Below are positions 1 through 64,000 of a stretch of 64,000 bases of DNA, piece by piece. A program made the translations under genes and the position numbers. This stretch comes from Sphingosinicella soli (GTDB lineage: Bacteria; Pseudomonadota; Alphaproteobacteria; Sphingomonadales; Sphingomonadaceae): contig NZ_JACHNZ010000011.1 of assembly GCF_014199685.1 (NCBI RefSeq), forward strand, positions 1-64,000, read 5' to 3'. Under the pieces are notes generated by a model that saw only the letters and a program-made list of their open reading frames with translations, did not search any database and had not been told where the DNA came from. Position 1 is the stretch's first letter. Every line of letters starts with the position of its first letter.

Positions 1-45
1 TAGAGGGATGGCGTAAGCACCCGTTCTCTATTCCAGATCAGTAAC

Positions 46-1305
46 TTACACCACGTCCGCCAACCCCATCCCATGCTCCCGGTGAATAAGACGGGCTAGA
101 CGCACATTGCGGCGGATGGCCTCGCCACCATCGGGTGCGACGACGAATATCCAGTTTCCGCCTGTATCTTGAAGAAACGGGCCGTTCGGCACTAGGACCG
201 CGTCTTCGGGATCCCCGAGCGTCAGTTTCGCCTGCAGCGTTTGACCGCGGCGAATGCCATCGGGCTGTTGCCCGCTGAAGACCAGATCAGCTTCGAACTG
301 GCCGTTCTTTACCTGCGGATAGATCTTGTTGACGCGCAGCGTATATGTCTTTCCGCCCCGCTCGAAGACGGCCAGCTGCCCGATATCAATCCGGTCGAGA
401 TAGAATTCGTCTATACTCGCAACAACCTTGTAATCGTCTGCATCGTCGACCTGGCCCAGCCTGCCGCCCGCCGCGATGCTCTGCCCGACTTCGATATTGA
501 AGCCCGACAGCGTTCCTGCGACCGGCGCGCGCACATTCAAAGCGTCGAGGTTTTTGCGCGACAGTTCGAGGTTCCGTTCCAGCCGCGCTCCTGCGCCTGT
601 CAGAAAAACAAGCTGCGCGTCCTGCAAGCGCGCATCCGTTTTCTGGCTTTCCAACGTCACCATCCGCCGGTTTCGGTAATATTCCAGCTCGTCCAGTGTA
701 TTTTCCAGCTGCACGCGAGAAATCGTCCGGCTTTCCATCAGTTTTTGCTCGCGCGCGAACTTCTTTTCCAGTCGGCTCATCTGATAATTTATTTCGATCA
801 GATTGCGCTTATGAGAAAGCCTGTTCTGTTCCAGCTCGAGCTCGATCCTGCGGATGTTGTTGAGCTGTTCCGTAACGACCGCCTCGTTTCGGGTGACATC
901 TAGTTGCAAGGTCGTGTTGGATAACTCGACGATCAGATCGCCCTCTTCGAGTTGGGCGCCGTCCTCGACCAGAATACGCTCTATGCGCCCGCCCTCAATG
1001 GCATCGAGATACACGGTGTTGAGCGGGGTCACCCTGCCGCGAATGGGTACGAAGTCCTCAAACTTGCCGCGAACGACCTTGGAAATTGTTACGCGGTCCG
1101 CGCTTACCGAGAGATTCCGGCCATCCGCAACATCCAGCAGCAAGAACGCCAGGAACGCGAGCACTGCCACCGCTCCGGCAATGGCCATGATCCGCCAAGG
1201 CTTCTTCTTGCCTTCAACCCGGCGGTCCATTCCTGCCCCGGAAATGGCGCGCATAGACTCTTTCGACTGGGAGGATTCGTCATCGTTTGTGACGTTATCG
1301 CTCAT
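46..1305 (-). CDS. HlyD/MacA-type periplasmic adaptor subunit, odd C-terminus
   Basis: Membrane-fusion (adaptor) protein of a tripartite exporter, bridging an inner-membrane transporter to the outer membrane. The 419-residue product has a charged cytoplasmic N-terminus of about 35 residues, one transmembrane segment near residues 38-58, a lipoyl-like half-motif near 95-120, a long alpha-hairpin coiled coil at about 125-260, the second lipoyl half near 270 and a beta-barrel domain after it. In related systems the adaptor gene is followed by MacB-type ABC transporter genes and accompanied by a sigma-54 regulator and kinase; here the latter two are the divergent neighbours and the transporter genes would lie beyond the left edge. 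A sigma-54 promoter sits 58 bases upstream. The last ~20 residues do not resemble the usual membrane-proximal domain, which normally continues for about 40 more residues, so the gene may be truncated or rearranged at its 3' end. Confidence 0.85.
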   Translation of the reverse strand: MSDNVTNDDESSQSKESMRAISGAGMDRRVEGKKKPWRIMAIAGAVAVLAFLAFLLLDVADGRNLSVSADRVTISKVVRGKFEDFVPIRGRVTPLNTVYLDAIEGGRIERILVEDGAQLEEGDLIVELSNTTLQLDVTRNEAVVTEQLNNIRRIELELEQNRLSHKRNLIEINYQMSRLEKKFAREQKLMESRTISRVQLENTLDELEYYRNRRMVTLESQKTDARLQDAQLVFLTGAGARLERNLELSRKNLDALNVRAPVAGTLSGFNIEVGQSIAAGGRLGQVDDADDYKVVASIDEFYLDRIDIGQLAVFERGGKTYTLRVNKIYPQVKNGQFEADLVFSGQQPDGIRRGQTLQAKLTLGDPEDAVLVPNGPFLQDTGGNWIFVVAPDGGEAIRRNVRLARLIHREHGMGLADVV

Positions 1306-1362
1306 GACCGCCCCAGCGCCGCACCCTCATCCCCCTTCGCAAGCCTATCTTCGCGCCGAATG

Positions 1363-1378
1363 AGCAAGGGATGTGCCA
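1363..1378 (-). promoter_or_regulatory. sigma-54 (-24/-12) promoter for the adaptor operon
   Basis: Read on the minus strand the sequence is TGGCACATCCCTTGCT, which matches the RpoN consensus TGGCAC-N5-TTGC at every defined position. It faces the adaptor gene starting at 1305 and would give a short leader of roughly 40-50 bases. The divergent gene encodes a sigma-54-activating response regulator, which fits a dedicated activator/target pair. A GGACTGTCC palindrome at 1418-1426 and two TCGAAC repeats 21 bases apart (1431 and 1452) lie upstream and could be activator sites; that part is speculative. Confidence 0.75.
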
Positions 1379-1479
1379 AGCGCGGAAAAGCGCGCGGTTT
1401 TGTTTATTTGGCCGCCAGGACTGTCCATAATCGAACATTGACTGTACGATTTCGAACGATTTGACTTACCGGAGGACAG

Positions 1480-2877
1480 ATGCAGACGGGCTGGGACGAC
1501 ACCAAGCTCCTGATTGTCGATGATGATCAGGATATTCTGGTTGCCGGGAAACTGCTTCTGAAGCGGCACTTCGGGGAAATTATCACCTGTGATAATCCGG
1601 CCCACATCCCGGATCTGATGGCGCAGCATGATTTCGACGCTTTTTTGCTCGACATGAATTTCGGGCCGGGGGAATCAGCAGGTGAACAAGGCCTGTTCTG
1701 GCTTCAAAAGATACAGAAGGCCGATCCAAACGCCGTTGTCGTGATGATCACCGCGCATGGAAATGCCGATGTTGCCGTCAAGGCGATGAAGCAAGGCGCC
1801 ACAGATTTCGTCATCAAGCCCTGGCAGAACGAGAAAATCGTCGCGACCCTGTCGGCGGCAGTGCGCTTGCGGAGCAGCCGCCGGGAAACCGAAAGGCTTG
1901 CGCAGGCAAGTCAGGTCGTCTCTCAATCAGCGCAAGGCCCTCGACAGGAAATGCTGGGGAACAGCGCATCGATGAGGGCGGTCATCTCCCTGATCGAACG
2001 CGCGGCGCCGACGGAGGCAAACGTCCTTCTGCTGGGAGAGAACGGCACAGGGAAGGAACTGGCCGCGCGCGCGCTGCACGACACGTCCCCCCGGGCCGGC
2101 GGTATCTTCATGTCCATTGACCTGGGTGCGCTCACCGAATCCCTGTTTGAATCGGAACTGTTCGGCCACAAGAAGGGCGCCTTCACCGACGCGGCGGAAA
2201 CGCGCATCGGGAAATTCCAGGCGGCAGAAGGCGGCACGCTGTTTCTTGACGAGATCGGCAACCTGCCGCTCCATCTACAGACGAAGCTGCTGACCGTGCT
2301 TGAGCAGCGGAAAGTAACACCCGTCGGCGCCAACCGGCCCACGCCGATCGACGTTCGCATCATCGCTGCGACGAACGTCTCCGCCGCCAAATTGCACGAC
2401 AAGGAGTTTTTCCGCCAGGATCTGTTGTTCCGGCTGAATACGGTCGAAATCACGCTGCCGCCGCTCCGAGAGCGGCCCGAGGATATTGCGGAGATTGCGT
2501 ATTATTATGCGAAATTCTACTGCCGCAAATACTCGGTCCCGGAGAAACGCTTCACGGCCGGTACGCTCGCGGCGCTGACACAGCATTCGTGGCCTGGAAA
2601 CGTCCGCGCACTGCGTCACGCCATAGAACGGGCCGTCGTTCTGTCTGCCAGAGACAGCGACAGTTTCTCCCCCGCTGATTTCCAGTTGGCACCCGATATC
2701 CGAACCGCGCCTGCCTCTCCAAATGAGGAGCATACGGACCTGAACCTGGAGCGGATCGAATCGCGGACTATTCGGGCGGCACTGCAAAAGCACCGCTACA
2801 ATATCAGCCACACGGCGAAGGAACTGGGCCTGACACGTGCCGCTCTTTACCGAAGGATGGAAAAGCATGGGATTTAG
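1480..2877 (+). CDS. Sigma-54-dependent NtrC-family response regulator
   Basis: Cytoplasmic transcription activator of 465 residues. Domains in order: receiver (residues ~8-130; acidic pair in IVDDDQD, phospho-acceptor in LLDMNFG, conserved Lys in VIKPW), AAA+ sigma-54 interaction domain (~160-395; Walker A GENGTGKE, Walker B GGTLFLDEIG) and a C-terminal Fis-type helix-turn-helix (~430-465, NISHTAKELGLTRAALYRR). The sigma-54 contact loop reads GAFTDA instead of GAFTGA, a variant seen in some NtrC-like proteins. GGAGGACAG just upstream of the ATG is a clear ribosome binding site. It overlaps the kinase gene and probably drives the divergent exporter operon through the -24/-12 promoter at 1363-1378. 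Confidence 0.93.
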   Translation: MQTGWDDTKLLIVDDDQDILVAGKLLLKRHFGEIITCDNPAHIPDLMAQHDFDAFLLDMNFGPGESAGEQGLFWLQKIQKADPNAVVVMITAHGNADVAVKAMKQGATDFVIKPWQNEKIVATLSAAVRLRSSRRETERLAQASQVVSQSAQGPRQEMLGNSASMRAVISLIERAAPTEANVLLLGENGTGKELAARALHDTSPRAGGIFMSIDLGALTESLFESELFGHKKGAFTDAAETRIGKFQAAEGGTLFLDEIGNLPLHLQTKLLTVLEQRKVTPVGANRPTPIDVRIIAATNVSAAKLHDKEFFRQDLLFRLNTVEITLPPLRERPEDIAEIAYYYAKFYCRKYSVPEKRFTAGTLAALTQHSWPGNVRALRHAIERAVVLSARDSDSFSPADFQLAPDIRTAPASPNEEHTDLNLERIESRTIRAALQKHRYNISHTAKELGLTRAALYRRMEKHGI

Positions 2878-4231
2878 GGGAAGGTTTTCCGTGGGGCTGA
2901 CCGTGCGCCTTATCTTGCTGGCGGTATCCTCCTTTGCATTCATACGCCTCTCCGTCCTGTCCGGCTACCAGGCGAGCGCGCTCTTCGCGTTCATCGTGAC
3001 GAGCGCTTTGATCTTCGAAATGATCCGCTTTGTATCGCGAACCAATTTCGAGCTCACACGCTTCCACGAGGCCGCCCGTTATGAGGACTATGGCGAAAGG
3101 TTCGAACTCGGACGGCTGGGCTCGGGCTTCGGAGAACTCGGCGCCGCATTGAACGGGATATTCTCGCAGTTTCAGGAAGCCCGCGTTGCGCAGGAGAGAG
3201 AGCTGTCGCGGTACAAGGCTCTGCTGGAACAGGTTCCCGTTCCTCTCATTTCCCTTCATTCCAACCGGACGCTGACACTGTGGAATCGCGCCGCCCGACG
3301 GCAGTTCCACGGCGTCGCGGTGAAAGCGCTTTCCGGGCTTGACCCGTTTGGCGAGGATCTGTGCCGTCAGATCGAAGACATACGCCCCGGAGAGCGGCGT
3401 CTCGCGACCATCATTGTGGATAGTACCCGTCAACGCGTGACTTTGGCTGCCACGCAGATCGTGACACGGGAGGGTAGCGAAAAGCTCATCAGCATTCAAA
3501 ATATTCAAAGCGAACTTGACGTGGCGCAGCTTGAGGCATGGCAGGATCTGGTGCGGGTGCTGACGCACGAAATCATGAACTCGATAACGCCCATCAGCTC
3601 TCTGGCGCAAACGGCGGCGACATTGATGAGGGACGTCGATGCGGGATCGGAAAAGGGCAGTCACGAGGACATCAGAAATGCCGTCGAAACGATCGCCGCC
3701 CGTTCTGAAAAGCTGACGAAGTTCGTTTCCAACTATCGGCAGTTGATGCACATTCCGCCGCCGCAAGTGAAATCGATTCTCGCAGAAGATCTGTTCGCCC
3801 AGATTACCGCGTTATACGCCCCCCAATGGGCAGAAGAGACGTTAGATCTGCGCGTGGAGATCAGCCCACGCAACCTGCGGCTTGCGGTTGATCCCGCCCT
3901 AATGGAGCAGGTGCTGATCAACATGCTGAAAAACGCACAGGAAGCGACAGCTGAACAGCGGCGTCCGACCGTTTCGTTGAAGGCAGGGCTGGACAATAAC
4001 GGCGCGGCGTACATCGAGGTCGCGGACAATGGAACGGGCATCCCGGCCGACGTGGCGGAGAAAATATTCGTCCCCTTTTACACGACGAAGCCGGAGGGCA
4101 GCGGCGTTGGACTGGCGCTGACGCGTCAGGTCATGATCGCCCACGGCGGCACGATAAGCGTGGCACCGCGACCGGGCGGCGGCACCAAATTCACGCTCGG
4201 CCTGCCCACCAAATCTGCTGGCAAGGCATAG
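2867..4231 (+). CDS. Sensor histidine kinase (NtrY-like cytoplasmic core)
   Basis: Membrane sensor kinase, partner of the upstream response regulator. I place the start at the ATG at 2867, which overlaps the regulator's 3' end by 11 bases; an in-frame start at 2837 is possible but lies deep in the upstream gene. One or two hydrophobic helices occupy roughly residues 10-50 with almost no periplasmic loop, followed by a PAS-like region (~115-215), the phospho-acceptor helix (HEIMNSITPI), the N box (NMLKNAQEA), G1 (DNGTGIP) and G2 (GSGVGLAL). The signal sensed is unknown; the lack of a large extracytoplasmic domain suggests a membrane or intracellular cue. Confidence 0.9.
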   Translation: MGFRGRFSVGLTVRLILLAVSSFAFIRLSVLSGYQASALFAFIVTSALIFEMIRFVSRTNFELTRFHEAARYEDYGERFELGRLGSGFGELGAALNGIFSQFQEARVAQERELSRYKALLEQVPVPLISLHSNRTLTLWNRAARRQFHGVAVKALSGLDPFGEDLCRQIEDIRPGERRLATIIVDSTRQRVTLAATQIVTREGSEKLISIQNIQSELDVAQLEAWQDLVRVLTHEIMNSITPISSLAQTAATLMRDVDAGSEKGSHEDIRNAVETIAARSEKLTKFVSNYRQLMHIPPPQVKSILAEDLFAQITALYAPQWAEETLDLRVEISPRNLRLAVDPALMEQVLINMLKNAQEATAEQRRPTVSLKAGLDNNGAAYIEVADNGTGIPADVAEKIFVPFYTTKPEGSGVGLALTRQVMIAHGGTISVAPRPGGGTKFTLGLPTKSAGKA

Positions 4232-4297
4232 CACATCGCTGGTTGGGGAACAGACCGGTTTTTTTCGAACGTCCAATACGTTCTCAAATGAACGCTA

Positions 4298-4888
4298 TCA
4301 GGATTTGTGGTTGCCAATGCTCCAACCTTGCGCCGCCAAATGCATTTCGCCGAATCGCCGAGGGGTCTCCTCAAGTGTGGTGGCGAGGCTGTCGTTCCAT
4401 CGGTTGAAGAACCCGTAGAGCGCAATTACCGCGAGCAGTTCAACAATCTGCTGCTCGTCAAAATGCAGCGCGAGGCGGTCCATTGTGGCGTCGGTCACGC
4501 CTGAAGGGGATTGCCCCGCGAGGATCGCGAAGTCGAGCGCTGCGCGTTCTGCATCGGAGAACAGATCGCTGCGCTCATAGTCCCAGATTGCCGCGATCTT
4601 TTCGACCGACGCGCCGCTGCTTGCAGCGTTGCTGGCCGTGTGCGCAGAACAATACTGGCATCCTGCCGACATGCTGGCGACATGACCCGCCATGTATTTG
4701 AGATCGGCGGAAACGCGCCCCGCTCCCATGATGGCCGTCCACAGGCCCAGCGTTGCCTGCAAGATATCGGGGCGGTAGCCGAGCGTCGTGATGCTGCCGG
4801 GCAGCTCGGCAAAATCCGCGAGAAAGGGGCTGGTGTCGATGCCGCGGGAGGCGAGTTCCTCGATCGTAAGCGATCTTATCCGAGCCAT
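4298..4888 (-). CDS. Carboxymuconolactone decarboxylase/AhpD-like protein
   Basis: Small all-helical protein of 196 residues. The family signature CQYCSAH is present near residues 76-82, giving the CxxC-x2-H arrangement of AhpD-type peroxidase/reductase proteins. Members of this family act either as alkylhydroperoxidase partners or as decarboxylases of aromatic breakdown lactones; the CxxC favours the first. It is the last gene of the minus-strand operon running from the TonB receptor at 15920 and starts 3 bases after the preceding SDR stops, so it is almost certainly co-transcribed. Its exact role in the pathway is not clear from sequence. Confidence 0.8.
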   Translation of the reverse strand: MARIRSLTIEELASRGIDTSPFLADFAELPGSITTLGYRPDILQATLGLWTAIMGAGRVSADLKYMAGHVASMSAGCQYCSAHTASNAASSGASVEKIAAIWDYERSDLFSDAERAALDFAILAGQSPSGVTDATMDRLALHFDEQQIVELLAVIALYGFFNRWNDSLATTLEETPRRFGEMHLAAQGWSIGNHKS

Positions 4889-4891
4889 GAT

Positions 4892-5659
4892 TCAGCCTTC
4901 CCATTCGCAATTGCCATCGACGCCGATGATCTGTCCGGTGATGTGCCGCGCAGCATCCGACGCCAGAAACAACGCCGTTTCACCGATTTCCGACGGCTGG
5001 ATCTTGGTCCTGAGCGAGATGAAGCCGAGCGCCTCGGCCTCGACATCGGCAACGGAAACGCCGCGCGCCTCGGCAGCGCGCGCCATCAGCATCCGCATCC
5101 GCTCGGTATCCATGAAGCCGGGACGGATCGCGTTGACCCGGATACCGGCAGGACCGAGTTCGCGCGCCAGGTTGCGGGTCATTCCCTCAATCGCCCATTT
5201 CGATGCGACATAGGCGGTCCGCCCCGGCAATCCGGTGATCGCCGAGGCGGTCGAGATGTTGATGATCGCGCCTGCGCCCGCGCGCTTCATCGCCGGAACG
5301 AACGCGCGCACCATGTGAAACGCGCCCTGCACATTGACTGCGAAGCAGCGGGCCCAGTCATCGGACGTGTTGGTCTCGATATCCCCGATCGGTCCTGCCA
5401 CCCCGGCGTTGTTGATGAGGACATCGACCGGGCCGATCGCGGCCGCGAACGCCGCGACCGCATCGGCGTCGGCGACGTCGACGCAGTGCCCGGCAATTTC
5501 CGGCCTTGCCTGGCACGCGCTGTCGATCGCCGTGCGATCGACGTCGCAGATGCTGACCTTCCAGCCCCCATCGGCAAAGATATGCGCGATGGCGAGGCCG
5601 ATATTCGCTGCGCCTGCGGTCACCGCCACATGACGCGTGCCGCCTGAAAGATCATTCAT
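4892..5659 (-). CDS. SDR-family NAD(P)-dependent oxidoreductase
   Basis: Classical short-chain dehydrogenase of 255 residues. The cofactor loop reads TAGAANIG rather than the usual TGxxxGIG, the NNAG motif is present near residue 85, and the catalytic Ser and YVASK motif are intact near residues 135-155. The start at 5659 overlaps the hyuB stop in an ATGA junction, which argues for translational coupling; the open frame continues upstream through hyuB but that part is a shadow. It probably oxidises or reduces a hydroxy/keto intermediate of the HyuAB/BKACE pathway; the substrate cannot be read from sequence. Confidence 0.88.
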   Translation of the reverse strand: MNDLSGGTRHVAVTAGAANIGLAIAHIFADGGWKVSICDVDRTAIDSACQARPEIAGHCVDVADADAVAAFAAAIGPVDVLINNAGVAGPIGDIETNTSDDWARCFAVNVQGAFHMVRAFVPAMKRAGAGAIINISTASAITGLPGRTAYVASKWAIEGMTRNLARELGPAGIRVNAIRPGFMDTERMRMLMARAAEARGVSVADVEAEALGFISLRTKIQPSEIGETALFLASDAARHITGQIIGVDGNCEWEG

Positions 5660-7419
5660 GCTGCCGGCTCCCGCAATTGTCTGGTGGTCTCGCTGTCGAG
5701 GCTGCCGTCCGGCCGGGCGGCGACGCCGTAGACCGTGCGCGCCCGCTCCGCGCTGATCAGGCCCTCGGCCATATCGCGAAGGACGGTTTCGGGCGCTCGT
5801 TCGAACGGCGATCCGTAACCGCCGCCGCCGCAAGAGACTGCCAGGATGCGCTCGCCGTCCTCGACATGCACCTGCGCGCAGGCGGCAAGCCGTTCGCTGC
5901 TGCCGTCGAGATGGATGATATGCTGGTCGGCGCCGCCGCCGGCACCGCCGCCCCGCACGCCGACAGGCGCGTTGACATGCCCATCGGAAAGATAGCCGAT
6001 GTCGATGGCGCCGCCGACGGGGCCGAACTCGATAACGGTCGACGGCGCGCCATTGGTGCGTCCCGCCCCTTCGCTGTCCGGCACGAACGCGCGCCGGTGG
6101 ATGATGATCGGCTGGATGATCTCGGCGTGCTCGACGCCGTCGATGCAGCACAAACCGGCATTGCCGACATGACCGACCGTCCACCATGCATCGGCACCAG
6201 GGCTCGCCGCCCCGCCGCTCATGCCCAGGAACACCTGATTGACAAACGCCTTGCCGCTGCGCGGATCGATTCCCGAAACGACCCCTGCCGACGGCGCGAT
6301 CACCGCTCCGACCTCGGCCATTCCGATGCCGTCCTGCAACCCGGCCAGCGCGGTCTGCACCGAATTCGCCACCCGATCGGCGATGTTGGTGGTCGCTGCC
6401 GAGCAGGAGAACGGATGGACAGGGATGCCGGCGATACAGCCTTCGCGCAGCAACACGTCGATCCGCCGGAAGGATCCGGCATTCTTGGGCACCTGATAAT
6501 CGATGCTGTTGAACACCCCGATCATCGCGGCGGTCCGCGCGCAGGCTTCGGAAAGGTTCATGCCGCACGGCATGCAATCGGGATTGTCAGCGAGATCGAC
6601 CGTCACCCGGCCCTGATCGGGATCGACCGTGATATGGGAAGTGATCCGAACGCCCTCGGCGGGAAGCCCCGGAAAGGGATCGTGAGTCGAGGAGCCGCTG
6701 ACCTTGCCTGCGGGCAGCGCCGCAATCGCCTCGGCCATGCGGGCCTCGGAATAATCGAACCACTGCGCGGCGAAGTCCTCCAGCCGATCCCAGCCGATGT
6801 CCTCGGCCAGCGCGGTGAGGTTGCGTTCACCAACGCGGACCGCGCCGACGGTGGAGAGGTAATCGCCGTGCCATTGCTGCGGCACGCGGATGCGCACCTT
6901 GCACATGCGGATGATGTCGTCGATGTCCTGCCAGCCGCGCTGCACCTGCACCGCCGGAAAGATCAGCGCGCCCTCGTTATAAACGTCGGTCGCCTCGCCC
7001 ATATAGGTTGTCGGCTGCGAGTTGCCGATATCGGCCTGGTGCGCCTTTGCGAGCAGGGTGAAGCGGTGCCGTCCGCTGCCATCGAACACCGGCGCAATCA
7101 CGGAGAGATCGGCAGGGTGCGAGCAGCCGTGATAGGGCGAATTGTGCAGGAAGGCATCGCCCGGCCGCTGATCGGGATGGAAATCCATCACCGATTTGAC
7201 CATCAGGTCCGGCCCGGAAAGAACGTGGATCGGAAGGCTGTCGGCGGCGGTAACGAGATCGCCGCCCTGCGTCAGGATACAGCACGAAAAATCGCGCGCG
7301 CGGTTGAGCACACCCGATCGCCCGGTGCGCAAGAGCGTGTTCGACATCGCCCGCACGACACCGTCGAGGCGGCTGCGCAAGACTGCCATTTGCGCGCCGT
7401 TGAAGCTGGCCGAAGTCAT
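5656..7419 (-). CDS. hyuB: Hydantoinase B / 5-oxoprolinase-type subunit
   Basis: Subunit B of the hydantoinase/5-oxoprolinase/acetone carboxylase superfamily, 587 residues, the normal length for HyuB. Characteristic stretches such as GDAFLHNSPYHGCSHPADL near residue 90 and the glycine-rich GGGAGGGAD near 475 are present. Together with HyuA it forms an ATP-dependent enzyme that opens cyclic amides or carboxylates ketones. It overlaps hyuA upstream and the SDR downstream by ATGA junctions. The SDR, BKACE and MFS neighbours suggest assimilation of an organic cyclic or carbonyl compound instead of simple hydantoin salvage. Confidence 0.92.
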   Translation of the reverse strand: MTSASFNGAQMAVLRSRLDGVVRAMSNTLLRTGRSGVLNRARDFSCCILTQGGDLVTAADSLPIHVLSGPDLMVKSVMDFHPDQRPGDAFLHNSPYHGCSHPADLSVIAPVFDGSGRHRFTLLAKAHQADIGNSQPTTYMGEATDVYNEGALIFPAVQVQRGWQDIDDIIRMCKVRIRVPQQWHGDYLSTVGAVRVGERNLTALAEDIGWDRLEDFAAQWFDYSEARMAEAIAALPAGKVSGSSTHDPFPGLPAEGVRITSHITVDPDQGRVTVDLADNPDCMPCGMNLSEACARTAAMIGVFNSIDYQVPKNAGSFRRIDVLLREGCIAGIPVHPFSCSAATTNIADRVANSVQTALAGLQDGIGMAEVGAVIAPSAGVVSGIDPRSGKAFVNQVFLGMSGGAASPGADAWWTVGHVGNAGLCCIDGVEHAEIIQPIIIHRRAFVPDSEGAGRTNGAPSTVIEFGPVGGAIDIGYLSDGHVNAPVGVRGGGAGGGADQHIIHLDGSSERLAACAQVHVEDGERILAVSCGGGGYGSPFERAPETVLRDMAEGLISAERARTVYGVAARPDGSLDSETTRQLREPAA

Positions 7420-9482
7420 AGGGGGCGTTCCTCGATCAGGATCGCTCCTGGGGCCGAGCGCCAGAAGCGTGCCGCCGGATCGACGACGATGGTGGTGAAG
7501 TCGGATTCGATCAGCGCAGGACCGTCGAACATCCGGTCGGGCGCGAGCGCATCGAGCCGCCAGACCGGGGTTTCGACCCGGCCGGCGCCTGCAAAGTACA
7601 CGCTGCGGCTGCCCCTAGGGGAAGCGTCCGTCTGTTCCATCATGAGCTTGAAATCGGATTCGCCGTCGCGCGCCGAACACTGCACGCGGGCGCGCAGCCC
7701 GATCAGTTCGATCTCCGACGCCGGATCGACGATGGTGAACAGCCGCAGGTGCTCGGCCTCGAAGCGGGCGCGGAACTCCGCTATTGCGCCAGGGCTCGAA
7801 AAGTCGGCCTTGGGCAAGGGCACGTCGATTTCCCACGCCTGCCCCTCATAGCGCGCCTCCGCGATGAACTGCGTGCCGCCAGGCCTGCCCGAGCGCGCGA
7901 TGAAATCCTCGGCGCGTGCCGCAAGCCCTGCCACCGACGCGCTCACCGCATCGCTGTCGAAACGCGCGGTGTTGCTGTATACTGTGGCGGCGAATTCGGC
8001 GGTGATGTCCGACATCATCGCGCCTGCCGCACTCATCGCAGCGCCGGTTTCCGGGATGAGCAGACGCGGACAGCCGAGCCGCCGCGCGATGAAGGTCGAA
8101 TTGAGACCTGCCGCCCCGCCGCCACCGATCAGCACCGCCCGGGCGGGATCGATGCCCTGATTGACGACGAGATCCTGAATCGCCTGCACCATCGCTTCGG
8201 TGGCAAGATCGACGATCGACCATGCCGCCTCCTCGAGCGAAACGCCGAGCGGCGCGGCGATGTGCGCCTCGATCGCGCGGCGCGCGCCGAGCGCATCGAG
8301 CTTCATCTTGCCGCCCAGAAAAAAGTCGGGATCGAGATAGCCCAGCACGACGCAGGCGTCTGTCACGGTGGGCAATGTGCCGCCGCGCTGGTAGCAGACC
8401 GGACCCGGCATCGCGCCGGCACTTTGCGGGCCGACGTGCAGCAGTCCGGAGGCATCGACGCGCGCGATGCTGCCGCCGCCCGCGCCGACGCTTTTCACCT
8501 CGACCGACGGATAGCCCGCCAAATGGCCGCGATAGGGCTCGCCGATCCACAGATCGCGGGTCATGGCGACGCGGCCGTCGGCGATGATGCTGATGTCGTA
8601 AGTCGTGCCGCCGGTATCGGCGATGATGGCGCTGTCGAAGCCGCCTTCGCGCCGCGCATAATGGCGGCCCGCCACCGGGGCCATCGATGGCCCTGAATTG
8701 ATCGCGGAAATCGGCTGCGCCGCGACTTCGCGCGCATCGACCATTCCGCCGGCGCTGGTCAGCACCATCACCCGCCCGGCAAAACCGGCGTCCGCCAGCC
8801 GCGCCTCAAGGCTACCGAGATACGCGCCCATCAGCGGCTTGAGCGACGCATCGATCGCCGCCGATGACGCGCGCCGGAACTCGCGCAGCGTCGGGTTGAC
8901 GCTATGCGAAAGGCTGTAGGGCATGTCCGGGAAGCGCGCCGCGATCATCTCGCCGATGCGGTTTTCATGCACGGGGTTGACCGTCGACCACAAGAGCGCG
9001 ACCGCGATCGCCTCAACGTCGGCGCGCGCAATGGCATCGAGCACCTGCGCCGTGGCGGCTTCGTCAAGTGCAGTCACGACGTGACCGCCGGCCATGATCC
9101 TTTCGGGAACCTCGAACGTGAGCGCACGCGGAACGTAGGGCTGGGGATAGGCATGCGCATGATTGAACGGTTCGGTGCGCCCGCCCTCGCGAAAGAGCAG
9201 CATGTCGCGGTGCCCTGTGGTCACGATCAGCGCGGTGCGCGCAGTGCGCCCCTGAATGATCGCATTGATCGCATGCGTGGTGCCGTGAATGAAGCTGTCG
9301 CCGCGTGCCAGCATCCCCGCCAATGTCAGGCCGCGTGCGTCCGCTGCGACGCGCAGGGCATCAAGAACACCCGCCACGGGATCTGACGGCGTGGTTGGCG
9401 CCTTGTGAAGCGTGATGGTGCCGTCGTCGTCCTCGACGACAAGATCGGTGAACGTACCCCCGGTATCGGTTGCGAAGCGCAT
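7416..9482 (-). CDS. hyuA: Hydantoinase A / 5-oxoprolinase-type subunit
   Basis: ATP-binding subunit A of the hydantoinase/oxoprolinase superfamily, 688 residues. The N-terminus has the family motif DTGGTFTDLVV (residues ~6-16); a second actin-like ATPase signature, IADTGGTTYDI, lies near residue 290. It begins with an ATG overlapping the BKACE stop by one base and ends overlapping hyuB, so the three are translationally coupled. The pair could act on a cyclic amide, thiolactone or ketone; related complexes hydrolyse hydantoins or 5-oxoproline, or carboxylate acetone or acetophenone. Confidence 0.92.
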   Translation of the reverse strand: MRFATDTGGTFTDLVVEDDDGTITLHKAPTTPSDPVAGVLDALRVAADARGLTLAGMLARGDSFIHGTTHAINAIIQGRTARTALIVTTGHRDMLLFREGGRTEPFNHAHAYPQPYVPRALTFEVPERIMAGGHVVTALDEAATAQVLDAIARADVEAIAVALLWSTVNPVHENRIGEMIAARFPDMPYSLSHSVNPTLREFRRASSAAIDASLKPLMGAYLGSLEARLADAGFAGRVMVLTSAGGMVDAREVAAQPISAINSGPSMAPVAGRHYARREGGFDSAIIADTGGTTYDISIIADGRVAMTRDLWIGEPYRGHLAGYPSVEVKSVGAGGGSIARVDASGLLHVGPQSAGAMPGPVCYQRGGTLPTVTDACVVLGYLDPDFFLGGKMKLDALGARRAIEAHIAAPLGVSLEEAAWSIVDLATEAMVQAIQDLVVNQGIDPARAVLIGGGGAAGLNSTFIARRLGCPRLLIPETGAAMSAAGAMMSDITAEFAATVYSNTARFDSDAVSASVAGLAARAEDFIARSGRPGGTQFIAEARYEGQAWEIDVPLPKADFSSPGAIAEFRARFEAEHLRLFTIVDPASEIELIGLRARVQCSARDGESDFKLMMEQTDASPRGSRSVYFAGAGRVETPVWRLDALAPDRMFDGPALIESDFTTIVVDPAARFWRSAPGAILIEERPL

Positions 9483-10414
9483 CAGAAAGCGACCTTGTCC
9501 CCGCCCTTGGTGCCCAGCATCTCACGCGCCTCTTTCGGAGTGGCTATGGGAATATCAAGTGCATCGAGGATCTGGCGGACCTTGCGCACCTGCTGGGCGT
9601 TGCTGACCGCAAGTTCGCCCTTGCCGATGTACAGACTGTCTTCCAGACCGACGCGGACACTGCCGCCCACCAGCGCGCACTGCGCGAGGAACTTCATCTG
9701 CGGACGCCCGACAGCAAAGCACGACATGATGTAATCATCGCCGAACAGACGGTCAGCGGTCTGCTTCATCAGGAAGAAGTTTTCGAGATCAGCGCCCAGC
9801 CCGCCGAGGATGCCGAAGATGCCCTGGATCAGGAACGGCGGCTTGATAAGGCCGATGTCGGCAAAATGCTTCACGCTGTAGAGATGACCGATATCGTAGC
9901 ATTCGTATTCAAAGCGGGTGCCATGGCCCTCGCCCAGTTCGGTCATGATGCGCTCGATCAGCGCGAAATTGTGGTTGGCCGGGAAGCGCTTGCTGCCCAG
10001 CATGAGCTCGCGCTCCCACTCGTGTTTCCAGTCGAACTTGTCGGCGAGCGGCCAGAAGCCGAAGTTCATCGAACCCATGTTGAGCGAGGTCATCTCGGGG
10101 CTGGCGGCCAGCGGCCCGGCCATGCGGTCCTCTTCGCTGAAGCCCGGTGCACCGCCGGTGGTGATGTTGATGATGGCATCGGTCTGCTGCTTTATCCGTG
10201 GCAGGAACTGCATGTAGAGGGCTGGATCGGGCGAAGGCCTGCCGTCGACGGGGTTTCGGGCATGCAGGTGCAGCACCGCCGCGCCCGCCTCGACCGCTTC
10301 GATCGCCTGCTCGGCGATCTCGTCGGGCGTTACGGGCAGATAGGGCGACATGCTGGGCGTGTGGATCGATCCTGTCACCGCGCAGGTGATGATCGCCTTC
10401 CCGGTACGTTTCAT
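9482..10414 (-). CDS. BKACE-family beta-keto acid cleavage enzyme (DUF849)
   Basis: Zinc-dependent TIM-barrel enzyme of 310 residues. The family catalyses a retro-Claisen exchange between a beta-keto acid and acetyl-CoA, giving acetoacetate and a new acyl-CoA. The metal site HLHARN near residue 49 and the preceding SIHTPSMSPYLP stretch are clear. It is a close paralog of the gene at 42235-43164 and lies between the MFS transporter and hyuA in the same operon. If HyuAB carboxylates a ketone, BKACE would be the logical next enzyme, cleaving the resulting beta-keto acid; this order is inference. Confidence 0.88.
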   Translation of the reverse strand: MKRTGKAIITCAVTGSIHTPSMSPYLPVTPDEIAEQAIEAVEAGAAVLHLHARNPVDGRPSPDPALYMQFLPRIKQQTDAIINITTGGAPGFSEEDRMAGPLAASPEMTSLNMGSMNFGFWPLADKFDWKHEWERELMLGSKRFPANHNFALIERIMTELGEGHGTRFEYECYDIGHLYSVKHFADIGLIKPPFLIQGIFGILGGLGADLENFFLMKQTADRLFGDDYIMSCFAVGRPQMKFLAQCALVGGSVRVGLEDSLYIGKGELAVSNAQQVRKVRQILDALDIPIATPKEAREMLGTKGGDKVAF

Positions 10415-10470
10415 CGATTGACTCCAATTTTATCCAGAAGGCGTGAGAGGCGGCGGATGCCGCAGAGAAA

Positions 10471-11805
10471 CTATCCGAGTGCGCGCATCGTCTTGCCGAA
10501 GGCCGTGCGACTGGCCATGGCCATCGTTGCACCGAAGCAGGCGACGACGAGCACCATTGCGAGCAATGAGAGGTTGAGCTTGTCGGGATCGGCAAACACG
10601 AAATCTGTGATCGCCCCGACCAGCGGCGGACCGAAGCCGATGCCCACCAACGTCACGATTGCGAGGAACACCGACGTCACCACACCGCGCATCGCGGGCG
10701 GGGTCAACATCTGCACGCCTGCAAGTGAGGCGGGCGCGCCCATCGTGAGCGAGAAATTGAGCAGGCCGTATGCGATGACCGACGTGGCGACATCACGGCT
10801 GAACGCGAACACGAGCATCGCCGGGATAGCCCCGAGCAAACCGATGGCCATCACAGGCGCCGCCGGAGACGGCGCGCCGTTGCGTGCAAACCGGTCGGTC
10901 AGCCAGCCGCCGCTGAGGTGCCCCAGGGGCCCGGCGACCAGAATAACCCCGCCCACGAGCAGCCCGGCCTGCGAGGGTGTCATATCGAACAGCCGCACGT
11001 AGAAGGTCGCGCTCCACGCCGCGATGGTCTGGACGAGCAGCACCACGGCGATCGACGCCGCGACATGGGGGATATAGGCGCCGCGGTGTTGTCTGGCATG
11101 CGCGATCGCAGGACCGAAGCCGGGTCTGGCGCGCGGATCCGAGACTTCAGCCCGCGGTGGTTCGCGCAGCGTCAATGCTATGACGAGCGCGAGCACGAGG
11201 CCGGGAAGCGCCATGATTACGAAGGTGCCCTGCCAGGGCTGAAGATTGCCAACCCCCGGCAGCATCAGTCCACCCTGAGCCACCAGCAGGGCCAGCACCG
11301 CGCCGCCGCCGATCATCGCCGCGCTCTTGCCGAGCGACGCCCCGGTTGTGAACAGCGAGACCGCGCGGCCCAGTTGTTCCTTGCGGAAATAGGCCGCAAG
11401 CAGCGACATCGCGGCAGGCACCAGCGCCGCCTCGCCGAAGCCCACGCCGAGCCGCGCGAGGAAGAGCGAGCCGAAGCTGTCCGCCAGCCCGCACAATGCA
11501 GTTGCGATGCTCCACAGGACAATGCCAACCACGATGAGGTTGCGGCGGTTGACCTGATCCGCCAGCCGCCCGAGCGGAACCGCAGCGACAACATACAGAA
11601 TCACGAACCCCGTGCCCTGGAGAAGTCCAAGTTCGGTATCCGAAATGCCAAGATCGAGCTTGAGCGGCTCCATCACCAGACTGAGCACGAACCGATCGAC
11701 AAACGACACGAGATGCGCCACCGCCAGCATCCCGGCGACATACCATGGATACCATCCGCCGATCAGCGACGGTGGTGAGGACAGCCGAGGCGAGGCTGCG
11801 GTCAT
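10471..11805 (-). CDS. MFS transporter
   Basis: Inner-membrane secondary transporter, 444 residues, about 12 hydrophobic helices. The loop between helices 2 and 3 carries the MFS A-motif (GRLADQVNRR, residues ~75-85). The start at 11805 overlaps the stop of the upstream SDR by one base, so I reject the longer in-frame extension to 12213, which is SDR sequence in another frame. It sits between SDR and BKACE genes in the hyuAB operon and likely imports the substrate or exports an intermediate, working with the TonB receptor that heads the operon. Confidence 0.9.
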   Translation of the reverse strand: MTAASPRLSSPPSLIGGWYPWYVAGMLAVAHLVSFVDRFVLSLVMEPLKLDLGISDTELGLLQGTGFVILYVVAAVPLGRLADQVNRRNLIVVGIVLWSIATALCGLADSFGSLFLARLGVGFGEAALVPAAMSLLAAYFRKEQLGRAVSLFTTGASLGKSAAMIGGGAVLALLVAQGGLMLPGVGNLQPWQGTFVIMALPGLVLALVIALTLREPPRAEVSDPRARPGFGPAIAHARQHRGAYIPHVAASIAVVLLVQTIAAWSATFYVRLFDMTPSQAGLLVGGVILVAGPLGHLSGGWLTDRFARNGAPSPAAPVMAIGLLGAIPAMLVFAFSRDVATSVIAYGLLNFSLTMGAPASLAGVQMLTPPAMRGVVTSVFLAIVTLVGIGFGPPLVGAITDFVFADPDKLNLSLLAMVLVVACFGATMAMASRTAFGKTMRALG

Positions 11806-12572
11806 CAGCCGATCGCCGCCGAAATACCTTCGTCGGCAAGCCATGTCGCGCCGTGCACCGCGCGCGCATCGTTCGAGAGCAGGAACAGAATGACTCCGGC
11901 GATTGCGTCGGCATCGCTGAAGGCCACACCGCTCGGCGTCATCGCCTGCATCGCCGCCATCGCATCGGCATTGTTGCGCACGTCCTCGTTCATCGGCGTG
12001 GCGGTGTTGCCCGGCGCGACCGCATTGATGGCGATATGGAGCGGCGCAAGCTCTGCGGTGAGCGCACGTGTCATCATCACCACCGCCGCCTTGCTGGCGC
12101 AGTAGAGCGCGTGGCTGTTGATGCCGATCATCGCCGCAGTCGACGCGCAGTTGACGATCCTGCCGCCGCCGCGGCGCTGCATCAGCGGGGTTGCCGCAGC
12201 GATGCTGTTCCACAATCCGGTGACGTTGATATCGATCATCCGCGCGGCACTTGCGCCGTCGGTGCTGCCGACAGGGGTCGGGTAGAACACCCCGGCCGCG
12301 TTGACGAGCAGGTCGAGCCCGCCGAAATCGGCTTCGACGCTCTCCATCAGCGCGTTCATCGCTTCGGCGCTGCGCACGTCGGCCTGATAGGGGCGCGCAC
12401 TGCCGCCGGCTGCGACGATCGAACTGGCGACCGCCTGCGCCTTTTCAAGCGACGAGCTGGCGAGGATGGCGACATCGGCGCCTTCGGCCGCCAACGCCCT
12501 TGCCGTGCATTCGCCGATACCGGAACTACCGCCGGTGACCAGCGCCACCTTTCCCGAAAAACGCCCGCTCAT
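11805..12572 (-). CDS. SDR-family NAD(P)-dependent oxidoreductase
   Basis: Classical SDR of 255 residues with cofactor loop TGGSSGIG (~residue 13), NAAG near 88, and the catalytic YCASK around 155. The ATG at 12572 overlaps the stop of the serine hydrolase in an ATGA junction, and its own stop overlaps the MFS start. It is the second of two SDRs in this operon (the other is at 4892-5659), consistent with two separate alcohol/ketone redox steps. The substrate is unknown. Confidence 0.9.
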   Translation of the reverse strand: MSGRFSGKVALVTGGSSGIGECTARALAAEGADVAILASSSLEKAQAVASSIVAAGGSARPYQADVRSAEAMNALMESVEADFGGLDLLVNAAGVFYPTPVGSTDGASAARMIDINVTGLWNSIAAATPLMQRRGGGRIVNCASTAAMIGINSHALYCASKAAVVMMTRALTAELAPLHIAINAVAPGNTATPMNEDVRNNADAMAAMQAMTPSGVAFSDADAIAGVILFLLSNDARAVHGATWLADEGISAAIG

Positions 12573-13711
12573 ACGTACACCGCCGCGCTCAGCGCCGCGC
12601 AGCGCTCGCCGAGCCCTCCGCCCGCGCACATGAATGAAGGACTGTAACCAAACGAGATGCGGTTTTCCGGGTCGGCAAAACCCAGCGCGCCGCCCGCGCC
12701 GGGATGACCGAAGCTGCCCGCATTGGGGCCCATGGGGGACATGTTCGGCTCGTTGAGGAAGAAGCCGTGGCCATAGCGGAACACCCGGTCCGTCATCGCG
12801 CAGGTGCCGAACCAGGCCTCGCTGCGCATCTTCTCGATCGTGTCGGGCGAGACCAGTTGCACCCCGTCGAGTGTGCCGCCGCACGCGAGCGCCGCATAGA
12901 TGCGCGCCACCGCACGCGCATTTCCGTGGCCGTTGCTCGAAGGCATCACGCCCTCGCGATAGGCGGCATCGTTATAGGGATTGTCCGATGGTGGGCGTTG
13001 CCGCCACGCCCGGCCCAGCTTGGTGCTGGGATCGCGGGTCTGGACGAACGTGTGGCTGTCGGGATTAGGGATTACGTCGGCGACCTGTTCATCGGGTGCG
13101 CCGCGTGTGCCATAGCCGTAACTGGCGCCGAGCGGCTGTGCGACCTCTTCGTCGAAGAAGCGCTCGATGCGCCGGCCATCGATCCTGCGGACGAGTTCGC
13201 CAAACAGATAGCCCGCACTGAAGCTGTGATAGCCATGGTCTGTGCCGGGCTCCCATTCGGGAACCTGAACCTCGTAGGCGCTGATCATCGCTTTCCAGTC
13301 GAGGCCTGCGCCGTCCGGGGCGGCATCGGCAAACAACAAACCCGCCTTGCCGGTAATCAGCGTGCGCACGGTGATCGCCGCCTTGCCGCCGCCGGCGAAT
13401 TCGGGCCAGTAGTGCGCCACCGGCCGATCCATGTCGAGCGCGCCGCGATCCGCCAGCATCCACAGACACAAGGCCGCCATGCCCTTGCCCACGGACATCA
13501 TGCAGATGATGGTGTCCTCCCGCCAGAGACGGGTCTGCGCCTTGTCGGCCCAGCCCCCCCAAAGATCGACGCATTTCACGCCATCACGGTACACCGCGAC
13601 CGCAGCCCCGCGTTCGCCGCGTTCCCGGAAGTTTGCTTCGAACGCTTCGCCGACCGCGGCGAATTCGGGGTCACAATGGCCTTCGATGGGCGCTGTCATC
13701 AAGATGGTCAT
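12569..13711 (-). CDS. Serine hydrolase, class C beta-lactamase-like (esterase)
   Basis: Beta-lactamase-fold serine hydrolase, 380 residues. The SxxK catalytic pair is seen in MMSVGKGM near residue 73 and the Tyr motif near residue 170 (YHSFSAGY). There is no obvious signal peptide, and members of this group in catabolic operons usually act as cytoplasmic esterases or lactonases. The ATG at 13711 follows the TonB receptor stop by about 43 bases; an internal ATG 12 bases further in is an alternative. It may hydrolyse an ester or lactone in the imported substrate before the SDR and HyuAB steps. Confidence 0.85.
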   Translation of the reverse strand: MTILMTAPIEGHCDPEFAAVGEAFEANFRERGERGAAVAVYRDGVKCVDLWGGWADKAQTRLWREDTIICMMSVGKGMAALCLWMLADRGALDMDRPVAHYWPEFAGGGKAAITVRTLITGKAGLLFADAAPDGAGLDWKAMISAYEVQVPEWEPGTDHGYHSFSAGYLFGELVRRIDGRRIERFFDEEVAQPLGASYGYGTRGAPDEQVADVIPNPDSHTFVQTRDPSTKLGRAWRQRPPSDNPYNDAAYREGVMPSSNGHGNARAVARIYAALACGGTLDGVQLVSPDTIEKMRSEAWFGTCAMTDRVFRYGHGFFLNEPNMSPMGPNAGSFGHPGAGGALGFADPENRISFGYSPSFMCAGGGLGERCAALSAAVYV

Positions 13712-13754
13712 GATCGCTTTTCGCCTTGGTGGCTGGAGGTCACGGCGTGCGGGA

Positions 13755-15920
13755 TCAATAGGAAACGCTGACGCGCAGCCCATAGGTACGCGGCTCACCG
13801 ACACGCCCGACGATGCCCGACGCGAAGCTGGCCGTGCTGGTGACATACTCCTTGTCGGCCAGATTGCGACCGAACACCATGACGCGAAGGCCGCTATCGC
13901 CGAAGTCGTAACCGAGGCTGGCGTTGAGCAGACCGTATGGCGATTGCTGATCGAGCCCGACATTGCCGGCAGTGAAGAACTGGCGCCCGCGATGGCTGTA
14001 TTCCGCGCGGCCGATGATCGACCCGTTGCCGACGGGCAGATCGAGATCGACGAAGGCCGAATACGCCCATTTCGGCGCAAGATTGAGGCGGTTGCCCGAC
14101 GCATCGAACACGACGTTGCCCGGTGCGAGCGCTGTGGTGTAGTTCTTATAGACCGCATCGAGATACGCGAGGTTCGCGCCGATCTGGATGCCCTGCACGG
14201 GCCGCAGCAGCGATTCGACCTCGACGCCGTCGACGGTCGCATCGGAGGCATTGGTGATATCGATCACGCCGGGCGACAGGAACGACTGCACCTGCAGGTT
14301 GGAATAATCGTAATGGAAATAGGTGGCGTTGAGGCGCCACAGACGATTGAACATTTCGAGCTTCACGCCCGCCTCATAGCTCCACAGCGTTTCGGGATCG
14401 AAGCCCTGGCTGGGGTTGCGGCTGGCAAAGTTGAAGCCGCCAGATTTGAATCCCTTGGTCGCCGATGCGTAGACCAGCACATCGTCGACGGGCCGGAATT
14501 CAATGCCGACCTTCGGGGTCCATGCCGAATAGACGTCGCGCAGGGCATAGGTTTCGGGGAAGCCGGGCCGAAAGCCGCCGGTGGTCACGAAGAACTGGCT
14601 GGCGGTCTGGTCGAAGCGCTTGCGCTCCCGGGTATAGCGCGCGCCCGCAGTCAGGCTGAGCCGATCGGTAAGCGCGTAGTCGGCCTGGACGAAGCCCGCG
14701 ATCGCCGCGGTTTCGATGACCGGCGCAAAATTGGCGCGGACATCTGCGGCGAAGGTCGTGACCGACGAGTCCACCTGGATGTTCTCGTCGAAGTAATATG
14801 CGCCCAGAATATACGAGAGATTGCCGACATTGCCCGACAGGTTGAGCTCCTGCGAAAACTGGCGCTGGCCTTCAAACTGGTCGGTGCGGCGGACGTTGAG
14901 CGCAGTGCCGTCGGTATCGCCGACCTGTTGCAGGCGGTTCGTGCGGTAGCCGGTGAGCGATTGCAGCGTAGCGCCGCCCAGATCGTAGCTCAGATCGGCA
15001 GAGGTGCCCCATTGCGTTCGCTTCGAGGCTGAGCGGATGTTGAGTGCAACCGTCCGGAAGTCGCCGAGCACGCTGTTGGCCACGGGATCGGTGGTCGGCT
15101 GGAGCATTTTGACATAGCCGCCAAGAGCGTCGTCCGAATGGAGATAATCGGCGCGCAGCACGAGGTCGAGCCGGCTGTCAGGGGTGAACCGCAATTGCAC
15201 CCGGCCGCCGACGGTATCCTCGTCGTCGATATCGCCGACGCCGGCGACCGCGTTGCCAAGATAGCCATCACGCTTCGAGCGCAGAAGCGAGAACGAGGCC
15301 GCGATCTTGCCGGGCACGACGGGGCCGCTGAAATAGCCCTCGGCGCGCATGAAATCATAATTGCCATAGGTCAGCTGCGCGCGGCCGCGCGTGACGTCGT
15401 CGGGTTTGCGGCTGATGACATTGATCGTGCCGCCGACGGAATTGCGGCCGTAGAGCGTCCCCTGCGGACCGCGCAGCACCTCGATGCGCTCGACATCCAG
15501 GAAGTTGCTGAGATAGCTGCCCGGGCGCGCGAGATAGATGCCATCGACATGCATCGTCGACGATGGGTCCGAACCGCCGAAGACATTGTTCGAGCCGACG
15601 CCGCGAATGTAAACCTGCGAGAAGGTGGCGTTCTGGGTGACCTGGAGACCCGGCGCCAGCGACACGAGATCGCGGATGTCCTTGATCCCGGCGCGATCGA
15701 GCGTGTCAGCGCTGACCGCCGTGACCGCCAGCGGCGTATCCTGCAACCTGGTTTCGCCGGTGCGCGTCGCGGTCACGAAAATCTCGTCGTCATAGCCTGC
15801 GGCGGCGCTTGCGCCCGCGTTATCGGTCTGCGCGGCCTCCTGAGCGAATGCAGCAGGAGATGCGATGGCAATCGCCATTACGATTGCAGATGCACCCCGC
15901 GCTGCGAATTGGCTGACCAT
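13755..15920 (-). CDS. TonB-dependent outer-membrane receptor
   Basis: Outer-membrane active transporter of 721 residues. The start at 15920 is set by a strong GGGGAGGA site and an immediate signal peptide (about 27 residues, ending near AFAQ). The plug domain carries EIFVTATRTGETRLQDTP and the RGPQGTLYGRNSVGG signature near residues 140-160, followed by a 22-strand barrel ending in the aromatic terminus VSVSY. It is the first gene of the hyuAB/BKACE operon, so it probably imports that pathway's substrate. Two ATTGTCGACGAT-like palindromes lie just upstream. Confidence 0.93.
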   Translation of the reverse strand: MVSQFAARGASAIVMAIAIASPAAFAQEAAQTDNAGASAAAGYDDEIFVTATRTGETRLQDTPLAVTAVSADTLDRAGIKDIRDLVSLAPGLQVTQNATFSQVYIRGVGSNNVFGGSDPSSTMHVDGIYLARPGSYLSNFLDVERIEVLRGPQGTLYGRNSVGGTINVISRKPDDVTRGRAQLTYGNYDFMRAEGYFSGPVVPGKIAASFSLLRSKRDGYLGNAVAGVGDIDDEDTVGGRVQLRFTPDSRLDLVLRADYLHSDDALGGYVKMLQPTTDPVANSVLGDFRTVALNIRSASKRTQWGTSADLSYDLGGATLQSLTGYRTNRLQQVGDTDGTALNVRRTDQFEGQRQFSQELNLSGNVGNLSYILGAYYFDENIQVDSSVTTFAADVRANFAPVIETAAIAGFVQADYALTDRLSLTAGARYTRERKRFDQTASQFFVTTGGFRPGFPETYALRDVYSAWTPKVGIEFRPVDDVLVYASATKGFKSGGFNFASRNPSQGFDPETLWSYEAGVKLEMFNRLWRLNATYFHYDYSNLQVQSFLSPGVIDITNASDATVDGVEVESLLRPVQGIQIGANLAYLDAVYKNYTTALAPGNVVFDASGNRLNLAPKWAYSAFVDLDLPVGNGSIIGRAEYSHRGRQFFTAGNVGLDQQSPYGLLNASLGYDFGDSGLRVMVFGRNLADKEYVTSTASFASGIVGRVGEPRTYGLRVSVSY

Positions 15921-16005
15921 GATCCTCCCCCCTTTGCTTCCCCGGGTCCGGCACGTCGCCTCGCCGTGACGCAATGTAGGCACAGGCCAAAAAGATAATC
16001 AAGAC

Positions 16006-16019
16006 AATCGTCGACGATT
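16006..16019. promoter_or_regulatory. Putative GntR operator 1
   Basis: Perfect 14-base palindrome AATCGTCGACGATT, 86 bases upstream of the TonB receptor start. It shares its core with two further sites at 16059-16070 and 16872-16883, all next to the GntR gene. Confidence 0.6.
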
Positions 16020-16058
16020 TATCACTTTATGTTCACGTTAGTGATATTTAAGCTATTT

Positions 16059-16070
16059 ATTGTCGACGAT
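16059..16070. promoter_or_regulatory. Putative GntR operator 2
   Basis: ATTGTCGACGAT, 40 bases from operator 1's end and close to the GntR stop codon; the 12 bases are identical to the site at 16872-16883. The intervening DNA is AT-rich and likely contains the promoter of the receptor operon. Confidence 0.55.
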
Positions 16071-16082
16071 TTTGGACCGATG

Positions 16083-16847
16083 TTAGTCGGACGGGGTCAG
16101 CAGCCCGATGCACCAGTCGACATGATGCAGAATAATCGCCTCGGCACTGCGCGAGTCCCGCTCCAACAGCGCTTCGGTAAGTCTTTGATAGTTCGTGACA
16201 TACTGCGGCGCATGAGCGTCGAGATCGATCGCTGCGACAAGCAGCCGGTTCCAGTACTCGATCTGCATCGTACGCATGACGAAATCGACGTAGGGCTTTT
16301 GCGCGATGGCGTTCGCCACATAATGGAAGGTGTTCAGCGCGTGGAAAAAGGCCATGCCTTCGGCAGGATTGGCCGCCGCGCTGCGGATCGCCGCCATGGC
16401 CGCGCGGATCAGATCCGGATTGTCGGCGTCCTGCGCGCGCGCGGCGGCGGCCTTGAGACCCAGAGCGGCAATCGGGGCAAGAACCTCGTACATCTCGGCA
16501 AGGTCGTTTTGCTTCATCGGGCGCAGCACGGCACCGCGATCAGGAAGCAGTTCGACGAGCCCCTGCCCCGCGAGAACCGCCAGCGCCTCGCGCACCGGCG
16601 CGCGGCTGAGATCGAGTTGCTGCGCGACCTCGGCAGCGATGATCCGGCTGCCGGGGGCCAGCTCACCGCGGTCCATCGCCGCCATCAGTGTCTGATAGAC
16701 GCGCTCGACGAGCGACATTTTCAGCTCACCGCCCGCAGTGACCTTCGACGCCCCGAACGGACGGACAGGCACCTTGGGTTCCGCCGCGCCGGATGTCTTC
16801 GAACCCGCGCCTCGCCTGGCCGGTGTTTTCGTTTTCGGTCCGCCCAT
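16083..16847 (-). CDS. GntR-family (FCD) transcriptional regulator
   Basis: DNA-binding regulator, 254 residues. A basic Ala/Lys/Pro-rich tail (~1-40) precedes the winged helix-turn-helix (~45-105; SRAPVREALAVL is the typical recognition region), then an all-helical FCD ligand-binding domain to the C-terminus. It lies directly upstream of, and on the same strand as, the TonB-receptor-led catabolic operon. The identical palindromes before this gene and before the receptor gene suggest it represses both itself and the operon, released by a pathway metabolite. The exact start is uncertain because the basic tail offers no internal check. Confidence 0.9.
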   Translation of the reverse strand: MGGPKTKTPARRGAGSKTSGAAEPKVPVRPFGASKVTAGGELKMSLVERVYQTLMAAMDRGELAPGSRIIAAEVAQQLDLSRAPVREALAVLAGQGLVELLPDRGAVLRPMKQNDLAEMYEVLAPIAALGLKAAAARAQDADNPDLIRAAMAAIRSAAANPAEGMAFFHALNTFHYVANAIAQKPYVDFVMRTMQIEYWNRLLVAAIDLDAHAPQYVTNYQRLTEALLERDSRSAEAIILHHVDWCIGLLTPSD

Positions 16848-16871
16848 GGCTGTCCTGCCGCCTGTCTCTGC

Positions 16872-16883
16872 ATTGTCGACGAT
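16872..16883. promoter_or_regulatory. Putative GntR operator 3 (autoregulation)
   Basis: ATTGTCGACGAT, 25 bases upstream of the GntR start and identical to operator 2. Its position is suited to autorepression. Confidence 0.55.
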
Positions 16884-17481
16884 CCGCGCTCGTAACGCAG
16901 CGGCGACGAAATCTCCAGCAGGGGTGCTCGAAATCCAAAGACGACGTTATCGCCAGCGCCGAAAGTCGCATGGCACCTCCCTCAGGAGGGCATTTCGATA
17001 CCAGGAAAAGTACCATGGACTTGACGCGGCATGGTATCGATTTACCCGAATTCCTGCGGACGCCATGACAGAAATAATGAAAAAAACAGTCACTTGGCGA
17101 CGAAAATGGACGCCCATGGACGGTATCTGGTGACCCAACGGGCATGACGGAACAGTTCTACTGCTTTATTATAATTGTATTATATTCAAAGAATTTTGGC
17201 ATATGCCATCAGATGTACCATCAGAAAGAAAGGCTGCGGCGGAACCGGTCTCTGTGTTTAAGCCGTTTGTTGTTCGACTTGTTTTGACCGTAAATTGGCC
17301 TGCCATATCCCCCCCTGAACATAGAGGGATCATGCTTCTGAATTTCTTGAGATGGCTGGGAAATACTCAATGGTAAAGACGATTTAATTACTTGCCAAAA
17401 GTATAATGCTTGCGAAATTGACGAAGTCGAGGAATTTTACAGCGATTATGTTATACCGGGTAGCGATAAGACGCCACTGCT

Positions 17482-17610
17482 TTAGGGTCCGGACCCTGGT
17501 TTGGCGAAGAAGCCTTCGATGCCCCAGCGCCGCTTGTAGGCGATGCGGTCATAGCGGTGGCGATCTCGTGGCGCGGGTAGCCGCGCCCCGCCGCCGCATA
17601 CAGTGCCGAG
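17482..17610 (-). mobile_element. IS5-family transposase C-terminal fragment
   Basis: On the minus strand this encodes RYDRIAYKRRWGIEGFFAK, matching the end of the IS5-group DDE transposase core (family pattern YDxxLYKxRxxIExxFAKLK, with the final catalytic Glu). The match stops abruptly and runs into a palindrome at 17484-17497. No other transposase domain or terminal repeat pair was found, so this is a dead remnant, and it marks past rearrangement at the boundary between the GntR operon and the F420 operon. Confidence 0.6.
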
Positions 17611-17647
17611 CCGCGCCGGGCTCAAGCCAGCTACGCATACTGGACGA

Positions 17648-17679
17648 TTTCGTTTATCATATTTTTCGTTTATCATATT
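17648..17679. repeat. 16-base perfect tandem duplication
   Basis: TTTCGTTTATCATATT occurs twice head to tail and abuts the operator-like site at 17680. It lies between the transposase remnant and fbiC. Confidence 0.85.
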
Positions 17680-17693
17680 TGAGCAGTTGGTCA
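17680..17693 (+). promoter_or_regulatory. TGACC-N4-GGTCA operator upstream of fbiC
   Basis: TGAGCAGTTGGTCA, one mismatch to the shared palindrome, followed by GTATAT as at other sites. Reading towards fbiC, TTGAGC-N16-TACAAA could form a sigma-70 promoter with the left arm as the -35 element. It is about 290 bases from the fbiC start and links the F420 operon to the downstream catabolic promoters. Confidence 0.5.
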
Positions 17694-17972
17694 GTATATT
17701 TACAAAGATTGTCGATAATGACGGTGGAATGAGCACAGGGCATCAAGCTGTCGACCGTATCAGGGCGTGACGCCTTAGCTCAGTTTTCAGGGATCTCCAG
17801 AGTCATCCGCCACCCGCGAAATTCAAATCCGTCGAGGAAATGGCGGGCCACCGCTACTGACCAGACAAACAGGCTTGCCAGCACCAATTCAAACAGGCAA
17901 ACACTGATCGTTGCGACAATGCCGCCCTCATCCTGATCGCAGGATGCTGAATTACAGCACCGCGCTGCTCCA

Positions 17973-20285
17973 ATGCTATGCGAAAGAATGACTTTGGGAA
18001 GCGAATCGAATTTTCTTGAACGCCCACTATCCTCATTGGTCTCCGATGCTGAACGGCTGACCATTGGATCGTTTGGTCCGGTCGTGACCTATTCCCGCAA
18101 GGTATTCATTCCACTCACGACGCTCTGCCGAGACGTTTGCCATTATTGCACGTTCGCGAAGGCGCCGCGTCAAATCCGTTCGCCCTATCTAAGCCGCGAG
18201 GAGGTGCTGGCGATCGCCCGCGCAGGCGCCGAGGCAGGATGCCGTGAGGCTTTGTTTACGCTTGGTGATCGTCCCGAGGCCCGCTTCAGTGCTGCACGAA
18301 GTGCGCTGGCGGCTATGGGTTACAGGAGCACGCTGACCTATCTCGGTGCCATGGCGAAAGCCGTGCTCGACGAGACTGGGCTGCTGCCACATCTCAATGC
18401 GGGTCTGATGGACGACGCCGACTATGCGGCGCTGCGTCCGGTGTCAGCCTCCATGGGCCTTATGCTGGAGACCGCGTCGGAGCGGCTGTCGCATAAGGAC
18501 GGTCCACATTATGGTTCGCCTGACAAGCTGCCGGCGCGGCGGCTAGAGGCGCTCGAAGCGGCGGGTCGGGCCCTGGTGCCGTTCACGACCGGCCTGCTGA
18601 TCGGAATCGGGGAAACTCGTATCGAGCGGATAGAGGCACTGCAGGCGATCCGTAACAGCCATGCGCGCCATCGCCATATTCAGGAAGTGATCATCCAGAA
18701 CTTCCGTGCCAAACCCGGCACGAAGATGGCCGACCATCCAGAGCTGTCGCTGGATGAACATCTGTGGACCATCGCTGTGGCTCGATTGATTCTTGGACCG
18801 GACATGGTGATTCAGGCACCGCCAAATTTACATGCTCCCGATGAGCTTGCAGCGCTGCTGCGCGCCGGTGTCAACGATTGGGGGGGCGTGTCTCCCGTAA
18901 CGCCCGACCATGTGAACCCGGAGGCGCCTTGGCCGCGCCTCGATTTGCTGGACAGAGCGACTTCCGCAGCGGGCCGGGTGCTGCGCGAACGCCTCGCGAT
19001 CGGGCCTTCCTTTGCACGCAAACCCGAAGCATGGATGGAGCCTGCACTGGCGCGGGTGGTACGCCGCTCGGTCGATGCGCGGGGGTTGCCAATCACGGAC
19101 GGCTGGCATTCGGGCACGGCCTTGCCGATGCCTGTCGAGCGGCGCGAGGGCGTCACTGTCCAGTCCGGCAGAATACGGGAGATCCTGGCGCGCGCGCTCA
19201 AAGGTGGGCGACTTGAGGAAGGAGACATCGTCCGGCTTTTCGAAGCCGACGGTCCCGACATTGAATTGATTACCGGTGCGGCCGACGAACTGCGGCGGCA
19301 GGCAATTGGCGATGCGGTGACCTTTGTCGTCAACCGCAATATCAATTATACGAATATCTGCCTTTACAAATGCGGCTTCTGCGCCTTTTCGAAAGGGACC
19401 GCAAAGGCCCTGCGCGGTCCAGCCTATATGCTCGATTACGAGGAGGTGGCGCGGCGCGCTGTAGAGGCCGCTGACCGGGGCGCGACCGAGGTCTGCCTGC
19501 AGGGCGGCATTCATCCCGACTATGACGGCAACACCTATATAAATGTGCTGCGCACGGTGCACACGGCGGCACCCTCGATCCACATCCATGCCTTCTCACC
19601 GCTTGAGGTGACGCACGGGGCGCGCACGCTGGGCTTGTCGCTGCACGACTTCTTGACAATGCTCAAGAAAGAAGGCCTGGCAACTCTGCCGGGGACGGCA
19701 GCCGAGATTCTCGACGACGAAGTGCGCACGATCATCTGCCCGGACAAGGTGAACACAGCCGAGTGGCTCGATGTGATGCGAACCGCCCATGCCATCGGTC
19801 TTCGGTCGACAGCGACGATCATGTTCGGTCATGTAGACCACTATGCCCACTGGGCGCGGCATCTGCTGGCGATTCGTGATTTGCAGTCCGAGACCGGGGG
19901 CTTCACCGAATTCGTGCCTTTGCCGTTCGTGCACATGGAAGCGCCGATCTGGCGGCGCGGTCAGGCCCGGTCCGGGCCAAGCGCACGAGAGTCTTTGCTG
20001 ATGCATTCCGTCGCAAGACTGGTGTTGCACCCGCTGATCTCCAACATTCAGACGAGTTGGGTGAAGCTTGGCGAACAGGGCGTGATCGCGGCGCTGCAAG
20101 CGGGCGCAAACGACCTTGGCGGCGTGCTGATGGACGAATCGATCACGCGCGCGGCGGGCGGAACCAACGGCCAAGCCTGGGACGCGGATCGCATGACGGC
20201 AATCGCCGAGGCGGCGGGTCGCTTTGCGATGCAGCGCACGACACTTTACCAGCCGGCCGCAGCGCTGATGACAGCCGCCGAATGA
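17973..20285 (+). CDS. fbiC: FO synthase (fused CofG-CofH)
   Basis: Makes 7,8-didemethyl-8-hydroxy-5-deazariboflavin (FO), the chromophore of coenzyme F420, from tyrosine and a flavin-pathway pyrimidine. The 770-residue protein is a fusion of two radical-SAM enzymes: the CofG half has CRDVCHYC (Cys 52, 56, 59) and the CofH half has CLYKCGFC (Cys about 463, 467, 470), both binding 4Fe-4S clusters. It follows the actinobacterial fusion arrangement, with highly conserved blocks such as SRKVFIPLT, FTLGDRPEAR and IQTSWVKLG. The N-terminus is about 45 residues shorter than mycobacterial FbiC; no good ribosome site distinguishes 17973 from the next ATG at 17988. It heads a five-gene operon. Confidence 0.95.
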   Translation: MLCERMTLGSESNFLERPLSSLVSDAERLTIGSFGPVVTYSRKVFIPLTTLCRDVCHYCTFAKAPRQIRSPYLSREEVLAIARAGAEAGCREALFTLGDRPEARFSAARSALAAMGYRSTLTYLGAMAKAVLDETGLLPHLNAGLMDDADYAALRPVSASMGLMLETASERLSHKDGPHYGSPDKLPARRLEALEAAGRALVPFTTGLLIGIGETRIERIEALQAIRNSHARHRHIQEVIIQNFRAKPGTKMADHPELSLDEHLWTIAVARLILGPDMVIQAPPNLHAPDELAALLRAGVNDWGGVSPVTPDHVNPEAPWPRLDLLDRATSAAGRVLRERLAIGPSFARKPEAWMEPALARVVRRSVDARGLPITDGWHSGTALPMPVERREGVTVQSGRIREILARALKGGRLEEGDIVRLFEADGPDIELITGAADELRRQAIGDAVTFVVNRNINYTNICLYKCGFCAFSKGTAKALRGPAYMLDYEEVARRAVEAADRGATEVCLQGGIHPDYDGNTYINVLRTVHTAAPSIHIHAFSPLEVTHGARTLGLSLHDFLTMLKKEGLATLPGTAAEILDDEVRTIICPDKVNTAEWLDVMRTAHAIGLRSTATIMFGHVDHYAHWARHLLAIRDLQSETGGFTEFVPLPFVHMEAPIWRRGQARSGPSARESLLMHSVARLVLHPLISNIQTSWVKLGEQGVIAALQAGANDLGGVLMDESITRAAGGTNGQAWDADRMTAIAEAAGRFAMQRTTLYQPAAALMTAAE

Positions 20286-20295
20286 AGAGGATATT

Positions 20296-20955
20296 ATGAC
20301 GAACGAAACAGTAATCGCCGTGGTGGGCGGGACCGGCAAGCTGGGCGCGGCGATCGCGCGCCGGCTGGCCAAGGCAGGGCGCAAAGTGATCATCGGCTCG
20401 CGGTCGGCAGAAAATGCGCAGAAGGCGGCGGCCGAGCTCGGCTTCGGCGTGACCGGCAAGAGCAATGCGAATGCGGCGCAAGCGGGGGACATCGTGATCG
20501 TTACCGTGCCCTTCCAAGCGCAGGACGCGACGCTCGCCGAGATCAAACCATTCGTTCAGGGCAAGATCGTGGTCGATACCACGGTGCCGCTGGCCCCGCC
20601 GAAGGTGATGCGGGTACAGCTTCCTGAAGAAGGTAGCGCCGCAGTCCGCGCGCAGAACGCGCTGGGTGTGGACGTCACCGTCGTCTCGGGCTTCCATAAT
20701 GTCGCCGCGCACAAGCTGGCGACGGACCAGGACATCGCGTGCGACGTGCTGGTCTTCGGCGACGACAAGGCCGCGCGAGCGCAAGTCGTCGAGCTCGCCA
20801 ATGCCGCCGGCCTACGTGGTATTCATGGCGGTGCGCTCGTCAATTCGGCGGCGGCCGAGGCGCTGACTTCGATCCTCATCTTCATCAACAAGACCTATCA
20901 GGTTGACGGCGCCGGCATCACCATCACAGGAAAGCTGACTAACCCTGAGGCCTGA
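20296..20955 (+). CDS. npdG: NADPH-dependent F420 reductase (F420:NADP oxidoreductase)
   Basis: Cytoplasmic two-electron hydride transferase that interconverts F420 and F420H2 with NADP(H); 219 residues, normal for the Fno/NpdG family. The Rossmann loop VVGGTGKLGAAIA is at the N-terminus, SRSAENA binds the NADP phosphate, and the VSGFHNVAAHKL stretch typical of the family is near residue 130. It starts 10 bases after fbiC with AGAGGAT as ribosome site. Its presence supplies reduced F420 without a glucose-6-phosphate dehydrogenase of the Fgd type, none of which is seen here. Confidence 0.92.
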   Translation: MTNETVIAVVGGTGKLGAAIARRLAKAGRKVIIGSRSAENAQKAAAELGFGVTGKSNANAAQAGDIVIVTVPFQAQDATLAEIKPFVQGKIVVDTTVPLAPPKVMRVQLPEEGSAAVRAQNALGVDVTVVSGFHNVAAHKLATDQDIACDVLVFGDDKAARAQVVELANAAGLRGIHGGALVNSAAAEALTSILIFINKTYQVDGAGITITGKLTNPEA

Positions 20956-20963
20956 TAGTTCGC

Positions 20964-21719
20964 ATGATCCAGATCCATCCGCTCCCGTCCATTGGTGAAG
21001 TCCGTCCCGGGGATGATCTGGCGCGGGCGCTCGCCAATGCCGTCCATGCGGCTGGGATCATACCGCTGGCATCGGACGTGCTGGCCGTCACCCAGAAGAT
21101 CGTGTCCAAGGCCGAAGGCCGTTTTGTTGACCTCGATACGGTGACGCCCGGCCCAAAGGCGCTGGAACTGGCCGAAATTACGCGCAAGGATCCCCGCATC
21201 GTCGAGCTCGTTCTGGCGGAATCGCAAAATATAGTGCGCGCAATGCCAAACGTACTGATTGCGCGCCATCGATCGGGCCACGTCATGGCCAATGCGGGGA
21301 TTGATCGCTCGAACCTTGGCCCTGGCGATGGTGACAGGGCCCTGCTGCTACCGGTCGATGCCGATGCCTCGGCGGCGCGGCTGCGCAATGCGCTTGCGGC
21401 AATCTGGCCTGAGGCGCCAGCGGTGCTGATCACCGACAGCTTCGGGCGACCCTGGCGTTATGGCGTTACCTGTGTCGCGATCGGCGCGAGCGGAATACCA
21501 TCGCTGGTCGATCGCCGTGGCGACGTCGATCGTGATGGACGAACGCTTGAGGTTACCCAGATCGCGCTGGGCGACATGATCGCGACAGCCGCCGGCCTGG
21601 CCACCGGCGAAGGCGCTGAAGGCATACCGGCAGCGCTCGTGCGTGGGCTGAGCTGGACAGTGGCAGACACCCCGGCCGCCGCGCTCGTGCGGCCGATCGA
21701 GGAAGATCTGTTCCGTTGA
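20964..21719 (+). CDS. cofE: Coenzyme F420-0:L-glutamate ligase
   Basis: GTP-dependent ligase that adds gamma-linked glutamates to F420-0. It is a 251-residue stand-alone CofE domain, without the C-terminal nitroreductase-like FMN domain fused in actinobacterial FbiB. Recognisable family blocks include VTQKIVSKAEGR (~residues 45-56), ANAGIDRSN (~110) and LITDSFGRPWR (~155). It begins 8 bases after npdG and its stop is overlapped by the TTG start of cofD. The dehydro-F420 reduction step carried out by the FbiB extension must be supplied elsewhere or may be unnecessary. Confidence 0.94.
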   Translation: MIQIHPLPSIGEVRPGDDLARALANAVHAAGIIPLASDVLAVTQKIVSKAEGRFVDLDTVTPGPKALELAEITRKDPRIVELVLAESQNIVRAMPNVLIARHRSGHVMANAGIDRSNLGPGDGDRALLLPVDADASAARLRNALAAIWPEAPAVLITDSFGRPWRYGVTCVAIGASGIPSLVDRRGDVDRDGRTLEVTQIALGDMIATAAGLATGEGAEGIPAALVRGLSWTVADTPAAALVRPIEEDLFR

Positions 21720-22651
21720 GCGGCCAGGTCGTCATCCTGACCGGCGGCGTCGGCGGGGCGAAATTGGTGCTCGGTCTCTGCCACGCCATTCCGGCGAAAT
21801 CAGTGACGGCCATCGTCAATACCGGCGACGATTTCCAGCACCTCGGGCTCTCTGTCTCGCCTGACGTCGATACGCTGCTCTATACATTATCCGGCAAGGC
21901 CAATACCGCGCAGGGCTGGGGCCGTGAAGCCGACACCTGGGAATTCATGAGCGGGCTACGATCGCTGGGCGGCGAGGACTGGTTTCAGCTCGGTGACGGA
22001 GATCTCGCACTGCACGTGTTGCGAAGCCAAAGACGGCAGCGGGGCGATCCATTGTCCACGATCATTGCGGATTTCGCATCGGCATGGGGCATCGCGGCGC
22101 AGGTGCTGCCCATGACAGACGATGTTGTCGCGACCAAGGTCGAGACCGACGAGGGCATTCTCGACTTTCAGCACTATTTCGTGCGGCGTCGCTGTGAGCC
22201 GATCGTCCGCGCGATTCGCTTTGAAGGCGCGGCCACGGCAAGGCCAGGGCCGGGTATCATCGAAGCGATTTCGAACCCCGATTGCGAAGCCGTGCTGATC
22301 GCGCCTTCCAATCCGTTCCTGAGCGTCGATCCGATCCTGTCAGTGCCGGGTATCAAAGAAGCGTTGGCGGGATCTCGTGCGCCGGTGATTGCCGTGTCCC
22401 CGCTCGTCGGCGGCAAGGCAGTGAAAGGCCCAACCGCAAAGATGATGAAGGAGCTTGGGCTGGACGTCACCGCGGCTGCCGTCGCCACGCATTATGCAGG
22501 CGTGATCGATGCGATGTTGGTCGATGAACGTGACCCGCTGCGGGATCTGCCGGTTCCCTCGGCGCGAGTCGACACGCTGATGACGACTCTCAGCGATCGC
22601 ATCCTCGTGGCCCGCGCAGCGCTCCAGCTCGCTCGCGCGATCCGGTCATGA
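21716..22651 (+). CDS. cofD: 2-phospho-L-lactate (or phosphoglycerate) transferase
   Basis: Transfers the phospholactyl/phosphoenolpyruvyl/phosphoglyceryl group from its guanosine-diphosphate carrier to FO, giving F420-0 or a variant. The 311-residue protein begins with the family motif TGGVGGAKL and contains NTGDDF and SPDVDTLLYTL near residues 38-60. Translation starts at a TTG embedded in the cofE stop (TTGA), so expression depends on coupling. Which three-carbon acid is used cannot be decided from sequence; proteobacterial cofactors include the 3-phosphoglycerate form. Confidence 0.94.
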   Translation: MSGQVVILTGGVGGAKLVLGLCHAIPAKSVTAIVNTGDDFQHLGLSVSPDVDTLLYTLSGKANTAQGWGREADTWEFMSGLRSLGGEDWFQLGDGDLALHVLRSQRRQRGDPLSTIIADFASAWGIAAQVLPMTDDVVATKVETDEGILDFQHYFVRRRCEPIVRAIRFEGAATARPGPGIIEAISNPDCEAVLIAPSNPFLSVDPILSVPGIKEALAGSRAPVIAVSPLVGGKAVKGPTAKMMKELGLDVTAAAVATHYAGVIDAMLVDERDPLRDLPVPSARVDTLMTTLSDRILVARAALQLARAIRS

Positions 22652-23211
22652 GTTGGACGGCGATTGTCCCGCTCAAAACGAGCGGCGAGCGCAAGAGCCG
22701 CCTCGCCCGACTGCTTTCCGCAGAGGAACGATCCGTCCTCAGCGCCCGAATGTTCCACCATGTCATAAACGTCCTGCCGCATGTCCCTGCGATCGGCAGG
22801 ATCGTCGTTCTCGCAGACGAGTGCCCCGCCGATTGGCGCGGCGACTGGATGGCTGATGGCAGGCGGGGCCTCAATCTCGAGCTCGAACAGGCCCGCAAGC
22901 TTCTCGCAGGCGACCTGATCGTGCTGCACGCCGACTTACCGCTGTTGACGCCCGAGGACGTGGCCGCGCTGATCGAAGCGGCTTCAGAAGGACTGGCGAT
23001 TGCACCCGACCGACATCGAACCGGCACCAATGGTCTGGCCTTGAAAGCGTCTACCTTTCTCGAATTCTCTTTCGGTACCGACAGCTTCTCTCTGCATCGG
23101 CTGCAGCATTTGGATTGCAAGGTGATCAAGCGGGAGGGTTTCGCACTCGATCTCGATACGCCCGATGACCTGAAGGCCCTGATGGAGATACCCGCCTATT
23201 TGAAACTGTAG
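22648..23211 (+). CDS. cofC: 2-phospholactate/3-phosphoglycerate guanylyltransferase
   Basis: Activates the three-carbon phospho-acid with GTP for CofD. The 187-residue protein has the nucleotidyltransferase pattern SWTAIVPLKTSGERKSRLA at the N-terminus, DLIVLHADLPLL near residue 90 as metal and nucleotide site, and a conserved GTNGLALK stretch near 130. It overlaps cofD by ATGA and ends the F420 operon. Its last 16 bases overlap the 3' end of the convergent P450 gene, leaving no space for a separate terminator. Confidence 0.92.
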   Translation: MSWTAIVPLKTSGERKSRLARLLSAEERSVLSARMFHHVINVLPHVPAIGRIVVLADECPADWRGDWMADGRRGLNLELEQARKLLAGDLIVLHADLPLLTPEDVAALIEAASEGLAIAPDRHRTGTNGLALKASTFLEFSFGTDSFSLHRLQHLDCKVIKREGFALDLDTPDDLKALMEIPAYLKL

Positions 23212-24500
23212 CGGATCGGCAGCGTCTTTAGCCCCTGCACCCAGCGTGACTTGGTCAATGCCGGCTCGCCGTCGAGCGCAAGCATGTTGATGCGTGCAAC
23301 GAGATCCTCGAGGAAGAAGCGCATCTCCTGCCTGGCGAGCATGTTGCCGAGGCACTGGTGGACGCCGAATCCGAACGAGACATGCTTGATGGGCTTCCGG
23401 TTCGGCCGGAACTCGAACGGCGCCTCGAACGCCTCTTCGTCGCGGTTGGCGGACGCATAGCTGACATACATCCAGTCGCCGGCATGGATCGTCCGGCCGC
23501 GCAATTCTGTCTCGACAGTGGCGCAACGCATGAAATGCTTGGCTGGCGTGATCCAGCGCAGCGCCTCCTCGACGAAGACCGGAATGATCGACGGATCGGT
23601 ACGCAATGTTTCCAGATGCTGCGGCTGTTCGCACAAGATCTGGATCGCCCCCGAGAGCGACGAAGCGGTTGTGTGATGGCCCGCTGTCGCGAAGCTCAGA
23701 TAATGGCCGAGCGCGCGATCCGGCGGTAGTGGCTCGCCGTTCACGCGGCCGTTCGCGATCAGCGTCGCGACATCCTCGCGCGGGTTCGCGATCCGGTCGC
23801 GGGTGAGCGCGGCGAAATAATCCTCCATCGGCTTGAACGCCGCGCGCATCTGCTCGGCCTGCTCGGCGGGCGTGAGCACGGCGGCGGCCTCGATGATCTC
23901 GTCGTCGTCGCCGCTGAACAGCGCATTGGTGATCTGCACCATCAGCGCTTCATCCTCGGGGGGCACGCCCATGAAATCCATCACCACGCGCAGCGGATAG
24001 TCGAGTGCGATATCGTTGACGAAATCGCACCGTCCGCCCAGCGCCACCATGCGGTCGATGTGCGCGCGCGCGATCGCCCGCACGCGCGGTTCCATCGCCT
24101 TCATACCCTGGTTCTGGAACAAAGGCGTGAAGAGCTTGCGCAGCACACCATGCTCCGGCTCGTCGGTTCCAGTCAGGCTCTTGAACGGGAAGGCGTCACC
24201 ATCATTGATTGCGCGCATCCGCTCAATCGCCTCAGTCTCGCCGAGGATGAACGGCTTGGTGGTGGAATCATAAAGGTCGTTGCGGCGTGTGACCTCAAGC
24301 ACGTCGGCATGCTTGCTCACCACCCAGAAGGGCATGAACCCTTGCGGCCGTGCAATGCCGAGCGGATTGTTCGCGCGGATCCAGGTGAACATCTGCTCGA
24401 TCTTGGCGGCGTCGGTGAAAGCCTGCGGGCTTACGATCGCTTCGGCGATCTCCTGCGGAAGGTCCATGTCCTGGGTCAAATCGAGCTGCTCGTGCTGCAT
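23196..24500 (-). CDS. Cytochrome P450
   Basis: Soluble bacterial P450 monooxygenase, 434 residues. The I-helix motif TAGHHTT (~residue 270), K-helix ExxR (EALR) and heme-binding FGFGVHQCLG near residue 380 are all intact. It is the last gene of an operon starting with the small protein at 27788. No ferredoxin or ferredoxin reductase gene is present in this window, so electrons must come from elsewhere. Hydroxylation of a hydrophobic ring or side chain is the general expectation; the substrate is unknown. Confidence 0.93.
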   Translation of the reverse strand: MQHEQLDLTQDMDLPQEIAEAIVSPQAFTDAAKIEQMFTWIRANNPLGIARPQGFMPFWVVSKHADVLEVTRRNDLYDSTTKPFILGETEAIERMRAINDGDAFPFKSLTGTDEPEHGVLRKLFTPLFQNQGMKAMEPRVRAIARAHIDRMVALGGRCDFVNDIALDYPLRVVMDFMGVPPEDEALMVQITNALFSGDDDEIIEAAAVLTPAEQAEQMRAAFKPMEDYFAALTRDRIANPREDVATLIANGRVNGEPLPPDRALGHYLSFATAGHHTTASSLSGAIQILCEQPQHLETLRTDPSIIPVFVEEALRWITPAKHFMRCATVETELRGRTIHAGDWMYVSYASANRDEEAFEAPFEFRPNRKPIKHVSFGFGVHQCLGNMLARQEMRFFLEDLVARINMLALDGEPALTKSRWVQGLKTLPIRYSFK

Positions 24501-24524
24501 GATGATGTCCGCCCTTGAAAGATG

Positions 24525-25712
24525 CTAGATGAGGGGATCGCTGATCGGCAGGCCGAGCAGCAGTTTCGCGTAGCTTTCGCCAGCCGTTTCGAGATCGAGG
24601 AAGGCGTGCCGCGCAACGACGTTCAGATCGCGGAAGTAGCGCTGGAACAGCGCATCGTCGCGAAAGGAGTCCCCGCCGACTCCCCGCGCCATGTCGTTGA
24701 CACTGTCGAGGCACATCTGCGTCAGCAGCGCAGCGTGCAGCTTCATCTCGCTGCGGTTCACCGGCGCGCCCGCTTCGGGCAGTGCCGCCATGTTCCGCGC
24801 GACGAGCGCCTCCAGCAGAAGCTCGGCAGCCTGCGCCTGGGCGAGGCTGCGTGCCAGCCGCACCTGAGCGGGCACCTTCTCCGCCGATTTGGCGCCCGAG
24901 ATCGTGCCCATTCGTCCCTTGATGCGCGAGAACAGCGCGTCGGCCGCGCCGCGATGCGTGCCTACGATTACAGGCAGCACCTCGTTCATCGCGAACGGCA
25001 GGAACGGAATGTGGTACATCGGATTCGCATGCAGGGCATGACCCGCGGACTGACCGGCCAGCGCGGGCATGAAGGGTGCCGAGCGTCGCTGCGGAACGAA
25101 GACGCCATCGACGGCGATGTCGCAGCTCGCGGTGCCTTGCATCCCCATGATGTGCCAATTGTCGATGACGGAAACCTCGCGGCGGGGCACAGCGAAGATC
25201 AGCAGTTCCGGTGGCCGTTCTTCCTCTATCAACAGCCCGTTGATCGTGAACCATTCTGCGTGCGAGGCACCTGAATTCCATGCCGTGCGGCCCGTCAGGC
25301 GATATCCGCCCTCCACGCGCTCGACCCCGGTGATCGGCTGCGCCGCACCCGCGCCCAGCACATAATTGCGCCCGCCGTAGATCTCCTCCTGCCCTTCGCG
25401 CGGGAAGGTCAGCATCCGCCACGCCGCACCCATCAAGAACGCCGCCACCCAACCGGTCGATGGCGAGGCCGCGCTGATCCTGCGGACAATCTCGGAGAAC
25501 GTATCGAGCCCCAGCTCGATCCCGCCATAATCGCGTGGCGCGATCGTCGCGAACAGCTCGGCGTCGATCATCGCCGCGATCAGGTCGTCGGGCACCGCGC
25601 GGTTCGCGTCAGTTTCTGCGGCCCGCGCGGCGACCAACGGCACCAGCGCCTCAGCGCGGGCGATCATATCCTGCTTGTTGGCTGCCGAAGCCGTGATCGC
25701 TACAGTCGCCAT
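24525..25712 (-). CDS. HsaA/DszC-like flavin-dependent monooxygenase (acyl-CoA dehydrogenase fold)
   Basis: Group D flavoprotein monooxygenase candidate, 395 residues, the length of HsaA. It has an acyl-CoA-dehydrogenase fold but features of the two-component hydroxylases, such as ASPSTGWVAAF near residue 80 and WHIMGMQGTAS near 195. Such enzymes hydroxylate phenols using FMNH2/FADH2 delivered by a separate flavin reductase; none is found in the window. It overlaps the SnoaL-like gene by one base and precedes the P450 by 24 bases. An actual acyl-CoA dehydrogenase activity is the main alternative. Confidence 0.82.
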   Translation of the reverse strand: MATVAITASAANKQDMIARAEALVPLVAARAAETDANRAVPDDLIAAMIDAELFATIAPRDYGGIELGLDTFSEIVRRISAASPSTGWVAAFLMGAAWRMLTFPREGQEEIYGGRNYVLGAGAAQPITGVERVEGGYRLTGRTAWNSGASHAEWFTINGLLIEEERPPELLIFAVPRREVSVIDNWHIMGMQGTASCDIAVDGVFVPQRRSAPFMPALAGQSAGHALHANPMYHIPFLPFAMNEVLPVIVGTHRGAADALFSRIKGRMGTISGAKSAEKVPAQVRLARSLAQAQAAELLLEALVARNMAALPEAGAPVNRSEMKLHAALLTQMCLDSVNDMARGVGGDSFRDDALFQRYFRDLNVVARHAFLDLETAGESYAKLLLGLPISDPLI

Positions 25713-26143
25713 CAGCCGGCCAGCGCGCTAAGGTCACCGAACGCCTCGCGAACGACGACTGCGTTCCAATATTCGCGGAACAAGATTATCTTGCCGTCGC
25801 GATATTCCTGTATCGAAATATAGGTCTGATCGTAAATCGTACCCCCCGGCTCGCTATATCCGGTATATTCGACGACGAGACGGTTCGGATCCGCCATCGG
25901 GCTGACCCGAATATTGGAAAACTGGACCTGGACGGCATCGCAAACGGCCTGGAAGACAGCGCTGCACGCCGCCTTGCCCTCGACCCGCGTGGGCAGGCCC
26001 ACGCAAGCACCGAACGGGAACTCCATCACGACATCTTCGTGAAGATTATCGTACCAACCGTCCATGTCGCGCCCGAATCGGTCCATCAGCTCGGTCGCAA
26101 TCGCCACATTCCGGTCCCGCAGGCCGGCATCGCCTTCTGCCAT
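25712..26143 (-). CDS. SnoaL/NTF2-like protein
   Basis: Small alpha+beta cone-fold protein of 143 residues. The ATG at 26143 is preceded by GGGAGGAAA at good distance, which is why I prefer it over an in-frame ATG seven codons earlier. Members are polyketide cyclases, dehydratases, isomerases or non-enzymatic scaffolds. Its position between a Rieske oxygenase and the HsaA-like monooxygenase suggests it acts on, or isomerises, an oxygenated ring product. No decisive catalytic residue assignment is possible by eye. Confidence 0.75.
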   Translation of the reverse strand: MAEGDAGLRDRNVAIATELMDRFGRDMDGWYDNLHEDVVMEFPFGACVGLPTRVEGKAACSAVFQAVCDAVQVQFSNIRVSPMADPNRLVVEYTGYSEPGGTIYDQTYISIQEYRDGKIILFREYWNAVVVREAFGDLSALAG

Positions 26144-26165
26144 TATATTTTCCTCCCGTCCCAAG

Positions 26166-27428
26166 TCAGGCCAGTGCTTCGCGCACCGTGTCCGCGTCGA
26201 TCCATTTCTGTATGTGGTGAAGCGAATGCCGGATCATGATCTCGCCGTCCTGCAGCGGCATCACGTCCTTCGCGCCGGATTCCAGACCAAGCTGCGTCCG
26301 CTCGGTATTGCCCACATCCTCGAGCAATATTTCGCCCAACCGGGCGACATAATGTTCCTGCTGCAGCCGGGTCCATACGTCGCCCGCCACCGGGATATGG
26401 AAGCGCGCCTCCCACCGCGTGCGATTGTAGGTCACCGGCCAGAAATGGTGCGTCCAGAAGCCGCCGGGTGAGACATCGAACTGGAAGTTGGGAAAGAGCC
26501 AGTTCACATCCAGCGCCCAATGCTTCGACTTGGTCGGGTTGATCGCGGGATGGCGCACGAGTATGTCCATGATATCCAGGCTGCCAGCCGACACGACATT
26601 GCCTGTCGCGATATTGGCATAGGCAAGCCGCTCGACCTTGGCGCGCTCGGGCGGCGCATATTCGGGATTGCCATATGTTGATACCGAACGATGCGGGCCC
26701 CAGGTCTGCACGCTGATTGGCCGTGCGAACGGGTTTTCCTTGCTCGCGAAGGTCGATCCAATCGTTTCCGGGTGGATCGCCGGGATGTGATAGGTTTCGG
26801 CGAACGCGTCGGCGATCACCTTCCAGTTCGCATTGAGGTGCGAGACGTAAAGGACAGATTTGTCAGCGTTCACATAGGGTATTCCGCGGTAACTTTCGCC
26901 GAAGTCGCCGAGAAATTCGGCGAGACCGACTTCCGGCTCGGGCTGGAGATTGACGAATATCCATCCGTCCCAGATGTCCGCTGCGATCGGCGTCAGCCCG
27001 AAACAGGTCTTGTCGATGCCGAAGAAGTTGCGCTCGTCGGGCACCCCGGCGAGCACGCCATCGTTGCGGTATGTCCAGTTATGGTAACGGCAAACGAAGC
27101 GGTTCGCGGTGCCCTCCTCATCGAGCACCAGCGTATTGCTACGGTGTGAGCAGACATTATGGAACGCCTTGATCGAACCGTCCTTGATCCGCGTAATCAA
27201 CACCGATGCTTTCGCCACCTCGATCGGCTGGACGATGTAACTACCGGGCTTCGGGAGCCGCTCGACCCGCCCGATGCAGAGCCAGGCGCGCTTGAAGATG
27301 CGCTCCTGCTCGAGTTCGTAATAAGCGGGTGAGCGGTAGGGTTCGGTTGGCACCGGCCCTGTGCCAAGCCCGGCAGCGACTGTGAAGTGCGTGCTGGAAG
27401 CGCGAAAGTCCGAAACTATCTCGTTCAT
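26166..27428 (-). CDS. Rieske non-heme iron oxygenase, alpha subunit (copy A)
   Basis: Ring-hydroxylating or demethylating oxygenase terminal component, 420 residues. The Rieske 2Fe-2S ligands are in CSHRSN (~residue 93) and CRYHNW (~113); the mononuclear iron site is in DAFAETYHIPAIH near residue 205, with Asp and two His. I chose ATG 27428, nine bases after GGAG, over the TTG two codons upstream. It is paralogous to 38786-40054 and is preceded by the small protein at 27444, also paralogous in both loci. No dedicated reductase, ferredoxin or beta subunit is encoded nearby. Confidence 0.93.
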   Translation of the reverse strand: MNEIVSDFRASSTHFTVAAGLGTGPVPTEPYRSPAYYELEQERIFKRAWLCIGRVERLPKPGSYIVQPIEVAKASVLITRIKDGSIKAFHNVCSHRSNTLVLDEEGTANRFVCRYHNWTYRNDGVLAGVPDERNFFGIDKTCFGLTPIAADIWDGWIFVNLQPEPEVGLAEFLGDFGESYRGIPYVNADKSVLYVSHLNANWKVIADAFAETYHIPAIHPETIGSTFASKENPFARPISVQTWGPHRSVSTYGNPEYAPPERAKVERLAYANIATGNVVSAGSLDIMDILVRHPAINPTKSKHWALDVNWLFPNFQFDVSPGGFWTHHFWPVTYNRTRWEARFHIPVAGDVWTRLQQEHYVARLGEILLEDVGNTERTQLGLESGAKDVMPLQDGEIMIRHSLHHIQKWIDADTVREALA

Positions 27429-27443
27429 CGCCAACGTCTCCGA

Positions 27444-27788
27444 TCAGCCGAAATGGGCAGGGCCGTTCATAAGCTTCACACCATGCGGATAGGGTGTGTG
27501 CGGCGCACGCGGTGCCCCGTGCAGTTCGACCGCCATCGAGACATGCGCCAGCGCGAGCACCAGCTCGAACAACCGCGCCTCCGCCGGAGGCATCGCATCG
27601 AGCGAGACGTCCTCGAGATGCTTCATGGCCGCAGGCGCAAGCGGAAGGACCACATCGTAAAACGCCATAATCTCGTCCATCGTCGCAGCTTCGCGCCGTT
27701 CCCGGCGTGTCTGCGTATCGGGGGCACCCCAATAGGCCTGGAACGGCTCCAGTTCCTCAAAACCTTGGGGAAGCATGTTCAGCGGCAT
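27444..27788 (-). CDS. Small Rieske-associated protein of unknown function (copy A)
   Basis: I do not recognise this 114-residue family. The start at 27788 is favoured by GGGAGAAG just upstream and by alignment with the paralog at 40051, which begins equivalently before LPPGFEDLE. Shared features are an N-terminal LPxGFExLExF, a central acidic region and a C-terminal signature LALAHxSMAxExHG followed by PRAPxxPYP. It is predicted helical with no membrane segment. Both copies are coupled to a Rieske oxygenase, so a role as partner, assembly factor or small subunit is plausible. The promoter with a TGACC-N4-GGTCA-type site lies 68 bases upstream. Confidence 0.7.
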   Translation of the reverse strand: MPLNMLPQGFEELEPFQAYWGAPDTQTRRERREAATMDEIMAFYDVVLPLAPAAMKHLEDVSLDAMPPAEARLFELVLALAHVSMAVELHGAPRAPHTPYPHGVKLMNGPAHFG

Positions 27789-27855
27789 CGACTTCTCCCG
27801 AACCTGGGGCAGGTCTCCGTCTGTCATTTCCAGAACGATCAACCCTGCCCATTAC

Positions 27856-27869
27856 TGACCATAATGTCA
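27856..27869 (-). promoter_or_regulatory. TGACC-N4-GGTCA operator, small protein/Rieske A/P450 operon
   Basis: TGACCATAATGTCA on the plus strand, one mismatch. In the gene direction it reads TTGACATTATGGTCAGTA, where TTGACA is a perfect -35 hexamer overlapping the left arm. Confidence 0.65.
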
Positions 27870-27885
27870 AATTATGCCATATACG

Positions 27886-29670
27886 CTACGCCACAGCAGC
27901 AAGCGCGCAATCGCGCCCGAGAATCGCGGCCAGCGCCTCGGGCAGTTGCTCCCGGCCCGCGACATCAGCCGCGCGCCAGCCGACATGCCCGTCAGGACGG
28001 ACAAGCACCGCACCATCGTCGCCCGTCCCCCTCACCAGAGCCCAGCAACGGTCAACGTCGCGATATCCGCCCTCACCCACCAGCACAACGCGCAGCGGCA
28101 CACCGAGCCGTTCGGCAGCTGCCTCGCCCACGCGCCGCCACCCGCTCGCATCACTCGCCACGAACAGCGTGAACCCGCCGCGCCCGACGAGATCGAGCGT
28201 CGACACCCGACCCTCCGGCCCTTCGAGCCAGGCGTGGGGCAAACGGTGTCCGGGTCGCGTCACCGGATGATATTCATCCCCCATCGGACTTTGCGGCGGC
28301 GGTTGCGTGCCATCGGGTATGACTGCATCACCGCCGTAATAGAAACCGATTTCAAGGTCATGCGCCTGGAATTCGGTGCGCTGGGTACGGATCACCTCGT
28401 CGAGCCGGTGGCGGCGCGTTACCCCTTCGGGTGTATCGGAGAAAAGGATCCGGAAAGCCTCGCGGTTGACTTCGACCGGCGCGGCCGGGATCAAACCGAT
28501 GCCGGCGTCGATGACGAGATGGTTCTGGAAGGTCAGCATCGCCCAGTTGACGTTCCGCGACGCCACCGGCCGTCGCTCCGTCTCATAGCTGTCGAGCAGC
28601 GATGGCGCCGCCTGCCCCTTCAGCACCGCCGCGAGCTTCCACGTCAGGTTCTGCGCATCCTGTACTGCAGTGTTGAGACCAAGTCCCGTTGTCGGCGGAT
28701 GGCGATGCGCCGCATCCCCCGCCAGGAAGATGCGCCCTTCCTGGAAACGGCGCGCGAGCACGCCCTGCACCTTCCAGTTGTTCATGCGGATGATCCGGGG
28801 ATCAATGTCGGGTAGGCGCAGCAGCTCTTTCAGCCGCGGAACCACCGATTCGGCATCGAACTGCGCGGGGTCATCGGGCTGGAAGGCGAAGTGCAGCAAC
28901 CATTCCTCGCTGTGCCGGTCATAATGGTCGGGCCCCAGCGCGACCATCACGCCGCTACCCCAGGAACCACCCTTCTCCGGGTTGATGAACCAGCGGATCA
29001 TGGGGCTGTCATCGTCGATCACGTGGCTGAGATCGGCGCCGAAATGGCAGGTTACCATATCGAACAGCCGATCGATCCCATCCATCGGAATGCCCAGCGT
29101 CGGACCGACGAAACGCCCGCCGTCAGCGGCAATCATGTAGCGCGCGCGCACCTGATAGGTCTCACCGGTGCCGCGCTCAAGGACCGTCGCAGTGACGCCA
29201 TCGGCATCCTGCTCGAACGACTGCACTTCATGATGATAATTGATCTTGGCGAGCGGCAGCGTGCGGGCATGTTCGAGCAACAGCGGCTCAAGCCGGAGCT
29301 GCGGATAATTGGCCGATCGGCATGGGCTGTCGCGGTCGTAGACCTCCTTGAGCGAGCGCCCGCCGAAGGCGTCCATCAGATGGATCGTCTTGCGATCGAG
29401 TTCGCCATCACCACCGAGCGAGGTGAACCAGCCCACCCGTGACATATTCTCCTGCGGAGTGCTGACCGAATAGATCCGGTCGGCGATGCCGATCTCGCGG
29501 AAAATTTCCATCGTCCGCTGGTTGAGGTAATGCGCCTTGGGCGCGGGCGAGGTGGTCGGATAGCGCTCCACCAGCCACGACTCGATTCCGGCCTGTGCCA
29601 GCATGATCGCCGAGCTAAGCCCGCATCCGGCGCCGCCGACAATCAGCACGGGTGTTTCGATCACCTTCAT
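27886..29670 (-). CDS. Class A FAD-dependent aromatic hydroxylase
   Basis: Flavoprotein monooxygenase of the phenol/2,4-dichlorophenol hydroxylase (MhpA/TfdB-like) group, 594 residues. The N-terminal FAD loop VGGAGCGLSSA, the mid-protein DG motif around ARYMIAADGGRFVG (~190) and the second FAD motif IFLAGDAAHRHPPTTGLGLN (~315) are present, with a C-terminal thioredoxin-like domain. It has its own promoter region with an operator at 29736. It probably uses NAD(P)H directly, so unlike the Rieske and P450 enzymes it needs no partner protein. Confidence 0.92.
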   Translation of the reverse strand: MKVIETPVLIVGGAGCGLSSAIMLAQAGIESWLVERYPTTSPAPKAHYLNQRTMEIFREIGIADRIYSVSTPQENMSRVGWFTSLGGDGELDRKTIHLMDAFGGRSLKEVYDRDSPCRSANYPQLRLEPLLLEHARTLPLAKINYHHEVQSFEQDADGVTATVLERGTGETYQVRARYMIAADGGRFVGPTLGIPMDGIDRLFDMVTCHFGADLSHVIDDDSPMIRWFINPEKGGSWGSGVMVALGPDHYDRHSEEWLLHFAFQPDDPAQFDAESVVPRLKELLRLPDIDPRIIRMNNWKVQGVLARRFQEGRIFLAGDAAHRHPPTTGLGLNTAVQDAQNLTWKLAAVLKGQAAPSLLDSYETERRPVASRNVNWAMLTFQNHLVIDAGIGLIPAAPVEVNREAFRILFSDTPEGVTRRHRLDEVIRTQRTEFQAHDLEIGFYYGGDAVIPDGTQPPPQSPMGDEYHPVTRPGHRLPHAWLEGPEGRVSTLDLVGRGGFTLFVASDASGWRRVGEAAAERLGVPLRVVLVGEGGYRDVDRCWALVRGTGDDGAVLVRPDGHVGWRAADVAGREQLPEALAAILGRDCALAAVA

Positions 29671-29735
29671 CGCTCCGATATCCTCTCACTCGCGCGGTCG
29701 CCCGTGGCCGCGTGATAGCAATTCTCACTCAATAC

Positions 29736-29749
29736 TGACCATTTCGTCA
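29736..29749 (-). promoter_or_regulatory. TGACC-N4-GGTCA operator, FAD hydroxylase
   Basis: TGACCATTTCGTCA, one mismatch, 66 bases upstream of the hydroxylase start. Towards the gene it reads TTGACGAAATGGTCAGTA, again with a -35-like left arm. Confidence 0.65.
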
Positions 29750-29764
29750 AGTTGTCCTGGAGTG

Positions 29765-30532
29765 TCATCGTGCCAGGAGACCACCGTCGATCGGCAGTTC
29801 GACGCCGTTGACGAAACGGGCTTCGTCGGAAGCGAGGTAAACACAGCCCCAGGCGATATCCTCGGGTGTGCCGTTAAAGCCGTTGGGCTGCTGCGCCGAA
29901 AACGCCGCGCGCGTCGCTTCGGGATCGGGCGTCCCCTCGAAGATCCCGTGCAGCATCGGCGTCTCCACCACGCCCGGATGGATCGAATTGGCGCGCACAC
30001 CTTGCGCCGCGTGCTCGATCGCGGTCGATTTCGTGAAGGTTCTGACCGCGCCCTTCGACCCGCAATAGGCGGCGAAACCCGGTGCGCCGACTACGCCGTA
30101 AGCCGATGAAATATTAGTCACCGATCCGCCGCCGGCCTTGATCATCTCGGGCACCGCATGTTTGGTGAGGAAGAACACGCCCTTGGCATTGACTGCGAAT
30201 ATCCTGTCCCATTCATCCTCGCTCAGATCGATGTCGCTTCCCTGCCCCGGCACGCCCGCGCAGGCGACAACAGAGGTGACCTTACCCCAAGCGCTCACCG
30301 CCGCGGCAACGGCAGCGCGCACCTCCTCTTCGCGGGTCACGTCGGTCTTGACGAATTTCACGCGATCGGGCGACGACACGATCAGCGCGGCCAGATCGCC
30401 GTCGACAGGTTCCTGTCGATCCGCAACGATCACCCTGGCTCCCTCGGCCACGAACAGCCGCGCCGTCGCGCCGCCGATCCCCGAGGCGCCGCCTGTAATC
30501 ACCGCAACCTTATCCTGCAGACGATTGGCCAT
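29765..30532 (-). CDS. SDR-family NAD(P)-dependent oxidoreductase
   Basis: Classical SDR of 255 residues: TGGASGIG at ~14, ACAG in the NNAG position, catalytic Tyr in YCGSKG near 158. It follows the PQQ dehydrogenase by 33 bases on the same strand and is probably co-transcribed with it. It likely oxidises a cis-diol or secondary alcohol formed by the oxygenases; a dihydrodiol dehydrogenase role is possible but not demonstrated by sequence. Confidence 0.88.
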   Translation of the reverse strand: MANRLQDKVAVITGGASGIGGATARLFVAEGARVIVADRQEPVDGDLAALIVSSPDRVKFVKTDVTREEEVRAAVAAAVSAWGKVTSVVACAGVPGQGSDIDLSEDEWDRIFAVNAKGVFFLTKHAVPEMIKAGGGSVTNISSAYGVVGAPGFAAYCGSKGAVRTFTKSTAIEHAAQGVRANSIHPGVVETPMLHGIFEGTPDPEATRAAFSAQQPNGFNGTPEDIAWGCVYLASDEARFVNGVELPIDGGLLAR

Positions 30533-30565
30533 TTCTCTCTCCTAATTCGTAAAAAATCGTCGGCC

Positions 30566-32902
30566 TCACCGCTTCTTCGGCAAGGCATAGGCGACAATCG
30601 AATCGCCAAGCGGCGACTGCAGCATGACGTGGCCGCCCGCCGCGATCAGCACGAACTGCCGCCCGCTTGCCGGAGAGACGTAGGTCATCGGATTCGCCTG
30701 GCCGCCGGCTGGAAGAGACGCGCGCCAGAGTTCGCGGCCATTGCGAATGTCGAATGCCCGGAAGGCGCGCTCCTGCGTCGCCCCGATAAAGACAAGCCCG
30801 CTTCTGGTGGCAAGCGAACCGCCGAACATCGGCATGCCCATCCGCAGTGGCAGCCGCGACGCGAGGCCCATCGGTCCACTGTCCCGCGCCGAGCCGATCG
30901 ATCGTGTCCAGACCAACTTTTGCGTGCGCAGGTCGATAGCGGAGATGGTCCCGAACGGCGGCTCGTTGCACGGCACGTTGAGCGGTGAGACCAAACCCGA
31001 CAGGCGAATGCCGTACGGCGTGCCCGCTTGCGGCTGCGGCAGATCATACATATGCGCAACCGAGGCCTTCGCACGCAGCCGATCGGTTTCGGCTCGCGGC
31101 ACGAGCTGCGCGATCGTGCCGTAATAGATCGCGTTGACGATCATCAGCCCACGCTCGGGATCGACCGAGACCCCGCCCCAGTTCATCCCACCGCCGATAC
31201 TCGGATAGATCAGCGACTCGTCGGTCGCGGGCGCGGTCGCCGGCCCCTGGTAACGTAGCTCGCGGAAGCGAATGCGGCACCAGAGCTGGTCGAACGGCGT
31301 GATTCCCCACATATCGCGCTCACGGAGGCGCTCACCCGCGAAGCTCGGCATACCGACCGAATAGGGCTGCGTCGGCGCGGTCCAGTCACCGCTCACGGGC
31401 GGACGCTGGGGCGCGGGTCGTTCCTCGACAGCCGCGACAGGCACCCCGGTTCGGCGGTCGAGCAGGAAGAGTTCTCCCCGTTTGGTCGGCTGGGCGAGCG
31501 CGGGCACCATCCGGCCCCTAAGCGGCACCTCAACCAATGTCGGCTGCGACCCGACATCATAATCCCAAAGATCGTGATGCACCGTCTGGAACGACCAGCG
31601 CGGCGTCCCCGTCGTCGCGTCCAGCGCGACCACCGAACTGCCGTAGCGTTCAGCCGCCGCGCTGCGCGCGCCGCCCCAGTGGTCAGGCGTCGAACCGCCC
31701 GTTGGGACATAGACCAGCCCCAGCACCTCGTCGGCGCTCATCGGTGCCCAGCTGTTCGGCGTCGAGCGCGTGTAGTGCTGGCCCGGTGCTGGCTCGCGAT
31801 TGTCGCCGGGGCGCCCCATGTCCCACGCCCAGGAGAAACGCCCGCTTGCAACATCATAGGCGCGGATCACTCCCGAGGGCTCGTCGGTGCTCTGATTGTC
31901 GGAGACCCAGCCGCCGAGCACGATCTGCCCGCGCACGATCGTGGGTGCCGAACTCACATAGTAGAAGCCCTTCTCGACGACCCCCATCCCGGTCTTGAGA
32001 TCGACGAACCCGCCATTTCCGAACGACGCACATGGCCTCCCGGTTTTCGCATCGAGCGCGATCAAGCGCGCGTCGAAGGTCGCGGTAATGATCCGCGCCG
32101 GACAGTCGGCCGCGTCGGGCACCCGATGGAAGGCGACGCCCCGGCAGGTCGTCACCGCACTCGCGCCCGTCGGGTCCACCTTGGGATCGAACCGCCAGCG
32201 CTCCTTGCCCGTCTCGGGATCGAGCGCGATGACGATGTTGGTCTGCGTGCAGAGATAGAGCGTGCCGTCCACCATCAGCGGAGTCGTCTGTAGCGGGCTC
32301 TTCGTGCCGGGCTGACGAACGCCGGTGCGATAGGTCCAGGCGACTTCGAGATCGCTGACATTTGCGGGGGTGATCTGGTCGAGCGTCGAGAAGCGCTGCC
32401 CGGCATTGGTGCCGCCCCAGGCAAGCCATTCCGCGCCGGCTGCATCGTCGCCGCCCGGCAAGGCCTGGCCCGGCGGTGGCGCGGCGAATCTGTCGGGCGA
32501 GTCGGAGATTCCAACGCCTGCCAGCGTGACGATCATCAGCAGTCCCGCAGCGGCGGGCGCCCACCCGGAACGGCCGATCGAGCGGCGGACGGGAGGAAGT
32601 GCGAAAGCAAGGCCGAGCAAGGCCGGCCCGATCAACCGCGGCGCGAGCGCCCAACCGTCGATCCCCGCCTCCCACAGCGCCCAGCCGAGCGTCACCGCGA
32701 GAAAGGCCGCATACAGCCAGCCTGCGAGCCGGTGCCCACACCACAACAATATGGCGGCAACGACGACAGCGATACCGCCCAGCAGATAATAGCTTGAGCC
32801 GCCCAGCGTGACGAGGAGAGCGCCGCCGAGCGCGATGGCGGCGCCGATCACGAACAACAGCAGCGCCAACAGCCGAGGCACCACGGTTCGCGCGCAGCTC
32901 AT
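30566..32902 (-). CDS. Membrane-bound PQQ-dependent dehydrogenase (glucose/quinate type)
   Basis: Quinoprotein of 778 residues that oxidises an alcohol, aldose or cyclic polyol on the periplasmic side and passes electrons to ubiquinone. About five transmembrane helices occupy residues 10-140, then the eight-bladed propeller starts with WLAWGGTNAGQRFS near residue 160. The overall length and layout fit the GCD/quinate dehydrogenase group without a heme c domain. No PQQ biosynthesis genes are in the window. A perfect operator lies 44 bases upstream, placing it in the same regulon as the oxygenases, so its substrate may be the pathway's alcohol and not glucose. Confidence 0.9.
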   Translation of the reverse strand: MSCARTVVPRLLALLLFVIGAAIALGGALLVTLGGSSYYLLGGIAVVVAAILLWCGHRLAGWLYAAFLAVTLGWALWEAGIDGWALAPRLIGPALLGLAFALPPVRRSIGRSGWAPAAAGLLMIVTLAGVGISDSPDRFAAPPPGQALPGGDDAAGAEWLAWGGTNAGQRFSTLDQITPANVSDLEVAWTYRTGVRQPGTKSPLQTTPLMVDGTLYLCTQTNIVIALDPETGKERWRFDPKVDPTGASAVTTCRGVAFHRVPDAADCPARIITATFDARLIALDAKTGRPCASFGNGGFVDLKTGMGVVEKGFYYVSSAPTIVRGQIVLGGWVSDNQSTDEPSGVIRAYDVASGRFSWAWDMGRPGDNREPAPGQHYTRSTPNSWAPMSADEVLGLVYVPTGGSTPDHWGGARSAAAERYGSSVVALDATTGTPRWSFQTVHHDLWDYDVGSQPTLVEVPLRGRMVPALAQPTKRGELFLLDRRTGVPVAAVEERPAPQRPPVSGDWTAPTQPYSVGMPSFAGERLRERDMWGITPFDQLWCRIRFRELRYQGPATAPATDESLIYPSIGGGMNWGGVSVDPERGLMIVNAIYYGTIAQLVPRAETDRLRAKASVAHMYDLPQPQAGTPYGIRLSGLVSPLNVPCNEPPFGTISAIDLRTQKLVWTRSIGSARDSGPMGLASRLPLRMGMPMFGGSLATRSGLVFIGATQERAFRAFDIRNGRELWRASLPAGGQANPMTYVSPASGRQFVLIAAGGHVMLQSPLGDSIVAYALPKKR

Positions 32903-32945
32903 CAGACCCTCCCCTTTCTCTCTTTCCTTATAGCTACGCCGTTGC

Positions 32946-32959
32946 TGACCTTTTGGTCA
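32946..32959 (-). promoter_or_regulatory. TGACC-N4-GGTCA operator, PQQ dehydrogenase
   Basis: TGACCTTTTGGTCA, a perfect copy. In the gene direction TTGACC-N18-TAGCTA could be the promoter, with the operator covering the -35 element. Confidence 0.75.
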
Positions 32960-33086
32960 AGCCATTATCCGAGCTGAGTTTCCGCTTGTGCCTAGCGCCT
33001 GAACCCCGGCTCACAACTGCGAAAACGTACCCACAGTGCAGACCGAGTCGTGCGCGGCGCCAGCTGTCGTCACAAAAAAAGACCAC

Positions 33087-33100
33087 TGTCCGTTCGGTCA
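33087..33100 (+). promoter_or_regulatory. TGACC-N4-GGTCA operator, gene at 33167
   Basis: TGTCCGTTCGGTCA, one mismatch, 66 bases upstream of the plus-strand start and followed by GTAG. It forms a divergent pair with the site at 32946. Confidence 0.6.
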
Positions 33101-33166
33101 GTAGCTCTGGCAGCGGCCGCTCCTCCTTGCTAAAGCAACTCCAAATCGCCACGCAAAGGAGAGGAC

Positions 33167-34108
33167 ATGACCGCCAAGCTCTTCCGCCCTAATACCGCCA
33201 TCGATCCGGTAAACGACGGCCGTCACACCCTCCCCGATCGTCCTTTGATGCGCGAATCCATCCCCTATTGCGTTGTCATGCCCAAGGAGAAGATCGCGCT
33301 GTTCACCTACACATGGGTCAACAAGGATAGCGTCGCCGGTGCCGCCTTTGGCGTCTGGGGCCCGGGCGTCGGCGCGGAGGCGATCACCGGCTATCTTCGT
33401 GATCGCCCCGTCCCGCGCGACATGAACTTCGATGCCTGGCAGATCGAAGGCTTCTCGATGCGGCAGGATCTTGCCTTCCAAGCGGCCGAGGTCCGCTGGG
33501 AAGGGCCCGAAGCCTCGGTCGATTTCCGTTTCGAGGCGTTCCACCCACCCTACGCCTATTCGACGCACGCCGGCGGCTGCCCTCCCTATGCTGCCGACGA
33601 CCGCATCGAACAGAGCGGCCGGATCACCGGCACACTGCGCATCGGCGATCGCGTGATCGACATTCGCACGATGGGGCATCGCGATCATAGCTGGGGCACC
33701 CGCGATTGGGGCGCACTGCATTTTTACCGCTGGCTCCAGTCGCAGGCCGGCGATGACATGTCGGTTCACTTCTGGGAATTCTACGCGCTCGGCGAGCGCC
33801 AGTTGCGCGGCTATGTTTGCAAGGACGGACTCATGGCCGAGATCACAACCCTCGACCTTCAATGGCAGGGTGACGCGCAGTTCAATCACACTGCATTCCA
33901 GGCCGACATCACTGACGAGGCCAGGCGTCATACCCGCGTCGACGCAAAAGTTTTCGGGGTTTACCCGCTCATACCTGATCCCGATTTTGTCCTCAACGAG
34001 GGCGCGGCCGAGATCATGATCGATGGCGTCCCCGGCTCGGGCTGGCTCGAATTCGGCTGGCCGCGCCCCTATCTCGAGCATGTTCGTCGCGTCGGCATCT
34101 ACCGCTGA
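33167..34108 (+). CDS. Lipocalin-like protein of the DUF7064/7065 or CrtC/AttH type
   Basis: Protein of 313 residues with no signal peptide and a beta-rich composition. The stretch GHRDHSWGTRD near residue 170 is the hallmark of the CrtC/AttH-like lipocalin superfamily that includes hydroxyneurosporene synthase and many unassigned catabolic-cluster proteins. The enzymatic members add water to, or isomerise, isoprenoid-like double bonds; the function here is unassigned. GGAGAGG precedes the ATG. The gene stands alone between two operator sites and is divergent from the PQQ dehydrogenase. Confidence 0.72.
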   Translation: MTAKLFRPNTAIDPVNDGRHTLPDRPLMRESIPYCVVMPKEKIALFTYTWVNKDSVAGAAFGVWGPGVGAEAITGYLRDRPVPRDMNFDAWQIEGFSMRQDLAFQAAEVRWEGPEASVDFRFEAFHPPYAYSTHAGGCPPYAADDRIEQSGRITGTLRIGDRVIDIRTMGHRDHSWGTRDWGALHFYRWLQSQAGDDMSVHFWEFYALGERQLRGYVCKDGLMAEITTLDLQWQGDAQFNHTAFQADITDEARRHTRVDAKVFGVYPLIPDPDFVLNEGAAEIMIDGVPGSGWLEFGWPRPYLEHVRRVGIYR

Positions 34109-34204
34109 ACTGACGCGTCCTCACGAAATCCATTACCGGACGCTTATGCGCCTCACGCTTAATGTACTGGAATAGAATGCTGGAGGAGCCTTGCCCTTTT
34201 ATTC

Positions 34205-34218
34205 TGATCTTTTGGTCA
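34205..34218 (+). promoter_or_regulatory. TGACC-N4-GGTCA operator, NmrA-like gene
   Basis: TGATCTTTTGGTCA, one mismatch, followed by GTCC. It lies 188 bases upstream of the gene at 34406; the intervening leader of about 190 bases carries no gene. Confidence 0.6.
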
Positions 34219-34405
34219 GTCCATTGACAGGTCCACTTGTCACTGCGAGGATAATCGAGAGAGCGGTTTCCAGGGTAGTGGCATGTCGTATAGCCGCCCA
34301 GCCGTGAGGGTACGGTCGCAGCCCTGATAAGCAGCACGCGGCGGCGAACACCGCCCCGTTTTCATATGTGTATCTGCAAATAAACAGCCTGACCGGGAGA
34401 GCGAA

Positions 34406-35281
34406 ATGGCGAGCAAGCGGATTACGGTATTTGGCGCGACGGGAACCTCGGGTGGAGGTGCAATGCGGCACCTCATGAATGACGGTTGGACGGTACGCGC
34501 GGTGACCCGCGACGCGAATTCGGACAAGGCAAAAGCCGCAGCCGCGGCGGGCGCCGAACTGGAGATAGCCGATCTCGACGATCTCGCCTCGGTCCGCAAA
34601 GCGATCGAGGGCTCGGACGCGGTCTATCTCGCGGGGCCATCGCTCGGCAACCGCTGGGATAGCGGCCAGGCGCGGCAGGGAATCGGCGTCGTCGATGCCG
34701 CAGTGGAGGTCGGCATCGGACATCTGGTCTACCAATCGGCGATGGTCGAAGGCGCGCGCGGTGTGCTGAGCGTAGGGTCGAAGCGCGCAATCGAGGAGCG
34801 GATCGCCGAGCTGGACATCCCCTGGACGGTCAACCGCCCCGGCTTGTTCATGGACAACTTCCTGACCTATTTTCCGTTGCAGGAGCAGGACGGCCAGCTC
34901 AGCATCGCGATGGCGCTGCCGCTCGACAAACCGCAAGGACTCGTCTCGGCCGATGATATCGGCCGCGCCGCCGCCGCAGTGCTGGCCGCGCCCGACAGGC
35001 ATAGCGGCAAGGCCTATGACCTGGTCGCCGATATCGTCAGCTTCGGAGAGATGGCAGAGATCATCGGCGACGAGGCCGACCGCCAGGTAACACCGATCTC
35101 GGTCCCGCTCGATGCTCTCGCTCAGGGATGGCCGCAAGGCGTGAGTCTCTACACATGGCTCTCAACGCGCGTCGAAACCGATAGCACCGACACGCTGGAG
35201 AGTCTCGTGGGAGAACCCATTCCGTTTCGTAAATGGGTGCGTACCCACCTCATCCCTCACCTAATGCAGACGTCCGCCTGA
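34406..35281 (+). CDS. NmrA-family NAD(P)-binding protein
   Basis: Atypical SDR of 291 residues. The Rossmann loop VFGATGTSGGGAM is at the N-terminus (NmrA pattern GATGxxG), the segment ending YLAGPSL near 80 is typical of QOR2/NmrA proteins, and no YxxxK active site is obvious. Members are quinone reductases, redox sensors or isoflavone-type reductases. GGGAGAGC precedes the ATG. It is a single-gene unit under an operator-type site; a reductase acting on a quinone or enone intermediate is a reasonable guess only. Confidence 0.82.
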   Translation: MASKRITVFGATGTSGGGAMRHLMNDGWTVRAVTRDANSDKAKAAAAAGAELEIADLDDLASVRKAIEGSDAVYLAGPSLGNRWDSGQARQGIGVVDAAVEVGIGHLVYQSAMVEGARGVLSVGSKRAIEERIAELDIPWTVNRPGLFMDNFLTYFPLQEQDGQLSIAMALPLDKPQGLVSADDIGRAAAAVLAAPDRHSGKAYDLVADIVSFGEMAEIIGDEADRQVTPISVPLDALAQGWPQGVSLYTWLSTRVETDSTDTLESLVGEPIPFRKWVRTHLIPHLMQTSA

Positions 35282-35337
35282 CGACCGTAACGCCCTGGGA
35301 GCCTCGGGTAATCTCGATCGTGCATATTTATCTCGAT

Positions 35338-35351
35338 TGACCAATAGGTCA
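35338..35351 (+). promoter_or_regulatory. TGACC-N4-GGTCA operator, TonB receptor/Rieske B operon
   Basis: TGACCAATAGGTCA, a perfect copy, 75 bases before the receptor start. TTGACC-N17-TACCCT is a candidate promoter with the operator over the -35. Confidence 0.75.
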
Positions 35352-35425
35352 GTACACTTTACCCTGCGATTCGACACACAAGAGATGCCGTGATCAGACG
35401 GCTCCACAACATATGGGGATGGATT

Positions 35426-38023
35426 ATGCGCACACGTCGCTCGCTTTCGTTTGTCAGCTCCACGGCACTTGCTTGCGCCATCTGCACGAACGCAGCCGCC
35501 GCCCAGACGGCCGAGGATCAGCAAACGCCCACGCAGCTGGCACAGGCGACTGCGCCAGACGCAGGTGCCGCGCAAGACAGCCGCTCCGAGATAGTACAAA
35601 GCGGAAACCAGATCAGCGAGATCGTCGTCACCGCGAACAAGCGCGAACAGAATCTGAACAAGGTCGGCCTGACCATTTCCGCAATTAGTGGTGAGGCTTT
35701 GCAGAATCAACGCATCACCACCGTTGCCGACCTCGCAAAGGTTACGCCCGGCCTGACTTTCGCTCCCACGCCAAACTCGACGCCCGTTTATACGTTGCGC
35801 GGCGTTGGCTTCTTCGAGGCTTCGCTCGCTGCCTATCCAGATGTCAGCCTTTACATTGATCAGGTTCCGCTTTCACTGCCCGCGATGTCGTCGCTGACCG
35901 CATTCGACCTCGAACGCGTTGAAGTCCTGAAAGGCCCTCAGGGCACATTGTTCGGCAACAACGCGACCGGCGGCGCCATCAACTTCATCGCCGCCAAGCC
36001 TACCCGAGAACTCCAATATGGAGTGGACCTAAGTTACGGGCGATTCAACACAGTCGACGTCGGCGGCTTCATCAGCGGCCCGATCACCGAGAACCTGCGT
36101 GCACGCCTCTCGTTCAAGGCGGTTAACGGCGATGAATGGCAGAAGAGCTATACTCGGATCGACGGTGGCGTGCCGGCTGAATTCCAAGCCCTTGGCGTGC
36201 CGGATCCCGGCAACGGCCGGCAGGACCGGCTCGGCAAACTCGACAATGTCGCCGCCCGGTTGCTTCTAGACTGGGATGCCAGTGACAGCCTGCGCTTTTC
36301 CTTCAATGTCAACGGCTGGCGCGACCAGAACGACCCGACGGCGCCGCAGTATACCAGAGCCGTTCCGCAGAATCCGCCCGGCTCGGCTGGCCCGGGCGGT
36401 GTCGTTCCAGTCGACCTTCCGGCTTTCGTCTACCCCGCTGCGCCGCACAACGCGCGCGCCGCCGACTGGAACCCGTATCTCCGTCCGTTCCAGAACAACA
36501 AGTTCTGGCAGACCGCGCTCCGCGCCGATTGGGACATCACTCAGGATCTCACCGTCACCTCCATCACCGGCTACAGCGATCTCGACTTCCTCAACGCGAC
36601 CGATGGCGACGGCATGGCGCTCGAGGGGCTCGATCTCGGCCGCGACAAGGGCAGGATAAAGTCGTTCACGCAGGAAGTCCGCCTGGCGAATGCCGCATCC
36701 AACCCGCTGCGCTTCGTGATCGGTGCCAATTACGAGCGCACGACCGCGAACGAAGATATCGAGCTGTATATCAGCGGCACGTCTTCGACGGCGGCAAACG
36801 GCTTCAACGGGAATTTCTACGGTTCCGATCAGACGATGAAGAACTACGCGGCCTTCGGTAACATTGAATATGATATCGGCGAATGGTTGACGCTGAAGGG
36901 CGGCATCCGCCGGACCAAGGCCGAGCGCGCGGCGGACATCCGCTCCCCCTACGAGCCTGACGGCTTCTACAAGCCGGGCGTGTTCGGCGACAACTCGCTC
37001 ACCAAATTCTTCAACGCCACTTATGAGGTCCTGGCCGGCCTCGGCGTTTACGGCCCGGGCGTCGTCATCCCGACGATCCCGGTCGGAAACGGCATCGCGC
37101 TGGACACCCGCACCAATCCCGACGGCAGCCCGGTCGATCCTTCGACCTATCTGCAGCCTGGCAATCCCTATCTCACACTCGATGAAAAGAACACGTCCTG
37201 GAGCGTCGGTGCGGACATCAAACCGAACGACGATCTGCTACTCTACGTCAACGTGTCGAAGGGCTACAAGGCAGGCAGCATTCCGACGCTCGCCGGTGCC
37301 ATCTACGATGCCTATCTGCCGGTGACACAGGAATCGCTGCTCGATTTCGAGGGCGGATTCAAAATTCAGCTGATGGACCGCAGGCTCTCGATCAACGGCG
37401 CTGCCTTCTACTACGACTATAAGGACAAGCAGCTTCGCGCGAAGTTCGTCGATCCGATCTTCGGCGCGCTCGACAAGCTCGTGAACGTACCCAAGTCGAA
37501 GATCAAGGGCGCCGAGCTCAATATCAATGCCCAGCCGACGGACGGCCTCACGCTGTCCGGCGCTGTGACCTATCTCGACGCGAAGGTCAGCGAATATCAG
37601 GGAATCACCGGCTCGGTCGTCGATCCGGGCAGCGGTCTGCGCGTACCGACCTTCGCCTCGTTCAAGGGTGTCACGCTGCCTTACGCCCCCGAATGGCAGT
37701 TCGCGGTCCGCGCGGACTGGGAGTTCCCGCTGACCGAGACGTTCGACGGCTATGCGGGCATCGGAATCAACGGCCAGAGCAAGTCGATCGGCGTGCTCAC
37801 CGTGTCCCCGGTGGAGCGCGAGGATTACAAGATCAACGCTCGTGCTCTGGTCGATCTCAACGCGGGCATCGCCACGAACGATGGGCGCTGGCGGGCCGGC
37901 CTTTGGGGCAAAAACGTATTCAACAAATACTACTGGACCAACGCGATCCAGGCCTACGACAACATCATGCGTTACGCGGCGCGCCCCGCTGAATACGGGC
38001 TGACCGTGTCCTTCCGCTACTGA
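35426..38023 (+). CDS. TonB-dependent outer-membrane receptor (copy A)
   Basis: Outer-membrane importer of 865 residues. The signal peptide (~26 residues, ending AAAAQ) supports the ATG at 35426 rather than a GTG 36 bases upstream. The plug has EIVVTANKREQNL (TonB-box-proximal) and LKGPQGTLFGNNATGG; the barrel ends in a typical Phe/Tyr terminus (SFRY). It is strongly similar to the receptor at 45918-48452 along its length, so the two arose by duplication. It heads an operon with an EthD-like protein, Rieske oxygenase B, the small Rieske-associated protein and a GST, and probably imports that pathway's substrate. Confidence 0.94.
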   Translation: MRTRRSLSFVSSTALACAICTNAAAAQTAEDQQTPTQLAQATAPDAGAAQDSRSEIVQSGNQISEIVVTANKREQNLNKVGLTISAISGEALQNQRITTVADLAKVTPGLTFAPTPNSTPVYTLRGVGFFEASLAAYPDVSLYIDQVPLSLPAMSSLTAFDLERVEVLKGPQGTLFGNNATGGAINFIAAKPTRELQYGVDLSYGRFNTVDVGGFISGPITENLRARLSFKAVNGDEWQKSYTRIDGGVPAEFQALGVPDPGNGRQDRLGKLDNVAARLLLDWDASDSLRFSFNVNGWRDQNDPTAPQYTRAVPQNPPGSAGPGGVVPVDLPAFVYPAAPHNARAADWNPYLRPFQNNKFWQTALRADWDITQDLTVTSITGYSDLDFLNATDGDGMALEGLDLGRDKGRIKSFTQEVRLANAASNPLRFVIGANYERTTANEDIELYISGTSSTAANGFNGNFYGSDQTMKNYAAFGNIEYDIGEWLTLKGGIRRTKAERAADIRSPYEPDGFYKPGVFGDNSLTKFFNATYEVLAGLGVYGPGVVIPTIPVGNGIALDTRTNPDGSPVDPSTYLQPGNPYLTLDEKNTSWSVGADIKPNDDLLLYVNVSKGYKAGSIPTLAGAIYDAYLPVTQESLLDFEGGFKIQLMDRRLSINGAAFYYDYKDKQLRAKFVDPIFGALDKLVNVPKSKIKGAELNINAQPTDGLTLSGAVTYLDAKVSEYQGITGSVVDPGSGLRVPTFASFKGVTLPYAPEWQFAVRADWEFPLTETFDGYAGIGINGQSKSIGVLTVSPVEREDYKINARALVDLNAGIATNDGRWRAGLWGKNVFNKYYWTNAIQAYDNIMRYAARPAEYGLTVSFRY

Positions 38024-38076
38024 TAGCCATCAACCGGCGGCGCGATGCGTCGCCGGAACCGCATTGGGGACGTTCC

Positions 38077-38763
38077 ATGAGCACGAAGATGTATGGCCTG
38101 ATCCCGCGCAAGCCCGGCATGGGCCGCGATGAGTTCCACGATTATTACCGTCATCCACACGGCACCATGGGTCGCAACATGACAACGATGCGCGGCTATG
38201 TGCAGAACCACCAGATCGACACCGACCGGCTTGGCCCTGATCAGGCGCGCTTCGATGCCGTGGCCGAAATCTGGCTCGACAACGAATCCGACGTACAGAC
38301 ATTCCGCGAGGAACCGATCCTCGTTAAATATCTGATCGAAGACGAGCCCAAGTTCGTCGACATGCCCAATCTGAAGTTCTTCGCGGCGGATTCGGAGGTG
38401 CTCGTCTCCGGGCCGCGGCAGAATGCCGGACTCCATCCCGGCGACGAGATGTGGTCGCCCGCGACACGCCCACTTTCAGTCAAGCTCCTCCACTTCATCG
38501 ATGCGGATGGAAATCCCGATTGGGCACACCCCGACGATCAGGCACTGGGGCAGAAGCTCGGCGCGTTCCGCCATACCCGCGCGACGCCGCTCGCGTCGGT
38601 GCATGGCAACGAGCCTACCTTCCTGGGCCTCCACGAACTTTGGTGGCCAACACGCACTGACTTCCATCGCGCCGTCGATGCCGCGCCGGACGCATTGCAG
38701 GAACTGCTCGCGCGCGCCGGCAAGGCAACGACGATGCTGGTGCAGGCGGAACGCTTCATCTGA
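38077..38763 (+). CDS. EthD-like protein, two dimeric alpha/beta-barrel repeats
   Basis: Protein of 228 residues made of two ferredoxin-like repeats. The first (1-110) carries KPGMGRDEFHDYYRHPHG, the usual EthD opening, and the second (~125-228) repeats the pattern with KLLHFIDAD. EthD proteins accompany oxygenases and often have unclear roles, including decarboxylation, cyclisation or peroxide chemistry. It lies 53 bases after the receptor and 22 before Rieske B. A second, single-domain EthD-like protein is at 51513-51908. Confidence 0.78.
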   Translation: MSTKMYGLIPRKPGMGRDEFHDYYRHPHGTMGRNMTTMRGYVQNHQIDTDRLGPDQARFDAVAEIWLDNESDVQTFREEPILVKYLIEDEPKFVDMPNLKFFAADSEVLVSGPRQNAGLHPGDEMWSPATRPLSVKLLHFIDADGNPDWAHPDDQALGQKLGAFRHTRATPLASVHGNEPTFLGLHELWWPTRTDFHRAVDAAPDALQELLARAGKATTMLVQAERFI

Positions 38764-38785
38764 GTTTTCGGACAAGGGACCACTC

Positions 38786-40054
38786 ATGGGAAACGACCAG
38801 AAGATCAGCCTCCATGCGCCCGCAAACGAGAGCTACACCCGGAAAGCCGGACTTCTCCCCGAGCCCGTATCGCTCGAATCCTACCGCTCCCAAGCATTCT
38901 ACGAACTCGAGCGCGACCGGGTTTTCGGCCGCAGCTGGTTGACGCTCGCGCGCGAGGAAGAGCTTCCGGAGCCGGGTGATTATCTGGTCCGCGATATCGA
39001 GGTTCTCGGCGCGTCAGTGATCGTCGCACGCGGCCGCGACGGGACGATCCGTTCTTTCCACAACGTCTGCTCGCACCGCGCGAACCAGGTCGCGTGGGAA
39101 CGGTCCGGGAATGCCACGCGACTAGTGTGCCGCTATCATAACTGGACCTACAGGACGGACGGCCGGCTGATCGGCGTGCCCGACGAGGCTTCGTTCGAGC
39201 GGCTCGACAAGGCGAAATGCGGCCTAACGCCGATCGCGACAGAGGTCTGGGAAGGCTTCATCTTCGTCAACCTCGAACGCAACCCGTCGGTTAGACTCGA
39301 GGAGTTCCTCGGCGGCATGGGCGACTATCTCAAAGGCATTCAGTATAAATATGCCGACAACCCGATCACCATCGAAGCGCATCTGGACTGCAACTGGAAA
39401 GTCGCTTGCGACGCGTTCAGCGAAGCCTATCATATCCCCGCCATCCACGCGAATACGATCGGGAAGACCTTCAGCTCACAGGACAACAAGTTCGCTCATA
39501 TATTGGGCGCTAACTTCTTCGGCCCGCATCGTAGCGCCGCGCTCTACGGTAACCCCGACTATATTCCGGGCGAAGAGGCGCATGTCGAACGCCTTGCCTA
39601 TTCCGCGATCGACTCCGCCAACGTCGTCGCGGCGGGCAGTCGCGAGGAGATGGCCGACTACCTCGCACATCCGGCGGTAAACCATCCCAAGGCGCGTGAA
39701 TGGGTGCACGACGTCCACGCTATCTTCCCCAACCTCCACATCGATACAGGGCAAGGCGGCTTCTACACGCATCATTTTTGGCCGACATCGGTCAACACCA
39801 CACGATATGAAGTGCGTTTCTACATGGCGCATGCCCTGGACGCGCGAGCACGCTTTCAGCAGGAGGCCTATCTTGCCCGTGTGATGGAGGTGCTGCTCGA
39901 AGATCTCAGCAACGTAAAACGCACGCAGCGCGGCATCGATTCGGGCGGCAAGGATTATATGGTCCTCCAGGAAAACGAGGTGATGATCCGCCATTCGGTC
40001 CATCACGTCGAGCGCTGGGCCCGAGCACAGACAGTTCAGGAGGCGCTGGCATGA
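38786..40054 (+). CDS. Rieske non-heme iron oxygenase, alpha subunit (copy B)
   Basis: Terminal oxygenase of 422 residues, paralog of 26166-27428. Rieske ligands are in CSHRAN and CRYHNW (~residues 95-115), the mononuclear iron ligands in DAFSEAYHIPAIH (~210). I take the ATG at 38786, directly after the EthD gene; the open frame continues upstream in a shadow. The stop overlaps the small partner gene by ATGA. Like copy A it lacks a beta subunit, ferredoxin and reductase in the window, so it is likely an alpha-only trimer served by a shared electron chain. Confidence 0.93.
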   Translation: MGNDQKISLHAPANESYTRKAGLLPEPVSLESYRSQAFYELERDRVFGRSWLTLAREEELPEPGDYLVRDIEVLGASVIVARGRDGTIRSFHNVCSHRANQVAWERSGNATRLVCRYHNWTYRTDGRLIGVPDEASFERLDKAKCGLTPIATEVWEGFIFVNLERNPSVRLEEFLGGMGDYLKGIQYKYADNPITIEAHLDCNWKVACDAFSEAYHIPAIHANTIGKTFSSQDNKFAHILGANFFGPHRSAALYGNPDYIPGEEAHVERLAYSAIDSANVVAAGSREEMADYLAHPAVNHPKAREWVHDVHAIFPNLHIDTGQGGFYTHHFWPTSVNTTRYEVRFYMAHALDARARFQQEAYLARVMEVLLEDLSNVKRTQRGIDSGGKDYMVLQENEVMIRHSVHHVERWARAQTVQEALA

Positions 40055-40401
40055 ATGTGGAAACGCGGCTGTTGCCGCCGGGCTTCGAGGATCTCGAGCG
40101 GTTCGTGGCGACGTGGGACCATCCCGATTTCAACGCCCGCCGCGCCTGGCGCGGCGGCCTGCCAATGGAGGATATCCGCGACTTCTATGAAACCATGCGC
40201 CACCGGGCGGACGCGGCGCTGACGTTGGTCGAACAATATCCGTTCGAGCAGATGCCGGAAGAGATCGCGCGTCTCTATCGCCTCGTGCTCGCACTCGCGC
40301 ATGCGTCGATGGCTACCGAGATCCACGGCTGCCCACGCGCGCCTTACGCGCCCTATCCGGACAAGCTCACCGTTACCCGCAGCTTCAGCATCTTTGCATG
40401 A
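40051..40401 (+). CDS. Small Rieske-associated protein of unknown function (copy B)
   Basis: Unrecognised 116-residue protein, homologous to 27444-27788. The shared signature is LVLALAHASMA, then EIHG and PRAPYAPYP at the C-terminus. It overlaps both the Rieske gene upstream and the GST gene downstream by ATGA junctions, so its stoichiometric co-production with the oxygenase seems built in. A structural or maturation role for the oxygenase is inferred from the conserved pairing; no catalytic motif is visible. Confidence 0.75.
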   Translation: MNVETRLLPPGFEDLERFVATWDHPDFNARRAWRGGLPMEDIRDFYETMRHRADAALTLVEQYPFEQMPEEIARLYRLVLALAHASMATEIHGCPRAPYAPYPDKLTVTRSFSIFA

Positions 40402-41129
40402 TCACGCTGCACTATGTCGCCACGGCCAACGGACTGAAGATCGCAATCGCGCTTGAGGAAATGGCGCTCGAATACGAGGTCATCGACTATCCCCTCTTCG
40501 AAGGGCGCCACCTCACGGTAGAGTTCCGCCAGCTCAATCCCAATTGCAAGCTGCCGGTCCTCGTCGATAAAGCGCCGGACTTCGCGGACGAGCCCGTCAC
40601 GATCTTCGAATCCGGTGCGATGCTGCTCTACCTGGCCGAGAAGAGCGGACAGTTTTTGCCAGCCGGCGAGTCGCCGCGCTGGGAGGTGCTGAAATGGCTG
40701 ATCTGGCAGGTCGCCGGGCACGGGCCGATGAACGGTCAGGCTCACCATTTCCTCCGCTACGCGCCCGAGGGTGAAGATTACGGTGTAACGCGCTATGTGC
40801 GCGAAGTGGTTCGTCTCCTCAACGTCCTCGAATACCGTCTCGCCGAAGCCGATTATCTGGGCGGCAGCAACTATAGCATCGCCGACATGGCGGCGTGGCC
40901 GTGGGTGCAGGCGAGCTGGCTGCTTGATGTCGATCTGGCTTCGTTTCCGGCCGTCTCACGCTGGTCCCAGGTGATCGCAGCACGGCCTGCCGTGATCCGC
41001 GCGACAAGCGCGAGTGCCACCGCCATCCCCACCGGAAACACTCAGGGCCGCGCCCGGCTCAGCGATGCGCAATGGTCGAATATGTTCGGCGACAATCTCC
41101 ACCGCGCCGCGACGCTGCGCCGAGACTGA
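40398..41129 (+). CDS. Glutathione S-transferase-like protein (copy A)
   Basis: Cytosolic GST of 243 residues. The N-terminal thioredoxin-like domain contains the NCKLPVLVD turn with its cis-Pro and the glutathione-binding ESGAMLLYL; the C-terminal helical domain has SIADMAAWPW near 160, typical of the YfcG/Nu-like group. Roles in sphingomonad catabolism include ether cleavage and cis-trans isomerisation of ring-fission products. It is the last gene of the receptor/Rieske B operon and ends in a hairpin terminator. A paralog is at 45129-45845. Confidence 0.87.
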   Translation: MITLHYVATANGLKIAIALEEMALEYEVIDYPLFEGRHLTVEFRQLNPNCKLPVLVDKAPDFADEPVTIFESGAMLLYLAEKSGQFLPAGESPRWEVLKWLIWQVAGHGPMNGQAHHFLRYAPEGEDYGVTRYVREVVRLLNVLEYRLAEADYLGGSNYSIADMAAWPWVQASWLLDVDLASFPAVSRWSQVIAARPAVIRATSASATAIPTGNTQGRARLSDAQWSNMFGDNLHRAATLRRD

Positions 41130-41151
41130 CGGCACGACGGCTGCCGTTTTC
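41129..41151 (+). terminator. Rho-independent terminator after GST A
   Basis: ACGGCA and TGCCGT form a 6-base stem with a 7-base loop, followed by TTTTC. It begins at the last base of the GST stop codon and lies between convergent genes. Confidence 0.55.
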
Positions 41152-42190
41152 ATCCATCAAGCGCACGAACGGCAGCGACGATATCCTCCTGCTGGTCGGG
41201 CGTAGTGCCGTGGAGCAAAATCTGATCCGCGCCCGCCGCGCGATATTCGGCGAGCCGCGTGGCACATCGCGACAGGCTGCCGATCGCCGCGCCCTGTTCG
41301 AGCCATTCATCCGGCAGCATTGCCACCGCCTCCGCCATCTGCCTGCGCGCCTCGGCGATGTCGCCCTGGCCATACTCCAGGCGGCTGAGACCCGTCTCGA
41401 CCAGCCGGTCCATCGGCGCCTCGTCCCAGCCGTTCATGGAGACGATCGGCAGTCCAACCTCGCGGTGCATGAAATAGGATACCGCGCGCGCCTCCAATAT
41501 GTCTTCGCGCTGCTTCGGCAGGAGGTTGTCCGGCGCCGTCACCACGGTCGCGTAGATGGTCACGGCTTCGGGATCGCGCCCTGCATCGCGCGCGGCATCG
41601 CGCACAATACGAGCCGAGCGCGCCACGCCCTCCGTTGTCAGGAAAGGATGGAGCACGACTCCATCAAAGTGCGCCCCCCCCAACGCCAGGGTTTTCGGCC
41701 CAACCGCGCCGAGGATAACCGGCGGCGGAGCATCGCAGGGCTGCGCGAGTTGCATCTCAGGATAGTCGCCCGCCGGACCGCTGTAGGATACGCTCTCCCC
41801 GGCCCATAGTCGCCGGAGGATCCCGACATGGTCGGCCATGCCCGCATTGTTGAGGACGGTAATCCCGAGTTTTCGGAATAGCGGCGGCACGGCGCGGCCG
41901 AAACCCAGGATGAAGCGGTTGCCGCTCAACATCTGCAAGGTCGCGCCCATTCCGGCCTGCACGAGCGGATGGCGTGTCCCGAAATGCGTCAGCCCGGCAA
42001 CCAGTTTCACCCGGCCGGTTGCCTGGGTGAGCGCGCCCATCACCGCACCCAGCTCTTTGGTTTCCCACCGCTCGGATAGGAAAATGCCCCCAAGCCCGAG
42101 CGCCTCACCCGCTTTGGCTTGATCGAGACCCGGGGCCGGATGCGCGGCGCGGCCCGGCAGGATATAAGCGTTCAGACGATCGATAAGCAT
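41150..42190 (-). CDS. Luciferase-like oxidoreductase, probable F420-dependent class
   Basis: TIM-barrel LLM-family protein of 346 residues. The sequence has the order of the F420-dependent class (LGGIFLSERWETKELG near 30-45, AGLTHFGTRHP near 65, LSGNRFILGFGRA near 85, and an ILGAVGPKTLALGG phosphate-binding region near 160). Such enzymes transfer hydride from F420H2 to a ketone, enone, imine or nitro-aromatic. The complete F420 operon in the same window strengthens F420 over FMN as cofactor, but sequence alone does not prove it. It follows a BKACE gene by 44 bases on the same strand. Confidence 0.82.
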   Translation of the reverse strand: MLIDRLNAYILPGRAAHPAPGLDQAKAGEALGLGGIFLSERWETKELGAVMGALTQATGRVKLVAGLTHFGTRHPLVQAGMGATLQMLSGNRFILGFGRAVPPLFRKLGITVLNNAGMADHVGILRRLWAGESVSYSGPAGDYPEMQLAQPCDAPPPVILGAVGPKTLALGGAHFDGVVLHPFLTTEGVARSARIVRDAARDAGRDPEAVTIYATVVTAPDNLLPKQREDILEARAVSYFMHREVGLPIVSMNGWDEAPMDRLVETGLSRLEYGQGDIAEARRQMAEAVAMLPDEWLEQGAAIGSLSRCATRLAEYRAAGADQILLHGTTPDQQEDIVAAVRALDG

Positions 42191-42234
42191 AACTGCAAGC
42201 CTTCCGGTTGATGATGTGCGGGCGGACGGAACTG

Positions 42235-43164
42235 CTAGAACCCGACCTGATCCCCGCCCTTGAGCGCAAGTATCTCGCGGGCTTCATCGGGCGTCGCGAT
42301 CGATAGCCCCAGCCCCTCGATGATCTTTCGAATCTGACGAACCTGATCGGCGTTGCTGCGCGCGAACTCGCCCTTGCCAAGCCACAACGAATCCTCAAGC
42401 CCGCAGCGGACATGCCCCCCCATCGCCGCCGCCATCGCCGCGATCGGCATCTGGCTCCGTCCGGCGCCGAGCACCGACCAGCGATAGGCGTCGCCGAACA
42501 GCCGGTCGGCGGTGCGCTTCATATGCAGCACCTCCTCGGGATGCGGCCCGATGCCGCCGAGCAGGCCGAAGCACGTCTGAATGAACAGCGGCGCCTTCAC
42601 CAGGCCTTCCTGATAGAAATATTTCAGATTGTGGAGGTGGCTGGTATCATAGCATTCGAATTCGTAGCGCGCGCCGGTCGCGTTGAGTGTATCCAGCGCG
42701 AAACGAATGTCCTTGAAGCTGTTGCGGAAGACGAGGTCGTGGCTGCCCTCCAGCATGGCCGGCTCCCACTCATGCTTGAACTCCTTGAAGCGCTTCAGCA
42801 TCGGGAACAGGCCGAAGTTCATCGATCCCATGTTGAGGCTCGCCACTTCGGGCTTCCACACCGCTGCGGGCCGTACCCGCTCCTCGACCGGCATGTAAGG
42901 CGAACCCCCCGTGGTAAGATTGATCACGACGTTCGACGCCTGCTTGATCACGCGCAGGAACGGCTCGAATGCTTCCGGCGACTGATCTGGTCGGCCGTCC
43001 TCAGGGTTGCGCGCGTGCAGATGCACGATCGCCGCGCCCGCCTCGGCTGCTTCGATCGCGGACTGGGCGATCTCCTGCGCCGTCACCGGCAGATAGGGCG
43101 ACATCGAAGGGGTGTGGATCGATCCCGTGATCGCGCAGGTGATAATCACCTTCCCATTGGCCAT
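42235..43164 (-). CDS. BKACE-family beta-keto acid cleavage enzyme (DUF849), second copy
   Basis: Zinc-dependent enzyme of 309 residues, paralog of 9482-10414. The metal motif HLHARN and the SIHTPSMSPYLP stretch are conserved. It is first in a two-gene unit with the luciferase-like oxidoreductase. A logical scheme is reduction by the LLM enzyme and retro-Claisen cleavage of a beta-keto acid by this enzyme, feeding acetoacetate and an acyl-CoA into central metabolism. Order and substrate are inferred. Confidence 0.88.
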   Translation of the reverse strand: MANGKVIITCAITGSIHTPSMSPYLPVTAQEIAQSAIEAAEAGAAIVHLHARNPEDGRPDQSPEAFEPFLRVIKQASNVVINLTTGGSPYMPVEERVRPAAVWKPEVASLNMGSMNFGLFPMLKRFKEFKHEWEPAMLEGSHDLVFRNSFKDIRFALDTLNATGARYEFECYDTSHLHNLKYFYQEGLVKAPLFIQTCFGLLGGIGPHPEEVLHMKRTADRLFGDAYRWSVLGAGRSQMPIAAMAAAMGGHVRCGLEDSLWLGKGEFARSNADQVRQIRKIIEGLGLSIATPDEAREILALKGGDQVGF

Positions 43165-43203
43165 GGCAGACTCCTCTAAGCTTTACCACTCGATTGCGCT
43201 AAT

Positions 43204-43218
43204 TTTCCAAATGGTCAA
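43204..43218. promoter_or_regulatory. TGACC-N4-GGTCA-type operator between BKACE-2 and the MDR gene
   Basis: TTTCCAAATGGTCA, two mismatches. Towards BKACE it reads TTGACCATTTGGAA, a 14-mer identical to the site in front of the VOC gene (61540-61553). It sits between divergent genes. Confidence 0.5.
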
Positions 43219-43262
43219 TATACTCCGACAAGATCGATTGCATAGACGTAAATGTTTTGGAG

Positions 43263-44270
43263 ATGATGTTGCAGAACAGACGTGTCCTTCTCAAATCGCG
43301 CCCCACGGGAGTTGCGCAGGCGGAGAATTTCAGCCTCGACACCGCGCCCGTGCCGGCGATCGCCGACGGCGAGATGCTGGTCCGCAATCACTTCCTTTCG
43401 GTCGAGCCCGCGATGCGGGGCTGGATCGCCGACGCTGCCAACTATTCAGCGCCCGTTCCGCTCGGTTCGGTGATGCGCGCGCTGTGCGCCGGCACCGTGA
43501 TCGAGTCGCGCGCGCCCGGCTTTTCACCCGGCGATCCGGTCACCGGCTGGTTCGGCTGGCAGGACTATGCAACGGTCGCGCCCTCGGCGGTCGTCCGCAA
43601 GATTGCCGAGGCCGATCTGCCATTGTCCGCCTCGCTCGGCATCCTCGGGATCAACGGCGCGACGGCTCATACCGCCCTCTCCATGATCGGACAGCCGAAG
43701 CAGGGCGAAACCGTCGTCGTCTCGACCGCCGCAGGCGCGGTGGGCTCGGCTGCCGGACAGATCGCGAATATTCACGGTTGCCGCACCATCGGGATCACCA
43801 GCAGCGCGGCCAAGCAGCGCCTTTGCGTCGAACAATTCGGCTATGAGGCCGCGATCGATTACCGGCGTGAGGACGTCGACGCGCGGCTCGCCGAACTCTG
43901 CCCCGATGGCATCGACATCTATTACGACAACACCGCCGGCGCGATCAGCGACGCCGTCATGCGCCATCTCGCCCTGCGCTCCCGCGTGATCGTGTGCGGG
44001 ACCGCGGCGATCCAGAATTGGGTCGATTGGCCGCTCGGTCCCCGGGTCGAACGCCACCTGCTCGTCCGCCGAGCGCGGATGGAGGGCTTCGTCATCTTCG
44101 ATCACATGGATCGCTACGAAGACGCTGTAGCGCAGCTCGCCGCTTGGATACGTGAGGGGCGCCTAACCTATCTCGAAGACATTCTCGACGGTATCGAGGC
44201 ATGCCCCGACGCCCTCGCCGGACTGTATCGAGGCGAGAATTTCGGCAAACGCCTCATTCGGCTGGTCTGA
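43263..44270 (+). CDS. Zinc-free MDR NADP-dependent oxidoreductase (CurA/PTGR-like)
   Basis: Medium-chain reductase of 335 residues from ATG 43263 (tandem ATG at 43266 and a TTG at 43257 are alternatives). The catalytic/N-terminal domain contains the LSVEPAMRGWI pattern of prostaglandin and leukotriene B4 reductases, and the Rossmann loop AAGAVGSAAGQIA is near 160. Members reduce the C=C bond of alpha,beta-unsaturated ketones with NADPH. It stands divergent from BKACE-2 and just upstream of an SDR with its own operator. Confidence 0.88.
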   Translation: MMLQNRRVLLKSRPTGVAQAENFSLDTAPVPAIADGEMLVRNHFLSVEPAMRGWIADAANYSAPVPLGSVMRALCAGTVIESRAPGFSPGDPVTGWFGWQDYATVAPSAVVRKIAEADLPLSASLGILGINGATAHTALSMIGQPKQGETVVVSTAAGAVGSAAGQIANIHGCRTIGITSSAAKQRLCVEQFGYEAAIDYRREDVDARLAELCPDGIDIYYDNTAGAISDAVMRHLALRSRVIVCGTAAIQNWVDWPLGPRVERHLLVRRARMEGFVIFDHMDRYEDAVAQLAAWIREGRLTYLEDILDGIEACPDALAGLYRGENFGKRLIRLV

Positions 44271-44286
44271 AGGCTTGCTCCGAATC

Positions 44287-44300
44287 TGACAATATGGTCA
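44287..44300 (+). promoter_or_regulatory. TGACC-N4-GGTCA operator, SDR at 44334
   Basis: TGACAATATGGTCA, one mismatch, inside an extended CTGAC...GTCAG palindrome, 33 bases before the start. Confidence 0.65.
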
Positions 44301-44333
44301 GCTACTACAAAGGCACGATGACAGGAGAGGGTG

Positions 44334-45092
44334 ATGCACGGATTGGCAGGAAAATCGGTGCTCGTTACCGGCGGAGGTAGCGGCATCGGCCGGGCTGCGG
44401 CGCTGCTGCTCGGAGAAGGCGGCTGCAGGCTGCTGATCGCCGATCTCAGCCAGGATGCTGCGGACCGCGTCTGCGCGGAGGTCATCGACAATGGCGGCGA
44501 GGCTCGCGCGTTCCGCGCCGATGTCGGCTCCGAAGGGGATGTCCGCGCTATGGTCGACGCCGCCGTCTCGGCGTTTGGCGGGCTGCAGGGCGCAGTCAAC
44601 GCCGCCGGTGTGCCGCAGGTCGGCAAGCCCCTCCATGATGTCGATATCGAGGAATGGGACCGCTGCCATCGCGTGAACCTGCGCGGGCTCTTCCTCTGCA
44701 ACAAATATGAGGTAGCGGCCATGCTGGCCGGCAACGGAGGCTCGATCGTCAACATCGCCTCGACCGCCGCCTCGGTCGGTTTTCCGAACGGCGCCGAATA
44801 TTGCGCCAGCAAGGCGGGCGTGATGGGCCTCGTCCGCGGCGGCGCGATCGATTATGCGACCAAGGGCATCCGCATCAACGCGGTGCTGCCGGGCGGCACA
44901 CTGACGCCGATGCTGAAAGGCGCCATGGCCAACGATCCCGGCCTCGAGCCTGCACTTGCTGCGGTACATCCGATGAACCGCTTTGGACAGCCCCGGGAGA
45001 TCGCCGCCGCAGTGCGCTTCCTCATCTCGGACGAAGCGAGCTTCGTCACCGGCGCCGCCTATGCCGTCGATGGGGGGCACACCTGCATCTGA
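44334..45092 (+). CDS. SDR-family NAD(P)-dependent oxidoreductase
   Basis: Classical SDR of 252 residues from ATG 44334, preceded by GGAGAGG (a GTG one codon earlier is possible). TGGGSGIG at ~13, NAAG at ~88, YCASK at ~155. It has its own operator and follows the MDR reductase by about 60 bases, so the two may act in sequence on an enone/alcohol pair. A weak GGATGC/GCATCC hairpin follows the stop without a T run. Confidence 0.88.
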   Translation: MHGLAGKSVLVTGGGSGIGRAAALLLGEGGCRLLIADLSQDAADRVCAEVIDNGGEARAFRADVGSEGDVRAMVDAAVSAFGGLQGAVNAAGVPQVGKPLHDVDIEEWDRCHRVNLRGLFLCNKYEVAAMLAGNGGSIVNIASTAASVGFPNGAEYCASKAGVMGLVRGGAIDYATKGIRINAVLPGGTLTPMLKGAMANDPGLEPALAAVHPMNRFGQPREIAAAVRFLISDEASFVTGAAYAVDGGHTCI

Positions 45093-45128
45093 GGATGCTC
45101 GATTGGTGCATCCCCTGCGGATCAGCCT

Positions 45129-45845
45129 TCACACGACGATGACATTTTCCATCAAGCCCTCCCACGGGAACATTGTCGCGCCGTTTTCCGCGCGCGCGTA
45201 GCCCGCGTCCACCGACCCTGCCTTTTCATAGGCCGCACGCACCGCAGGCCGCGCGGCGATCTCGTCACGCCAGCGCTGGACGTTGGGAAAGGAAGCGATC
45301 CCGCGTTCCGGTTCAAGATAGGCGATCCAAGGGAAGGCGGCCATGTCGGCGATTGAATAGTCGGCTGCCAGATAGGCCCGGTCGGTCAACCGCCGGTCCA
45401 TCGTTTCCCAAAGCGCATCGAACATCCTGTCGTAGCGACGGCATGAATAGCTGTTGTCCACGTCCGGCGCGATTCGCGGCGCGAACATTCGGAAATGCCA
45501 GAGCTGCCCGCCGATTGGCCCGATGCCTCCCATCTGCCAGAACAGCCACTGCATCGTCTCGATGCGCGCGCGGCCTTCTGCAGGCAGGAAGCGCCCGGAC
45601 CTCTCCGCAAGATATTGCAGAATTGCACCGGATTCGAAGATCGTGATCGGATCGCCCCCGTCCTCGGGGCTATCGTCGCAGATCACGGGAAGCTTGCCGT
45701 TGATCGCGCCGGAGACATTGGCGGGATCGAGATGTTCCCCCTTGCTGAGATCGGTCGGCCGCAGCCGGTATTCCAGCCCCATTTCCTCCAGGGCGATCAC
45801 CACTTTCGTAACATTGGGGCTGGTGACGAAATGAAGGTCTATCAT
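45129..45845 (-). CDS. Glutathione S-transferase-like protein (copy B)
   Basis: GST of 238 residues, paralog of 40398-41129: GKLPVICD turn, ESGAILQYLAE, and SIADMAAFPW in the helical domain. It lies downstream of the TonB receptor copy B, mirroring the receptor-GST association of copy A, but separated by a hairpin. Ether cleavage or isomerisation of a pathway intermediate is possible; no residue decides between them. Confidence 0.87.
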   Translation of the reverse strand: MIDLHFVTSPNVTKVVIALEEMGLEYRLRPTDLSKGEHLDPANVSGAINGKLPVICDDSPEDGGDPITIFESGAILQYLAERSGRFLPAEGRARIETMQWLFWQMGGIGPIGGQLWHFRMFAPRIAPDVDNSYSCRRYDRMFDALWETMDRRLTDRAYLAADYSIADMAAFPWIAYLEPERGIASFPNVQRWRDEIAARPAVRAAYEKAGSVDAGYARAENGATMFPWEGLMENVIVV

Positions 45846-45863
45846 CGCATGTCTCCCAAATGA

Positions 45864-45891
45864 AACGGCGGCCCAACCCTGAGCCGCCGTT
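45864..45891 (-). terminator. Hairpin between TonB receptor B and GST B
   Basis: Perfect 9-base stem AACGGCGGC/GCCGCCGTT with a 10-base loop. The following minus-strand sequence has only a short T-rich stretch, so it may be an attenuator or RNA-processing hairpin more than a full stop, adjusting GST relative to receptor. Confidence 0.55.
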
Positions 45892-45917
45892 CCTTCCTGA
45901 AATAATGTAAGCCGTGC

Positions 45918-48452
45918 TTACATCCGCAGACCAAGTGTAAGGCCATATTCGGCAGGCCGACCGGTATATCGAACAAAGGTATCGTAAGCCTGGGTTGCGT
46001 TCACCCAATAATACTTGTTGAAAATGTTCTTGCCCCAGAACGACAAACGCCACGTGTCGTCCGCAGAACGTACACCGATGTTGGCATTTACGAGCGTACG
46101 AGCATTGATATCGTAGAGCGAAGCATCAGCGCCGAATGGCTGTGATCCTTGGAGTACCAGAGCCGAGTAGGACTTGGATTGTCCATTCACACCGACACCG
46201 ACGAAGCCAGCGAGTTCCGACGTAATCTCCGTGTCATAGTCGGCCCGGAACGAATATTGGAGCTTCGGCGCGTAAGGTAAACGGACACCCTCGAACGAGG
46301 CCAACTCCGCCACAAGAACACCGCTTACAGCCTGAGAGCCGATCGCACCGGTGTATTCCTTCACCTTCGCGTCAAGGTAGGTCGCCGAAGCCGTGAAAGA
46401 GAGCCCGCGTGAGGGCCGTGCGCTGATCTCCAACTCGGCGCCCTTGATGGTCGACTTGGGCACGTTGAGCAGCTTGTCGAGCGCACCGAAGATCGGATCC
46501 ACGAACTTGGCCCGGGTCTGCTTGTTCTTATAGTCGTAGTAGAAGGCGGCGCCGTTGATCGATAGGCGACTGTCCATCAGCTGCGCCTTGAAGCCCACTT
46601 CATAATCAAGCAACGATTCCTGTTTGACAGGGGCGTAGGCGTCAAAGATGGCACCCGAAAGATGTGGAGCGCTTCCCGCCTTATAACCCTTGGCGACGTT
46701 CGCGTAGAGGAGGAGATCATCGCTGGGTTTGAAATCGACGCCGACGCTCCATGAAGTGCTATCTTCGTTGAGCTTCGTGAACACGTTGGCAGCGGTCAGG
46801 AACGTCGCTGGATCAACCGGATTATTGGCCGAGGGGTCGCCGAGCACGAGGCCACGCGTATCGAGGATGATCGAACCACCGGGGGCGATCGTCGGAATCT
46901 GGTAGCCGGGGCCGCCATAGAGTCCGCTAAGTGCGCCGTAGAGCGTGTTGAAGAAGTCCGTCAGCGTTACGCCAGGCGTGCCGGCGAAGGTTTGGTCGGA
47001 GGAAAGAATCGGATATTGTGGCAGGTCGCCATTGAAGGCTTCGGACCAGCGCTTCGCCTTCGTCTGGCGGATGCCGCCCTTGAGCTTGATCTGATCGTTG
47101 ACGTCAAACTCGACGTTTCCGAACGCCGCATAGTTCTTCATCTTTTGATCGGTGAAATAGGAGCTCATCACGATACCGTTGACATAGGTCGAACTCGTAT
47201 CGGTGTAGGCCAGGTTCGTATCTTCGTAGACGGTGGTGCGCTCGTAATTGGCGCCGATCACCCAGCGAAGACGGTTCGCGGTGTCTCCGGCAAGGCGGAC
47301 TTCCTGGGTGAAGGACTTGATCTTGCCCTGATCGTTGCGAAGATCAAGATCGCGCAGCGCGGTGCCACCGCCCTCGGTGGTGTTCCGGAAATCCATGTCG
47401 ATCAGATTTGTCAGCGACGTAAGTGTCGCACCACCGAAATCATAATCCGCGCGCAATATGCCTTGCTTGAACCTGTTGTCCTGCTCAGGCGCGAACTCCG
47501 GCGTCCAGTCCGCAGCGCGCGCGGTACGCGGCGCATTCGGATAGCTCGCCTGAGGATAGGGCACTGGGCCGCCGGGGGCGGGATTGAACGGCCCAATAAC
47601 GGGCGCCCCGGACACGTCGTTTTGCGGCGTGAAAGCGATCCGCTGCGGCGCCTGCGGATCGTTCTGGTCGCGCCAGGCATTGAGGTTCAACGAGACGCTG
47701 AGCGCGTCCGTCGGATCCCATTCGAGTATGAGCCGGCCTGCGATATTATCGGCTCTGCCCGATTTGTCGTTGCGCGTGTAGCTATGCTGCCATTCGTCGC
47801 CGTTGACGGCCTTCACCGCAAGGCGTGCCCGCAGCGTATCGGTGATCGGGCCGCTGATGAAACCTGCTGCCTCGAAGGTGTTGAAGCGCCCGTAGCTGAG
47901 TTCGACGCCAGCTTCGAGTTGGTCGGTCGGCTTGGCTGCTACGAAGTTGATCGCGCCGCCGGTCGCATTGTTGCCGAAGAGCGTGCCCTGCGGTCCCTTC
48001 AGGACCTCGACGCGCTCCAGATCGAAGGCCGTCAAGGTGGTCATGACCGGCAGCGGCAATGGCGCCTGATCGATATAGACGGCGACGTCCGGGTAGGATG
48101 CGAGCGAGCTGTCGTAGAAACCAACACCGCGCAGCGTATAGACCGGCGTCGCGTTTGGCGTGGGGGCGAAGGTGAGTCCGGGAACCACCTGCGCCAGATC
48201 GGCGACCGTCGCGATACGCTGATTGGCGAGCGACTGCGCTCCAAGCGCCGTCACGGAGAGGCCGACATCACTGAGATTTTGTTCGCGCTTGTTAGCTGTG
48301 ACGACGATGTCTTCATATTGCTCCGTCGCCCCTGCTGCAGCCGGTGCCGCAACATCCGGGGTGGCGCCGGTCACCTGAGCGTGGGACGCGCCGGCCACGA
48401 GCAAGGCTGCGAGCGAAGCACCGATGTGAAGTGTCGTGCGATGAGCGTACAT
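45918..48452 (-). CDS. TonB-dependent outer-membrane receptor (copy B)
   Basis: Outer-membrane importer of 844 residues. GAGGGGGG precedes the ATG at 48452, which is followed by a signal peptide ending near ASHAQ. Plug motifs DIVVTANKREQNL and LKGPQGTLFGNNATGG match copy A at 35426-38023, and similarity continues through the barrel to a terminal LGLRM, which ends in Met where most receptors end in an aromatic residue. Two such similar receptors in one regulon suggest two related substrates or a broad one. An operator site is 66 bases upstream. Confidence 0.94.
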   Translation of the reverse strand: MYAHRTTLHIGASLAALLVAGASHAQVTGATPDVAAPAAAGATEQYEDIVVTANKREQNLSDVGLSVTALGAQSLANQRIATVADLAQVVPGLTFAPTPNATPVYTLRGVGFYDSSLASYPDVAVYIDQAPLPLPVMTTLTAFDLERVEVLKGPQGTLFGNNATGGAINFVAAKPTDQLEAGVELSYGRFNTFEAAGFISGPITDTLRARLAVKAVNGDEWQHSYTRNDKSGRADNIAGRLILEWDPTDALSVSLNLNAWRDQNDPQAPQRIAFTPQNDVSGAPVIGPFNPAPGGPVPYPQASYPNAPRTARAADWTPEFAPEQDNRFKQGILRADYDFGGATLTSLTNLIDMDFRNTTEGGGTALRDLDLRNDQGKIKSFTQEVRLAGDTANRLRWVIGANYERTTVYEDTNLAYTDTSSTYVNGIVMSSYFTDQKMKNYAAFGNVEFDVNDQIKLKGGIRQTKAKRWSEAFNGDLPQYPILSSDQTFAGTPGVTLTDFFNTLYGALSGLYGGPGYQIPTIAPGGSIILDTRGLVLGDPSANNPVDPATFLTAANVFTKLNEDSTSWSVGVDFKPSDDLLLYANVAKGYKAGSAPHLSGAIFDAYAPVKQESLLDYEVGFKAQLMDSRLSINGAAFYYDYKNKQTRAKFVDPIFGALDKLLNVPKSTIKGAELEISARPSRGLSFTASATYLDAKVKEYTGAIGSQAVSGVLVAELASFEGVRLPYAPKLQYSFRADYDTEITSELAGFVGVGVNGQSKSYSALVLQGSQPFGADASLYDINARTLVNANIGVRSADDTWRLSFWGKNIFNKYYWVNATQAYDTFVRYTGRPAEYGLTLGLRM

Positions 48453-48517
48453 GCAAATCCCCCCTCTGAATGCGAGCGACTCCATGGCCGCTTCTCGGTA
48501 TATGCGTTAAACCACAC

Positions 48518-48531
48518 TGACCATATGGACA
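48518..48531 (-). promoter_or_regulatory. TGACC-N4-GGTCA operator, TonB receptor B
   Basis: TGACCATATGGACA, one mismatch. Towards the gene it reads TTGTCCATATGGTCAGTG. Confidence 0.65.
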
Positions 48532-48632
48532 ACCTATATTTTAAAATTGCATCGATCAATAGAAATATGTGGCTGGATGGCATCACAGGTCGTTTCCTCA
48601 GGACGATCTTCGCCCTGCACTCCTGGACACGC

Positions 48633-49127
48633 CTAAATCAGCGCACTCAGTGGCGGAACGGCCGATGGGTCTGGCTCAAAGCCCGACATGATACTCCACG
48701 CACGGAGGCGGTCGAGCGGCACTTTCGACCCGCGGGCGACTGCCGCACCGAAGCGGTCAAGGCCCTCACCACCAGCCGCTGCGATAAGATTTGCTGTAAT
48801 ACTGGTCAGGTTGGAACGCACGTCCTCCAGCTCCTGCGCCTCCATCTCGGGATCGGCCAGCGCCGCCCTGGCGACCACTACCGCCTCTGCGAGCCGACCG
48901 TCCTGCTCGCTCGCGTTCACAGCTCCGGCAATCGCCACGGCATCTTCAAGCAGACGCCGAACGAAACGACGCTGTACCGGTAGCCGTTCACGCACCATGC
49001 CGAGGCTGGCGATCACCAGGTGAAGTTGTCCCGAGGCCATCTTGTCGGCGGGATCGATCGCGCGGCTGACGGTGTCGGAAAGCGCCTTGATCGCAGCCTG
49101 CAGCTGGAGATCGAGACTGGGAACCAT
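48633..49127 (-). CDS. Small helical partner of APH-type kinase (copy 1)
   Basis: Protein of 164 residues with no recognised catalytic motif, predicted all-helical. It starts at an ATG overlapping the kinase stop by one base (TGATG). It shares with 52742-53272 the opening LDLQLQxxIKALxDTV, the MVRERLP stretch near residue 47, and a C-terminal SGFEPDP. The kinase-plus-small-protein layout resembles LvaA-LvaB of levulinate catabolism, where the small protein is needed for kinase activity; homology to LvaB is not established by eye. Confidence 0.7.
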   Translation of the reverse strand: MVPSLDLQLQAAIKALSDTVSRAIDPADKMASGQLHLVIASLGMVRERLPVQRRFVRRLLEDAVAIAGAVNASEQDGRLAEAVVVARAALADPEMEAQELEDVRSNLTSITANLIAAAGGEGLDRFGAAVARGSKVPLDRLRAWSIMSGFEPDPSAVPPLSALI

Positions 49128-50374
49128 CAGAGCACCTCCTCAAGCGTCTCACGCATCTGTTCGGCGATGGGATGCGTAATCATGGCGAGCCACGCGACGA
49201 CCACGTCTTGATGAGTCTTGCCACCGCGCGCAACGCGATAGCCCGTCCCGCCACAGATCACGACCGACATGAAGCTGACGAGAACCCGGTAATATTGCAG
49301 CCGCTTGCGATCGACGGACAAACCCGACAGTCGTTCATATTCTTCCAGATACTGGTTGAGCGGCAGGAAGCCGCTCATAAGCTCGTCCTTGCCGTCTTCG
49401 CTCATGTGGCGATAGGCATTGTGCATCGACCAGGCGAGGTCTTGATGGCGATCGCCCAGCAGCGCCAGTTCCCAGTCCAGCCAGCCGGTGATCTGCGCGG
49501 TCTGCTCGTCGAACAGAAAATTGCCGCCGCGACAATCGCCGTGAACGATCGAGACATGATCGAGAGGCGGCGCATTCTTGATCAGCCACTGATAAGCGAG
49601 CTCGACGAGCGGGTCATCCTCCTTGCGATCTTCCTCCCACACGCGCCGCCACCAGTTGACGAGGCGGATCACCGACAGGTTCGAGCCGACCTCGGCGCCA
49701 TCGAAATGCGGCAGGCGCGGCGCCAGCTCGGCGCCCGCACGATGAAAACGTCCTACCTGGTCGAGGAACTGGCGCGCCAGCAACGGTCGCAGCTCGGGGC
49801 CGTAGTTGAGGCCGATTCCCGTAACCTGGGTCGATTTCAGGCTGCTCGGGCACGTGACACCGTTCACGAAGCCATAGATGAGCGCCGGATGGGGAAGACA
49901 CTCCCCGTCCGCATCCACCCAGTAGCAGGGCGGCACCGGGACGAGACCGTCGAGTGCCTGGATCAGCTCGAATTCGCGCATCCGGCTCGTCTCGACGACA
50001 GACTCGGGCGGCTCCATCCGCAGAACCATCGGCGTCGATTGCCGCTGATCGCCGGCGGGTCCGTTCCATTCCAGGTCGAATGCCACCTGGATCTTGGACG
50101 CGCCGCCCGTGAGCCAGCGCACGCGCGATAGCGTGAAGTCCTCACCGATGTTGCGGGAAATAAGCCGGCGCGCGCCGGCTTCGAGCTGATCGAGCGAGAT
50201 CGGCGAATAGCCAGGCCCCGATCGCAGCCTCATCTTGCGGGTCAGAACCCGGTCCATCTCGGTTTCGACCGGAAACCGTCGCCGGATTTGCTCTATGAAC
50301 TCAGAGGTCGGTGCTGCGCGAGGATCGAGGCCAGCGTCCGGCCGCCGCGTCACGATGCTGTCTGCGTCTGCCAC
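49127..50374 (-). CDS. APH-family phosphotransferase (copy 1)
   Basis: Aminoglycoside-phosphotransferase-fold kinase of 415 residues. The catalytic loop HGDCRGGNFLFDE is near residue 285 and the metal-binding WLDWELALLGD near 305. In catabolic clusters this fold is typically a hydroxyacyl(-CoA) kinase (LvaA/ACAD10-11-like), with phosphate as a leaving group in hydroxyl removal, not an antibiotic resistance gene. It is paralogous along its length to 53269-54504 and followed by its small partner. An operator-like site is at 50457. Confidence 0.85.
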   Translation of the reverse strand: MADADSIVTRRPDAGLDPRAAPTSEFIEQIRRRFPVETEMDRVLTRKMRLRSGPGYSPISLDQLEAGARRLISRNIGEDFTLSRVRWLTGGASKIQVAFDLEWNGPAGDQRQSTPMVLRMEPPESVVETSRMREFELIQALDGLVPVPPCYWVDADGECLPHPALIYGFVNGVTCPSSLKSTQVTGIGLNYGPELRPLLARQFLDQVGRFHRAGAELAPRLPHFDGAEVGSNLSVIRLVNWWRRVWEEDRKEDDPLVELAYQWLIKNAPPLDHVSIVHGDCRGGNFLFDEQTAQITGWLDWELALLGDRHQDLAWSMHNAYRHMSEDGKDELMSGFLPLNQYLEEYERLSGLSVDRKRLQYYRVLVSFMSVVICGGTGYRVARGGKTHQDVVVAWLAMITHPIAEQMRETLEEVL

Positions 50375-50456
50375 GTTCGAACCTCCCGTGCGGGTCGATC
50401 GCGATCACCCGCTTGGTTAACAATTGCTCTCATGGCAGGCTCCCGTCAACATAATT

Positions 50457-50470
50457 ACACCAATTGGTCA
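50457..50470 (-). promoter_or_regulatory. TGACC-N4-GGTCA-type operator, APH kinase 1
   Basis: ACACCAATTGGTCA, two mismatches; in the gene direction CTGACCAATTGGTGT. Located in the gap between the MDR stop and the kinase start. Confidence 0.45.
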
Positions 50471-50478
50471 GCACATTC

Positions 50479-51489
50479 TCATTGCGCGACCCCGATGACG
50501 ACCTTGCCGAAATGCGCTGCCGAGCGGAGATGCTCATAGGCGCCGACCGCGTCGTCGAAGGTGAAACGGCGGTCGATCACCGGCTTGATCTTGTTGGTGA
50601 CGATCGCACGTTTCATCCCTTCGAACATTTCGCCCGATCCCACCATCAGCCCGCGCACAACCACGCCCCCTGTCAAGATCGGCAGCGGATCGATCTGCGC
50701 AAACGAAAGCACACCGATCATCTGCACCGATCCGCCGCGCGCGGTGGCTGCGATCGACCGGCCGAGCGTTCCCGGCCCGCCGACCTCGACCACCATGTCG
50801 ACGCCCCGTCCGTCGGTCAGCCGGCGCACTTCGCTCGCCCAATCCTCGGTCGTACGGTAATTGATCGTCTCGGCTGCGCCGAGCGCGCGGGCGCGTGCGA
50901 GCTTCTCGTCGCTCGATGATGTCGCGATCACGCGGGCGCCGGCGGCATGCGCGAACTGCAGGGCGAATATCGAGACCCCGCCGGTTCCCAATGTCAGCAC
51001 CGTCTGGCCTGCCATGATCGGCTTCATCCCGAACAGTGCGTTCCACGCCGTGACCGCCGCGCAGGGCAGCGTTGCCGCATCCTCGAAGGAAAGCGCGTCC
51101 GGAACGGAAACAAGGCCACGCTCGTCGAAAAGCCGGTACTCGCTCAGCACGCCGTCGATCGATCCGCCGAGCGCGGAAGCAAGATCGGCGTCGGCGATCT
51201 CTCCGCCGGCCCAGCTCTGCATGAATATCCCTGCAACGCGATCGCCGACATTGAAGCGGCGGCACCCCTCCCCGATCGCCACCACCTCGCCTGCTCCATC
51301 GGAAAGCGGCACGATTCCGCTCGCTCCGCCACCGGGATACAGGCCGTCGGCGATCAGCAGGTCACGGTAGTTGAGCGACACAGCCTTGAGCGCGACGAGC
51401 ACCTGGCCGGGCCCCGGCTCCGGCGTCGGGCAATCGATGAGCGTGAGGCTGTCTATGCCTCCCCCCGGGGTAATCATGTAACGGCGCAT
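50479..51489 (-). CDS. MDR-family NAD(P)-dependent alcohol dehydrogenase/quinone reductase
   Basis: Medium-chain dehydrogenase of 336 residues. The ATG at 51489 is preceded by GGAGGGG and is preferred to an upstream in-frame ATG at 51516. The SLNYRDLLIADG motif near 45 and the Rossmann loop GTGGVSIFALQFA near 165 fit the zinc-independent COG0604-type group; classical GHE zinc ligands are not seen. It is the last gene of the minus-strand unit starting with the SDR at 55314. Confidence 0.87.
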   Translation of the reverse strand: MRRYMITPGGGIDSLTLIDCPTPEPGPGQVLVALKAVSLNYRDLLIADGLYPGGGASGIVPLSDGAGEVVAIGEGCRRFNVGDRVAGIFMQSWAGGEIADADLASALGGSIDGVLSEYRLFDERGLVSVPDALSFEDAATLPCAAVTAWNALFGMKPIMAGQTVLTLGTGGVSIFALQFAHAAGARVIATSSSDEKLARARALGAAETINYRTTEDWASEVRRLTDGRGVDMVVEVGGPGTLGRSIAATARGGSVQMIGVLSFAQIDPLPILTGGVVVRGLMVGSGEMFEGMKRAIVTNKIKPVIDRRFTFDDAVGAYEHLRSAAHFGKVVIGVAQ

Positions 51490-51512
51490 CCGTCCCCTCC
51501 GTTGCTCACGCA

Positions 51513-51908
51513 TCACGCTGCGGCGGTTTCTCTCGTGTAATCGAAGATGACCTCTTCAGTGGCAAGGAAAGCGCTAATCTTCGACGCTTCGATGAACTGC
51601 ACCTCGTCGGCGGCCAGCGCCGCGCTGGCGGCTTGCCCCTCCGGCGACCCGAGCGCGGCGTTCATCGCCTCAACGCTCTCCCACCAAACCTCGGTCAGCC
51701 CGTCCGGTGGGCTCTTCCAGCCACGCCCTGCGGCGAACGCTTCGATTGCGGGAGACGGCTGTTTGTGGCTCTGTATGTACCGCACGAAACCCATCGCGTT
51801 CGCGTGCTGCTTCACCAGCGCGCCATGTTCGACCAGCCAACGCCGCGTAAACGCCGCATCGGTCATCCCGTCCTTCTTCCACACCTCGACCACCATCTTG
51901 ATCATCAT
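51513..51908 (-). CDS. EthD-like small protein
   Basis: Single dimeric alpha/beta-barrel protein of 131 residues: KMVVEVWKKDGMTDAAF at the N-terminus and a central LVEHGALVKQH, where EthD proteins carry a conserved His. Tandem ATGs at 51908 and 51905 follow GGGAG; 51905 has the better spacing. It sits between an SDR and an MDR gene. The function of such proteins is usually unassigned; cyclase, isomerase or decarboxylase roles are known for relatives. Confidence 0.75.
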   Translation of the reverse strand: MMIKMVVEVWKKDGMTDAAFTRRWLVEHGALVKQHANAMGFVRYIQSHKQPSPAIEAFAAGRGWKSPPDGLTEVWWESVEAMNAALGSPEGQAASAALAADEVQFIEASKISAFLATEEVIFDYTRETAAA

Positions 51909-51932
51909 CTGCTCCCTGATTGCAGGTCGTTA

Positions 51933-52745
51933 TCAGGCTTCGCCGAAGAAGCGGCGAGCATCCGAATAGGTCGGCAGATGCGCGGTTGTACCGCCATCGG
52001 CGCGGATCACCTGTCCGTTCAGGTAGCGGGCATCGTCGGAGGCGAGGAATGCCACGATCGCGGCGATGTCCTCGGGTTCGCCGAGGAACGGCGTCAGCGT
52101 CGCATCCTCGTTGAGTTTGACCAACGCCTCCGGGATGAAGCTGCGCAGCAGCGGCGTGCTGATCATGGATGGCGCCACCGCATTGCACCGCACGCCCCTC
52201 TTGCCGAATGCGGTCGCGACATACTCCGTCAGCATGTTGATCCCGGCCTTCGACACGCCATAGGCCGGCTGCCGGTTGAATGCGCCGACGCCATACATCG
52301 ACGAGGTATTGATGATGCTGCCGCCACCGGTCTTCAGCATCTCGATCACGCCGTATCGGCAGCCGAGCATCGTTCCTCGCAGCGTCCCTTCCATCACCTT
52401 GTCCCACATCGCAGTCGGGATGGTAAGGATATCGACGTCGGCCTCGAGCACCTCGATCGGCACATAGGCGGCATTGTTGTGGAGAATATCGAGCCGACCA
52501 TGTTTGGCCGCGACACCTTCGATTGCCGCTTTGATGCTCTCTTCGACGGTGATGTCGCAATAGATGGCTTCCACCGTGCCGCCAGCATCGCTGATCTCGG
52601 CAACGACCTGCGCTGCGCTTTCCATGTTGATGTCGGCGATCGTGACCACCGCACCATCCGCCGCCATCCGGATCGCGCACGCGCGGCCGATGCCCGACGC
52701 TGCGCCCGTGATCATCGCGACCTTGCCCGAAAGTTTGCCCATCAT
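51933..52745 (-). CDS. SDR-family NAD(P)-dependent oxidoreductase
   Basis: Classical SDR of 270 residues: TGAASGIG at ~14, HNNAA in the NNAG position, YGVSK at ~160. ATG 52745 overlaps the preceding small gene's stop by ATGA. The operon context with a hydroxyacyl-kinase candidate suggests it generates or consumes the hydroxy group that is phosphorylated. Confidence 0.87.
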   Translation of the reverse strand: MMGKLSGKVAMITGAASGIGRACAIRMAADGAVVTIADINMESAAQVVAEISDAGGTVEAIYCDITVEESIKAAIEGVAAKHGRLDILHNNAAYVPIEVLEADVDILTIPTAMWDKVMEGTLRGTMLGCRYGVIEMLKTGGGSIINTSSMYGVGAFNRQPAYGVSKAGINMLTEYVATAFGKRGVRCNAVAPSMISTPLLRSFIPEALVKLNEDATLTPFLGEPEDIAAIVAFLASDDARYLNGQVIRADGGTTAHLPTYSDARRFFGEA

Positions 52746-53272
52746 CGCACTCCTGTTCGTTGTACGCCGACCGTTCCGGTCAGCAATGCCACCACCTCGG
52801 GCACCTCATCAGGATCCGGCTCAAAGCCCGCCGACTTGCTCCATGCGCGCGCCAGATCGAGCGCCGGCCGCGATGCCTCGACGATCGTTCGCATGAGCGC
52901 GGTCTCGCTGCCGTCATCCGCTTCGCGCACCGCCATACTCACCGCCGACAGAACGGCGCGCGTTGCGGCAGTGCGGGCGCCGGGTGCCGGCCGCGCCTCA
53001 TCGAGCAAGGCCGCACCGTCACCGATCGCCTGTTCAAGCACGGCGGACGAGACCTCAGCGACGGTCGCGCGTCCAAGCGCGATCGCGTTGGCGAGGTCCT
53101 GCCACTCGCGAAGCCCCGCCAGCGGAAGCCTCTCGCGCACCATGGAGAGCGTCGCGATTGACAGGCCGAGCTGTTCGATCGCCATGCGATGGGCCGGGTC
53201 GACCGCCGGCATTACCGTGTCCTTGAGTGCCTTGATGACGACCTGCAGTTGAAGATCGAGGTCGGGGATCAT
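52742..53272 (-). CDS. Small helical partner of APH-type kinase (copy 2)
   Basis: Protein of 176 residues, paralog of 48633-49127, without a recognised catalytic motif. The ATG at 53272 overlaps the kinase stop by ATGA, and the paralog begins at the same point of alignment, so I discard the in-frame extension to 53410. Conserved blocks are IKALKDTV, SMVRERLP and SGFEPDPDEVP. Tight coupling to a kinase in both loci argues for an obligate partner. Confidence 0.7.
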   Translation of the reverse strand: MIPDLDLQLQVVIKALKDTVMPAVDPAHRMAIEQLGLSIATLSMVRERLPLAGLREWQDLANAIALGRATVAEVSSAVLEQAIGDGAALLDEARPAPGARTAATRAVLSAVSMAVREADDGSETALMRTIVEASRPALDLARAWSKSAGFEPDPDEVPEVVALLTGTVGVQRTGVR

Positions 53273-54504
53273 CGCAGCACCTCCGCAAGCGAGTCGCGGA
53301 GCTTGCCCGCGATGACATTGCCGATCATCGACAACCAGCCGACGACGACATCTTGGTGCGTCTTGCCGCCGCGCGCGACACGCGCCGCAGTGGCCAGCAT
53401 GTGCACGCAAGAGGTGAAGTCGTTGAAGATGCGGTAATAGCGTAGCCGCACCGGATCGATCGACAGCCCTGCAGCCGCCTTGTAGCGCCGATGCAACTCC
53501 TCGACGGGCAGCAGGCCGGAGGCAAGGAAAGTCTGCCCGTCCTCATGATAATGGCCGAAATGCACGCCGGTGGTCCAGGTCAGATCCTGATGGCGATCAC
53601 CCAGCACCGCAAGCTCCCAGTCGAGCCATGCGGTAATCCGCCGGCTCTCCTCGTCGAACAGGAAATTACCCGCCCGGAAATCGCCGTGGACGAGCGAGAC
53701 ATGGTCGAGCGGCGGCGCATTCGCGATCAGCCAGCGCGCAGCGACATCGACCAGCGGCAGTTCCTCCGGCCGGTCCTCGTCCCACACGCGCCGCCACCAC
53801 GCGATCTGTCGCAGGACGCTCGCGTTGGAGCCAACCTCGGCCTGCTCGAAGCTCTGCAACGTCGCCAGTCGCGCGGGGTCTATGGTGTGGATCGCCGCGA
53901 GGTGATCGACGAATTGCTCGGCAAGGATCTGCCGCAGTTCCGGCCCGAAATTGGTGCCGATCCCTGTCACCTGCGTCGATGGCCGCGCCGCGGGCTTGGT
54001 CGTGCCTGCCGCAAATCCGTAGATCAGCGCCGGATGAGGTAGGCAGCCGCCCTCCGCATCGACCCAATAGCAAGGCGGCACCGGCACGACATCGCCCGCG
54101 ACCCCAAGTATTTCGAACTCGCGCAGCCGGCTCGTCTCGACGATCGCCTCGGGAGGCTCCATCCGCAGCACCATCGGCTCTGTCCGGAACGGACCCTCGC
54201 CGGACTTGCCCGCCCAGTCGAGATCGAACGCCATCTGCAGCTTCGATGCCCCGCCTGCCAGCCAGCGTGGATTGCGGATCGAGAAGCGGTCGCCGATGTC
54301 GGCGCGGATCAGCGCCGCGACGCCGTCGACCAGTTCGTCGAGCGACACCGGTGCATATTCAGGCCCGCCCCGCCCGCGCAGTTTGCGCGTCAGTACCCGG
54401 TCGATCTCCGCCTCGACTGGATAGGCCGCACGGATGCGGGCGATGAACGCCTCATCCGGCTCAGCCCGTGAGTCAGAGTCTGACAATCCTGCCATCGAGG
54501 TCAT
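53269..54504 (-). CDS. APH-family phosphotransferase (copy 2)
   Basis: Kinase-fold protein of 411 residues, paralog of 49127-50374. Catalytic loop HGDFRAGNFLFDE near 280 and WLDWELAVLGD near 300. The shared N-terminal region DRVLTRKL...GPxYxPxSLDxL and C-terminal ARGGKTHQDVVV distinguish this pair from resistance-type APH proteins. It follows an SDR by about 50 bases. Phosphorylation of a hydroxyacyl intermediate is the family-based guess. Confidence 0.85.
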   Translation of the reverse strand: MTSMAGLSDSDSRAEPDEAFIARIRAAYPVEAEIDRVLTRKLRGRGGPEYAPVSLDELVDGVAALIRADIGDRFSIRNPRWLAGGASKLQMAFDLDWAGKSGEGPFRTEPMVLRMEPPEAIVETSRLREFEILGVAGDVVPVPPCYWVDAEGGCLPHPALIYGFAAGTTKPAARPSTQVTGIGTNFGPELRQILAEQFVDHLAAIHTIDPARLATLQSFEQAEVGSNASVLRQIAWWRRVWDEDRPEELPLVDVAARWLIANAPPLDHVSLVHGDFRAGNFLFDEESRRITAWLDWELAVLGDRHQDLTWTTGVHFGHYHEDGQTFLASGLLPVEELHRRYKAAAGLSIDPVRLRYYRIFNDFTSCVHMLATAARVARGGKTHQDVVVGWLSMIGNVIAGKLRDSLAEVLR

Positions 54505-54555
54505 CCGTTCACGTCCTTTTGTCCGATCATGCGATCGGATCGCTTGCCGGAGATT

Positions 54556-55314
54556 TCAGATTGCAAAGCCGCCGTCGACGAGCATCGGCGCCCCGGTCAT
54601 GAAGGTTGACTGATCAGAGAGCAGCCACATCACGGCGTCTGCGATTTCCTTCGGCTCACCGAAGCGGCCGATGACATGCCGCTGCCGGATGCCTTCCAGT
54701 GCGACCGAAAATCCCGGATCGTTCATCAGCCGATCCTTGGCCATCGGCGTCATGATTAGGCCCGGGCAGATCGCATTGACGCGGATACCCAGAGGGGCGC
54801 CATCGATCGCAGCACATTTGGTGAGCCCGACTACACCATGTTTTGCAGAAGTATATTCCGCTGAGTTCATGGTTGCGCGAATGCCGGAGGAAGAAGCGGT
54901 GTTTACGATCGCACCGCCGCCGCTATCCTTCATCGCTAGAAATTGGTGCTTAAGGCAGTAGAACACACCCGTCAGGTCGATATGGACCACGCGACCCCAT
55001 TCGTCGGCGGTGAGCTCATGCAGCGGCTTGCTGGCCATCTCGATCCCGGCATTGTTATGCGCGCCGTCGAGTCGCCCGTAGGTATCGACCGCGAACGCGA
55101 CCATCGCCGCGACGCTCGCCTCGTCGGCGACATCGACCATGACCGCCGCCGCCTCGCCACCTGCGTCGCGAATCTCGTTGGCGACGCCTTGTGCCGCGCC
55201 GATGTTGATATCGGCCACCACCACCTTGGCGCCCGCGCCCGCCAACACGTGCGCAGTGGTCAGGCCGATGCCCGAGCCCGCGCCGGTGACGATGAGAACC
55301 TTGTCCTTGACCAT
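54556..55314 (-). CDS. SDR-family NAD(P)-dependent oxidoreductase
   Basis: Classical SDR of 252 residues: TGAGSGIG at ~13, NNAG at ~89, YTSAK at ~156. First gene of a six-gene unit (SDR, kinase 2, partner 2, SDR, EthD, MDR) and divergent from the FAH-family gene, with an operator-like site between them. Confidence 0.88.
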   Translation of the reverse strand: MVKDKVLIVTGAGSGIGLTTAHVLAGAGAKVVVADINIGAAQGVANEIRDAGGEAAAVMVDVADEASVAAMVAFAVDTYGRLDGAHNNAGIEMASKPLHELTADEWGRVVHIDLTGVFYCLKHQFLAMKDSGGGAIVNTASSSGIRATMNSAEYTSAKHGVVGLTKCAAIDGAPLGIRVNAICPGLIMTPMAKDRLMNDPGFSVALEGIRQRHVIGRFGEPKEIADAVMWLLSDQSTFMTGAPMLVDGGFAI

Positions 55315-55381
55315 TGGCTATACTCTCCCGCTTGGCGCCATCCGCTCGTTCGGCGGAATTTCACTGGACGCTAAACTTAAC

Positions 55382-55395
55382 TGACCGTTTGCGCA
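55382..55395 (-). promoter_or_regulatory. TGACC-N4-GGTCA-type operator between SDR and FAH genes
   Basis: TGACCGTTTGCGCA on plus, two mismatches. Towards the SDR it reads TTGCGCAAACGGTCAGT, keeping the conserved GGTCAGT end. Confidence 0.5.
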
Positions 55396-55440
55396 AGATG
55401 CTCGCGCACGTTAAGTGTCGAACGAGAACAACAGGAGACG

Positions 55441-56298
55441 GTGTCAGTGAAAATCGCGTCCTTTTCGATCGATGGTGGCCACAGACAGCTCGGACTGGTC
55501 GAGGATAGCGGACTGATCGCGCTCACCCGCCACCTGCCCGGCGCTCCCGCCGACATGATCGCGCTGATCGAGGCATGGGACACGCTCCGGCCCGAGCTTG
55601 AGGCGCTCGCTGGCACCGCGCCCGACCACAAGCTCCCCGACGTCACGCTCCACGCGCCCTTGACGCGGCCGGACAAGATCATGGGGATAGGCCTCAACTA
55701 TGCCGATCACGCCGCCGAGGCAAAAATGGAGCTTCCGGAGGAACAGCTCTGGTTCTCGAAGCAGGCGACGTGCATTGCCGATCCTTACGGCCCGATCCAG
55801 CTACCCAAAGTCTCCGACAAGCTCGATTACGAAGCCGAGCTCGTTTTCGTGATCGGCAAACCAATTCGCCACGCCAGCCTCCAGCAGGCGCGCGACGCCA
55901 TCTTCGGCTATTGCGTCGGCAACGATGTCAGCGTTCGCGACTGGCAGTTCAAGACCAGCCAGTTCAATCTCGGCAAGTCATTCGACAGTCATGCACCGTT
56001 CGGGCCGTGGATCGTCACCGCCGATTCGATCGATCCGCATGATCTTGCGATCCGTTGCTACGTGAACGGCGAGGAGCGGCAATCGTCGAATACGCACCAT
56101 TTCATCTTCGATTGCTACGATCAGGTCGCCTATCTTTCGCAAGTGATGACGCTGCTTCCCGGCGACGTCTTTTTCACTGGCACGCCAAGCGGCGTCGGTG
56201 CTGTAATGCAGCCGCCGAAATGGCTCGCCGATGGCGATGTCGTTCGTGTCGAGATCGACGGGATCGGCGCGATCGAGAATGTGGTACGCCCCGAATAG
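55441..56298 (+). CDS. Fumarylacetoacetate hydrolase-family protein
   Basis: Metal-dependent hydrolase, decarboxylase or isomerase of the FAH superfamily, 285 residues, starting at GTG with AGGAGAC upstream. The core begins with KIMGIGLNYADHAAE near residue 80, metal-binding acidic residues occur in YEAELVFVIGK near 130, and FTGTPSGVGAV near 240 closes the active site. Such enzymes process ring-fission products (hydrolysis or keto-enol isomerisation). It fits downstream of the extradiol-dioxygenase-like protein at 60848, which lies in a separate transcription unit. Confidence 0.9.
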   Translation: MSVKIASFSIDGGHRQLGLVEDSGLIALTRHLPGAPADMIALIEAWDTLRPELEALAGTAPDHKLPDVTLHAPLTRPDKIMGIGLNYADHAAEAKMELPEEQLWFSKQATCIADPYGPIQLPKVSDKLDYEAELVFVIGKPIRHASLQQARDAIFGYCVGNDVSVRDWQFKTSQFNLGKSFDSHAPFGPWIVTADSIDPHDLAIRCYVNGEERQSSNTHHFIFDCYDQVAYLSQVMTLLPGDVFFTGTPSGVGAVMQPPKWLADGDVVRVEIDGIGAIENVVRPE

Positions 56299-56347
56299 GG
56301 GTGCCCATGCGAACCGCTGGGGCCGAGCCCGTCGAGGCCCAACTCTT

Positions 56348-57118
56348 TCAGTTGGCCGACCAGCCTCCATCCACGGCGAAATCTCCGCCGGTAATATAGG
56401 ACGCCGCATCCGAGCAGAGAAACACCACCATCTCAGCGAGTTCTTCGGGTAATCCGAGCCGGTCGAACATCGTACTGCCCATCATCATCCGACGTGTCGC
56501 CGGATCCTTGAGATACTCGCGATTAAGCGTCGTCTCCACAAGTCCCGGATGCACCGTGTTGACGCGAATACGGTGTTCAGTGAACTCCCAGGCGGCAACC
56601 TTGCTGAACATCCGCACCGCTGCCTTCGACGCCGAATAGAGCGAGAGCGTCGGCATGATCGCCTTCATCGCGCTTGCGGATGCGATGTTGACGATCGATC
56701 CCCCGGCCTGTTTCATTGCCGGCAGCACCGATCGACACCCCAGGAACACCCCGCGGAAGTTCACACCGAAGATGAACTCGACATCCTCGATCGTAGCCTC
56801 GGCGATCGGCTTTACGGTCGCGACGCCCGCATTGTTGATCAGTGCGTCGATACGGCCGTCGCGCGCAATCGCCTCGTCGATGGCGGCGCGCCACTGTTCT
56901 TCCGACGTAACATCGAGCCGCACGAACCGTGCCTCGGCGCCACTGCCGCGAATCTCGTCGGCGAGTGCTTCGCCCGCCTCGTCGATGTCGGCGATGATCA
57001 CCGATCCGCCTCGCGCGGCGATCAACCGCGAATGCGCCGCGCCCATCCCCTTGGCGCCGCCGGTGACCAGCGCCACCTTGCCGCGCATCGAAAGCCTGTC
57101 GAAGCCAGCTTCGCTCAT
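56348..57118 (-). CDS. SDR-family NAD(P)-dependent oxidoreductase
   Basis: Classical SDR of 256 residues: TGGAKGMG at ~20 (Met for Ile in the glycine loop), NNAG at ~95, YSASK at ~162. It begins 10 bases after the preceding SDR stops, and is last in the operon running from the VOC gene at 61453. It is convergent with the FAH gene. Confidence 0.88.
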   Translation of the reverse strand: MSEAGFDRLSMRGKVALVTGGAKGMGAAHSRLIAARGGSVIIADIDEAGEALADEIRGSGAEARFVRLDVTSEEQWRAAIDEAIARDGRIDALINNAGVATVKPIAEATIEDVEFIFGVNFRGVFLGCRSVLPAMKQAGGSIVNIASASAMKAIMPTLSLYSASKAAVRMFSKVAAWEFTEHRIRVNTVHPGLVETTLNREYLKDPATRRMMMGSTMFDRLGLPEELAEMVVFLCSDAASYITGGDFAVDGGWSAN

Positions 57119-57128
57119 GGTGTTACCC

Positions 57129-57902
57129 TCAATTTTCTGCAGCGAGCGCGAGTTCGACGGTCGCCAGCGTGGTGCCGATGCCCCAGCCGCCATCGACCAG
57201 ATAGGCCTGGCCGGTAACGTAGCTCGCGTCGTCGCTGGCGAGGAAATGGACCATCGCGGCGATCTCTTCGGGCCGACCGATCCGCCCAAGAGGCGAGAGA
57301 ATCTTCATCACCTTGTCGAGCGCCTCCCCGTTGACCGCGACCGCAAGCGGAGTGCGGACCCCGCCCGGGCAAACCGCATTGACGCGGATACCGCGCGGCC
57401 CGAATTCGAGCGCGGCGGTCTGCGTCGCCGCGACCACCGCCGCCTTCGACATCGCATATTCACCCCAACCGGGCGTGCCGCGGATGCCGGAGAGCGAGGC
57501 CGTGCTGATGATCGATCCGCCTTCGCCCATCCGCTTTGCCGCCTCGCGCATCCCGACAAGCGCGCTCAGCGCGTTGACCTGGAAATAGCGATCGGCTCGG
57601 GTGGCGTCGGCCTCCGACATCGGATGCACATTCGCTATCGCCGCGTTGCTGACGAGAATGTCTAGCTTACCGTAACGCGTCACCGCTTCGTCGAGCAGCG
57701 CCGCGATTTCGCTCTCGATCGATACGTCGGTTCGGCGGAAATCGCATCCCCAATCGCGCGCCTGCCCGGTCGCATCGGCTAGATCCGCGATCAGCACCGA
57801 GGCGCCTGCCCCGCGCAGCCGCTGCGCAATCGCGGCACCGATGCCGCTCGCGCCGCCGGTCACGACGGCGGCCTTGCCCGTCAGGTCGAAATAACCCGCC
57901 AT
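57129..57902 (-). CDS. SDR-family NAD(P)-dependent oxidoreductase
   Basis: Classical SDR of 257 residues: TGGASGIG at ~16, SNAA in the NNAG position, YAMSK near 152. ATG 57902 overlaps the KstD-like stop by one base; a GTG one codon upstream is an alternative. Side by side with a KstD-like dehydrogenase and another SDR, it suggests successive oxidation of a ring alcohol. Confidence 0.88.
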   Translation of the reverse strand: MAGYFDLTGKAAVVTGGASGIGAAIAQRLRGAGASVLIADLADATGQARDWGCDFRRTDVSIESEIAALLDEAVTRYGKLDILVSNAAIANVHPMSEADATRADRYFQVNALSALVGMREAAKRMGEGGSIISTASLSGIRGTPGWGEYAMSKAAVVAATQTAALEFGPRGIRVNAVCPGGVRTPLAVAVNGEALDKVMKILSPLGRIGRPEEIAAMVHFLASDDASYVTGQAYLVDGGWGIGTTLATVELALAAEN

Positions 57903-59563
57903 CACTCCGCGTCTGCCATATGGCGCGCCGCGATATAACCGAAGGTCATCGCCGGGCCGAGGCTCGATCCACCACCCGGATACCGGCCCCGCATGATCGT
58001 GTTGTTGTCGAGACCCGCCGCATAGAGGCCGGGAATCGGGCTGCCGTCTTTGGCCAGAACCTGCGCGCGGGCATTGGTGTCGAGCCCTGCGAGCGAACTG
58101 AGGTCGCTCAGCCGCACCTCGAGCGCGTAGAAGGGCGGCTTCCGCAGCGCCCCGAGAGCAGGATTCGGCTTATGCGATGCGTCGCCCATATAGGACGAGT
58201 AGTAATTCTCGCCGCGCGCGAAGTCAGGATCCTTGCCTGCATCGGCATAGCGGTTGAAGTCCTCCACCGTCTTCTCCAGAACTGCCGGATCGAGACCGAT
58301 CTTCGCCGCGAGCGCCGCGATCGTCGACGCTTCCTTGACATAGCCCTGCTTTACCCAGGGCTTTGGGCTGAACGGCTTCGGCTTGACCATTCCCAAACCA
58401 TATTTGCCGACCGCTGCCGCATCGCTGATCTGCCAAATCCGGGTGATGCCCTTCTCGAGAACCGTCTCGCCGAAATTCTGGTAGTGGAAGCTCTCGTCAA
58501 CGAATCGTCTGCCATTGCGGGCATCGACCATGATCGACCCGGGACAGTGGCGATCGAATGAAAGCGAGGGGAACTTCGCGAGCGATCCATCTTCGCGCGT
58601 CGTCGCCGAGGCCGGCACCCAGATCGCGTTGGCCGCATTGCCCTCGTTGATCATACCGCCGACCGCCACACCCATCATCACGCCGTCGCCCTGCGATCCT
58701 TCGGGCTGGAGCGACCAGCCCGCGTCCGCCTGGGGAATATATTTCCGGCGCATCTCGGCATTGGCTCCAAAGCCCCCTGACGCGAGCACCACGCCGCGCG
58801 CAGCCTCCGCCGTCTCTTCCTGGCCCTCGCGCTCAAAGATGACGCCCGTCACCTGGCCGGCCTCGGTAACAAGCGCGCGTGCACGGGCATTGTTGATCAG
58901 GACCACGCCGGCGTCTCTCGCCGACTTGAGAAGGCGCCCGGCGAGCGCATTGCCATTGGCGAGATGTTTGCCGCGCGACCCGCCGAGCCGGGTAAGCAAA
59001 TAGCCGGCAAAGCGCTTCAACGACCAGAACGCCTCGCCGATCGAGCTGTACCAATGTTGCAGCCGGTATGCATCCGCGGGGCTCACCTGCATGCTGTGGA
59101 ACAACCCCATCTCCGGGATCGGCGGTCGCAGCAGGGCGAAGTCGCCGCCCAACTTTGCTCCGTCATAGTCCGCAGTCAGCAAGCAGCGCCCGGTCTTCCA
59201 GCCAGGCGCGTCTGGCGAGTAATCGGGTATCGTGCTCGATGTCAGCAGCACTTCGCTGTTCGCTTCGAGATAGCGCAGCATTTCGGGAGCGGTATCGAGA
59301 TAGGTTTCGATAATCTCGGCATCATAGAAGTTGCCGAGCACCGACTTCAGATAGTCGATTGCTTCGGCCCGGCTGTCATCGACGCCGAGTTCCTTCTGAT
59401 GATGATTGGCAGGAATCCACACCCCGCCTCCCGAAAATGCCGTCGTTCCGCCGAAGACGGGTGCCGCCTCCAGCACCACCACCTGCAGCCCCGCCTTGGC
59501 GGCGGTGATCGCTGCCGTTAGTCCGGCCGCGCCTGAACCGACCACCACCACATCCGCCTTCAT
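57902..59563 (-). CDS. KstD-like FAD-dependent dehydrogenase
   Basis: Flavoprotein of 553 residues of the 3-oxosteroid 1-dehydrogenase/fumarate reductase superfamily. N-terminal FAD loop VVVGSGAAGLTAAI, GGTTAFSGGGVWIP near 40, and a C-terminal RGRYPGGGSSLGPAMTFGY block are the KstD pattern. Members introduce a C=C bond next to a ring ketone, so a cyclic ketone intermediate is implied; other steroid-degradation genes are absent, so I do not call it a steroid enzyme. It is coupled to the SDR at 57902. Confidence 0.88.
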   Translation of the reverse strand: MKADVVVVGSGAAGLTAAITAAKAGLQVVVLEAAPVFGGTTAFSGGGVWIPANHHQKELGVDDSRAEAIDYLKSVLGNFYDAEIIETYLDTAPEMLRYLEANSEVLLTSSTIPDYSPDAPGWKTGRCLLTADYDGAKLGGDFALLRPPIPEMGLFHSMQVSPADAYRLQHWYSSIGEAFWSLKRFAGYLLTRLGGSRGKHLANGNALAGRLLKSARDAGVVLINNARARALVTEAGQVTGVIFEREGQEETAEAARGVVLASGGFGANAEMRRKYIPQADAGWSLQPEGSQGDGVMMGVAVGGMINEGNAANAIWVPASATTREDGSLAKFPSLSFDRHCPGSIMVDARNGRRFVDESFHYQNFGETVLEKGITRIWQISDAAAVGKYGLGMVKPKPFSPKPWVKQGYVKEASTIAALAAKIGLDPAVLEKTVEDFNRYADAGKDPDFARGENYYSSYMGDASHKPNPALGALRKPPFYALEVRLSDLSSLAGLDTNARAQVLAKDGSPIPGLYAAGLDNNTIMRGRYPGGGSSLGPAMTFGYIAARHMADAE

Positions 59564-59603
59564 CCGTCCCTCCCCTATAATCAGCAGCCCTGAGAGCTAC
59601 GCC

Positions 59604-60353
59604 TCAGCCCGGGCGCAAGCCGCCATCGACGATGATCTCGGCTCCGGTCACGTAGCTTGCCTCGTTCGAGCAGAGGAACAGCGAGCAGCGTGCTACCTCG
59701 TCGGGCGTTCCGATCCGCTTCATGGGGATCGACGTGCGGATCATCTCGCGCTCGTCCGGCAGCATCGTATCGAGCTGCGGCGTGTCGATCATACCCGGAT
59801 AGATCGAATTCACACGCACGCCGAGCGCGGCATATTCCTGTGCCGCCGCCTTGCTCATCATCCTGACGGCGCCCTTGGCGGCGTGGAACGACAGGCAGGT
59901 CACGGTCGCCATAATGCCAAGAATGGAGGAAATATTGACGATGGCGCCGTTGCCACTGGCGCGCAGGTGCGGCATCGCCGCGCGCATCCCCAGCCAGGTG
60001 CCCATCTGATCGATCGAGACGATGTGGTTCCACCCTTCGACCGTTTCATCCTCAACGCCGCGCATATGGTTGAGCCCGGCGTTATTGACGAGTGTGGTCA
60101 GCCCCCCGAAGCAATCGAGGGTCTTCTCCACCGCAGCCGCCCAACTCCCTTCGGACGCGACGTCATGCTCGACGAACAGCGCTTCGCCTCCCGCCGCGAT
60201 GATTTCCGCGACGATCGCTTCCCCCGCCGCTGGCCGGATATCCGTCACCGCGACCCTGGCACCCTCTTGCGCGAAGACCCTCGCATGCGCCGCGCCGATC
60301 CCGCTGCCGCCGCCAGTAATGATCGCTACCTTGCCTTCCAGCCTCTTCGACAT
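59604..60353 (-). CDS. SDR-family protein with Phe in place of the catalytic Tyr
   Basis: SDR-fold protein of 249 residues with TGGGSGIG at ~13 and NNAG at ~90. At the YxxxK position it reads FHAAK (near residue 156; the codon is TTC), while relatives have YHASK, so the proton-relay Tyr is missing. The Ser of the triad (NISSILG) and Lys remain. It may have altered chemistry, be a non-redox partner, or be an inactive copy. It lies 40 bases upstream of the KstD-like gene in the same operon. Confidence 0.83.
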   Translation of the reverse strand: MSKRLEGKVAIITGGGSGIGAAHARVFAQEGARVAVTDIRPAAGEAIVAEIIAAGGEALFVEHDVASEGSWAAAVEKTLDCFGGLTTLVNNAGLNHMRGVEDETVEGWNHIVSIDQMGTWLGMRAAMPHLRASGNGAIVNISSILGIMATVTCLSFHAAKGAVRMMSKAAAQEYAALGVRVNSIYPGMIDTPQLDTMLPDEREMIRTSIPMKRIGTPDEVARCSLFLCSNEASYVTGAEIIVDGGLRPG

Positions 60354-60410
60354 GCACGTCTCCTTTCGCGCCGTCGAGGGCGCGAGCCATGATTTGCGAA
60401 ACGATCCGGG

Positions 60411-60851
60411 TCAGGCTCGGTTGAAGACCGGTGAGATCGTCCGCGTCTTGATCCGCCACGCGCCGTCTTCGCGAACCAGAACGTCCTCGATGTCGGCGAC
60501 CGAAACCGGATAGCTGTCGCGGCCTTCGTCTTCCGAGCGGAACAGAGTGAGCAGCGACGATATCGCGATCGATCCGTCGCCGTTGACCGCGGTTTGCGCC
60601 TCCGTGAGAACGTGTCGCGTCGTCACGTTCAACTGCGCCTGGCGGGCCACCATCGCGGGGCCGATATCGGCGCTAGCGATGGTCCCCGGTCTGGGCGATC
60701 CCGGACCGAATGTCAGGCTTGCGTCGCGCGCGAATAACGCCGCTGTCTCGGCGGCGCGGCCATGATCGACCAGCCAGAAGAAGCGGCGAACGACATCGCC
60801 CGCGGCAAGCCGATCCTCGATCGTGAGCGTGCTATCGGCCACGGTGGTCAA
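60411..60851 (-). CDS. SnoaL/NTF2-like small protein
   Basis: Cone-fold protein of about 146 residues: the pattern TIEDRLAAGDVVRRFFWLVD at the start and a C-terminal EDGAWRIKTRTISPVF are typical of SnoaL-like domains related to ring-hydroxylating dioxygenase beta subunits. The start is a TTG overlapping the VOC stop (60851) or a GTG at 60842; there is no clear ribosome site, so coupling is assumed. Isomerase, dehydratase or accessory roles are possible. Confidence 0.75.
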   Translation of the reverse strand: MTTVADSTLTIEDRLAAGDVVRRFFWLVDHGRAAETAALFARDASLTFGPGSPRPGTIASADIGPAMVARQAQLNVTTRHVLTEAQTAVNGDGSIAISSLLTLFRSEDEGRDSYPVSVADIEDVLVREDGAWRIKTRTISPVFNRA

Positions 60852-61453
60852 CGCAGCTTGATGTCGGCAAGGCCGCGCTTGCCGATGTCCGACCGGCGCT
60901 TCAGATCTTCCTCCGGCTCTCCGGCGCGAAGGCGACATAGCAGCTCGTCCGGGTCGAATTCGACACCGATCGGGTTCTCGGCAAAAGCCTCGGAGTAAAA
61001 GAAGGCGGTCGCATCCTCTATCTTGTCGTAGTTGTCCACCTGCAACTCGATCTGATTGCCGTCGGGATCGGCATAATAAAGCGACGTCGTCGGCCCGTGA
61101 TTGATCGGGAAAACGGGCCGAATACCCTTGTCGCGCAATCGTTCGTAGGTCGACATAAGCTCGGTCAAGGTGGCGTAGGTAAAGGCGCAGTGATGGACGC
61201 CCGTGACACCCTCCGGCTGCGGCTGAAGTCCCGGCACGTTGAGGATCGCAACGCGGTGATGCTCTTCGTCATAGGAGAGGAAGGCGAGCAACTCGTTTTT
61301 GAACGCCGGTGTCGCGCCGAGGACCGTCTGATACCAGTCGACCAGATCCTCGAACCTCGAGGTCCGGAGCACGAAATGCGCAAGACGCTGCGGGGAGATC
61401 ACCTGCTGTCCCGCATCGGCCCCGCCACTCCGCGCCACCACATCCACAGCCAT
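60848..61453 (-). CDS. VOC-family extradiol-dioxygenase-like protein
   Basis: Vicinal-oxygen-chelate protein of 201 residues. The three metal ligands expected for a type I extradiol dioxygenase are visible: His in QRLAHFVL (~27), His in VHHCAF (~85) and Glu in GNQIELQVD (~138). At about 200 residues it is a one-domain form, shorter than the ~290-residue two-domain enzymes. It would open a catechol ring meta to the hydroxyls; a glyoxalase-like isomerase is the alternative. It heads the minus-strand operon to 56348. Confidence 0.8.
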   Translation of the reverse strand: MAVDVVARSGGADAGQQVISPQRLAHFVLRTSRFEDLVDWYQTVLGATPAFKNELLAFLSYDEEHHRVAILNVPGLQPQPEGVTGVHHCAFTYATLTELMSTYERLRDKGIRPVFPINHGPTTSLYYADPDGNQIELQVDNYDKIEDATAFFYSEAFAENPIGVEFDPDELLCRLRAGEPEEDLKRRSDIGKRGLADIKLR

Positions 61454-61539
61454 TCGCTCTCTCCGATCCAGGAAGGTGCGGAGGCTATCGATCGGATCGA
61501 CGCCACTCCGCCCTCGTCATCGGCAGGATGCGCGGAACA

Positions 61540-61553
61540 TTCCAAATGGTCAA
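61540..61553 (-). promoter_or_regulatory. Operator-like site before the VOC operon
   Basis: TTCCAAATGGTCAA; in the gene direction TTGACCATTTGGAA, identical over 14 bases to the BKACE-2 site at 43205-43218. The left half matches the regulon palindrome and the right half deviates. Confidence 0.45.
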
Positions 61554-61578
61554 GACCTATCGGCGGAACAACCGCGCG

Positions 61579-62322
61579 TCAGGTGAACACGATCTCGTAT
61601 ATGAAAGCGATGTTGCGGAGAATTTCCGCCTCGGAGAAGACGTCACGCCCCGTCATTGCCTTATATTCAGTGGAAAGCGTGAAGGGCGTGCCGCCTGCGC
61701 CGATGATCAGGTAATAAAGGCGCGCAGGATCGCATTCGCGTACGGTGCCTTCAGCCTGGCCGCGGCGGATCACGTCGCGAATCGTCGTAAAGTGCCAGCG
61801 GATGAAATTCTCCACAATCCATTCGAGCCGCGGCGTCGCTTGATTGCCCTCGGCAGTCAGTATCCTGTGGATCTGCGGCTGACGTGCCGACATCCGCACG
61901 AATTGATCGATGAAAGTCGATAGCGTCTCCTTGGCGCTGCGCTCCTCCGTTTGACCGAGAGTGCCCTTGACCGCGCCTCCATATTTGTCGAGCGCCGCCT
62001 CCATCGTAGCGATCCAGAGCATGTCCTTGGACTGAAAGTGATAGAGCACCAGCGTGTGCGTTACGTCGGCGCGCTCCGCTACCGCCCGGGTCGAAGTTCC
62101 CTCGAAGCCAAAGGCGCCGAAACATTCGAGCGCGGCGGTGAGGATGCGTTCGCGCACTTCTTCTCCCCGTCTGGCCTTGCCAGCGGACTTTCGCGCCGTC
62201 GGCGGATGCTCCTTGGAATGGCTTGCTCCAGTCAGTCGCACTGCCGTCCTCCCCCCGCGCGCCAGCGCGCCGGGCGCCTTTGCCTCCGCCTTTTTCACTA
62301 CCCGCTTACTGTCTGTTGCCAT
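61579..62322 (-). CDS. TetR-family transcriptional regulator
   Basis: Regulator of 247 residues. A basic Lys/Ala-rich tail of about 50 residues precedes the TetR helix-turn-helix (ILTAALECFGAFGFEGTS, then TRAVAERADVTHTLVLYHF, ~58-105), followed by a helical ligand-binding domain with FIDQFVRMSARQPQIHRIL near 140. It is the only TetR in the window and lies among the promoters carrying the TGACC-N4-GGTCA palindrome, a typical TetR-type operator; it is therefore the main candidate regulator. A weak half-site GTTGGTCA ends 14-21 bases upstream of its start. Confidence 0.92.
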   Translation of the reverse strand: MATDSKRVVKKAEAKAPGALARGGRTAVRLTGASHSKEHPPTARKSAGKARRGEEVRERILTAALECFGAFGFEGTSTRAVAERADVTHTLVLYHFQSKDMLWIATMEAALDKYGGAVKGTLGQTEERSAKETLSTFIDQFVRMSARQPQIHRILTAEGNQATPRLEWIVENFIRWHFTTIRDVIRRGQAEGTVRECDPARLYYLIIGAGGTPFTLSTEYKAMTGRDVFSEAEILRNIAFIYEIVFT

Positions 62323-62450
62323 ACCCGCCTACCTCGTTGGTCAGGAGATTAGTGGCAGCCGCCCCTGCCGATTGCAACGATAACACACGCATTTTTTGCC
62401 TACCCGGTAAGTCTGGCCGCTTGACGGGGAGTCAAATTTGTCCCACTAAC

Positions 62451-62464
62451 TGACCATATGGTTT
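62451..62464. promoter_or_regulatory. TGACC-N4-GGTCA-type operator between tetR and FAD hydroxylase 2
   Basis: TGACCATATGGTTT, two mismatches at the right end. It lies between the divergent regulator (start 62322) and hydroxylase (start 62560); the minus-strand reading ends in GGTCAGTTAG, so it could serve either. Confidence 0.5.
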
Positions 62465-62559
62465 ATAAATCCGGGCACATTCCCAGTCGCTGTAGAGAAA
62501 GCGAATCGCCCGGACTGGCCAGTTGAACCAGGACAAAAGCCGAGAGAAATGGATTCCGA

Positions 62560-64000
62560 ATGGCGAACTTGATCGACACGCCCGTGCTGATCGCAGGGGG
62601 CGGACCGGTTGGCATGAGCCTTGCGCTCAATCTGGCGCGTTACGGTGTCCGCTCGCTGCTGGTTGAACGTAACCCGACCACGACGCGCCATCCCAAGATG
62701 GATCTCACGAATGCGCGCAGCATGGAGCTGTTCAAGCGCCTCGGCCTTACAGAGAAGTTACGCGATGCTGGCGTCCCGCGCGAGAACGCGTTCGACATCT
62801 CGTGGGTCACGTCGCTCGTCGGACATGAACTTTACCGTTTCCATTATCCCTCGGCAAACGAGAAGCGCGAGATCATCCGCCGCGAAAACGATGGCCATCA
62901 CGCCAGCGAGCCGCCACTCCGGGTCAGCCAGATCGAGATCGAGCCCGTCCTGAAGCGTGCGATCGATGAAAACCCGATGGTCACAGTCCGCTTCGGAACC
63001 GCTTTCGAGCGCATACTCGACCAGGATTCCGATGGCGTGACGGTCGAGATCAGTGATTCGGAGACCGGCGCGATCGAGACGGTCCGCTGCGCATTCCTCG
63101 CCGGTTGCGACGGCGGCGGTAGCCGCGTGCGCCGGGCGCTCGGCATCGAACTCGACGGCGAGATGGCGGTGGCCGGAGCGCACATGGTCCATTTCCGTAC
63201 CGATGCGCGCGACATCCTCCAACGCTGGGGACCGGTTTACCACCTCCAGACCGGAGCAGGGACGATCATCGCGCAGAACGACCACGACATCTACACTCTG
63301 CAGGCCTGGCTCATTCCCGGCCTCGGCATCGAGGACATGCGTCCGGAGGACGTGCTCGAAGGATGGGTCGGCACCAAGTTCGACTATGAGATACTTCAGG
63401 CCAATCCCTGGACGGCCAACTTCGTCGTCGCGCAACACTATCGCAAGGGGCGCGCGGCCCTCGCCGGAGACAGCGCGCACCAATTCATCCCGACCGGAGG
63501 CTATGGCATGAATTCGGGCATAGCCGACGCCGCCGGCCTGTCATGGGTACTGGCGGCCTGCGTGCAGGGCTGGGGCGACGAAAGCCTGCTCGATGCCTAC
63601 GACGCCGAGCGACGCCCCACCGCATGGTGGCACCTCGAAGCGGCGCGCCGTCACATGGGCGTCCGCCTCGCCATCGGTGAAGTCTATGCCGAAGCCGGCG
63701 ATCTCGATGGCGCCGGCCCCGAGGCCGATGCGAAGCGCGCCGTGGTCGCCGCGAAAATCGCGGCGTTCGGCAATGCGGAGAATGAGAGCTGGGGCGTCGA
63801 GTTCGGCTATCGCTACGATGACTCTCCCGTCGTTTGCGCCGAGCCAGATCCGCCGGCTATCGATCCTCTCACTTATCATCCGACAACCTGGCCTGGCGCA
63901 CGGTTGCCGCATATCTTCCTCGAGGACGGCAGCTCCGTGCACGACAAGCTCGGTCTGTTCTTCACGCTGCTCGCGGTCGACGATGTCGATGACGGCCCGG
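62560..64000 (+). CDS. Class A FAD-dependent aromatic hydroxylase, cut by the window edge
   Basis: The frame is open from 62560 to the end of the window (at least 480 residues, 3' end missing). FAD loop IAGGGPVGMSLAL at residue ~11, the DG motif in FLAGCDGGGSRVRR (~185) and the second FAD motif ALAGDSAHQFIPTGGYGMN (~305) identify a phenol-hydroxylase/MhpA-like enzyme. It is the second of its class in the window, after 27886-29670. A short frame starting at 62549 (seven codons, after GAGAGA) overlaps the start, so initiation may be coupled to it. Confidence 0.9.
   Translation, partial: MANLIDTPVLIAGGGPVGMSLALNLARYGVRSLLVERNPTTTRHPKMDLTNARSMELFKRLGLTEKLRDAGVPRENAFDISWVTSLVGHELYRFHYPSANEKREIIRRENDGHHASEPPLRVSQIEIEPVLKRAIDENPMVTVRFGTAFERILDQDSDGVTVEISDSETGAIETVRCAFLAGCDGGGSRVRRALGIELDGEMAVAGAHMVHFRTDARDILQRWGPVYHLQTGAGTIIAQNDHDIYTLQAWLIPGLGIEDMRPEDVLEGWVGTKFDYEILQANPWTANFVVAQHYRKGRAALAGDSAHQFIPTGGYGMNSGIADAAGLSWVLAACVQGWGDESLLDAYDAERRPTAWWHLEAARRHMGVRLAIGEVYAEAGDLDGAGPEADAKRAVVAAKIAAFGNAENESWGVEFGYRYDDSPVVCAEPDPPAIDPLTYHPTTWPGARLPHIFLEDGSSVHDKLGLFFTLLAVDDVDDGP

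Follow-up and report, generated by a model that had tools for sequence, protein, structure and literature searches.

Is synthesis of the cofactor F420 in Sphingosinicella soli controlled together with a catabolic pathway that may depend on it? The question is raised by a locus in the window, i.e. the stretch of 64,000 nucleotides analyzed here, in which an operon for F420 biosynthesis (17973–23211) is preceded by a palindrome also present in front of catabolic genes. The operon is encoded on the + strand and comprises fbiC for FO synthase (CofGH fusion, 770 aa; 17973–20285, start codon approximate; NF006687, 1135 bits, cutoff 1018), npdG for NADPH:F420 reductase (20296–20955; TIGR01915, 184.8 bits, cutoff 149.8), cofE for F420-0:glutamate ligase (20964–21719; TIGR01916), cofD for a protein of the 2-phospho-L-lactate transferase type (21716–22651; TIGR01819) and cofC for the guanylyltransferase (22648–23211; TIGR03552), the last three matching above cutoff. 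The fbiC, cofC, cofD and cofE genes are intact with scores over the curated cutoffs, and FbiC is free of internal stops. To the right of the operon, genes follow for a P450, an HsaA-like protein, SnoaL, a Rieske protein, an FAD monooxygenase, an SDR and a PQQ dehydrogenase, and further for a TonB receptor, EthD, GST, LLM, BKACE and other proteins, with operators preceding the transcription units.

These operators form a family with a consensus of about TAYTGACCAWWTGGTCARTA, of which the window holds approximately a dozen strong members, most of them located a short distance ahead of catabolic genes. On the − strand, the copy at 27853–27872 precedes a gene group encoding a hypothetical protein, Rieske, SnoaL, HsaA-like and P450 proteins, while those at 29733–29752, 32943–32962, 48515–48534, 50454–50473 and 61536–61555 precede the genes for an FAD monooxygenase (27886–29670), the PQQ dehydrogenase (30566–32902), a TonB receptor (45918–48485), an APH-like protein (49127–50374) and a glyoxalase-type protein (60848–61453), respectively. 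On the + strand, the copies at 34202–34221, 35335–35354 and 44284–44303 are followed by an NmrA-like gene 184 bp downstream (34406–35281), a second TonB receptor gene (35390–38023) and the SDR gene (44331–45092). Two copies are placed between divergent genes: the one at 43201–43220 separates a BKACE gene (−), behind which the LLM gene follows, from a zinc dehydrogenase gene (+), and the one at 62448–62467 separates tetR from an FAD monooxygenase gene (C11:62560–64230). Palindromes of the form TGACCA-N-TTGGTCA with up to 3 mismatches occur 32 times in the window versus 9 expected, and GGTCAGTA occurs in 6 copies versus 0.43 expected. No site reaching 16 bits appeared in 15 shuffles of the window. 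In the whole 3.76-Mb genome, sequences with no more than one mismatch to YTGACCAWWTGGTCAR number five, each of them located on this contig; at two mismatches, 7 are located here and 4 on other contigs. Finally, all 12 sites with at least 18 bits are intergenic, although just 10.5% of the region is intergenic. The excess of copies, the shuffles, the restriction to this contig and the intergenic placement together argue for a real, island-specific operator family. The motif TTGAC is present in the upstream half at 11 of 21 operator sites and in the other half at 3. Use of operator orientation as a clue to promoters was dropped, as the leave-one-out orientation was correct in just 12 of the 21 cases.

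The site in front of fbiC extends from 17677 to 17696 (+), reads ATTTGAGCAGTTGGTCAGTA and belongs to this family of 20-bp palindromes. Its core TGAGCAGTTGGTCA at 17680–17693, directly followed 3' by GTATAT, has one mismatch to TGACC-N4-GGTCA, as the first-pass annotation of this DNA had proposed, and scoring confirmed this assignment: a symmetric 20-bp profile built from ten other intergenic sites yields 18.7 bits for the fbiC site, which is inside the range of 16.7–24.5 bits obtained for the ten sites when each was left out in turn. A profile derived from six genomes yields 18.2 bits, placing the site among the weakest members of a set ranging from 18.2 to 25.7 bits. Judged by these scores, the fbiC site belongs to the operator family as a regular, though comparatively weak, representative. 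The core mismatch and the low rank in the set would fit a mere chance match, which we nevertheless consider hardly credible: shuffling produced no site with at least 16 bits, unexplained sites with at least 17 bits occur at a rate of roughly one per 2 Mb, and the operator recurs at three F420 operons (see below). The site is immediately preceded by the tandem TTTCGTTTATCATATT at 17645–17679, which is located in an AT-rich dip (28% GC) of otherwise GC-richer DNA. The stretch 17150–17990 as a whole has no second match in a search of the genome, and the idea that the fbiC site is part of a repeated element was therefore rejected. Residues 17560–17810 matched none of the other sequences compared.

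The probable reader of the operator is a TetR-type regulator (61579–62322, −; domains TetR_N and TetR_C_29), as the motif tracks its orthologs. A close ortholog is present in only 6 of 399 genomes of the family Sphingomonadaceae, this genome among the six, and enlarging the sample to these 399 added no further TetR-positive genome. In the relatives G095, G071, G089 and G153, the motif adjoins the TetR ortholog or is found within its cluster. The same holds for the named, cultured strain Novosphingobium resinovorum SA1, whose plasmid pSA1 has the motif around a TetR ortholog with 66% identity and an orthologous gene cluster (76463–117146), the cluster containing at least six operator copies above 18 bits. 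Position of the operator 62448–62467 beside tetR suggests autoregulation. One could object that another regulator reads the palindrome and that TetR is a mere neighbor, e.g. the product of the GntR/FCD gene at 16083–16847, the regulator gene nearest to the fbiC operator, or a regulator encoded elsewhere. However, no GntR homologs were found in the motif-bearing clusters of the relatives while a TetR ortholog was there every time, which leads us to assign the motif to this TetR by inference; moreover, the motif is located between tetR and its divergent neighbor both in this genome and in G095. A different reader thus appears very unlikely, and the island TetR is probably, albeit putatively, the reader of the motif. 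In G190, a TetR relative with 35% identity is flanked by the close palindrome variant TACTGATCGAAAGGTCAATA (L180:6078, 9902, 10707), which suggests a wider operator family of this kind.

The operator was also looked for at F420 genes in general. With a new profile, trained on 32 catabolic sites drawn from six genomes and on no F420 site, we recorded the best score in the 450 bp upstream of each of 434 F420-gene starts. The three top-ranking distinct places among these 434 regions are npdG of G153 (23.8 bits), which is the first gene of its operon, fbiC of G089 (18.5) and fbiC of the window (18.2), and all three genomes possess the TetR ortholog. The fourth-ranked hit (16.2) is located upstream of npdG of G017, within the coding sequence that precedes this gene; 95% of the regions score no higher than 8.1. 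In ~2.07 Mb of other, partly overlapping sequence, a single site with at least 17 bits was neither adjacent to a relative of TetR nor derived from the window. From this background rate, the probability of three hits among the 6–12 F420 operon heads of TetR-positive genomes is estimated at ~1e-7 or less, with a threshold chosen post hoc. A rough Fisher test comparing 3 of 6 with 0 of ~110 control loci, a control count estimated by hand, gives 8e-5.

In a tree of FbiC proteins, the window copy groups with G017 and the G089 copy with G144, G151 and G115, while the G153 copy is on a separate branch. The F420 operons of G089 and G153 also differ in gene order, and the former adjoins tRNA-Tyr. Sampled clade relatives without the TetR ortholog (G017, G144, G151, G115) have no operator at their F420 genes. 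The separate FbiC clades and the site-free relatives lacking TetR indicate that the operator was probably gained separately at F420 operons, at least three times, and separate gains point to selection for a link between F420 and TetR. The earlier proposal that F420 synthesis is wired to the catabolic regulator thus gained support from two further, separate F420 operons, with the operator confined to TetR-positive genomes. Such a connection is not universal: G071 has TetR, LLM and F420 genes and yet no operator at the latter, and the F420 genes on plasmid pSA2 of N. resinovorum are without a copy as well.

The F420 operon appears to be part of a mobile unit. A direct repeat of ~192 bp with 88% identity is present at 16951–17142 on the left and at C11:66435–66630 (within C11:66435–66690, L003:6436–6691) on the right, where it terminates in the 3' portion of tRNA-Glu(TTC) and adjoins a truncated Arm-domain integrase gene. 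The repeats probably delimit an island of 49 kb, and since the F420 operon, tetR and the catabolic genes are all enclosed by them, joint transfer of these genes is probable. The same genome carries a second full F420 gene set on contig C15, with fbiC-npdG at 34162 and cofE-D-C at 665–2915, which spans 34 kb in two parts, interspersed with other genes of catabolic type (L200:665–2915, L005:13493–16391), and has no operator at its gene starts. Neither the C15 set nor the operator-free F420 genes of G071 are part of the link as originally drawn, and both speak against it; with the operator-free set present, induction would increase an existing F420 level instead of starting synthesis from nothing.

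Arrangement of the island edge also allows for a different view of the site, namely that it is a genuine TetR operator left behind as a relic by rearrangement, while the F420 operon is transcribed from its own promoter in the leader and is not co-induced. The leader (17804–17972, +; about 165 bp) is conserved with G017, and homology to this relative begins at 17804, downstream of the operator. As the operator is outside the shared leader, an older promoter within the latter could still act. The distance between operator and fbiC start codon, 276 bp as compared to 10–184 bp at the other sites, is the longest of the set, so that a further promoter could be accommodated there. In addition, a remnant of an IS5-family transposase gene (17378–17553) is located between the left, att-like repeat and the operator. 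However, independent sites at the F420 operons of G089 and G153, both TetR-positive genomes, argue for selection of such wiring, and besides fbiC no intact family-matched gene adjoins the operator. We therefore regard the relic as an unlikely alternative to co-induction. An Rfam search of the leader yielded no known RNA element, a candidate that was accordingly rejected. The first-pass annotation had further proposed a promoter TTGAGC-N16-TACAAA with a possible −10 box at the operator. These letters are present, but with 4 of 6 matches in each box one such arrangement was found versus 1.1 expected, i.e. chance level, and it was not among the candidates of a promoter scan at 9 of 12 matches, so this promoter proposal is not supported.

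Which enzyme of the pathway could require F420? A likely candidate is an LLM class oxidoreductase (41150–42190, −; TIGR03857, 393 bits, cutoff 218), which is encoded behind the operator at 43201 as the partner of the BKACE gene, the first gene of the pair (42235–43164, −; NF053538, 537.7 bits, cutoff 430). NF053538 denotes 3,5-dioxohexanoate:acetyl-CoA acetone transferase, and the BKACE match provides a hint to the pathway chemistry. Use of F420 rather than FMN by the LLM protein is a prediction from its family name, and co-occurrence with F420 genes supports it. Orthologs with 66–67% identity exist only in G071, G089 and G153, which possess TetR as well as F420 genes, while only distant LLM relatives are found in G095 and G178, which have TetR and no F420 genes, and in G017, G076 and G190, which have F420 genes and no close TetR. 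Beyond the window, relatives retrieved by a TIGR03857 search of 399 genomes of the order reach just 41–43% identity. The LLM gene of G153 has its own operator (21.3 bits); in G089 and G071, no operator is near the LLM gene itself. A likely F420-using enzyme behind the operator further strengthens the proposed link between F420 and catabolism, and with the operator also at the F420 operon, enzyme and cofactor synthesis are predicted to be under shared control.

The explanation we favor, and consider probable, is that 17677–17696 is a binding site of the island TetR, through which F420 synthesis and the pathway are co-induced. Similar wiring at unrelated F420 operons of two relatives likewise points to a probable joint induction of the cofactor and the pathway. 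From the site, its family and their association with TetR, all visible in the sequence, we infer the following scenario. Without inducer, TetR would occupy the palindrome ahead of fbiC as well as ~12 like sites and hold down transcription of the F420 operon and of the units that encode, among others, oxygenases, dehydrogenases, receptors and the LLM protein. Binding of an effector, for which the pathway substrate or one of the first intermediates is the probable candidate, would free TetR, and the pathway enzymes would then be produced together with the cofactor for the LLM enzyme. Transcription of the fbiC operon would start from a promoter near 17680–17720, giving a leader of roughly 250–280 nt, and the operator-free C15 set may provide basal F420. 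A more far-reaching interpretation, to which we give an even chance, is that the catabolic island is mobile and brings along an inducible F420 supply of its own, controlled by the pathway repressor, beside the operator-free set, and that this connection was made at least three times separately in sphingomonads, as the F420 need of the TIGR03857 enzyme exceeds the basal level.

Catabolic clusters can be governed by local TetR-family regulons, in which the tetR gene is part of the cluster and operators precede many units, one of them at its own divergent promoter. The proposed island regulon resembles these in having a single in-cluster TetR gene, many operators and a site at the gene's own divergent promoter, and differs in its extension to a complete F420 biosynthetic operon. 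F420-dependent catabolism, as predicted for the island, and pathway-linked F420 reductase genes are features shared with the picrate (npd) degradation cluster of Rhodococcus and Nocardioides, which has F420H2-dependent hydride transferases (review: PMC8498797). Unlike the host of the island, the hosts of the npd cluster are actinobacteria. To our knowledge, regulation of the npd cluster comprises the reductase and the hydride transferases, but not an F420 biosynthesis operon. As for pathway genes that travel with duplicate cofactor genes, as on the island, the closest precedent is plasmid pCMU01 of Methylobacterium extorquens CM4, which unites chloromethane utilization genes with B12 genes that are also present as a separate set on the chromosome (PMC3621897). 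Although pCMU01 encodes more than 20 B12-related proteins, chloromethane raised the abundance of CobH2 only (PMC3621897), and unlike pCMU01, for which shared control is not demonstrated, the island has a shared operator.

The F420 review (PMC8498797), in the part available, describes no catabolic control of F420 synthesis and asks for experiments on F420 in bacteria outside the Actinobacteria; nor did we find F420 biosynthesis under a catabolic regulator described in the searchable literature. Substrate-inducible F420 synthesis, if true, could explain why only traces are present under standard growth conditions, and the finding provides a candidate F420 enzyme and a gene set for tracing the inducer. 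Plasmids pSA2 of N. resinovorum and pCME4A9I of Croceicoccus marinus unite F420 genes, LLM genes of TIGR03857/TIGR03619 and a BKACE gene on one replicon, as is the case here, but the respective regions have LuxR-type regulators nearby and no copy of the island operator. On plasmid pl2WSM5005 of Paraburkholderia sprentiae (L195:7422–20691), F420, LLM, PQQ-type dehydrogenase and pqqABCDE genes are located side by side, i.e. two cofactor pathways together with their candidate users.
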